Source: a virus
Direction: 5' to 3' (one strand)
Length of the DNA: 29,197 nucleotides
Virus record (IMG/VR): IMGVR_UViG_3300040960_001342
Coordinates: 1-29,197 of that record
Part shown: in pieces, positions 1-29,197 of the stretch
How the letters are laid out: each line of letters opens with the position of its first letter
Numbering within the stretch: the stretch's first letter is position 1
Translations under genes and position numbers: made by a program
The notes under the pieces: model-generated
Told to the model about the DNA's origin: nothing
Databases searched by the model: none
Seen by the model: the letters and a program-made list of their open reading frames with translations, nothing else

Positions 1-991
1 GTGTATCACCTATGTTTTTTAGATTATGAGTATAATAAACTGGTGTATCAAATACAACCCCATCATCACCATTTATAGTGTAAGTCTTTACATCTTCTGT
101 ACCAACTTTTCTCATACTTACAGATGCCTTACCTTCTAATATACAAAACCTTTCAATTCTTTTAGTATGGAAGTGATTTCCTCTAATATGTTTAGTATCT
201 GGTTTTGTAGTAGAATAAAATATTTGACCTGGTATTTTTGATATTACTAACTCTGATAATTTACCTCTATTATCTTCATTTAATTTTATAGGAAACAATC
301 TACAATCATCATCTACATATGACCTAAAAGTATTAAATAGATTTAAATCAAAATTACAATCAATGTAGGGTATTTTATTTTCTGTTAAATATTGCTTTCT
401 CCAAAGGATTAGTTTGTTATAAACATATTCTACGGGTACAATATCAGTATATTCAATTTCATCTCTTTCACCATTTATTACTTCTAATAACTGAATACAC
501 AAATCCTCTACATAAAGTAAGTTTACATTATCAGAGCTATATGTTACATCTTCACCTTTTATAATCTTATCACAAAATGTTGCAATAAATGAGTTGTAGT
601 TTGGTTTACAAAACGGGCCAAAAATATTTGGTAGCTTTACTGATTTAAAATCACCACCCCATTCCATAAAATTTTTAATGTTATCTCTTCTCCACTTACC
701 ATATAAATCATCTGAGTTTTCGTGGATTGATGATGTGTATATAATTTTAGGTTTATGGTTTATATCGTTTAATGCTTTTAACAAACTTAAAGTAGATTCT
801 CTATTATCAGAATAAAGTTTATCTAAATTACCTCTATTACGTTCTCGCATATGAACGATTACATCACATTTTTTAAGTTCTGTATGCGTTGGTTCTTTTG
901 ATAATCTAATTACATCAATATCTGATTTATAATTTAGATAAACCCATAAATGGTATCCCACAAATCCAACTCCGTTTATACCAACTACCAT
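1..991 (-). CDS. capF: CapF-like bifunctional nucleotide-sugar reductase, 3' end cut by window
   Basis: I translated this gene by hand; it starts at the ATG at 991-989 and runs off the window start after 330 codons. The N-terminus has a Rossmann nucleotide-binding turn (GINGVGFVG) and later short-chain dehydrogenase features (YTSSI, then a LPNIFGPFCKP segment). The C-terminal part is a cupin with the pattern RGNHFHTK..ERFCILEG, which matches the metal-binding cupin of CapF/WbjC/FnlB. In that family the cupin domain epimerises and the dehydrogenase domain reduces the keto sugar made by CapE, giving UDP-6-deoxy-L-talose-type HexNAc on the way to UDP-L-FucNAc. The ATG overlaps the capE stop by 7 bases, so the two are co-translated. 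The expected partner CapG (2-epimerase) would lie beyond the window. The domain order fits CapF well; exact stereochemistry is inferred. Confidence 0.85.
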   Translation of the reverse strand, partial: MVVGINGVGFVGYHLWVYLNYKSDIDVIRLSKEPTHTELKKCDVIVHMRERNRGNLDKLYSDNRESTLSLLKALNDINHKPKIIYTSSIHENSDDLYGKWRRDNIKNFMEWGGDFKSVKLPNIFGPFCKPNYNSFIATFCDKIIKGEDVTYSSDNVNLLYVEDLCIQLLEVINGERDEIEYTDIVPVEYVYNKLILWRKQYLTENKIPYIDCNFDLNLFNTFRSYVDDDCRLFPIKLNEDNRGKLSELVISKIPGQIFYSTTKPDTKHIRGNHFHTKRIERFCILEGKASVSMRKVGTEDVKTYTINGDDGVVFDTPVYYTHNLKNIGDT

Positions 992-1932
992 ACGTTATTT
1001 CTTTTTAAAAATTCAGTTGTATCTTTTGTTAAATGTAATGCTGAGTTGAATGGTTTGTGGTCGTAACTTTCATTTATTCTTTCATATCCAATTAGATAGT
1101 AATTATCATATTCTTTAGTACGTTGAAACTCAATCTCACTAATCATATCTTCATGTAGTTTTTCACCATCTTTTATTGGAACTTTATGAAAATCAATATT
1201 ATCTTTACCAAGTGATTTAGCTATTGCTTTTGCCAAATCAATAATCTTTAATGATTCTATTTTAGGGATTGCAATTTTACCATGTGAATCTTTGTGGAAG
1301 TATGCCCATTCAATTAAATCAATCGCCTGGTCTAATGTAAGTAAAAATCTAGTCATACCAAAATCTGTAATTGGTAATGATGTTGCACCATCTTTTATCT
1401 TTTTTGTAAATACTGGAATTATAGAACCCGTAGAGTTTAATACATTACCATACCTAGCCATTACCACTTTGATATCAGATTGTTGTTTTGCAAAGTTTAC
1501 ATACAATTGTTCGGCAATTGCCTTCGACATTCCATATACATTTACAGGTTTACACGCTTTATCAGTTGATATAAAAACCAATGTTTTTATTTTGTGATTA
1601 CATTCTTGTATTGCATCTATTAAATTCTGATGTCCTATAATATTTGTTTGTACGGATTCGTAACTATTATCTTGACATACCCAGACTGTTTTAACTGCAG
1701 CTGTATTGATAACAACAGTGGGTTTAAACTCATATAAGTTTCTTACTAAAGATGGTTTATCTTTAACATCACCTAACCGATATGTAACATTCGGATAATT
1801 TACTCGCATTGCCTCTTGTTTATGTTCACTACGAGATAATACCATAATTTCATTATCGTTATAGTATCTATCAGTTAACGTACTACCTAAAGCACCTGTA
1901 CCACCGATTACTAATATTCTTTCGTTTTTCAT
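985..1932 (-). CDS. capE: CapE/WbjB-like UDP-GlcNAc 4,6-dehydratase (5-inverting)
   Basis: A 315-residue extended short-chain dehydrogenase of the FlaA1/CapE polysaccharide-biosynthesis family. It shows the NAD(P)-binding turn GGTGALG (residues 10-16), an STDKA motif (122-126) and the catalytic Y133-x3-K137 (YGMSK). The stretch NTAAVKTV followed by SVQTNIIG is typical of the family. Family members dehydrate UDP-GlcNAc to a 4-keto-6-deoxy sugar; the CapE branch also inverts C5, and its product is the substrate of CapF. The assignment to CapE rather than PseB/FlaA1 rests mainly on the directly downstream capF, which overlaps it by 7 bases. Its own ATG overlaps the stop of the upstream HAD gene by 4 bases. 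Length is close to bacterial CapE (about 340). Cytosolic; product feeds a surface glycan or a glycan attached to a phage component. Confidence 0.85.
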   Translation of the reverse strand: MKNERILVIGGTGALGSTLTDRYYNDNEIMVLSRSEHKQEAMRVNYPNVTYRLGDVKDKPSLVRNLYEFKPTVVINTAAVKTVWVCQDNSYESVQTNIIGHQNLIDAIQECNHKIKTLVFISTDKACKPVNVYGMSKAIAEQLYVNFAKQQSDIKVVMARYGNVLNSTGSIIPVFTKKIKDGATSLPITDFGMTRFLLTLDQAIDLIEWAYFHKDSHGKIAIPKIESLKIIDLAKAIAKSLGKDNIDFHKVPIKDGEKLHEDMISEIEFQRTKEYDNYYLIGYERINESYDHKPFNSALHLTKDTTEFLKRNNVW

Positions 1933-2225
1933 ATCTCTTCTATTCGTTTTGTTTTATCACAAATTAATAAATCATATGATGGTTTTTCACCAACACTTAA
2001 ATGATGATACTTACACCCCCAATCATCTAATTGAGATTTCGTTAGTTCGTAATAATCTATACCACTATATGACCCCCTTGCAGTCCAATATGTAATTTCA
2101 TTTCCAGCATCATATAGTTTATTTATTTTATCTATATTTTCAATCAATGGTGTAGGATTCTTATAGCCCAATCTATCACCATTGTGAATGCATATTGTTT
2201 CATCTATATCTACAAATATTCTCAT
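1929..2225 (-). CDS. Small HAD-superfamily phosphatase of capsule-cluster type
   Basis: A compact 98-residue HAD-fold protein. The nucleophile motif is D6-I-D8-E-T10, the second motif is the Thr of YWTARG (T48), K81 is the likely motif III lysine, and the acidic motif IV is YDLLICD (D85/D90). There is no cap domain. Such mini-HAD proteins occur in capsule and LPS clusters next to nucleotidyl transferases and glycosyltransferases, where they are thought to remove a phosphate from a sugar phosphate or related intermediate. Substrate cannot be read from the sequence. It overlaps both neighbours by 4 bases (ATP-grasp upstream, capE downstream), so it belongs to the same translationally coupled sugar operon. 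Confidence 0.75.
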   Translation of the reverse strand: MRIFVDIDETICIHNGDRLGYKNPTPLIENIDKINKLYDAGNEITYWTARGSYSGIDYYELTKSQLDDWGCKYHHLSVGEKPSYDLLICDKTKRIEEI

Positions 2226-3142
2226 ACTACTATTTCATTAAAATATCTTACCACAGTTATTTCCTTTGGAGAATTAATATGCACATCTTTACCATTTACT
2301 ATTTGTAGTATTATTTCTACAAAGTTAACACCTGCTAATCTACTAAAATAAGTACCACCGCCTAATCGTGGGTTTACTTCTATAAATTTAGGATTTCCGT
2401 TTTCATCTTCTTTTAGCTGAATACATACTGGCCCTTTTATATTTAAATGGTGTGCCAAATCAGTACACATTTTTTCTATGGTCTTATTTATTATAACCTT
2501 ACCCTTTACAGAGATTCCGGCTTTAACTTGCAATCGTTCTCTTACAACACAACTTAATACGTTACAATCTAAATCAGATAATAAATCTACTGTATATTCT
2601 TTCCCTGGCAGATACGATTGAAATATATAATCTCCAGTTATTGATTCTAAATCACGATTTGATTTACATAAATGAATACCTCTACTACCACTCCCAACTT
2701 TTGGTTTGGCAATTACAGGTAAATTTAAATCATAACCATTTAAACTAGTCTTAGGAAGAACATCACTAAACTTAGAAACACAAAATTCATAAAACCTCAT
2801 TTTATTTTGGCAGTTCAGAATTGTATCGTAATCGGACATGAAAACCGAAATACCCATAGATTCTAATTCACTTTTATGTTTAGAAAAATGTTTAATATCA
2901 CTATCACCTGTTGGTAAAATTAAAGTAACTTTTTCTTTTTTGATAATATCAAACACAACATCCCAATATTCATCTGATTCTGAGTTTGGTACTGTGTAAC
3001 TCACATCTGATAATAACCCACCCACAGCTAACGGGTCTAAATCAATAGAAACAATACGGCATTTATAAGGTATACCCCTAATAGATTTAATTACACCCAC
3101 CGCAGCAGGGCCACCCGAACAAGTTAATAGTATCGTATTCAT
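2222..3142 (-). CDS. ATP-grasp ligase, carbamoyl-phosphate-synthase-like
   Basis: A 306-residue ATP-grasp enzyme. The N-terminal 100 residues form a Rossmann-like pre-ATP-grasp domain (TCSGGPAAVGVIKS, then LPTGDSD). The ATP-binding lysine segment is IAKPKVGSGSRG (144-155), the hinge is QSYLPGKEYTVD, and the metal-binding C-terminal motif is FIEVNPRLGGG (E255, N257). ATP-grasp ligases activate a carboxylate as acyl phosphate and join it to an amine or other nucleophile. In a sugar cluster this suggests amidation or amino-acylation of a sugar or carrier, but the substrate is unknown. The start overlaps the stop of the glycosyltransferase gene upstream, and the end overlaps the HAD gene by 4 bases. 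The superfamily call is firm; the reaction is not. Confidence 0.8.
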   Translation of the reverse strand: MNTILLTCSGGPAAVGVIKSIRGIPYKCRIVSIDLDPLAVGGLLSDVSYTVPNSESDEYWDVVFDIIKKEKVTLILPTGDSDIKHFSKHKSELESMGISVFMSDYDTILNCQNKMRFYEFCVSKFSDVLPKTSLNGYDLNLPVIAKPKVGSGSRGIHLCKSNRDLESITGDYIFQSYLPGKEYTVDLLSDLDCNVLSCVVRERLQVKAGISVKGKVIINKTIEKMCTDLAHHLNIKGPVCIQLKEDENGNPKFIEVNPRLGGGTYFSRLAGVNFVEIILQIVNGKDVHINSPKEITVVRYFNEIVV

Positions 3143-4068
3143 TATGTAAGATATATTATTTTATCAACAAAATTACCAGTCTTAAACGGGTCTTTTCTTG
3201 GTTTACCATTTAATCTCTCACCATGTAGAGGTCCATAGAATTTATTACCTAATACAAACGTATCTGAATACTTAGCGCACCATAAAGTCATACCACTTTC
3301 ATTACCAACATTTACTATAGCGTTACAACGAAGATACATTTGTTGTCTGATGTTAAGATTCATTGGTTTTACTGATGTATAATTTTTTATAAAATTCAAA
3401 TTAGTTTCTTCAATTGGAGCTTCTCCATAATAAAACCAATGGATATCACCATATTCTTTTATTTTATCTACCAACAAGTGAGTATCTGCGGTTGACCCAT
3501 ATGTTGATGATACACCAATATACCCATAATTTTTGATATTTCCAAGCAATTCTTTACCAAAATTACTTTCTTCTTCGGAAAAGTATATATCTGGCGTTGT
3601 ATCTGATAATTCTTCATTATTAAATTGCCAAAACTTCATCATTTGTGTTGTTAATGGAATCTTTGAATTTTCAGAATCAAATATCCTATAATGGTCGTGG
3701 AAAACCTCACCATCCACATAATCCACAAACTCATCTACATATGGGTTGTTTTTAAAAATATCTTCAGTAACTTTAGTAGCATCATATAAACCATACCCCC
3801 AATTCTGCATCATATCACCAAAGATATCTTTTAACATTTTAGAAGATGGTACATATACTTTACAATTTGGATATTTTGATTTTAGTATTCTTGGTATGCC
3901 TGATATGATACACCAATCTCCAATACCATGACAGGTTCTCATAACTAAGAACTCACCAGCTTCTAAGTATTCATCAGGTATATACATTGGATTTTTTTTA
4001 TCAAACCCAACTAAATCTACTTCACCTGCGCTACTTAATTTGTTACTATTAATTCTAAAAAAATGCAT
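3142..4068 (-). CDS. GT9/heptosyltransferase-like glycosyltransferase
   Basis: A 308-residue protein with a GT-B-type start: a strand followed by GIGDWCIISGIPRILKSKYP-like residues (48-67). This matches the G-x-G-D-x4-P/R-x-L signature of family 9 glycosyltransferases (ADP-heptose:LPS heptosyltransferases). The second half has a strand-rich Rossmann segment (YGYIGVSSTYGS, then DIHWFYYG) and a nucleotide-sugar-site-like stretch VNVGNESGMTLWCAKYSD. In family 9 the equivalent region, a Gly- and Ser-rich loop before a helix, binds the nucleotide sugar. The family is normally involved in LPS core synthesis. Here it sits inside a phage sugar operon, with 1 base between it and the fusion gene upstream. 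Donor and acceptor are unknown. Confidence 0.7.
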   Translation of the reverse strand: MHFFRINSNKLSSAGEVDLVGFDKKNPMYIPDEYLEAGEFLVMRTCHGIGDWCIISGIPRILKSKYPNCKVYVPSSKMLKDIFGDMMQNWGYGLYDATKVTEDIFKNNPYVDEFVDYVDGEVFHDHYRIFDSENSKIPLTTQMMKFWQFNNEELSDTTPDIYFSEEESNFGKELLGNIKNYGYIGVSSTYGSTADTHLLVDKIKEYGDIHWFYYGEAPIEETNLNFIKNYTSVKPMNLNIRQQMYLRCNAIVNVGNESGMTLWCAKYSDTFVLGNKFYGPLHGERLNGKPRKDPFKTGNFVDKIIYLT

Positions 4069-4069
4069 A

Positions 4070-5812
4070 TTAGCTCTTTTTTATATAATTGCACAACTCA
4101 TTTGCAGTATCAACTGCGGTTGATATTTTACCTGAAAATATTAGATATTTACTTTTAGATTCTTTATCAACTATACTAGGTCTTGCATCATCATAATCTC
4201 TATTAGATAATACAGTTCTGATTGTAAACATAGAACCAATGTGTTCTACACCATCAACATTCGTAAAAAACTTACTTAACGTTTCTTTAAATTTACTCCA
4301 TTTTGTAATTGATGGATTTTTTACAATACCTTTATTTAATAACCCTTCTAACTTTTTAGGTATCTCAGGCATCTTACCTGTATTTGTGTAATGGATTGCA
4401 TGAACTACATTACCAACAACATGATACTCGGTATCAGAATATGGGTCTATACACATAAATGGGCCATCCATAATTACAATACCCATCCCCTTATATTTTT
4501 CAGGCAACTTAATCAATGGTTTTTCACAAATCTCAAATTGATAATCTGATTGTTTCTCTGAATTCTGATTTAAATTAGAATATGTTGCATTTACTACATA
4601 ATCATAATCCAACTCATCTATTCGTTTGAATTCTTGATTATACAATATTTTTATGTTAGAATCATTCAATCTAGCTTTACACATATCATATAACTTTTTA
4701 GGGTCAAACAACCCCTCATCAACTTTATATAACTTTTCTATATGTGTATCTACTAGCAAATCACTCACAACTTCTTCATAGTTCAAACCCACATTATCCA
4801 TAAAAGATTCATAATCATTTGATGTTACTTTTGAACCAAATGATGCAATTGCATAATGTTGATTTGATGATTCTAATTCACATGGATATTCTTCCAAAAA
4901 TGTTTCAGTACCATGTTTCGCAGATACAGCAGTATCAACACTTCTTGGATAATGATATCCCCTATGTAATCTATATTGGTTTATAGAACTCGCGTTTTGT
5001 AAAATATCATTATTCTTTTCAAATAGTGTTACATCAAAGTCATCATCCAATTTAAGTGCTGATGTAACTCCAAAAATACCCGCTCCAATAACAGCTACTT
5101 TTGGTTTATGTTCATTCAACCTATCCAATATAGAATTTACATCTAATGCCATTTGGTTGTTTGATTCAAATGATACTTTACCATCAAATACCTGATGAAA
5201 CATCGATGTTAGTAAATTTAGATTTGTTTTAAAATCAAAAGTATATCCACCACCAAATGCTTGTTTAGTTTTCTTTTTACTAACTCTATCATAGTAGAAT
5301 TCAGTATCACCAATACTAAACTCCTTTTCATTTACTCTATTAGTTTTAATATGAATATCACCTGATAAATCATATCCTAAGTGTAGTGCTATATATAAAT
5401 CGTGATACGATAAATTATTAAAAATATTATCGTTAAACGAGCCATACTTTCTCCACTCAAATCTAAGAACTTTAGGGTCATATTGTGCAATCCACCTTAA
5501 TGTTGGATGATACAAAAACACATCATCAACATATAATTTTACATTGTGTTTTTTTGATAAATCTACTAACTCTTTAGATTGTTCATATGTTGGAGTCATT
5601 GGTTTTTCAATAAAAACATTTATACCCCTTTGAATAAAATCTTTTGCTAATTGATAGTGAGATTCGGTTGAAGATGCAACGACTACCCAATCGATATCAT
5701 ATGTAATATCCATTTCCCTACCAGTGAAGAATTTAATATCACAAAATGATTGAAGTGTTGAGTGTATTTTTTTACCAAAATACCCCTTACCAATTATACC
5801 TACTTTATACAT
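4070..5812 (-). CDS. Gfo/Idh/MocA oxidoreductase fused to FAD-dependent (DAO-type) oxidoreductase
   Basis: A 580-residue two-domain protein. Residues 1 to about 225 are a Gfo/Idh/MocA dehydrogenase: dinucleotide turn VGIIGKGYFG (4-13), the family EKP motif (69-71), and SYHDLYIA (135-142) holding the usual catalytic H/D region. A second nucleotide-binding turn, VIGAGIFGVTSA (241-252), ends in an acidic strand (LFEK), opening an FAD-binding DAO-fold domain to residue 580. The two families separately oxidise or reduce sugars (NAD(P)) and amines or hydroxy acids (FAD). A single chain could carry two consecutive steps on one sugar substrate. No frameshift or stop separates the parts. Neighbours are a GT2 upstream (3-base gap) and the GT9-like gene downstream. 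The sugar substrate is inferred only from context. Confidence 0.8.
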   Translation of the reverse strand: MYKVGIIGKGYFGKKIHSTLQSFCDIKFFTGREMDITYDIDWVVVASSTESHYQLAKDFIQRGINVFIEKPMTPTYEQSKELVDLSKKHNVKLYVDDVFLYHPTLRWIAQYDPKVLRFEWRKYGSFNDNIFNNLSYHDLYIALHLGYDLSGDIHIKTNRVNEKEFSIGDTEFYYDRVSKKKTKQAFGGGYTFDFKTNLNLLTSMFHQVFDGKVSFESNNQMALDVNSILDRLNEHKPKVAVIGAGIFGVTSALKLDDDFDVTLFEKNNDILQNASSINQYRLHRGYHYPRSVDTAVSAKHGTETFLEEYPCELESSNQHYAIASFGSKVTSNDYESFMDNVGLNYEEVVSDLLVDTHIEKLYKVDEGLFDPKKLYDMCKARLNDSNIKILYNQEFKRIDELDYDYVVNATYSNLNQNSEKQSDYQFEICEKPLIKLPEKYKGMGIVIMDGPFMCIDPYSDTEYHVVGNVVHAIHYTNTGKMPEIPKKLEGLLNKGIVKNPSITKWSKFKETLSKFFTNVDGVEHIGSMFTIRTVLSNRDYDDARPSIVDKESKSKYLIFSGKISTAVDTANELCNYIKKS

Positions 5813-5815
5813 AAC

Positions 5816-6436
5816 TTATAACGTATCGTAATACTCGTTTTGTTTTTCTTGTCTTTCGATTGTTTTTGGATGATGTAGTGCTAACTCTTCTTGAAGTGGT
5901 AAATGTGATATGGTTTTGAATCCATCTAATTGTTCGTGCACTTTATTAATCCATTTGATATTATCTGAGTTTTTATACAATCTCCATTGCATATCCGGCC
6001 AGTTTACCCAACCATCTGAATTTACGTTCCAACCCCACTTTTGAATATGCTCATCAGTAAGTCCTGCGACCGTATTTACTCTTGGAACTAAGATTACATC
6101 TACATCATTCAATTCTAATATACCATGTATATTTTCCATCAACCCAATATCGGGTAGTTCATCTGCATCAATCTGAAAAATGTAATCACCACTACACAAT
6201 GAATTTAGTTTATTTTTCATATTACCAAAATGGCCATCGAATTCATTTGGATACCATTGGAACTCTGCGTTTACAGAATGACTTCTTAGGTACTCTTCTA
6301 CTGCTTTACTACCATTTTTTGAATCAAATATTATTACAATCTCATCATTAGATTGTTTGTGTTTTAATAAAAATGATACTAATCTTTGAATTTCTACGTG
6401 TTCATTACAAACTGGAATTGCGTAACTAATCTTCAT
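5816..6436 (-). CDS. Family 2 glycosyltransferase (GT-A)
   Basis: A 206-residue GT2-type transferase. The N-terminus is ISYAIPVCNE, as in most GT2 enzymes, and the metal/nucleotide-binding DxD is in FQIDADELPD (D90, D92). A later WRLYKN segment and the C-terminal LHHPKT fit the acceptor half. It is shorter than typical cellular GT2 enzymes (250-350), as is common for phage and capsule variants without a membrane anchor. It should transfer a sugar from a nucleotide donor in the cytosol. It begins directly after the hypothetical gene upstream (1-base gap) and is followed by the oxidoreductase fusion. Donor unknown. Confidence 0.8.
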   Translation of the reverse strand: MKISYAIPVCNEHVEIQRLVSFLLKHKQSNDEIVIIFDSKNGSKAVEEYLRSHSVNAEFQWYPNEFDGHFGNMKNKLNSLCSGDYIFQIDADELPDIGLMENIHGILELNDVDVILVPRVNTVAGLTDEHIQKWGWNVNSDGWVNWPDMQWRLYKNSDNIKWINKVHEQLDGFKTISHLPLQEELALHHPKTIERQEKQNEYYDTL

Positions 6437-6437
6437 T

Positions 6438-6953
6438 TTACTTTACTTTGTTTTGTTCTTGCTGCTCTCGTTCTCTTGCTTCAGCCTCTAATTGTTTTCT
6501 ACGTTCATCTGCAGATGGAATCTTATCAAATTTACCCCAATCATAGTTTACTGCCTGAACTGATTTAATATCCAATAGATTGAATGTACGATACGCAGCC
6601 TTCAGTTGTTTTTCGGTTTTAATCTCTGATGTATAAAACACCTTAGATGCTTCATTGATTTGAATTTTAGCCAAATCTAATCGTTTAACCTTTGAAGATT
6701 TTGATATCACCTCATTATAGATTTCTGCTATTTCTAATAATTTACCAGGAGATACTGCATCTAAGGATAACCCATGTAACTTACCTTCAATTGTATTAGG
6801 CCATTTTGGCTGTAGTACAAATACGAGATACAACTTTGTACCTGTATCTTTTTTGTACTTAATTTTAACCACCATACCCCGCTCCATCTTACTTTTCGTA
6901 ATTGGAGTGGGGTCTGATGTTTTTCTTAGATGTGTATTGTAGTATCCTGGCAT
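6438..6953 (-). CDS. Conserved-looking hypothetical phage protein, possible SH3-like barrel
   Basis: A 171-residue protein I do not recognise with certainty. The middle (about 27-65) is rich in beta strands: GMVVKIKYKK, then KLYLVFVLQPKWP, then GKLHGLSLD. This pattern resembles small SH3-like barrels that open many phage structural and nucleic-acid proteins. The last 30 residues are highly charged (ADERRKQLEAEAREREQQEQ), suggesting an exposed helix or coiled coil. There is no signal peptide or membrane segment. It lies between two sugar-transfer genes, overlapping the GT4 stop by 1 base, so it is co-expressed with them. It could be a structural protein that is glycosylated, a helper of the transferases, or unrelated cargo; nothing in the sequence decides this. 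Confidence 0.6.
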   Translation of the reverse strand: MPGYYNTHLRKTSDPTPITKSKMERGMVVKIKYKKDTGTKLYLVFVLQPKWPNTIEGKLHGLSLDAVSPGKLLEIAEIYNEVISKSSKVKRLDLAKIQINEASKVFYTSEIKTEKQLKAAYRTFNLLDIKSVQAVNYDWGKFDKIPSADERRKQLEAEAREREQQEQNKVK

Positions 6954-8293
6954 TACTTAACCTTTTTTAATTTAGGTAATTTAACCTCAGGTTTCTCTTC
7001 TTTATTAACCTTCTTTAACTTTGGTAGTTTTAAACCAACCTGTTGTGGTTGTTCTTTGATATCCATCGTACTCTCATCAAACAATACACCAATACGTTCT
7101 ATCATTTTATCAAATGAGAAGTTATCTTTACTATACTTACGATGTTTACGAGATTTCTCTAAATACTTTTTATAGTTATCTACCATATCTCTCATAATAG
7201 AACCACCTTGATTGTAATCTGCAGTAAACCACTCACCCTCTTTTACTAAGAATTTATCTGCTGCTGATTTGTGAACCTTTTCCAACTTACCATTAATAAC
7301 TGAAACGTATTCTGGATTAATGAAATCCATATGTCCACTCCACCCACTAACAATCATTGGTTTACCACTAATAGTTGCTTCCAATAAAGGTCTACCAAAA
7401 CCTTCACCTCTTGTAAATGATACATGAGCCTTAACCTTTGGGTGATTATATAATGCGTTCATCTCCCAATCACTTAAATCTGAATGTAGTAAGTAAATAT
7501 TAGGTAACATTTTACCACCCACACTATCTTTTATTTGTTCGATGATTTTTCTCAACTTAACTCTATCTACTAATGATGTAGAACCTGCTGATGTTTTAAG
7601 AATTAGGGCTGGTTGTTTTTTCTTATTTTTAAATGCTTGTAAAAATGTCCAAATTAAACCACTCACATTTTTTCTATCTTGTTGAAAATCCCCCTTTAAC
7701 CAATGTCCCACAAATAAGAACGCAAAATCTTCGTTTATATTTCTTAGTACGTTATTAATACGTTCTTCAGATGGTGCTTTCTCATTATATACTTCTAAAT
7801 CAATACCCTCAAATAGAACCTCAACTGGTACATTACATTTCAGTTGGCCCATTAATTGATTTGTTTTCTCATCCTTCTTATCATATACAGAACTCATAAT
7901 CACTTGCTTTGTAAATTCAGATGATACCAATACCTTATTCATACGATTGATACCTTCTAAACACTCAGGTGGCATAATTGTAGTTTCTACACCAGCAGTT
8001 AAGCCAATACTGTACTTACCAACCGGCTGAAACTCATTAGGTACTGTGATTTGAATCCACACATCTGGTTGAGTTTCCATCTTCTCAGTAATGATTCTAC
8101 TTAACAAATCATCATCTTCATCTTCTTTGAGAGCATCCATAGCCGTCTGTCCCCATCTCTGAGAAAGGATTCGGATATCCCAATTTGGTTTTGATTCAAT
8201 CAAACCTCTTACAAAATCCCTACTTCGTGCACCATATCCACTTCGAGTTGAGATAGGACAACTCACTACACATAATTTTTTTATATCTTCCAT
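6953..8293 (-). CDS. Family 4-type (GT-B) glycosyltransferase with Lys-rich repeat tail
   Basis: A 446-residue GT-B enzyme. It starts with CVVSCPISTRSGYGARSRDF, a donor-side glycine-rich loop typical of GT4 proteins. The C-terminal half has the E-x7-E region in SFTRGEGFGRPLLEATISGK (the two glutamates bracket the donor site), followed by PMIVSGWSGHMDFI. The last 30 residues carry two copies of LPKLKKV separated by an acidic linker, a basic tail not needed for GT-B catalysis. The start overlaps the end of the upstream GT4 gene by 13 bases, so two GT4 enzymes are made together. It likely adds a sugar to a glycan or protein in the cytosol. Donor and acceptor unknown. Confidence 0.85.
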   Translation of the reverse strand: MEDIKKLCVVSCPISTRSGYGARSRDFVRGLIESKPNWDIRILSQRWGQTAMDALKEDEDDDLLSRIITEKMETQPDVWIQITVPNEFQPVGKYSIGLTAGVETTIMPPECLEGINRMNKVLVSSEFTKQVIMSSVYDKKDEKTNQLMGQLKCNVPVEVLFEGIDLEVYNEKAPSEERINNVLRNINEDFAFLFVGHWLKGDFQQDRKNVSGLIWTFLQAFKNKKKQPALILKTSAGSTSLVDRVKLRKIIEQIKDSVGGKMLPNIYLLHSDLSDWEMNALYNHPKVKAHVSFTRGEGFGRPLLEATISGKPMIVSGWSGHMDFINPEYVSVINGKLEKVHKSAADKFLVKEGEWFTADYNQGGSIMRDMVDNYKKYLEKSRKHRKYSKDNFSFDKMIERIGVLFDESTMDIKEQPQQVGLKLPKLKKVNKEEKPEVKLPKLKKVK

Positions 8294-9669
8294 AATACTA
8301 CTTCATTTTTTGGTTGCCATTTATCAAACACACCATCCATTGAATCAATGAATCGTTGTCCCATATGTCTTGCACTCATTCCACTTTCTACTGAATTCAT
8401 CCACTCAGAACCTTCTAACCCACATTCAGTTCTACGTTCAGATGGAGTATCATACCATTGTCTTAATGCCTTAGCAGCATCTTCATAAGAACATCTATCA
8501 TCAAAAATGTATGGAGTTACAGGTGAACCTTGTAATGAACGATTGGATGGCCAAATTGGGTTTACCCAACTACCCCAACTAAGATTCTCAGGTAGTTTCT
8601 TACGATTGTGAAGTGAACCTAGCTCAACATATTGGTCTGCAGTAATATACTTACCATCGATAGTAAAGTTACATTGGTCTTGCAATCCACCCGTTACGTT
8701 TACTACGATTGGTGTACCTGCTTTTACTGATTCACAAGTTGCTAATCCAAACCCTTCGTTTGATGCCATATTGATTGTAACATCTGCAAGGTTGTATAGA
8801 ACATTTAAATCTTCAGTTGAGAACTGAGAGTTTGTGAATTGTACATCATAATCAGGACAAACGTTCTTAACCACTTCTGGCAAATCAGTACCATTCGGGT
8901 CTACTTGCTGAGTATGGAATAGAAGAACTACATCTTTTGACTGTTCTTTGGTAAGTGTATCACAAAACTCTTTATATGCTAATACAACATCACCTGGATT
9001 CTTTCTACGAATGTTTCGGTTGTTATAAAGAACTACAAACTTCTTATCACCAATACCCAATTTGGATTTCATATCAATTACCTTCTGATACTCATTTGAA
9101 TCAGATGGAATTGGTTTAAACTTTTCAGATACACCATGTGGTACATATTGAATCTGCCAATCTTCCATTGGCATTCCAAATTTATCCATCACTCTCGTAT
9201 TGATACCATAGGTTTGTTTAGAAATACCCATTAATAAATCACAACTTCCATAGAATGGTGCGTTCCATTGTGGGTCTGGTAAATCATCCCAAATGTTATA
9301 ATAGAAGATAGGAATGTGTCTACGGATTTCATCTTCCATAGCATATAACCAATCCCAAAAACGAGGGTCGGTGAAGTGTAGAATTGCATCTGGGTTCTCA
9401 GTAGTTATTAATTGTCTAATTAAGTCCTGATTACCATACCCACTCATTGGAATGATACGAACATTTGCGTTATCAATACCCGCCTCTTCATTTACTGAAT
9501 CTGATACATCGAAGAATTTACCCTCATCTGGATGTTTAACTGCTGCACCTACCTGAATCCAATCGTATTTATGTGAGGTATGTAGTACAATCTCCTTTGA
9601 CATGGTTGCAATACCACTATGCAACCTTAAATCATCGGATAATAATAGAATCTTTTTCTTTTTACTCAT
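8281..9669 (-). CDS. Family 4-type (GT-B) glycosyltransferase, first gene of sugar operon
   Basis: A 462-residue GT-B glycosyltransferase. The N-terminus (ILLLSDDLRLHSGIATMSKE) has the glycine-containing acceptor loop. A central segment VLYNNRNIRRKNPGDVVLAY marks the start of the donor domain. NMASNEGFGLATCESVKAGTPIVV is the E-x7-E donor motif. It is distantly similar to the next gene, suggesting an old duplication. The ATG follows a 50-base AT-rich leader after the promoter at 9721-9751, with AAGG about 10 bases upstream. As first gene after a promoter it probably heads the whole sugar operon down to capF. A DNA-modifying role is possible for phage GT4 enzymes, but the context favours glycan assembly. 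Confidence 0.85.
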   Translation of the reverse strand: MSKKKKILLLSDDLRLHSGIATMSKEIVLHTSHKYDWIQVGAAVKHPDEGKFFDVSDSVNEEAGIDNANVRIIPMSGYGNQDLIRQLITTENPDAILHFTDPRFWDWLYAMEDEIRRHIPIFYYNIWDDLPDPQWNAPFYGSCDLLMGISKQTYGINTRVMDKFGMPMEDWQIQYVPHGVSEKFKPIPSDSNEYQKVIDMKSKLGIGDKKFVVLYNNRNIRRKNPGDVVLAYKEFCDTLTKEQSKDVVLLFHTQQVDPNGTDLPEVVKNVCPDYDVQFTNSQFSTEDLNVLYNLADVTINMASNEGFGLATCESVKAGTPIVVNVTGGLQDQCNFTIDGKYITADQYVELGSLHNRKKLPENLSWGSWVNPIWPSNRSLQGSPVTPYIFDDRCSYEDAAKALRQWYDTPSERRTECGLEGSEWMNSVESGMSARHMGQRFIDSMDGVFDKWQPKNEVVLWKI

Positions 9670-9714
9670 TTCGTAACCTTAATTATTTTAATATAAATAT
9701 TGAAGTATATTTAA

Positions 9715-10197
9715 TCAACTCAAATATACAACTTTTTTTCCAAATCTCAAAAGTAATTTTTCAAAATATTTTTGTTCTGATGGTTTAATTCCACCAAAGT
9801 AGATAATCTTATCGGAATGCTTTACAATGCAATCATACTGGTGTAACCTTTGTGTTGGGTGAAATGGTTTATCATAATACTCATCACTCATTCCACTATA
9901 TAAATTTCTACCAGTATGTGCTGGATTGTACTCCGTATATCTAAAACCAAACTCTAAAGCATATTTTCTAACCCACTTCTCACATCCATCTTTGTTACCT
10001 CTCGTTATGATATTAACATCAGTACCTAACTTTTGTTTGATGTTGAATAGAAAATCCCTAATAGTTCTAACACTATCATATTTAGGTGAACCTATAATTG
10101 CTATGTTCATATCATCATCATTTCCATTTGATATTCTTTTATATGATACGCGAGTTTTATTTGAACTACTTTTGAAATTTCTCACGTAATTTTTCAT
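9715..10197 (-). CDS. SLOG-fold (YspA/DprA-like) protein
   Basis: A 160-residue protein with a 29-residue charged N-terminal extension followed by a Rossmannoid domain: MNIAIIGSPKYDS (30-42), then NIITRGNKDGCEKWVRKYALEFGF and a final SDKIIYFGG. Strand-G-S-R-x start plus a GxxxGxE/D-like loop fit the SLOG superfamily, which includes the single-domain YspA-like proteins common in phages and thought to bind nucleotides or nucleotide-sugar ligands. No enzymatic residues can be named. The start at 10197 overlaps the glucosaminidase end by 32 bases; the ATG at 10110, at the beginning of the conserved domain, is a serious alternative and would leave a 55-base gap. The 3' end contains the promoter for the next operon. 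Confidence 0.65.
   Translation of the reverse strand: MKNYVRNFKSSSNKTRVSYKRISNGNDDDMNIAIIGSPKYDSVRTIRDFLFNIKQKLGTDVNIITRGNKDGCEKWVRKYALEFGFRYTEYNPAHTGRNLYSGMSDEYYDKPFHPTQRLHQYDCIVKHSDKIIYFGGIKPSEQKYFEKLLLRFGKKVVYLS
9721..9751 (-). promoter_or_regulatory. Bacteroidota-type promoter for the sugar operon
   Basis: On the minus strand TTTG (9751-9748) is followed by 19 bases and TATATTTG (9728-9721), matching the -33 TTTG / -7 TAnnTTTG consensus of Bacteroidota. It lies over the last codons and stop of the SLOG gene and drives the GT4 gene starting at 9669 with a leader of about 45-50 bases. Confidence 0.7.
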
Positions 10198-10741
10198 TCG
10201 CTATAACCCTTTTTAATGATTGTATATAATTTGGTGCTTCTGCATAACTTCTGGATAGATACTGAAAATATTCTTCTTCAGTTTTAAGGCCACCCAAATA
10301 CCTACATTGGTAAAATGCATAATCATACACCGATTCTCTCCAATTCTCATAGTATGCGTGGTTATGTTGAGTTCCTTTTGCGGTATGAACTCTTACATAC
10401 GCCTCTTTCATTCCAAATAGATTGTGGTTCTCTATAAAGATTCTACTAGTCCAATGACCCGTTTCTACAATTGATTGTGCTAACACAATATGTGGAAACT
10501 TAACATTTAGTTCTTTTAACATACCAATTAAAGTATCCTCACTAAATGCTCGTTCATTTTGATTTATAACAATCAATCGTTCTTCTGGTGTAATGGTTTC
10601 TAAAACCACCCGCCTATCTGAATTATGTGTTAGTAGGAAAGTACCTAAAACTAAAAAGGTTGTATATCCCAACACCCCAATAATGAACTTTCGGTTGATG
10701 TTTTTAAACTCCAACCCCTTTTTACAATAAAAGTACAACAT
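10166..10741 (-). CDS. Membrane-anchored glucosaminidase (GH73-like), candidate endolysin
   Basis: I start this gene at the ATG at 10741, 10 bases after the nuclease stop. The reading frame stays open upstream, but only by overlapping the nuclease over 150 bases. The 191-residue product has a hydrophobic segment at about 19-37 (FIIGVLGYTTFLVLGTFLL) behind basic residues, a signal anchor. The rest is a FlgJ/Bax-type N-acetylglucosaminidase domain: AQSIVETGHW with probable catalytic E93, then NHNLFGMK, and a C-terminal YAEAPNYIQSLKRVI. The family cleaves the glycan strand of peptidoglycan between GlcNAc and MurNAc. An anchored endolysin exported by the host secretion machinery would act in the periplasm at lysis. 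It could instead be a host-wall-remodelling enzyme. Confidence 0.75.
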   Translation of the reverse strand: MLYFYCKKGLEFKNINRKFIIGVLGYTTFLVLGTFLLTHNSDRRVVLETITPEERLIVINQNERAFSEDTLIGMLKELNVKFPHIVLAQSIVETGHWTSRIFIENHNLFGMKEAYVRVHTAKGTQHNHAYYENWRESVYDYAFYQCRYLGGLKTEEEYFQYLSRSYAEAPNYIQSLKRVIANEKLREKFQK

Positions 10742-10751
10742 ATATCTAAAT

Positions 10752-11699
10752 TTAAACTTTGTGTCTATTCTCTTTAGGACATTTATCAAAATCATTTTTG
10801 AAAGGACAGTACTTACAATTCTTATTGTTCTTACCCGCCATTGCTGGAAACTCAGATTCGGTTCTGTAACTACCATCTTCATTAAATGCGTTTCTGATAA
10901 AATCCTCAAAACTTTTAGTTATCTTATTTAATGTAGGTTTACCATTTGCAGGTACAAATTCTTGTACTCTCTTCTGAGCAAACATCATACCTTCCATTAA
11001 CTTACGTTTTACAATAAAGTACTTAACATCAATCCTATCTAATGGATATCCGTATTGTTCAGATAAGAACTTTTTGTACAACACCAACTGAGCAGTTTTT
11101 GTTTTATCAGCTTTCTGATATTTGTTCCACCCATTAGTTGATGTTTTGATATCCCAAATAACCAATTTATTTTGGTATGTATCTTCGAATACAATATCTA
11201 AAAACCCCCTCATATACACTTCATGCGTTGGTATTGCTTTTGAGTATATTGGTAATTCAATTGCAACTAAGTTTAGCTGACGGGTATTGAAGTAATCAAT
11301 TCTATTCTTTGTAATATAATTAAGAATTTCAATTCCATCTTCTAAGAACTCTTCCATTTGAGATGGTGAACTGAATTCCACTCCAGTTTGTTCACGCATC
11401 TTCTTATACTCTTCAATCATACTTTCATATAATAACTTACCCAAATCCATCTCAGTTGCTTCTTTAGGTGAATTATTATATAGTACATCTAACCAACTCT
11501 GAAGAGTTTCATGCATTGCAGTTCCGAACACCAAATGAAGTGATGGGTCGAACGAACGATGCCCATCCATATAATTCAATTTCCATTGATGTGGGCAATT
11601 AGCATACATTGTATATTGAGAGTAAGATACCTTAGAATCACCAGGTTGTGGTTCTCTTACACCAAATGTGAATATATTGTTTATCTTACTATCTTTCAT
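10752..11699 (-). CDS. PD-(D/E)XK nuclease with Fe-S cluster, Cas4/RecB-like
   Basis: A 315-residue nuclease of the Cas4/AddB C-terminal type. The order is YSQYTMYANCPHQWKL with C35, FGTAMHETL with H63, MRGFLDIVFED with D168, VIWDIKTS with D183 and K185, and the QLVLYKKF helix (Q204). The C-terminal cysteines are C295, C298 and C307 (NCKYCPF...KCP). C35 plus these three match the 4Fe-4S cluster that pins the fold in Cas4, AddB and DNA2. These enzymes cut single-stranded DNA ends, usually with metal. In a T4-like phage it may process recombination or replication ends; T4 itself uses gp46/47 instead. The promoter at 11704-11735 leaves only 4 bases before the ATG, so the mRNA is probably leaderless. 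Confidence 0.85.
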   Translation of the reverse strand: MKDSKINNIFTFGVREPQPGDSKVSYSQYTMYANCPHQWKLNYMDGHRSFDPSLHLVFGTAMHETLQSWLDVLYNNSPKEATEMDLGKLLYESMIEEYKKMREQTGVEFSSPSQMEEFLEDGIEILNYITKNRIDYFNTRQLNLVAIELPIYSKAIPTHEVYMRGFLDIVFEDTYQNKLVIWDIKTSTNGWNKYQKADKTKTAQLVLYKKFLSEQYGYPLDRIDVKYFIVKRKLMEGMMFAQKRVQEFVPANGKPTLNKITKSFEDFIRNAFNEDGSYRTESEFPAMAGKNNKNCKYCPFKNDFDKCPKENRHKV

Positions 11700-11703
11700 A
11701 TTA

Positions 11704-11735
11704 CAAATATACGAATTTTATTTGGATAATCCAAA
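11704..11735 (-). promoter_or_regulatory. Bacteroidota-type promoter for the Fe-S nuclease
   Basis: Minus-strand TTTG (11735-11732), a 20-base spacer, then TATATTTG (11711-11704). Only TAAT separates the -7 element from the ATG at 11699, so the transcript start should fall at or just before the start codon. Confidence 0.7.
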
Positions 11736-11736
11736 T
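11720..11736. repeat. 17-base perfect inverted repeat over the -33 element
   Basis: ATTTGGATAATCCAAAT is a perfect palindrome with 7-base arms and a TAA/TTA centre. One arm contains the -33 TTTG of the nuclease promoter. It could be an operator for a dimeric regulator. A terminator is less likely because no T run follows it on the minus strand. Palindrome seen directly; function inferred. Confidence 0.5.
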
Positions 11737-11747
11737 TATTTATATTA

Positions 11748-11969
11748 TTATTCATATGATGGGTACATATCTTCCCACCCATCTACGGCATTATTATTAT
11801 AATACCTAGCCTCTTTAGGTTCTACATACTCATCCGGCCAAATAGAATATTGTTCATCTGGAAACATTTCCTCTAAACTACTTAACAACTCATTAGCTTC
11901 CTCTAATGAAAGTTGAGTTGTATGTTCTTCAGGGTAATTTGTTTCGTTCATTACTTTGTATAATTGCAT
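11748..11969 (-). CDS. Small acidic hypothetical protein
   Basis: A 73-residue, strongly acidic protein with no recognisable domain. It contains a Glu/Leu-rich stretch (LSLEEANELLSSLEEMFPDEQ) likely to be helical and a Tyr/Trp-rich C-terminus (YYNNNAVDGWEDMYPSYE). No cysteines, signal or membrane segment. It has its own promoter (11993-12024) and is followed by another, so it is transcribed alone or by read-through into the nuclease. Small acidic early proteins of T4-like phages often bind host enzymes or mimic DNA; that is only a possibility here. Confidence 0.55.
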   Translation of the reverse strand: MQLYKVMNETNYPEEHTTQLSLEEANELLSSLEEMFPDEQYSIWPDEYVEPKEARYYNNNAVDGWEDMYPSYE

Positions 11970-11992
11970 AATTCTCAGTTTTTATTACAAAG

Positions 11993-12024
11993 TAAATATA
12001 CAAAAAAAGCCTGGTATTACCAAG
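11993..12024 (-). promoter_or_regulatory. Bacteroidota-type promoter (variant) overlapping a terminator
   Basis: Minus strand: CTTG (12024-12021), 20 bases, TATATTTA (12000-11993). Both boxes are one base off TTTG/TATATTTG. The spacer is the 3' arm and T run of the terminator hairpin, so the end of one unit is the promoter of the next, driving the 73-residue gene at 11969. Confidence 0.5.
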
Positions 12025-12026
12025 CT
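12002..12026 (-). terminator. Intrinsic terminator after the clamp/clamp-loader operon
   Basis: On the minus strand AGCTTGGTAATACCAGGCT (12026-12008) folds into a stem of about 7 pairs, one of them G-U, with a 5-base loop, and is followed at once by seven T residues (GGCTTTTTTTG). It lies 20 bases beyond the stop of the possible lipoprotein gene and closes the unit that begins with the sliding clamp. Confidence 0.65.
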
Positions 12027-12044
12027 TTTAATGTTAAGAAATCG

Positions 12045-12122
12045 TTAATATTTCAAAGGATGTACTGCACAGCTTGTAGTGATTATCCCCACTACTAAGG
12101 ATAGTAATAAATTTCTAATCAC
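12045..12122 (-). CDS. Possible 25-residue lipoprotein
   Basis: A very short frame starting with GTG at 12122, whose GTG overlaps the TGA of the Nmad1-like gene (GTGA, 4 bases), as seen for many genes here. The product is a basic residue, a hydrophobic core (NLLLSLVVGIITTSC) and a five-to-seven-residue tail after the cysteine. This is the layout of a lipoprotein signal peptide; the lipobox ITTSC is loose but compatible with Bacteroidota. It resembles entericidin-type mini lipoproteins and small phage outer-membrane spanins. It fills the gap between the upstream gene and the terminator. The evidence is only the overlap, the signal-like composition and the position, so it could be chance. Confidence 0.35.
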   Translation of the reverse strand: MIRNLLLSLVVGIITTSCAVHPLKY

Positions 12123-12526
12123 TTTCCCCACTTTCCGTTTTGAACGATTTGGGCAATGATACCATATACTGAGAGGTCAGCGTAAGTATCTTGTATTGAT
12201 TCACCAACTTCATCTGGCTGCCCTAATACTACCAATTGCTTCAATCGTTGAATTTTATCATTCATTCTGAACCAAAGACCTGTAAGTGAAATCTTAATAT
12301 CATCTTTAGTTTTTAAATCAGTACCAACTGAGATATTATCTGGTCCATAGTTTCGTTGTTTCTTACAAAAGGTTTCATATTGTTCCCACATAATCCTTTT
12401 GTACTCTTCCATCATTTCAGGATAATTTTGTTCACAAAAATCAACTGCGGATTGTTCTTTGTTAGTACTCATTGTACGTTCACCTCTATGAACTACTTTT
12501 GTTTTAGTTTCTCTTATATTATCCAT
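12119..12526 (-). CDS. Nmad1/DUF1599-like (MazG-related) protein
   Basis: A 135-residue helical protein. The region KKQRNYGPDNISVG...GLWFRMNDKIQRLKQLV...ESIQDTYADLSVYGIIAQIV resembles the DUF1599 / nucleotide-modification-associated domain 1 family. In that family a YGPS-like start is followed by a helix with K-x2-R and a helix with an acidic E-S-x2-D-x3-D-x3-Y pattern. The acidic pattern recalls the metal-binding helices of all-alpha NTP pyrophosphohydrolases. Proposed family roles are hydrolysis or sensing of modified nucleotides in phages. The first 18 residues may be dispensable: an internal ATG at 12472 would give 117 residues. It overlaps the preceding gene by 8 bases and is the penultimate gene of the clamp operon. 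Family assignment is by eye. Confidence 0.55.
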   Translation of the reverse strand: MDNIRETKTKVVHRGERTMSTNKEQSAVDFCEQNYPEMMEEYKRIMWEQYETFCKKQRNYGPDNISVGTDLKTKDDIKISLTGLWFRMNDKIQRLKQLVVLGQPDEVGESIQDTYADLSVYGIIAQIVQNGKWGK

Positions 12527-12791
12527 TTAATTGTTGTTTGGTATCTTTTTTAGGTTCGGTTACTTCTGATGGTTGTTGTTGTGGTTGTTGTGTAAAGTAT
12601 CTTTCCAACGTAATCAACCTATCATCCGCATCTACTAACATTCTTAATGCTTCTTCTGCGTTCTCATAAAAATCGCCAGTTGAATGGTCACCAATACCAA
12701 CTGCTTTACCTTCTAATAACTCCAATGTAAGGAGTGCTTTTGCCTTATCAGCGATTGCTGATGTTCTTAGCATATCTAATAATCTACTCAT
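12519..12791 (-). CDS. Small acidic hypothetical protein
   Basis: A 90-residue protein I do not recognise. The first 60 residues look helical (MSRLLDMLRTSAIADKAKAL, then ENAEEALRMLVDADDRLITLERYF), followed by a Gln/Pro-rich, charged, probably disordered tail. The pattern with a regular Leu/Ala spacing could support a helical bundle or a dimer. No metal-binding or membrane motif. It overlaps the gp62-like gene by 4 bases and the Nmad1-like gene by 8, so it is clearly co-translated with replication genes. Confidence 0.6.
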   Translation of the reverse strand: MSRLLDMLRTSAIADKAKALLTLELLEGKAVGIGDHSTGDFYENAEEALRMLVDADDRLITLERYFTQQPQQQPSEVTEPKKDTKQQLNG

Positions 12792-13240
12792 TTTAATAAC
12801 TTTTTTGCTTCTTTTTCTGTTAAACCATATTTTTTTAAAATATTAATTACCTCATCCTTTGGAAGTAAATCTAAATAATCACCAACTTCTCTCTGAGATA
12901 CACCATACCACTTTGATAAGTACTCTAAGAGTTCTTTGTTATACTTTCCTTCTTTCTTACCTTTAATGTATTTATCAAATGTTTTCTGCTTTGGTAAGAA
13001 ATCTAAATACAACTTATAAACTTCTTTGGGTGATAATAACCCAATGGTATATTTCTGAAGAATATTAACGATTGGTAGTAAATCCAAGTTCATACTCAAC
13101 CACCTATTGATGATAAAAGGAGTAAAGGATTTCTTATCCATCTCAGATAGAGATTCCCAAGACTCCTTCTTCTCCTTTATACCACTCAGATGCTGAAATA
13201 TTGTTTTTGCCTTTACTGTATTTCCAGCTGCTTTTGCCAT
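12788..13240 (-). CDS. 62: Clamp loader small subunit, T4 gp62-like
   Basis: A 150-residue protein whose pattern matches the small clamp-loader subunits of marine T4-like phages: KSFTPFIINRWLSMNLDLLP near residue 40-60, then LYLDFLPKQKTFDKYIKGKK, and a C-terminal LSKWYGVSQREVGDYLDLL plus a closing helix. gp62 is the non-ATPase subunit that holds the gp44 ATPase ring together while it loads the gp45 clamp. It lies in the same unit as gp44 and gp45, with only the small zinc protein between it and gp44. It is shorter than T4 gp62 (187), as in cyanophages. T4 places RegA between gp62 and gp43; no RegA-like gene is seen here. Confidence 0.75.
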   Translation of the reverse strand: MAKAAGNTVKAKTIFQHLSGIKEKKESWESLSEMDKKSFTPFIINRWLSMNLDLLPIVNILQKYTIGLLSPKEVYKLYLDFLPKQKTFDKYIKGKKEGKYNKELLEYLSKWYGVSQREVGDYLDLLPKDEVINILKKYGLTEKEAKKLLK

Positions 13241-13500
13241 TAAGGTAATAATTCTTTAGGTAAAAACTTCTCTGATACATTTCCACATTCAGCACATCTA
13301 ACAACGGGAATCGGTAACATTGATTTCTGTCCGTTTGGTGATTGAACTGCTGGAACTTCTTTAAACATTGTAACCTCTTCGAAGAAGATACCTTCACAAT
13401 TTTCACAACTTACGGTATCCAACTTAGTTGGGTCGATGTTCAATTGTGGTGCCTGTTGTTGTGGATTCATACCAACAACTTTTCCTTTTCCTTTTGCCAT
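13240..13500 (-). CDS. Small zinc-ribbon protein
   Basis: An 86-residue protein with two Cys pairs, CENC near residue 32 and CAEC near 71, separated by about 35 residues rich in strands. This is the layout of a zinc ribbon. The N-terminus is basic and low in complexity (MAKGKGKVVGMNPQQQ). It sits between the two clamp-loader genes, with 3 bases to gp44 upstream and a 1-base overlap with gp62 downstream, and has AAGGAT as a plausible ribosome-binding site 6 bases before its ATG. Position and zinc fold suggest a nucleic-acid or replisome/transcription accessory role, perhaps linking clamp and transcription, but no family was recognised. Confidence 0.65.
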   Translation of the reverse strand: MAKGKGKVVGMNPQQQAPQLNIDPTKLDTVSCENCEGIFFEEVTMFKEVPAVQSPNGQKSMLPIPVVRCAECGNVSEKFLPKELLP

Positions 13501-13503
13501 AAC

Positions 13504-14433
13504 TTATCCTTTTATATCAATTAAAATTTGTAACATCATTGCCATCACATTGATTTCTTTATCAACTACTGATGCGTCTTGGTATTGTGCCTCTGCAATC
13601 TTTAAGATAATATTACCAGCTTTACCACTTGCGTATTCATCAACATTATCATATAGGAATCGATAGAATGGTGTAAAATCCTTCACCTTCGAATCTGCTA
13701 TAATCTGTCTAACATTTCTGAATGTATCTTTAAGGTTATCATTAGATTTCAGTACGGTTAGAACTTCATCCATATAATTTGCCTGAATAGTAGATGCTTT
13801 ATCAATCTCCAAAACACCACCAATAACCTGTCTTTGAGCTGCGTTTAGAACTCTACGAATATCAGGATATCCACTATTAACCAATACTGCCAAATCCGGC
13901 ATTTCATACTGAACACTCTCACCATCTAAGATATCTTTTAATCTCATAGCCACTTCTTTCTTAGATGGTGGTGTAATCCCAAATGTTTGACATCTACTCT
14001 GAATCGGGTCGATGATTTTCTCTACATAGTTACAGGTCAAAATAAACCTTGTAGTTTTAGAGAATGTTTCCATTAGGTTACGGAGTGCTGCTTGTGCGTT
14101 TGGTGTAAGATAATCTGATTCATCTAAGATAATAACCTTCCATTTACGGAAACCCATTGAAGATGCAAACCCTCTAATCTTATCCCTAACAGTATCAACA
14201 TTGTTTTCATCTGATGCGTTTATATACATCACATCACAATCAATCTGATTTGTAATGATTTTAGCCAATGTGGTTTTACCAGTACCAGCTTGTCCATATA
14301 GAAGTAAGTGAGGTACATCCTCATTCTCTATATAGATTCTTACTTTTTGTAAGATATGTTCATTACCAACATACCCTTCCAATGTATCGGGTCTATATTT
14401 CTCAACCCATAAGCTATTTTCGTTATTATTCAT
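13504..14433 (-). CDS. 44: Clamp loader ATPase subunit, T4 gp44-like
   Basis: A 309-residue AAA+ protein, close to T4 gp44 (319). It begins with the RFC-type WVEKYRPDTLEGYVGNE, Walker A is GQAGTGKT (47-54), Walker B is IILDESD (101-107), sensor 1 is ILTCNY (131-136), and the arginine-finger SRC motif is at 146-148. Four copies with gp62 open the gp45 ring and place it on primer-template DNA. The C-terminal domain is the collar. It is translated just before the zinc protein and gp62, and after the two small membrane genes. Confidence 0.95.
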   Translation of the reverse strand: MNNNENSLWVEKYRPDTLEGYVGNEHILQKVRIYIENEDVPHLLLYGQAGTGKTTLAKIITNQIDCDVMYINASDENNVDTVRDKIRGFASSMGFRKWKVIILDESDYLTPNAQAALRNLMETFSKTTRFILTCNYVEKIIDPIQSRCQTFGITPPSKKEVAMRLKDILDGESVQYEMPDLAVLVNSGYPDIRRVLNAAQRQVIGGVLEIDKASTIQANYMDEVLTVLKSNDNLKDTFRNVRQIIADSKVKDFTPFYRFLYDNVDEYASGKAGNIILKIAEAQYQDASVVDKEINVMAMMLQILIDIKG

Positions 14434-14443
14434 TTATTTATTT

Positions 14444-14731
14444 TTATTTTCTTAATAATCTGTTATTTTCTCTCTCAATAAAGTCTAACTTAACTTTTAT
14501 AGCTGCTAATTCGGCTGTAATACTTGTTAATTGAATTTGACAAGATTCTTTATCTCCTTCTAATTTTTCAACTCGAGCACGTAAATCATCACGATACATA
14601 TTCTGTTCAGTCATAGTTTCCTTTTCTTTTTCACGCCTATTACGGATTAAAAACTCATAAAACTTCCAAGCTCCAGCACCACCAGCTACAGTTAAAGTTG
14701 TAATTATTATTGTAGTTAATTGTTCGCTCAT
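14444..14731 (-). CDS. Small membrane protein: N-terminal TM helix plus coiled coil
   Basis: A 95-residue protein. Residues 6-25 form one hydrophobic helix (TTIIITTLTVAGGAGAWKFY), followed by a basic patch (RNRREKEK) and about 55 residues of charged helix with heptad-like Leu/Val/Ile spacing (DLRARVEKLEGD...IKVKLDFIERENNRLL), a likely coiled coil. Short N-terminal anchor plus coiled coil is the layout of an inner-membrane spanin or a holin-associated protein, but also of many unknown phage proteins. It overlaps the upstream membrane gene by 4 bases. Found between sliding clamp and clamp loader, an odd place for a lysis gene. Role unknown. Confidence 0.6.
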   Translation of the reverse strand: MSEQLTTIIITTLTVAGGAGAWKFYEFLIRNRREKEKETMTEQNMYRDDLRARVEKLEGDKESCQIQLTSITAELAAIKVKLDFIERENNRLLRK

Positions 14732-15153
14732 TTTTTTAATGATTTATGTAAAACTTCTCGTTTTAGTTTAAATAAAATCCAAGTCCACATACTTGCATAG
14801 AAGAATGTAATTAATAAATTTTTAAAATCCGTTATCACAAATGGTTCTGTATCTAAAGTTGAAAATATATTTACAACATATCTAATTGTCGAGAATAAAT
14901 ATAAAACTAAATATAATGATACAAACCTAGATAACCATTTAGTATTATTTATTGATATTATCATTGATATACTAGCTATTAAATAGGCAAAGTATAACCA
15001 ATAAGTATATGGTTGACCTAAATTATCCCAATAATCCAGCGTAGTCCATAAAACTTGATTGTTTAAAATATCACTAGTAACCCAAAAGAATAATAAGGGT
15101 TGAAAATCAAAATATAATAAAGTTTCCTTTATCTGTTTAAAGTAACCATTCAT
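14728..15153 (-). CDS. Four-helix integral membrane protein
   Basis: A 141-residue protein with four hydrophobic segments, roughly residues 12-30, 49-68, 73-97 and 112-130, rich in Phe, Tyr and Trp, ending in a basic tail (KREVLHKSLKK). This would put both ends on the cytosolic side. No known motif. Its size and topology fit a holin-like or host-membrane-modifying protein. The composition is more AT-rich and its loops shorter than the neighbouring enzymes. It is coupled by a 4-base overlap to the coiled-coil membrane protein, so the pair probably works together. Confidence 0.6.
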   Translation of the reverse strand: MNGYFKQIKETLLYFDFQPLLFFWVTSDILNNQVLWTTLDYWDNLGQPYTYWLYFAYLIASISMIISINNTKWLSRFVSLYLVLYLFSTIRYVVNIFSTLDTEPFVITDFKNLLITFFYASMWTWILFKLKREVLHKSLKK

Positions 15154-15167
15154 TTTTTATGTTTTAT

Positions 15168-16385
15168 TTATCTACCAACTTCTTTTAAGTACGTTTCTTT
15201 CATTTTATCCCAACTCATACCAATCGCATCAATATAGAACAAATTCTCAGGTTTAATTCTACCTTCAGAATGTAGTTTGGTGTATCGATTGATTGCTTTC
15301 TTCTTCCACCACTTACTAATGTAATCTACACCATCTACGAACTTTTGTTTCATCTTCAATTCATCTTCTCCGATTTCATCTCTTAGAAACTCAGGTCCGT
15401 TCTCATACATCATAGCGAGATATACACCCCTCTTAAAACCATGATGGTATGTGGATTGTTTGATACCACATTCTTTGAAAATCTGCCCCAATATCTTTTG
15501 TTTGATACCACTTACAGGTCCACTAGCACCTTCACCAGTTCCCATATTCTGGCCGTTTCGGATTCGTTCGTTAGTGATAGCTTCTTGATACCACTCTGAA
15601 CGATTTTCTTTTAACCATTGGTGCCACGGGTCGTAGAACTTATCATCAGGTTTGATAGAAATCTTTCCTGCTGATTCACCCAATGTTTTGAAATGAGGTA
15701 TTCCATTGTATTGAGAGTGGATTCCGTATAAAGATGTAGTACCAACTCCTATAAGAGTCTGTCCATACTTCTCTTTCCAAAACTCTCTTACCTCAGGCAC
15801 CGTAGTCATCATAGCAATTAACTTACCACCTAAAAAGTTATATCCTAATGGTTGGGTACATACAATTGTTGATGCGATTGTAGTATGATTGAGTTTTCCT
15901 TTTTTGAACTTATCATCCTTAGTCCACCCAATGTAGTTATCTCTAACTGCCATTGATGTAACATCTGATGCCAATGATATTTGACCTAAGAGCTTACCAC
16001 TCTTTCTATCCTTTACATTGATTTTAACATTACGACCAGGATTAGCAACAAAGGACATTGTATGAATCATTTTTCGGATATGAGTCCACTTACCAGCCTC
16101 TTTGGTATCCTCTAATATTTCAACATAAGGTTCTAACTCTTCAATCTCTTTGATAGTTTGTTCCAAATTATTAATATCAGTAGGAGCCCATTGAATATCG
16201 TACATAGATGCAATTTGAGATTTATCTCTAATCATATTAGGTTCTTGCAATTCTACCCACTTCTTATATAAAGTCTGCTCTTCAACACTCATAGAAGAAA
16301 GATAGTCCATATTTTCGATTAACAATCTTTTTTGTGTTTCGAAGTCAAACTCCGGCTTTGCTGGCTCTGTATCCCAAAAATTCAT
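15168..16385 (-). CDS. DUF4338/DruA-like protein
   Basis: A 405-residue protein. The core (about 135-205) reads GQISLASDVTSMAVRDNYIGWT, then a basic loop, LNHTTIASTIVCTQPLGYN and LGGKLIAMM. This matches the DUF4338 family, in which a strand with a D/R-D-x-x-IG element precedes an N-x-T/R and a GGK/ALL element. DUF4338 includes DruA of the Druantia anti-phage system; stand-alone phage versions exist with unknown function. The N-terminal 110 residues are mostly helical. The gene lies 9 bases after the sliding clamp and shows AAGGA about 8 bases before its ATG. A DNA-binding or nuclease-like role is plausible, but catalytic residues cannot be named. The call rests on recognition of the motif block. 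Confidence 0.6.
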   Translation of the reverse strand: MNFWDTEPAKPEFDFETQKRLLIENMDYLSSMSVEEQTLYKKWVELQEPNMIRDKSQIASMYDIQWAPTDINNLEQTIKEIEELEPYVEILEDTKEAGKWTHIRKMIHTMSFVANPGRNVKINVKDRKSGKLLGQISLASDVTSMAVRDNYIGWTKDDKFKKGKLNHTTIASTIVCTQPLGYNFLGGKLIAMMTTVPEVREFWKEKYGQTLIGVGTTSLYGIHSQYNGIPHFKTLGESAGKISIKPDDKFYDPWHQWLKENRSEWYQEAITNERIRNGQNMGTGEGASGPVSGIKQKILGQIFKECGIKQSTYHHGFKRGVYLAMMYENGPEFLRDEIGEDELKMKQKFVDGVDYISKWWKKKAINRYTKLHSEGRIKPENLFYIDAIGMSWDKMKETYLKEVGR

Positions 16386-16394
16386 ATAATATCC

Positions 16395-17090
16395 TTATTT
16401 AATCTCTACGAGATAATAGTTACTTTTTAATGAATCGTTTTCAAAAGAAATGTGTGATAACCCCTGAGAGGATATCTTTAAGGTTGCTGATTTAGAACCT
16501 CTGTTTGCATTAAGTACTTCTTTCAGATACTTTGCTGAGAATGAGATTGGTTGGATATCACCCTCACACTTACAATCTACTGAAATAGATATTCGGTTTG
16601 TGTTGATTGTTGAGTATCCCAATACAACTTCACCCTTACCACCAATACAACTAAATGTAAATGTATCAGATTCACTAAGTGCTCCTTTAGATTTGATGAA
16701 CTTAGATGTAAAATCATCATTCAATGTGATTTCTGCATCGAATGGTGGCATCTGCTTCAAATCAGGAACAACTGGGATAACTGAAAGGTCAGCCAACATA
16801 TAGTTTACCGATGTACCTTTATCTGAAAACTTAATATAAGATTCGGTTGATTCAACATCAACAGTTGATTCTAAAACACCTAATAGTGCTTTCAGTTGTG
16901 ATGTGGTATAAATACCAAATTCACCATTTGGAAACTCACCTTCTTCTGAGGTTACATCTCCTAACAAAGTCTTATCATCTGAGATAAAACTTACTTTCAT
17001 TTGAGAATCGGTTGATTCAATCTTTACCGATTCTACTTCACCACCGAGATTATATCGGTTAATGAAACTCTCAATACTACTTTTCTTCAT
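16395..17090 (-). CDS. 45: Sliding clamp (DNA polymerase processivity factor), T4 gp45-like
   Basis: A 231-residue protein, the same length as T4 gp45 (228). It is beta-rich and acidic, with two repeats as expected for the trimeric clamp: residues 1-110 (SFISDDKTLLGDV...GIYTTSQLKALLGVL) and 110-231 (NDDFTSKFIKSKGAL, then ISFSAKYLKEVLNA and a closing SNYYLVEIK). The LLGVL and YLKEVL helices correspond to the inner helices that face DNA. It tethers gp43 and, in T4, activates late transcription with gp33/gp55. It is the first gene after the promoter at 17122-17153, directly after polymerase. Confidence 0.85.
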   Translation of the reverse strand: MKKSSIESFINRYNLGGEVESVKIESTDSQMKVSFISDDKTLLGDVTSEEGEFPNGEFGIYTTSQLKALLGVLESTVDVESTESYIKFSDKGTSVNYMLADLSVIPVVPDLKQMPPFDAEITLNDDFTSKFIKSKGALSESDTFTFSCIGGKGEVVLGYSTINTNRISISVDCKCEGDIQPISFSAKYLKEVLNANRGSKSATLKISSQGLSHISFENDSLKSNYYLVEIK

Positions 17091-17121
17091 ACTTTTAAAT
17101 TATTATTGTTTACTAATGATA

Positions 17122-17153
17122 CAAATATACAAAAACTTTTTGAACTTTCCAAA
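17122..17153 (-). promoter_or_regulatory. Bacteroidota-type promoter for the clamp operon
   Basis: Minus strand: TTTG (17153-17150), 20-base spacer, TATATTTG (17129-17122). The -33 element abuts the polymerase stop at 17154. The spacer closely resembles that of the promoter at 21056-21087 (27 of 32 positions identical over the whole block). The leader to the clamp ATG is about 30 bases. Confidence 0.75.
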
Positions 17154-19673
17154 TTAAAATCCAAAAAACTTTGATGCTGCTGCCATATTAGGATTTGGCT
17201 TCTCCCAAACCATTGCTTTGTAGAAATCATCTAACTTATTTTCTAACTCTTTTTTCCAAATCAAATCATAATCGATGTGTTGTTCTACCAAATCTAATAT
17301 TTCTTTTGGGTCATTATACCCAGTCAATCCAACTGAATCTAACCCTAATGGATTTCTCTTTAAATACACCCACTTAATCTTATCACCATCTTTCATTGGT
17401 TCATATTTGTAAGGTGCATTATAATACTTTAGTAATTGGTTATATGTAAGTGCTGCCTTAACGTGAGCGGGTGTTCCCTTCATAAACTCACCAATCGCCT
17501 GATTCTTAAACTGATACTTACTCATATCCTTAACTGCTGAGTTCTTAGCGATATCAATGAAGTTTGTTGTTTTCATCTCATCCTTCTTTCTAAGAATGTA
17601 ATCATCAATCTTACCCTTATCCTCATCTTTAAGAATATCCATCAATACAGTTTCCATCACTTCTTTGAAATAAGTTGGGAATGAACTTCGTTTTACATCT
17701 AATCCTTTAACATCTAACTTATCACAATTTACAGTATTATCATTGATAATCCATTGAGCGTATCTCTTCTTTGATACCCAAAACCCACCTTTAGCGATAG
17801 TTTCCTGCTTAATATCAAATCGGTGGTTATCCACATTAAACATCTTTTTTGACATTGTATCATACACTTTGTTGATGTGTTGTTCAACTTCTTGTGCTAC
17901 TGATAGAATCGCTGGAATCATTTCTTCATCCGAATCCATATTGATGTTTGGGTTTCTGGCCTTAACCAATGGGCCTGCTTGATAGAATACTGAATCAGTA
18001 TCGGTGTACACATTATAATCTGCTTCTTTACCAATGTTCTTTATGTAATATTGGTTAGCAATCATCTCAGTAGTTTTAATTACTGTCTGACCTGTAAGAG
18101 TAACTGCTTCTGCGTTATCAACATCATAGAATCGGAATGCTGGTAATCCTAATACACCATATAGTGAGTTCAACATAATCTTTTGAACTAATTGGCGTTG
18201 AGAGTAGAACTTATAGAGTTCATCATTACCTTCCTTACCAAATTTCTTCATAAGGTCTTTGTACTCTACCCTCTTATCGAACCATACATTCAGAATCTCA
18301 GGTATTACACCCACCTTTTCTTGCGTATAAATTACACCATTTGATGCTACTGAGAAATTCATCTTTGTAATGAAATCCATAAACTTCTCTTTATCCATTG
18401 GTGGATATTGTTTACCATTTGTATCAGTAATTAGATATTCAGATAACGTACCCTTCATATGAGCTTCTGCTGAGTATCCTTCAATCTTACCCAACTTAGT
18501 TTCGGGTGAGATATTGATAGTCATAATGATGGATGGATATAGTGATGTTAAATCTAAATCGTATACCCATTTATAAAGACCAGGTTTTGGTTCTTTCACA
18601 TAAGCACCAGTAAACTTCTCTTCACCATCAGAACCATCTTCTTTACGATTCCTTCTCAAAGGTCTATCAGGTGCAACCCTTCCACTTCTTCGCAGGAATG
18701 TTAGAATCGCACCTTCTAACCACTTTGATGAGAATAAGAAATCTTCATAGAAAACGTGTCCAGCATGACATATTGCTCGTGCCAAATCAATAAACTGAAG
18801 TTTCTTATCCATATCAACAACCAACTCCACATCCACTAAGTTATACTCAATGAACTTCTCAATATCATCTCTGAATAATTGGTCTAGGTTACCTTCGTAC
18901 TCAACCTTACCTCTACCCAATTCCAACTGAGCGATTGTATCCAATCGATAGTTTGGTTGTTGAGTATATGTAAAATTCTTATAAAGTGCAATATAATCTA
19001 AAGCAGATACACCAGCAATGATATACCTACTACGATATTGATTCCAAGTAACTTTTTTGATTGGTGATAATCGATTTGCAGTTGATGTACCAAAAACTCT
19101 TTTTAATCTATTGTATAGATAAGTAACATCAAAGAAATCAATATTCCAACCAGTTACAATTGTAGGAGAAATCTCTTCCCAACTTGTTAAGAATGCCATC
19201 AACATATCTTCTTCAGTTCTGAATGAACGAACCTTAGCCCCTTTGATGGTTTTATTTATTTCTTCACCCTCATTTACAACATACACATAGTAATCGTTTG
19301 TAACTGAATCGTGAAATGCTACTGAAGTCATTGCGTTATTAGCCTCAGTTGTATCAGGCAGACCTGAATTCATTTCTACCTCAATATCGAATGTTAGAAT
19401 AACGTGTCCATTTGATACCTCATCTGAATCACCATATTCATCAATTAGAAAACGAGTTACCTCATTTACATCAGATTCATATAGTTTTAGATTATCTTCT
19501 TTTTTCCAAAAGTTGATTTTCTTTAACCTCTCACCATAGATTGATTCATAAGAACCATTACCATCTCTAACATAAGCATAGTTTCTATACTTCTTTGTAA
19601 AGTAACCTTTCTTATCATCCCAACAATGAACGATTCCACCTTCTTTTTCCCAATATACATTTTGATATGCCAT
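17154..19673 (-). CDS. 43: Family B DNA polymerase, T4 gp43-like
   Basis: An 839-residue replicative polymerase, somewhat shorter than T4 gp43 (898). Proofreading motifs are Exo I FDIEVE (D96, E98), Exo II GWNIDFFD (N177, D179) and Exo III YNLVD (Y277, D281). Polymerase motifs are A DLTSLYPS (374-381), B with KIMLNSLYG (498-506) and C YTDTDS (556-561); all catalytic acidic residues are present. The extreme C-terminus, SKFFGF, resembles the short hydrophobic clamp-binding tail of gp43-type enzymes. It is transcribed with the glycosyltransferase gene upstream (15-base gap), and its end meets the clamp promoter. Confidence 0.97.
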   Translation of the reverse strand: MAYQNVYWEKEGGIVHCWDDKKGYFTKKYRNYAYVRDGNGSYESIYGERLKKINFWKKEDNLKLYESDVNEVTRFLIDEYGDSDEVSNGHVILTFDIEVEMNSGLPDTTEANNAMTSVAFHDSVTNDYYVYVVNEGEEINKTIKGAKVRSFRTEEDMLMAFLTSWEEISPTIVTGWNIDFFDVTYLYNRLKRVFGTSTANRLSPIKKVTWNQYRSRYIIAGVSALDYIALYKNFTYTQQPNYRLDTIAQLELGRGKVEYEGNLDQLFRDDIEKFIEYNLVDVELVVDMDKKLQFIDLARAICHAGHVFYEDFLFSSKWLEGAILTFLRRSGRVAPDRPLRRNRKEDGSDGEEKFTGAYVKEPKPGLYKWVYDLDLTSLYPSIIMTINISPETKLGKIEGYSAEAHMKGTLSEYLITDTNGKQYPPMDKEKFMDFITKMNFSVASNGVIYTQEKVGVIPEILNVWFDKRVEYKDLMKKFGKEGNDELYKFYSQRQLVQKIMLNSLYGVLGLPAFRFYDVDNAEAVTLTGQTVIKTTEMIANQYYIKNIGKEADYNVYTDTDSVFYQAGPLVKARNPNINMDSDEEMIPAILSVAQEVEQHINKVYDTMSKKMFNVDNHRFDIKQETIAKGGFWVSKKRYAQWIINDNTVNCDKLDVKGLDVKRSSFPTYFKEVMETVLMDILKDEDKGKIDDYILRKKDEMKTTNFIDIAKNSAVKDMSKYQFKNQAIGEFMKGTPAHVKAALTYNQLLKYYNAPYKYEPMKDGDKIKWVYLKRNPLGLDSVGLTGYNDPKEILDLVEQHIDYDLIWKKELENKLDDFYKAMVWEKPNPNMAAASKFFGF

Positions 19674-19688
19674 TAACTTTTTTTATTT

Positions 19689-21032
19689 TTAATCAACCCA
19701 CTCATAACCAGATTTAGTCAATCTGATATTAGGATGTGTTCTTAATCTATTTCGGTAAATATTAAATGGAATACCCTTCCCCCAATTCAAATAAGCTACT
19801 AAATTAGTTTTAGAAACACTTTTTACCTTTTTTATATATTCTACAATTTTTTTATAACCTTCAGCATCTTCACCAACCATTTTTAATTTAGATTCTGCTT
19901 CAACAAAGTTTGGTGCATAATGTTTTTTAACGATAGCTTCATAGGAGTTTTCTTCACCCAATATTCTACATTTCTCTGAATATTCGTTTCTGAAAGATGT
20001 ATCATCTAATACTTTGTTAATCATAGTTTGAAATTCAGCATCAGTTTTGAAGTATAAACCAGCATCTTTACTATATAGTGAGTAGTAATCAGCATCATAG
20101 AAAACATATGGAACACCAACTGCCATACCATCTGCTGCTGAGTTAGCCCAACCTGTATGATGTGATTGACCACAAACACCTACCCAACATTTTGATAGTT
20201 CAGTAAAATAACCCTGTCTATCAAATTTATCATTGTAAATATATTCTTTATCTTCTGTATCTGCCAACGGCACCCATACCTTAAAATCTTTACGTGTCTC
20301 CCAAAGTTTATCCATCTGAAGTAAGAACCAATCATAACTTTTATATGAGTTAGCTCTATGATTGAAAACTATAATCTTTGGGTCAGTTTGTGGTTCTTTT
20401 CTTGGACCGGGTACATTATCCCACCCACGCGGCATTGCTCGTACAATATCTTTAAGTTTCTCAATATCAGAATCAGGTAAACACAATTTAGCATTTTCAA
20501 TAATCGCATCTTTAACTGCTTCTGAAGTTACTCCACAAGTGTTCATAGATAACAACCCAGCATAATGATGTCTTAACAAACTAGCATCATATTTTGTTGT
20601 TTTTGGAATTTCAATATATGGACTATATCCAAAGAACACAGGTCTCTGATTTGTTGTATTGTAAAAGTGATTCTCTAAAAGTAGAGTATGTTCAGGTAAG
20701 TAACTATATACAAAATCCCAATCGTTTGTTTTATAATCAGTTACCTTTTTTATAGCAAATGTATCAAAGTGTTGACGCATTTCATTTGGATATGTAGGCC
20801 ATTTAAACAAAACCTGTTCAACACTATCATATTGAAAACCAGGCATTATTTCTGGAGTCAAAATAGTAAAGTGTATATCAGGTCTAAGTTTTGTCAAATG
20901 TTTTAGAATATTTGACATAATGATGTAAAAACTATCCTTATAAAAATCTTTTTGAAATGTGATATTCGGATATATCAAACATCTATATTTGTATTCTTTA
21001 GATGCTGCTGGGTCTGTAAAAAACTTATTCAT
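19689..21032 (-). CDS. GT-B glycosyltransferase with extra C-terminal domain, next to polymerase
   Basis: A 447-residue protein. Residues 1-380 show a GT-B layout: an acceptor domain with LIYPNITFQ and YSYLPEHTLL, a linker with KIIVFNHRANSYKSYDW opening the donor domain, then GQSHHTGWANSAADGMAVGVPYVFYD, the donor-site loop and helix. About 50 further residues (395-447) are basic and aromatic (KTNLVAYLNWGKGIPFNIYR...IRLTKSGYEWVD), a separate small domain resembling a winged helix or DNA-contact module. It sits between the Mom-like genes and DNA polymerase, away from the sugar cluster, behind its own promoter. By position it could glycosylate DNA, as the T4 enzymes do; a glycan role cannot be ruled out. 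Confidence 0.65.
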   Translation of the reverse strand: MNKFFTDPAASKEYKYRCLIYPNITFQKDFYKDSFYIIMSNILKHLTKLRPDIHFTILTPEIMPGFQYDSVEQVLFKWPTYPNEMRQHFDTFAIKKVTDYKTNDWDFVYSYLPEHTLLLENHFYNTTNQRPVFFGYSPYIEIPKTTKYDASLLRHHYAGLLSMNTCGVTSEAVKDAIIENAKLCLPDSDIEKLKDIVRAMPRGWDNVPGPRKEPQTDPKIIVFNHRANSYKSYDWFLLQMDKLWETRKDFKVWVPLADTEDKEYIYNDKFDRQGYFTELSKCWVGVCGQSHHTGWANSAADGMAVGVPYVFYDADYYSLYSKDAGLYFKTDAEFQTMINKVLDDTSFRNEYSEKCRILGEENSYEAIVKKHYAPNFVEAESKLKMVGEDAEGYKKIVEYIKKVKSVSKTNLVAYLNWGKGIPFNIYRNRLRTHPNIRLTKSGYEWVD

Positions 21033-21055
21033 ATTTTATTATGTTTAATATTGTA

Positions 21056-21087
21056 CAAATATACAAAATATTTTTGAAACTACCAAA
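21056..21087 (-). promoter_or_regulatory. Bacteroidota-type promoter for glycosyltransferase-polymerase unit
   Basis: Minus strand: TTTG (21087-21084), 20 bases, TATATTTG (21063-21056), overlapping the stop of the Mom-like gene. The leader to the ATG at 21032 is about 20 bases, AT-rich, without a clear Shine-Dalgarno sequence. Confidence 0.75.
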
Positions 21088-21883
21088 AGTTTATTTCATT
21101 ACTTTCTTCTGGTGGATATGTATCGTGTCTGATAACATCCGTATTGTAATCTCTTGTTGATTTGGGATATGATTGAATCTCATGCTTCAACCTTTTCATC
21201 AAATCTTTTTTCTCTTTTTTGTTTTGTGGTAATAATTGAATATATCTATGCTTTGGTGGTTCTTCTCTTCTCCAAAACTCTTTGTACCCATCCTTACCGA
21301 TTTCTCTTTTTAAGTGTTCTAAGTTACCACTACCCCAATTGTTAAATACAGTTCTACTATGTATCCAATTATGTGGGTCTTTTGTTAGTGAGATACCCCA
21401 GTTTGGCATCAATGCGATATCAGTATTCAACCCTTGATATATCCAGTTGGTTGCCTGATAGATACCACCTAAATGTTCTTGCCCATTATCAGCATATGAA
21501 AGTAGAACTTTGATGTTCTTATCATTTTCTTTAATCCACTTAAATGTTTTAGATAATGCGTTTGATTCGATATTAGAACCATACCCATCATCAACATACA
21601 ATCTAGTCAACTCTAAGATATTATCTTTGGTTAATCCTTCACATACTGAAGTAGGTGCTTTTGCTCCGACTGGGAATCCGTAGATAGCACATCCAATAAG
21701 TTGTTGTTGATTACCGAATACATCTTTTTCATCATTACGATAATAGATACCCAATGCGTATCTACAAGATGTCCATGCGTGAGTATAGTGTTTCTTTACG
21801 ATAATATCCTTAGCAATAGATTTTGCTATGGGAGCAACACTAACTCTACTTACATCACAATATTCTTTACCTTCTACTTTCAA
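21080..21883 (-). CDS. Mom-like DNA-modification acyltransferase, copy 1
   Basis: A 267-residue protein of the Mu Mom type (GNAT fold). The pattern is KDIIVKKHYTHAW (25-37), LIGCAIYG (62-69), ILELTRLYVDDGYGSNIES (89-107), then KVLLSYADNGQEHLGG and IYQATNWIYQG (125-151). In Mom relatives these segments hold the cofactor and substrate sites; Mu Mom converts adenine in DNA to N6-carbamoylmethyl-adenine and makes it resistant to restriction. The C-terminal 100 residues are basic and mark this copy. It overlaps copy 2 by 17 bases, and the first 150 residues of the two are alignable without gaps (76 identical by hand count). Function as a Mom-type modifier is inferred from the family. Confidence 0.75.
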   Translation of the reverse strand: MKVEGKEYCDVSRVSVAPIAKSIAKDIIVKKHYTHAWTSCRYALGIYYRNDEKDVFGNQQQLIGCAIYGFPVGAKAPTSVCEGLTKDNILELTRLYVDDGYGSNIESNALSKTFKWIKENDKNIKVLLSYADNGQEHLGGIYQATNWIYQGLNTDIALMPNWGISLTKDPHNWIHSRTVFNNWGSGNLEHLKREIGKDGYKEFWRREEPPKHRYIQLLPQNKKEKKDLMKRLKHEIQSYPKSTRDYNTDVIRHDTYPPEESNEINFW

Positions 21884-22625
21884 TTGGTTCTAATTTTCTA
21901 ATTTCTAATTCTACTTCGTTTTCTGATTTTGGGTATGGTAAGATGGGGTGTTTCAAAGTTTTAAGTAACTTCCTTCTCTCACCACCTTTAGAAAGAATGT
22001 AAACATATCGGTGTTTACGTGGTTCTTTACGAATCCAAAATGGTTTATCAATTTGTTCTTGGATTTTCTTTGGGTCGTTTGTTCCATAATATGGAAATAT
22101 TGTTCTCCCATGTTGCCACTCACCATCTTCACTAAACTTAAAACTCCAACTATCATTATATCGTAATGAATCACCTTGATACAGCCAATTTGTTGCTTGG
22201 TAAATAGTTCCGTTGTGTCCCTCTTTAGGGTCTGAGTATGATATCAGTGCTTTGATATGTGGAGCGTTCTCCCTTAACCATTCAAAAGTCTTACCTAAGA
22301 ACCAACTCTCTATGTTTGAACCATACCCATCAAATACAAATACTCTAACTAATTCTAAAACTTCCGTTCTATCTAACATATCAGTTATGGATTGTCCACT
22401 CAATCTTCCGATTGGGTCTCCATAACACGCAACACCAATAAGCTTTTCTGAAGTATTAAAGAATTGATGTGAATCATCTTCAACATATAAACCAATAGCG
22501 TAAGATACCTTAGTCCATAAATGAGAATAATGATTCTTTATCACTATATCTTTTGCTACGGATTTAGAAATCTTTCTTATTGATATTTTTGATGTATCAC
22601 AATAATTCTTTCCTACTTCCTTCAT
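21867..22625 (-). CDS. Mom-like DNA-modification acyltransferase, copy 2
   Basis: A 252-residue paralogue of the next gene. It shares KDIVIKNHYSHLW, YGSNIES (101-107), KALISYSDPKEGHNGT and IYQATNWLYQG (141-151). The central part is therefore conserved, while residues 50-85 and the C-terminal third differ. Both copies keep the HY..H.WT element, the E-L-x-R strand and the SY-x-D loop, so neither looks decayed. It starts at the stop of the HTH gene (TAATG overlap). Two active modifiers could differ in sequence specificity or in the acyl donor, or form a heterodimer. Confidence 0.75.
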   Translation of the reverse strand: MKEVGKNYCDTSKISIRKISKSVAKDIVIKNHYSHLWTKVSYAIGLYVEDDSHQFFNTSEKLIGVACYGDPIGRLSGQSITDMLDRTEVLELVRVFVFDGYGSNIESWFLGKTFEWLRENAPHIKALISYSDPKEGHNGTIYQATNWLYQGDSLRYNDSWSFKFSEDGEWQHGRTIFPYYGTNDPKKIQEQIDKPFWIRKEPRKHRYVYILSKGGERRKLLKTLKHPILPYPKSENEVELEIRKLEPIESRR

Positions 22626-22843
22626 TACTGATATTTATCGAAATCACCTATTAACAAATGTGTCCAAGTTTCATTCCTAACAATTCTACGAATATTAGCA
22701 GGAGAAACACCATTGTTCCTAGCCAACACTCTTATATTTCTATGGCCTACTTTCCATAGTTTTCTTATGGCGTTCACCTGCTCTTCAGTCAGTTTATGTG
22801 CTGGATGTGATTCCCCTCTTAATGCCATCCTATATCTCTTCAT
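22625..22843 (-). CDS. Stand-alone helix-turn-helix protein, homing-endonuclease-tail-like
   Basis: A 72-residue basic protein. The region RGESHPAHKLTEEQVNAIRKLW followed by VLARNNGVSPANIRRIVRNETWTHL is the tail seen on many phage HNH homing endonucleases: a GESHP-x-x-KLTEE motif leading into a resolvase-like helix-turn-helix. Here no HNH nuclease half is present in any frame upstream; the gene begins with MKRYRMALRG. It may be a remnant of a homing endonuclease or a repurposed DNA-binding protein. It overlaps the MazG-like gene by 14 bases and touches the start of a Mom-like gene. A regulator of the modification genes is a possible role; this is inference. Confidence 0.65.
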   Translation of the reverse strand: MKRYRMALRGESHPAHKLTEEQVNAIRKLWKVGHRNIRVLARNNGVSPANIRRIVRNETWTHLLIGDFDKYQ

Positions 22844-23249
22844 CTAATGGAATTTGTAATTGACCATTATCTGATAGATATTTGGATACATTTGGTGGTG
22901 AGTAGTTAGGGCCTTTGAGTACCTTACCATCTTCACGATATAAGGGTTTACCATCTGGGCCCAGTTTACTCATATTCGAACGATGTACCTCATCAAAGAT
23001 ATCTTCGATTACATCCTGCATTCCATGTGATATCATAGTACCCAATAGGATATATAATTGGTCTGCGAGTGCATCTGCTACTTCGACAAGGTTTCCATCT
23101 TTACACGCATCAAAATACTCTATCAATTCTTCTTTACCTAACTTATACCTCAGTACATAATCATCTTCTGAGATTAAGGTAGGTTTAAAGTTTCTTGTTG
23201 AGTTATATGCTGTTTGAAAATCTAATAACTGTTTTAATTGTTCTTTCAT
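22830..23249 (-). CDS. MazG-like nucleotide pyrophosphohydrolase
   Basis: A 139-residue all-alpha NTP pyrophosphohydrolase of the MazG/Pra-PH type. The metal-binding pattern is KEELIEYFDACKDGNLVEVADALADQLYIL (about 36-65): E-x2-E on one helix and E-x2-D on the next. The C-terminal DEVHRSNMSKLGPDGKPLYREDGKVLKGPNY is the typical phage tail loop of this group. These enzymes split (d)NTPs or ppGpp into monophosphate and pyrophosphate, keeping non-canonical or unwanted nucleotides out of the pool. It leads the unit with the HTH and Mom-like genes. The ATG is 5 bases after the -7 element, so the mRNA is probably leaderless. Confidence 0.8.
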   Translation of the reverse strand: MKEQLKQLLDFQTAYNSTRNFKPTLISEDDYVLRYKLGKEELIEYFDACKDGNLVEVADALADQLYILLGTMISHGMQDVIEDIFDEVHRSNMSKLGPDGKPLYREDGKVLKGPNYSPPNVSKYLSDNGQLQIPLDEEI

Positions 23250-23254
23250 AACTA

Positions 23255-23286
23255 CTAATATACGAATAATTTTTTAATTATCCAAA
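23255..23286 (-). promoter_or_regulatory. Bacteroidota-type promoter for the MazG/Mom unit
   Basis: Minus strand: TTTG (23286-23283), 20 bases, TATATTAG (23262-23255), one base off TATATTTG. Only TAGTT separates it from the MazG ATG at 23249. The -33 side (ATTTGGATAAT) resembles that of the nuclease promoter at 11704-11735. Confidence 0.65.
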
Positions 23287-23287
23287 T

Positions 23288-23527
23288 TTATTTTACTGCG
23301 TTTATATAGGTATCTTTCGGTTGTACTCCTACAAATCGCTTTACTTCAGAATCACCATTTACCAACACAACTGTTGGAATATTTCGTACATTAAACTTTT
23401 GTGCTAACTCATACTCAGAATCCACATCTACTTTCTGAACAGGAACTTCTGATGATACCTGGTTCATAATCGGGCCTAGCGTTCTACACGGACCACACCA
23501 ACTTGCTGAAAAATACAAATACTTCAT
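23288..23527 (-). CDS. Thioredoxin
   Basis: A 79-residue minimal thioredoxin, shorter than the 105-110 of cellular ones. It has the active site SASWCGPCRTLGP (C11, C14), the conserved cis-proline in RNIPTVVLV and the VDVD strand. It should reduce the C-terminal Cys pair of the NrdA encoded two genes upstream, giving electrons for dNTP synthesis. The ATG overlaps the stop of the 36-residue zinc protein (ATGA). Confidence 0.92.
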   Translation of the reverse strand: MKYLYFSASWCGPCRTLGPIMNQVSSEVPVQKVDVDSEYELAQKFNVRNIPTVVLVNGDSEVKRFVGVQPKDTYINAVK

Positions 23528-23634
23528 TTTTTACCTTTTGTTAAACATTTTACACATATTTTAGATAGTGTTAAACCTAATGGTATTTCATCACCACATA
23601 GTTTACACTTTTTACAAAACTTTTTTTTATCCAT
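23524..23634 (-). CDS. 36-residue zinc-knuckle protein
   Basis: I read this small gene directly. ATG at 23634 overlaps the end of nrdA, and its TGA overlaps the thioredoxin ATG. The product MDKKKFCKKCKLCGDEIPLG... has CxxCxxC near residue 7-13, then CVKC near residue 27-30, in an otherwise lysine-rich chain: enough to bind one zinc ion. It fills the gap between nrdA and thioredoxin exactly, with overlaps at both ends like other genes here. No homologue recognised. It may regulate or scaffold the reductase system, or bind nucleic acid. Confidence 0.6.
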   Translation of the reverse strand: MDKKKFCKKCKLCGDEIPLGLTLSKICVKCLTKGKK

Positions 23635-25399
23635 CACAACTAATACAATCCGGGTCCATTGCCTGTTGTGCAATATCACCCCTTAGTACTGATTCAGTTC
23701 TTGTATAATATAAAGTTTTTACACCCTGTTTCCAAGCTTCCATATGGACTTGGTTTAACCACTTAGGTGATGCAACAGATGGGAACGCAAGATTAAGGGA
23801 TACCGATTGGTCGATATATTGTTGTCTTACACCCGCCTGTCTTACTAATTCTAACTGATTGATTTCTTTGAATGTTTTAAATACATCTTTTACTTTATCA
23901 ACCTCTTTACCTTCTGCACAATCAGATACATTTATAATTCTACCATCACAATATACCCAATTATCTAATTCATCAATACCCTGAATAGAACCACCATCAG
24001 ATAAAATCTTATCCCACGTATCTTTATTATTGATACCTACTTTTCTAAGTACCTTCTCTAATTCTTTATTCTTACGAATGAATGTACCCTTTGCAGTTTG
24101 TTCTGTAAATACGTTTGCTGCCCAAGGTTCAATACCTGGTGATACATTACCTGCCAACTTAGAATTAGAAACCGTAGGTGCAACTGCTCTTAGGTGAGTA
24201 TTTCTCATACCTGTGCCGACACACCATAGTGGTTCACCAAATTCTTGTGCCATATCTCTACTAGCTCTTTCTGATTCAATTTTTAACTGAGAGAATATCT
24301 TTCTGGTTTCAAACTGAGCTGGGAGTGAATCAAATGGAATACCTTTTTGTTGTAGATATGTATGCCACCCTAATACACCCAATCCTAATGCTCTACCTTT
24401 TTCAGCAGAACGAACCGAATTCTCAAATCCTCTCATATTCTTAGCTCTTTGGAGAAACTCTTCTAATACTCCATCCAAAAACCAAGTTGCGGTATAAATC
24501 AAATCAGTATGTTTCCACTCATCGTACTTAGATAAATTCAATGATGATAAACAACAAACAAATGAGTGAGATTCATCAGTATGTAGGGTAATTTCACTAC
24601 AAATGTTAGTCATAAAAACTTTTAGTGAATTTTGTTTGTATGCTTCGGGATTTGCTTTGTTTACGTTACCCTTATACATAATATAAGGTTCACCAGTTGC
24701 TTTTCTCTTCTGAAGTACCTTACCCCATCTTCTACGTGCTTCATCATTACCATCTTCCAACTTTCTCATAAACTTATCACCTACCACCACACATTGGTGT
24801 AGATTAAGACACTGTCGGTTTACATCACCTTTAGGTTCTCTGATTTCAATCCACTCATCGAAATCATCATGTTCAATGTTTAAGTTTACTGATGCTGCCC
24901 CTCTTCGTACACTACCTTGATTTGTTGCAAGAATTGTTGAATCATAAATCTTAGTAAATGGAACTACACCATCGGATGTTCCATTTTGAGTAATTTTACT
25001 TCCCGCTGGTCTGATTTGGTTGATACCAATACCGACCCCACCACCATGTTTGGCAAGTAGCATCATCTCAAGGTTTTTTGTACCAATATCTTGAATGGAA
25101 TCTGCTACATCGATTCCAAAACAACTAATGGGTAATCCTCTATCAGTACCAGTATTTGATAATACAGGTGTTGCTAGATTTAACCAACCTCTCCAAATGT
25201 AATCAAAGAATTTTGATGCCATTTGTGGTTTACCTAATCTACGAGCAACTGATGTTGATACTCTCCAATATGCATCCTTTGGAGTTTCACCTGCCAATAG
25301 ATAACCTTTTGAGATTGTTTTTACATATATTTCCGTATTGGCCCAATCAGGAAAATCTACTCCCAATTCCCAGCCTAATTCTTCTCCAAAATTTTTCAT
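23627..25399 (-). CDS. nrdA: Ribonucleotide reductase large subunit, compact class I
   Basis: A 590-residue catalytic subunit, much shorter than E. coli NrdA (761). It starts without the N-terminal ATP-cone, so the usual dATP overall-activity shut-off is absent. The substrate-site cysteine is C93 (ISCFG), the radical-site motif is NICSE (N265, C267, E269), the radical-transfer tyrosines are in TLYYTRTES near residue 566, and the C-terminal redox pair is C585/C588 (DCISCDG). It converts NDPs to dNDPs with NrdB. It lies 6 bases after nrdB, followed by the zinc protein and thioredoxin. Confidence 0.95.
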   Translation of the reverse strand: MKNFGEELGWELGVDFPDWANTEIYVKTISKGYLLAGETPKDAYWRVSTSVARRLGKPQMASKFFDYIWRGWLNLATPVLSNTGTDRGLPISCFGIDVADSIQDIGTKNLEMMLLAKHGGGVGIGINQIRPAGSKITQNGTSDGVVPFTKIYDSTILATNQGSVRRGAASVNLNIEHDDFDEWIEIREPKGDVNRQCLNLHQCVVVGDKFMRKLEDGNDEARRRWGKVLQKRKATGEPYIMYKGNVNKANPEAYKQNSLKVFMTNICSEITLHTDESHSFVCCLSSLNLSKYDEWKHTDLIYTATWFLDGVLEEFLQRAKNMRGFENSVRSAEKGRALGLGVLGWHTYLQQKGIPFDSLPAQFETRKIFSQLKIESERASRDMAQEFGEPLWCVGTGMRNTHLRAVAPTVSNSKLAGNVSPGIEPWAANVFTEQTAKGTFIRKNKELEKVLRKVGINNKDTWDKILSDGGSIQGIDELDNWVYCDGRIINVSDCAEGKEVDKVKDVFKTFKEINQLELVRQAGVRQQYIDQSVSLNLAFPSVASPKWLNQVHMEAWKQGVKTLYYTRTESVLRGDIAQQAMDPDCISCDG

Positions 25400-25405
25400 A
25401 ACTTT

Positions 25406-26416
25406 TTACCAAATATCGTTAAAATCTTCACCTTCATTCGCTTTAGAGTAATCCGTTGGTCTTACTGCAAAGAAATCGGTATGTGTTGTTCCTCCTGTTA
25501 AGTGATAGAACCAATCTAAATTAGATGCCTTCTTATCATTGTATTCAAAGTGAAAATCTCCACCTGAGATTGCATTATATCCCAGCTCACCCAACTTTTC
25601 ATTACCCCTCTTTGAGATAAACTCTTTTAGGTCTTTTGATTTTAGATTTTCTAAATCACCCATCTCAAACATCTTATCAATAAAGTTATGTTCCATCTCT
25701 ACCATATATTGAGCTGCTTTGATAACATCATCCTTTACTTCTTCTAATAATTCAGGATATTCATCACACATATGTCTGAATAACTGACATCCCATCTTAG
25801 AATGTAGTGATTCATCTCTTACACTCCATTTCATTTGTTGTCCGATGCCTTTCAATAAGTTTCTCATTTGGAATGAGTAAAGAACTGCAAATGATGAATA
25901 CAATGATACTCCCTCTGCAAATGCTGAGAAGATTGCAAGTGAGCGAGCTACTTCTTTTCGTGCGATTGGATTGGATTCTAAATCCTCATATGTCCAATCC
26001 GCGGATGTTGAAGTTAGGAACTCAAACTTTTCTGCGATTGCAGGTTCATGTAAGAACGCTTCGAAATCTTCTAAACCCAATGTTTCGTTAAGATAAGAAT
26101 ATGCGGTTGCGTGGATTGTTTCTTGAGAACCGAACATCATAGCCATTTGTTTAATTTCGTGCTTTGGAAACCACTTAGTTACCATAGTTGTCCAATAATC
26201 AGATACAGCACATTCAGTTTGAGCAAATCCTAATAGGATATTACCAACTAAGTTTTTTTCTGATTCGTTTAGATTCTCATTCCAATCCTTTACATCTCCT
26301 TGCATTGGAATCTCAGTATGTAACCAAAAGGCTTGTGCTTGTTTGAGCCAACCTTCAGTATAATATACTGGATATTCGAATGGTTTGAAGGGTATTCTTT
26401 CCGCAAATATTCCCAT
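25406..26416 (-). CDS. nrdB: Ribonucleotide reductase small (radical) subunit
   Basis: A 336-residue ferritin-like diiron or Fe/Mn protein. Metal and radical residues are E68 (QTECAVSDYW), E99 and H102 (SQETIHATAYSYL), radical Y106, then E168 (FAEGVSLYSS) and E202/H205 (VRDESLHSK). The first ligand appears to be Glu where E. coli NrdB has Asp84; the tyrosine is kept. It generates the radical that starts catalysis in NrdA. A 55-base gap separates it from the helicase gene, without an obvious promoter but with AAGGA before the ATG. Confidence 0.93.
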   Translation of the reverse strand: MGIFAERIPFKPFEYPVYYTEGWLKQAQAFWLHTEIPMQGDVKDWNENLNESEKNLVGNILLGFAQTECAVSDYWTTMVTKWFPKHEIKQMAMMFGSQETIHATAYSYLNETLGLEDFEAFLHEPAIAEKFEFLTSTSADWTYEDLESNPIARKEVARSLAIFSAFAEGVSLYSSFAVLYSFQMRNLLKGIGQQMKWSVRDESLHSKMGCQLFRHMCDEYPELLEEVKDDVIKAAQYMVEMEHNFIDKMFEMGDLENLKSKDLKEFISKRGNEKLGELGYNAISGGDFHFEYNDKKASNLDWFYHLTGGTTHTDFFAVRPTDYSKANEGEDFNDIW

Positions 26417-26471
26417 TATATTTTTCCTTAATTATTTCGTTAAACTTTAATTGAGTGATTATAAATACTGA

Positions 26472-27830
26472 CTAAACATCAATATCACCCTTCATTTCAT
26501 TATATTTTTGTAACAAATTCTTTCTTACTAAACTCTCCCCCTTTGACATATCATTTGTGGTCTTTTTACCATCAATGGAATCATCGGAATATATGTTAAT
26601 TCTACCATTACTCATATTCGCCTTAGATGGTAGAGTCATCCCATCTGGTCCAAATCTATTTTTGATAACGTGCCAACGACCAGTTCCTGCAAGTTTATCT
26701 TCAATTTTTCTACTTAGAGAAACCACAAAATCTGCTGTCATTAATTTAGAGAATGAACCTGCGATAGAAGTACCAGTAATCACATCATCATTTGCACCAC
26801 TACGATTGATTTGGGATGCTGTGTATAGTGGACATTCATATTCACCAGCAATACCCCTCAAACCCTCTACAATCTCTTCTAACTCTTCGTGTCGTTCTTT
26901 TCTACTATTACCCTTTAACAAATCAGCGTAATCCACAATAATCACATCAGGATTCTTACCTTGTAACTTTAATTTATCTAAGGATGCTCTCATTGCGTTT
27001 AATCCTGCAGATTTAGTAGGCCAATATTTCAAAATAAGTTCACCTTTTAGGTTATTAACTTGATTTGAAACATCTTCTATATTGTATTTTAGATTTGGAA
27101 CTGCAGTACCTGTTAGAACTGCATCATATCTTTGACCAACATAACCTTCATTCAACTCCAATGTATAGTGAACTACCGTCTTACCTAATTTAGCAGCTAC
27201 CATACCCACATTTACTAATGCCCAAGATTTACCAATTCCTGGAGGTGCTGCAAACATTATCAACTCACCTTTACCAAAACCACCATCTGCTAATTCATCA
27301 ATTACATCCCATCCAGTTGGAATCACATCTCTAATAGTAGATTCATATCGTTCTTTAATCTGTAATTTGTATTCGTGTCCAATATCAGTATCCTGTCCGG
27401 CTTTCATTGCATCATCAATTTTTGATTTAATGATATCAAACTTACCTTCTTCTAATAATCCAACTGATTCTAATATTGCGTTTTTAAAGGTTTGGTTTTT
27501 ACAGAACTCTAAAGTTTTTTCTTTTACATAATCCAAATCATCAGATTCTAACCCATTCCAAACCTGCTTTAGATTATCTACAATGGATTGTTTGAGAACA
27601 TCTCTCTCAATCTTAGATACCTCTACTTTAAATACATCTAATGTTGGTAACTCACCATAACCATCAAAGTGGGAAAGAATCTTCTTTACAATCCACTCAT
27701 TTGATTCAGAATCAAAATATTCCGGTTTGATAATATCATACACCATCTGAAGAAATATTCTATCAGAGATTAGCGCTGAAATTATCTTAATCTGAAATGA
27801 TGTTCCAAACTTATTTCCAAACTTATCCAT
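26472..27830 (-). CDS. 41: Replicative DNA helicase, DnaB/T4 gp41-like
   Basis: A 452-residue hexameric helicase starting at the ATG at 27830 (MDKFGNKFG). An upstream TTG at 27839 extends the frame by three residues but lies inside the -7 promoter element, so I reject it. The N-terminal 150 residues are the helical collar. The RecA-type motor has Walker A APPGIGKS (195-202, K201), catalytic E in HYTLELNEGY, Walker B VIIVDYADL (296-304), and Q in YTASQINRSG. It unwinds the lagging-strand template and recruits primase. The ATG lies 6 bases after the -7 element, so the mRNA would be leaderless or nearly so. Confidence 0.92.
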   Translation of the reverse strand: MDKFGNKFGTSFQIKIISALISDRIFLQMVYDIIKPEYFDSESNEWIVKKILSHFDGYGELPTLDVFKVEVSKIERDVLKQSIVDNLKQVWNGLESDDLDYVKEKTLEFCKNQTFKNAILESVGLLEEGKFDIIKSKIDDAMKAGQDTDIGHEYKLQIKERYESTIRDVIPTGWDVIDELADGGFGKGELIMFAAPPGIGKSWALVNVGMVAAKLGKTVVHYTLELNEGYVGQRYDAVLTGTAVPNLKYNIEDVSNQVNNLKGELILKYWPTKSAGLNAMRASLDKLKLQGKNPDVIIVDYADLLKGNSRKERHEELEEIVEGLRGIAGEYECPLYTASQINRSGANDDVITGTSIAGSFSKLMTADFVVSLSRKIEDKLAGTGRWHVIKNRFGPDGMTLPSKANMSNGRINIYSDDSIDGKKTTNDMSKGESLVRKNLLQKYNEMKGDIDV

Positions 27831-27836
27831 AGGATA

Positions 27837-27868
27837 CAAATATACAAATAAAATCTTAAATAAACAAA
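27837..27868 (-). promoter_or_regulatory. Bacteroidota-type promoter for helicase/reductase unit
   Basis: Minus strand: TTTG (27868-27865), 20 bases, TATATTTG (27844-27837). The helicase ATG is 6 bases downstream. The -33 element falls in the 3' arm of the hairpin at 27862-27887. Confidence 0.75.
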
Positions 27869-27887
27869 CTTATTTTTTAGTTTGTTT
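27862..27887 (-). terminator. Hairpin at the end of the 5' nuclease gene
   Basis: Perfect 9-base arms AAACAAACT / AGTTTGTTT with an 8-base loop, spanning the last codons and stop of the nuclease gene. On the minus strand the 3' arm is followed by T-rich but interrupted sequence (ATTTAAGATTTTATTT), so it is a weak terminator candidate or an operator over the next promoter. Confidence 0.35.
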
Positions 27888-28910
27888 CGAATACTTATCT
27901 AAATCACTCCAAGTGTTCACCAACCACGTTTCTACATTCTTAAATGCGGTGTACAACTTATCAATCATAAACTCTTTTTTAAATTGAAATGAATTCAATC
28001 CGTTTATAGGGGAATCTATGATATTTCTTACGTTAGATGTGATTGCAGAACCCATAATTGGATTAGATAACTGCATTAAATCATAATTTAACTGAAGAAC
28101 ATCTTTATTTTCTAAAATTTTGTTCTTTAGTTTTTCATCATCCATTTGTGATACCTTTTCAAATAAGGTATCTAATGTTAAATCATCTGATTGTAAAAAA
28201 TCTAATTTATTAATCAACGTTTTAGGACCTATACCTTTTACGCCAGGAATATTATCAGATTTATCACCATCGAATATACGATAGTATACTAAGTTATGTG
28301 ATGGTACACCATATAACTCCTTTACATCATCTTTGTTCATCATCTTCTTTTTAGTTGGTAGATATACTGAAATTCTATCATCTACCAATTGTAGAAAATC
28401 TTTATCAGATGATACTATCAAAACTTCTTTCTTAAAGATGTGTCTGGCAGCATAAGCCATAACATCATCAGCTTCAATGTGGTCTATATAACATAAATCA
28501 ACAGGTAAGAAATCTAAATACTTTATTAAAGTGTTAAAGTTACGTTTCATAGATTCCGCCTGGTCCTCTAAATCTTCGTAACCAACCAATCTATTCACTT
28601 TAGTAAGACCCGTTCTACCCTCTTTATACCCTTTCCACATTTTCTTTCTACGATGAGAACCACCCTTACCATCAAACACTACCAAAACTCTCGTTGGTTT
28701 GTTATTTCGGATAAGAGCGCCGAGGGATAACAGGAATCCTGTTACCCCACCAACGTGCTCTCCATCATCATTCAAAGTAGGAACTGCTCCAAACACTCTG
28801 ATGAACATATTCAATCCATCTACAATCATAACTTTATCGTTTACATCACCTTTCGATGCATTAGATAAGTTAGTTAACATTTCTTTGTAATTAGATTTCG
28901 TGCGTATCAT
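27870..28910 (-). CDS. rnh: 5'-3' exonuclease / flap nuclease, T4 RNase H-like
   Basis: A FEN-1 family nuclease of about 346 residues (T4 RNase H is 305). Metal-binding acidic residues are at D32 (MIVDGLNMF), D81 (VVFDGKGGS), E148/D149/D150 (IEADDVMAY), D170 and D172 (SSDKDF) and the D-x3-D-N-IPG region before the helix-hairpin-helix (GVKGIGPKT); numbering here counts from a TTG at 28913. I start at the ATG at 28910; another ATG at 28880, 10 bases past the uvsX stop, is possible and loses no motif. It removes RNA primers from Okazaki fragments. Overlaps uvsX by about 20 bases. Confidence 0.9.
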   Translation of the reverse strand: MIRTKSNYKEMLTNLSNASKGDVNDKVMIVDGLNMFIRVFGAVPTLNDDGEHVGGVTGFLLSLGALIRNNKPTRVLVVFDGKGGSHRRKKMWKGYKEGRTGLTKVNRLVGYEDLEDQAESMKRNFNTLIKYLDFLPVDLCYIDHIEADDVMAYAARHIFKKEVLIVSSDKDFLQLVDDRISVYLPTKKKMMNKDDVKELYGVPSHNLVYYRIFDGDKSDNIPGVKGIGPKTLINKLDFLQSDDLTLDTLFEKVSQMDDEKLKNKILENKDVLQLNYDLMQLSNPIMGSAITSNVRNIIDSPINGLNSFQFKKEFMIDKLYTAFKNVETWLVNTWSDLDKYSKQTKK

Positions 28911-29197
28911 CAAATTCGGTTGTATCTGTGTTTGCTGATTCGGATGCTTCTTTATATCCTAAAATATATGCATCACAGATTTGTTTATACATTTGTTCTT
29001 TTATTTCAGGTCGTTCTTCCAATATATCGGCAAACCCTTTTGCTTGAAACTTAATAACTTCACCAGTTTGTTCATCAGTCCATGTGTACCATGCACCACT
29101 TACAGTTACCAACTTATATGTTTTCATAGTGTTTAACCACGAACCATATCTATCGATACCTCTATCAAAGTAAATTTCAAAATCAACTGCTCTAAGT
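28891..29197 (-). CDS. uvsX: UvsX/RecA-like recombinase, C-terminal part, 5' end beyond window
   Basis: The frame is open to the window edge; an internal ATG at 29127 is not the real start, since the reading frame continues upstream with VDFEIYFDRGIDRYGSWLN. That and the following LVTVSGAWYTWTDEQTGE match the RecA/UvsX C-terminal end, where a D-x-G-V/I turn and the SGAWYS/T motif precede a helix with FL-x-x-NP/RP (here ADILEERPEI). About 102 codons are visible. UvsX forms the recombination filament on single-stranded DNA, essential for T4-style recombination-dependent replication. The acidic tail (TDTTEFDDTHEI) resembles UvsX C-termini. The stop overlaps the 5' nuclease gene. Confidence 0.85.
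   Translation of the reverse strand, partial: LRAVDFEIYFDRGIDRYGSWLNTMKTYKLVTVSGAWYTWTDEQTGEVIKFQAKGFADILEERPEIKEQMYKQICDAYILGYKEASESANTDTTEFDDTHEI

Follow-up and report, generated by a model that had tools for sequence, protein, structure and literature searches.

In phage Mu, the DNA-modification enzyme Mom transfers a group of the carbamoylmethyl type to N6 of DNA adenines. Its gene is present there in a single copy, together with that of the zinc-finger regulator Com, a translational activator whose gene overlaps mom. Work on Mom treats it as a rare enzyme that Mu-like phages possess singly, and we found no report of paired Moms in the open-access literature. The chemistry and sequence context of Mu Mom are covered in PMC7824862; the same source treats jumbo-phage fusions of Mom with a nuclease (Mom-REase), a coupling interpreted as a mark of self combined with attack on DNA that lacks it. 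For a Mom protein of PHROG 1384, a dimeric form is reported from both modelling and crystallography (PMC13232217). Here we describe a marine bacterial virus with two Mom-family genes in tandem, which we call MomA and MomB, and argue that they are probably two active, anciently diverged enzymes that hypermodify phage DNA on non-identical targets.

The window analyzed is a linear IMG/VR record of 29.2 kb (29,197 nt), and all gene counts given for it refer to that fragment. An earlier note had placed the two genes in a T4-like replication region, and this description holds: the window encodes a DNA polymerase, clamp, clamp loader, helicase, and NrdA, and a gp23-type capsid is present on long relatives of the contig. 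The genes of the putative operon follow each other on the minus strand in the order MazG-like, HTH, MomA, and MomB, with successive overlaps of 14, 1, and 17 nt, the last of which is the overlap of tandem reading frames reported in that note. The features of the locus are as follows.

23255..23286, minus strand: promoter-like site TTTG-N20-TATATTAG, Bacteroidota-type with one mismatch, 6 nt before the ATG of the MazG-like gene
22830..23249, minus strand: MazG-like nucleotide pyrophosphohydrolase, presumably the first gene of the transcript (Pfam PRA-PH, 7e-13; PHROG 671, 7e-37)
22625..22843, minus strand: small HTH protein, 72 aa, its stop overlapping the MomA start by 1 nt (PHROG and HNH-endonuclease matches, synteny)
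21867..22625, minus strand: MomA, 252 aa, ATG start; GNAT-fold protein of the Mom family (Pfam PF25680, 1.6e-45; PDB 8BV8; model pLDDT 86)
21080..21883, minus strand: MomB, 267 aa, TTG start, 17-nt overlap with MomA; Mom family (Pfam PF25680, 1.2e-44; PDB 8BV8; model pLDDT 87)
21056..21087, minus strand: promoter-like site TTTG-N20-TATATTTG, exact Bacteroidota-type, overlapping the MomB stop and preceding the next gene
19689..21032, minus strand: glycosyltransferase-1-like protein, 447 aa (Pfam Glycos_transf_1, 0.0025, below the family cut-off)

The TTG start of MomB is backed by orthologs that have ATG at that position. The upstream promoter-like site would presumably drive MazG, HTH, MomA, and MomB as one transcript, and the site at the MomB stop would begin a separate transcript for the gene downstream. 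Elsewhere in the window, a DruA-like protein is encoded between the clamp and clamp-loader genes (15168-16385, minus strand; Pfam DruA, 2.8e-20; PADLOC DruA1, 1.5e-17) and is conserved in relatives, and positions 2-9669 (minus strand) hold a run of sugar or surface-polysaccharide-type genes that includes Polysacc_synt_2, an epimerase, an ATP-grasp/PylC-like protein, an oxidoreductase, and several glycosyltransferases.

The earlier note had recognized both products as Mom/GNAT proteins and proposed profile searches and superposition on Mu Mom as checks, and both checks confirm the assignment. MomA and MomB score 156 and 153 bits, respectively, against PF25680 (cut-off, 27.1), each over profile positions 2 to 202 of 202; both also match PHROG 1384 (Mom-like), and the Mu Mom structure 8BV8 is the only PDB sequence match for either protein. 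On 8BV8, the AlphaFold model of MomA reached a Z score of 20.1 (187 aligned residues, 3.3 Å) and that of MomB a Z score of 21.1 (182 residues, 3.0 Å), and the next-best PDB chains, which are other GNAT structures, reached a Z score of ∼12. All of the Mom-type motif blocks quoted in the note were found in both proteins.

Conservation of individual residues is consistent with catalytic competence of the pair. The protein deposited as 8BV8 is S124A, which the entry title calls an inactive mutant; this serine is the last residue of N-S-E-S in Mu Mom, where MomA and MomB have G-S-N-I-E-S, and its equivalent in both proteins, S107, is kept in 100% of 50 MomA and 56 MomB variants, as are the residues of the H-Y, E-L-R, and N-E-S motifs. 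Both proteins retain the equivalents of Mu H58/Y59, E108, R111, N121, E123, and S124, and the same catalytic set is found in MomB as in MomA, whose correspondences to Mu are H32/Y33 to H58/Y59, E91 to E108, R94 to R111, N104 to N121, S107 to S124, D132 to D149, H172 to H183, and R206/Y207 to R216/Y217. The equivalents of Mu L109, D116, S146, G156, Y159, H183, R216, and Y217 vary little or not at all across both sets of variants. In 19 of the 56 MomB variants (e.g., L058, L070, L090, L100, L105, and L119), asparagine replaces the aspartate aligned to Mu D149, often together with lysine for glutamine in the YQATNW motif (position 143), so activity of all MomB members is not certain; the window MomB retains aspartate at this position.

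Over their full lengths, MomA and MomB align with 107 of 250 identities (43%; E value, 4e-74). The hand-counted 76 identities of the gap-free N-terminal alignment in the earlier note were reproduced: the alignment runs without gaps through column 151, with 75 of 150 columns identical (76 when TTG is read as Met), compared to a mean of 9.1 and a maximum of 19 in a shuffled-sequence control. Among the orthologs, MomA and MomB each have a fixed but different residue at 28 positions, in addition to 6 lineage-specific gap columns, and the fixed differences that adjoin catalytic residues are at positions 31, 34, 96, 98, 109, 131, and 133. Neither gene contains internal stops, and dN/dS values of 0.05 to 0.18 for both in the comparisons made indicate strong purifying selection, in agreement with the absence of decay noted earlier; together with the retained catalytic residues, these values rule out that the second copy is decayed or dead. 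In a phylogeny of 77 representative Moms, the MomA orthologs group with the Mom of a TMED198 metagenome contig (support, 100/100) and the MomB orthologs with 13 Moms from other virus contigs (support, 98/92), which places MomB as sister to Moms that other viruses have singly and puts MomA with a different Mom. By this phylogeny, the MomA and MomB lineages separated before the other viruses with related Moms diverged; the pair is therefore not a young duplication, and a recent local tandem duplication is ruled out, since Moms of other viruses branch after the A/B split.

Both genes are widely maintained in relatives. Among 97 distinct IMG/VR contigs, 70 have both MomA and MomB, and 10 have MomB without MomA despite at least 1.5 kb of upstream sequence; MomA without MomB was found in none of those with at least 1.5 kb of downstream sequence. 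The losses of MomA show that some lineages can do without it. The two genes overlap in 33 contigs, and at the other extreme more than 500 nt separate them in 4. Distances among MomA proteins and among MomB proteins are correlated at only 0.52, with some pairs clearly discordant, and for this reason MomA and MomB probably recombine separately.

In the wider related group, whole-record profile searches showed that many contigs encode two or three Moms. A 113-kb contig encodes three: an A-like gene (58% to MomA), a B-like gene (53% to MomB) at a distance of 41 kb from it, and one of a third type elsewhere, indicating that non-redundant sets of Moms recur. A 9.9-kb contig (L134:181-1738 and L134:3998-4675) has three Moms, each from a different subfamily, with one tandem pair among them, and a 25-kb contig has a further, independent pair of unlike Moms in tandem, with overlapping genes (L226:2151-3516), and a third Mom elsewhere. 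In cultured phages, tblastn with MomA hit 311 records and with MomB 226 records, at one place each, and a third-type Mom query hit 254 places in 253 records, so at most one cultured record has two third-type places. Profile searches found one Mom each in Mu, P12002L, PX29, and BarnCat. The contrast between a single Mom in cultured phages and two or three in the related contigs is a lead, as tblastn may miss distant copies.

The earlier note had also proposed a compact module that includes a MazG-like enzyme and an HTH protein, of which the HTH part stands and the MazG part does not. Of 105 loci (some of which share a contig), 102 have the HTH gene immediately before the first Mom, and it is kept upstream also where MomA is missing, but MazG was detected in no more than 4 of the 25 loci taken as representatives, a sporadic presence that rules it out as a core member and makes it an optional neighbor by gene content. 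No such HTH gene was found beside the Moms of other virus groups, so the linkage appears specific to this clade; the HTH protein has no significant similarity to the one encoded beside Mom in Microbacterium phage BarnCat, and it is not a homolog of that protein by this measure. It is similar to the portion of phage HNH homing endonucleases that binds DNA and is not a Com zinc finger, having no cysteine at all, and no Com-like zinc finger was evident in the small open reading frames between MomA and MomB of relatives. At the DNA level, no relatives among cultured phages were found beyond short MazG matches.

Promoters of the form TTTG-N20-TATATTTG are typical of Bacteroidota. Five exact sites of this type occur in the window (9721-9751, 11704-11735, 17122-17153, 21056-21087, and 27837-27868, all on the minus strand, which is the coding strand), compared to 0.06 expected. 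Four of them precede a gene start by at most 52 nt; the fifth (27837-27868) reaches 3 nt into the helicase open reading frame (26472-27839) as called from its TTG start, and the true start of this frame may lie further in. Because the promoter sites are of a type typical for Bacteroidota, the host is probably a species of this phylum.

In relatives, the region directly behind MomB is a hypervariable slot. In 52 of the 60 contigs in which this region is resolved, MomB is separated from the glycosyltransferase-like gene or the DNA polymerase by at least one gene, and these slot genes fall into 17 unrelated clusters. Many relatives have a nuclease-like gene adjoining Mom there, and several of these resemble nucleases of the restriction type, including GmrSD_N/DUF262 with HNH, a GHKL ATPase that ends in a PD-(D/E)XK-like part, a ParB-like protein whose core is REase-like, GIY-YIG-like, and other types, many of these assignments being motif readings rather than profile hits (slot genes include L036:7696-9228, L031:3229-4749, L023:7656-8837, L063:6952-8472, L060:6873-8147, and others). 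The window itself has only the 447-aa glycosyltransferase-like gene in this slot and no nuclease; homologs with 26 to 32% identity occupy the same place in relatives, usually behind the variable slot gene. Sequence searches found no solved-structure relatives for this protein (with a profile of 16 sequences) or for two slot proteins. One protein of slot set A6 (probably L061:1207-2016) matches a TET-associated glycosyltransferase (Pfam TAGT, 1.8e-23). Behind the Moms of other virus groups, a by-eye reading of the sequences showed mostly ordinary phage-like genes and no comparable nuclease slot.

We propose that MomA and MomB would each hypermodify phage DNA during replication, most likely at N6 of adenine by analogy with Mu. 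Their targets would differ, most probably in sequence context, a difference in specificity that we infer from the divergence of the two sequences, and the enzymes together would cover more restriction sites than one alone and thereby block host restriction. One transcript would yield MomA, MomB, and the HTH protein, which may regulate the enzymes or help to target them, and in relatives the variable nuclease-like gene behind MomB could cut DNA that lacks the mark while sparing that of the phage.

The fixed differences next to catalytic motifs (31 and 34 at H32-Y33, 109 near S107, and 131 and 133 around D132), and the MomB subclade with asparagine at the D149 equivalent and often lysine for glutamine at 143, would also fit enzymes that make different bases, one the Mu-type carbamoylmethyl-adenine and the other a product of another donor or base; we consider this unlikely, however, given that the core catalytic residues of the window MomA and MomB are identical and that both models fit 8BV8 equally well. 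A heterodimer, with one subunit for catalysis and the other for DNA recognition, is less probable again. It would accord with the overlap of the genes, the failure to find MomA without MomB, and the dimeric form of the PHROG 1384 Mom (PMC13232217), but each protein keeps a full catalytic set, A-like and B-like genes are far apart in one relative (41 kb), and an obligate partnership is made less likely by the 10 contigs with MomB alone and by a distance correlation of only 0.52, with strongly discordant pairs. Redundancy or gene dosage, with copies turning over and no division of labor, could explain why some relatives lack MomA, but it is very improbable in light of the 43% identity, the 28 fixed differences, the long separate histories, and the purifying selection on both.

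If MomA and MomB are, as we favor, two active enzymes with non-identical targets, the pair may explain how such phages survive varied Bacteroidota restriction systems, and diverged Moms would be natural material on what sets the sequence and chemical specificity of this family. Conserved, diverged Mom pairs or triples in abundant marine phages would mean that hypermodification is a diversified repertoire. A broader scenario, which we put forward tentatively and regard as possible rather than probable, is that widespread T4-like Bacteroidota phages write marks with two or three non-redundant Moms and the HTH protein while a swappable nuclease destroys unmarked DNA. If true, such combinatorial DNA marking would amount to a phage-borne, restriction-modification-like weapon with interchangeable restriction parts, in which the swappable nuclease slot connects self-marking with attack.

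Compared to known systems, the locus resembles that of Mu (8BV8, PF25680, PHROG 1384) in family, GNAT-type fold, catalytic S124, and the motifs H-Y, E-L-R, N-E-S, S-x-A/S-D, Y-Q-A, and C-terminal YPK, but with only 25% identity, and where Mu has one Mom and Com, the window has two diverged Moms and an HTH gene, and no Com-like partner was seen. The nearest cultured DNA polymerase, with 48.5% identity over its full length, is that of Microcystis phage Mel-JY01 (PP395634), in which a whole-genome profile search found no Mom. The nearest cultured relative of the Moms is that of Polaribacter phage P12002L (NC_028924; 47% to MomA and 42% to MomB), a marine Bacteroidota phage, although its genome of 48.7 kb has one Mom by profile search, adjoining a DNA methyltransferase. 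Finally, whereas the nuclease of the jumbo-phage Mom-REase proteins is fused to Mom, in the relatives of this virus a nuclease-like gene stands separately, behind the Mom pair, and is of many unrelated kinds.
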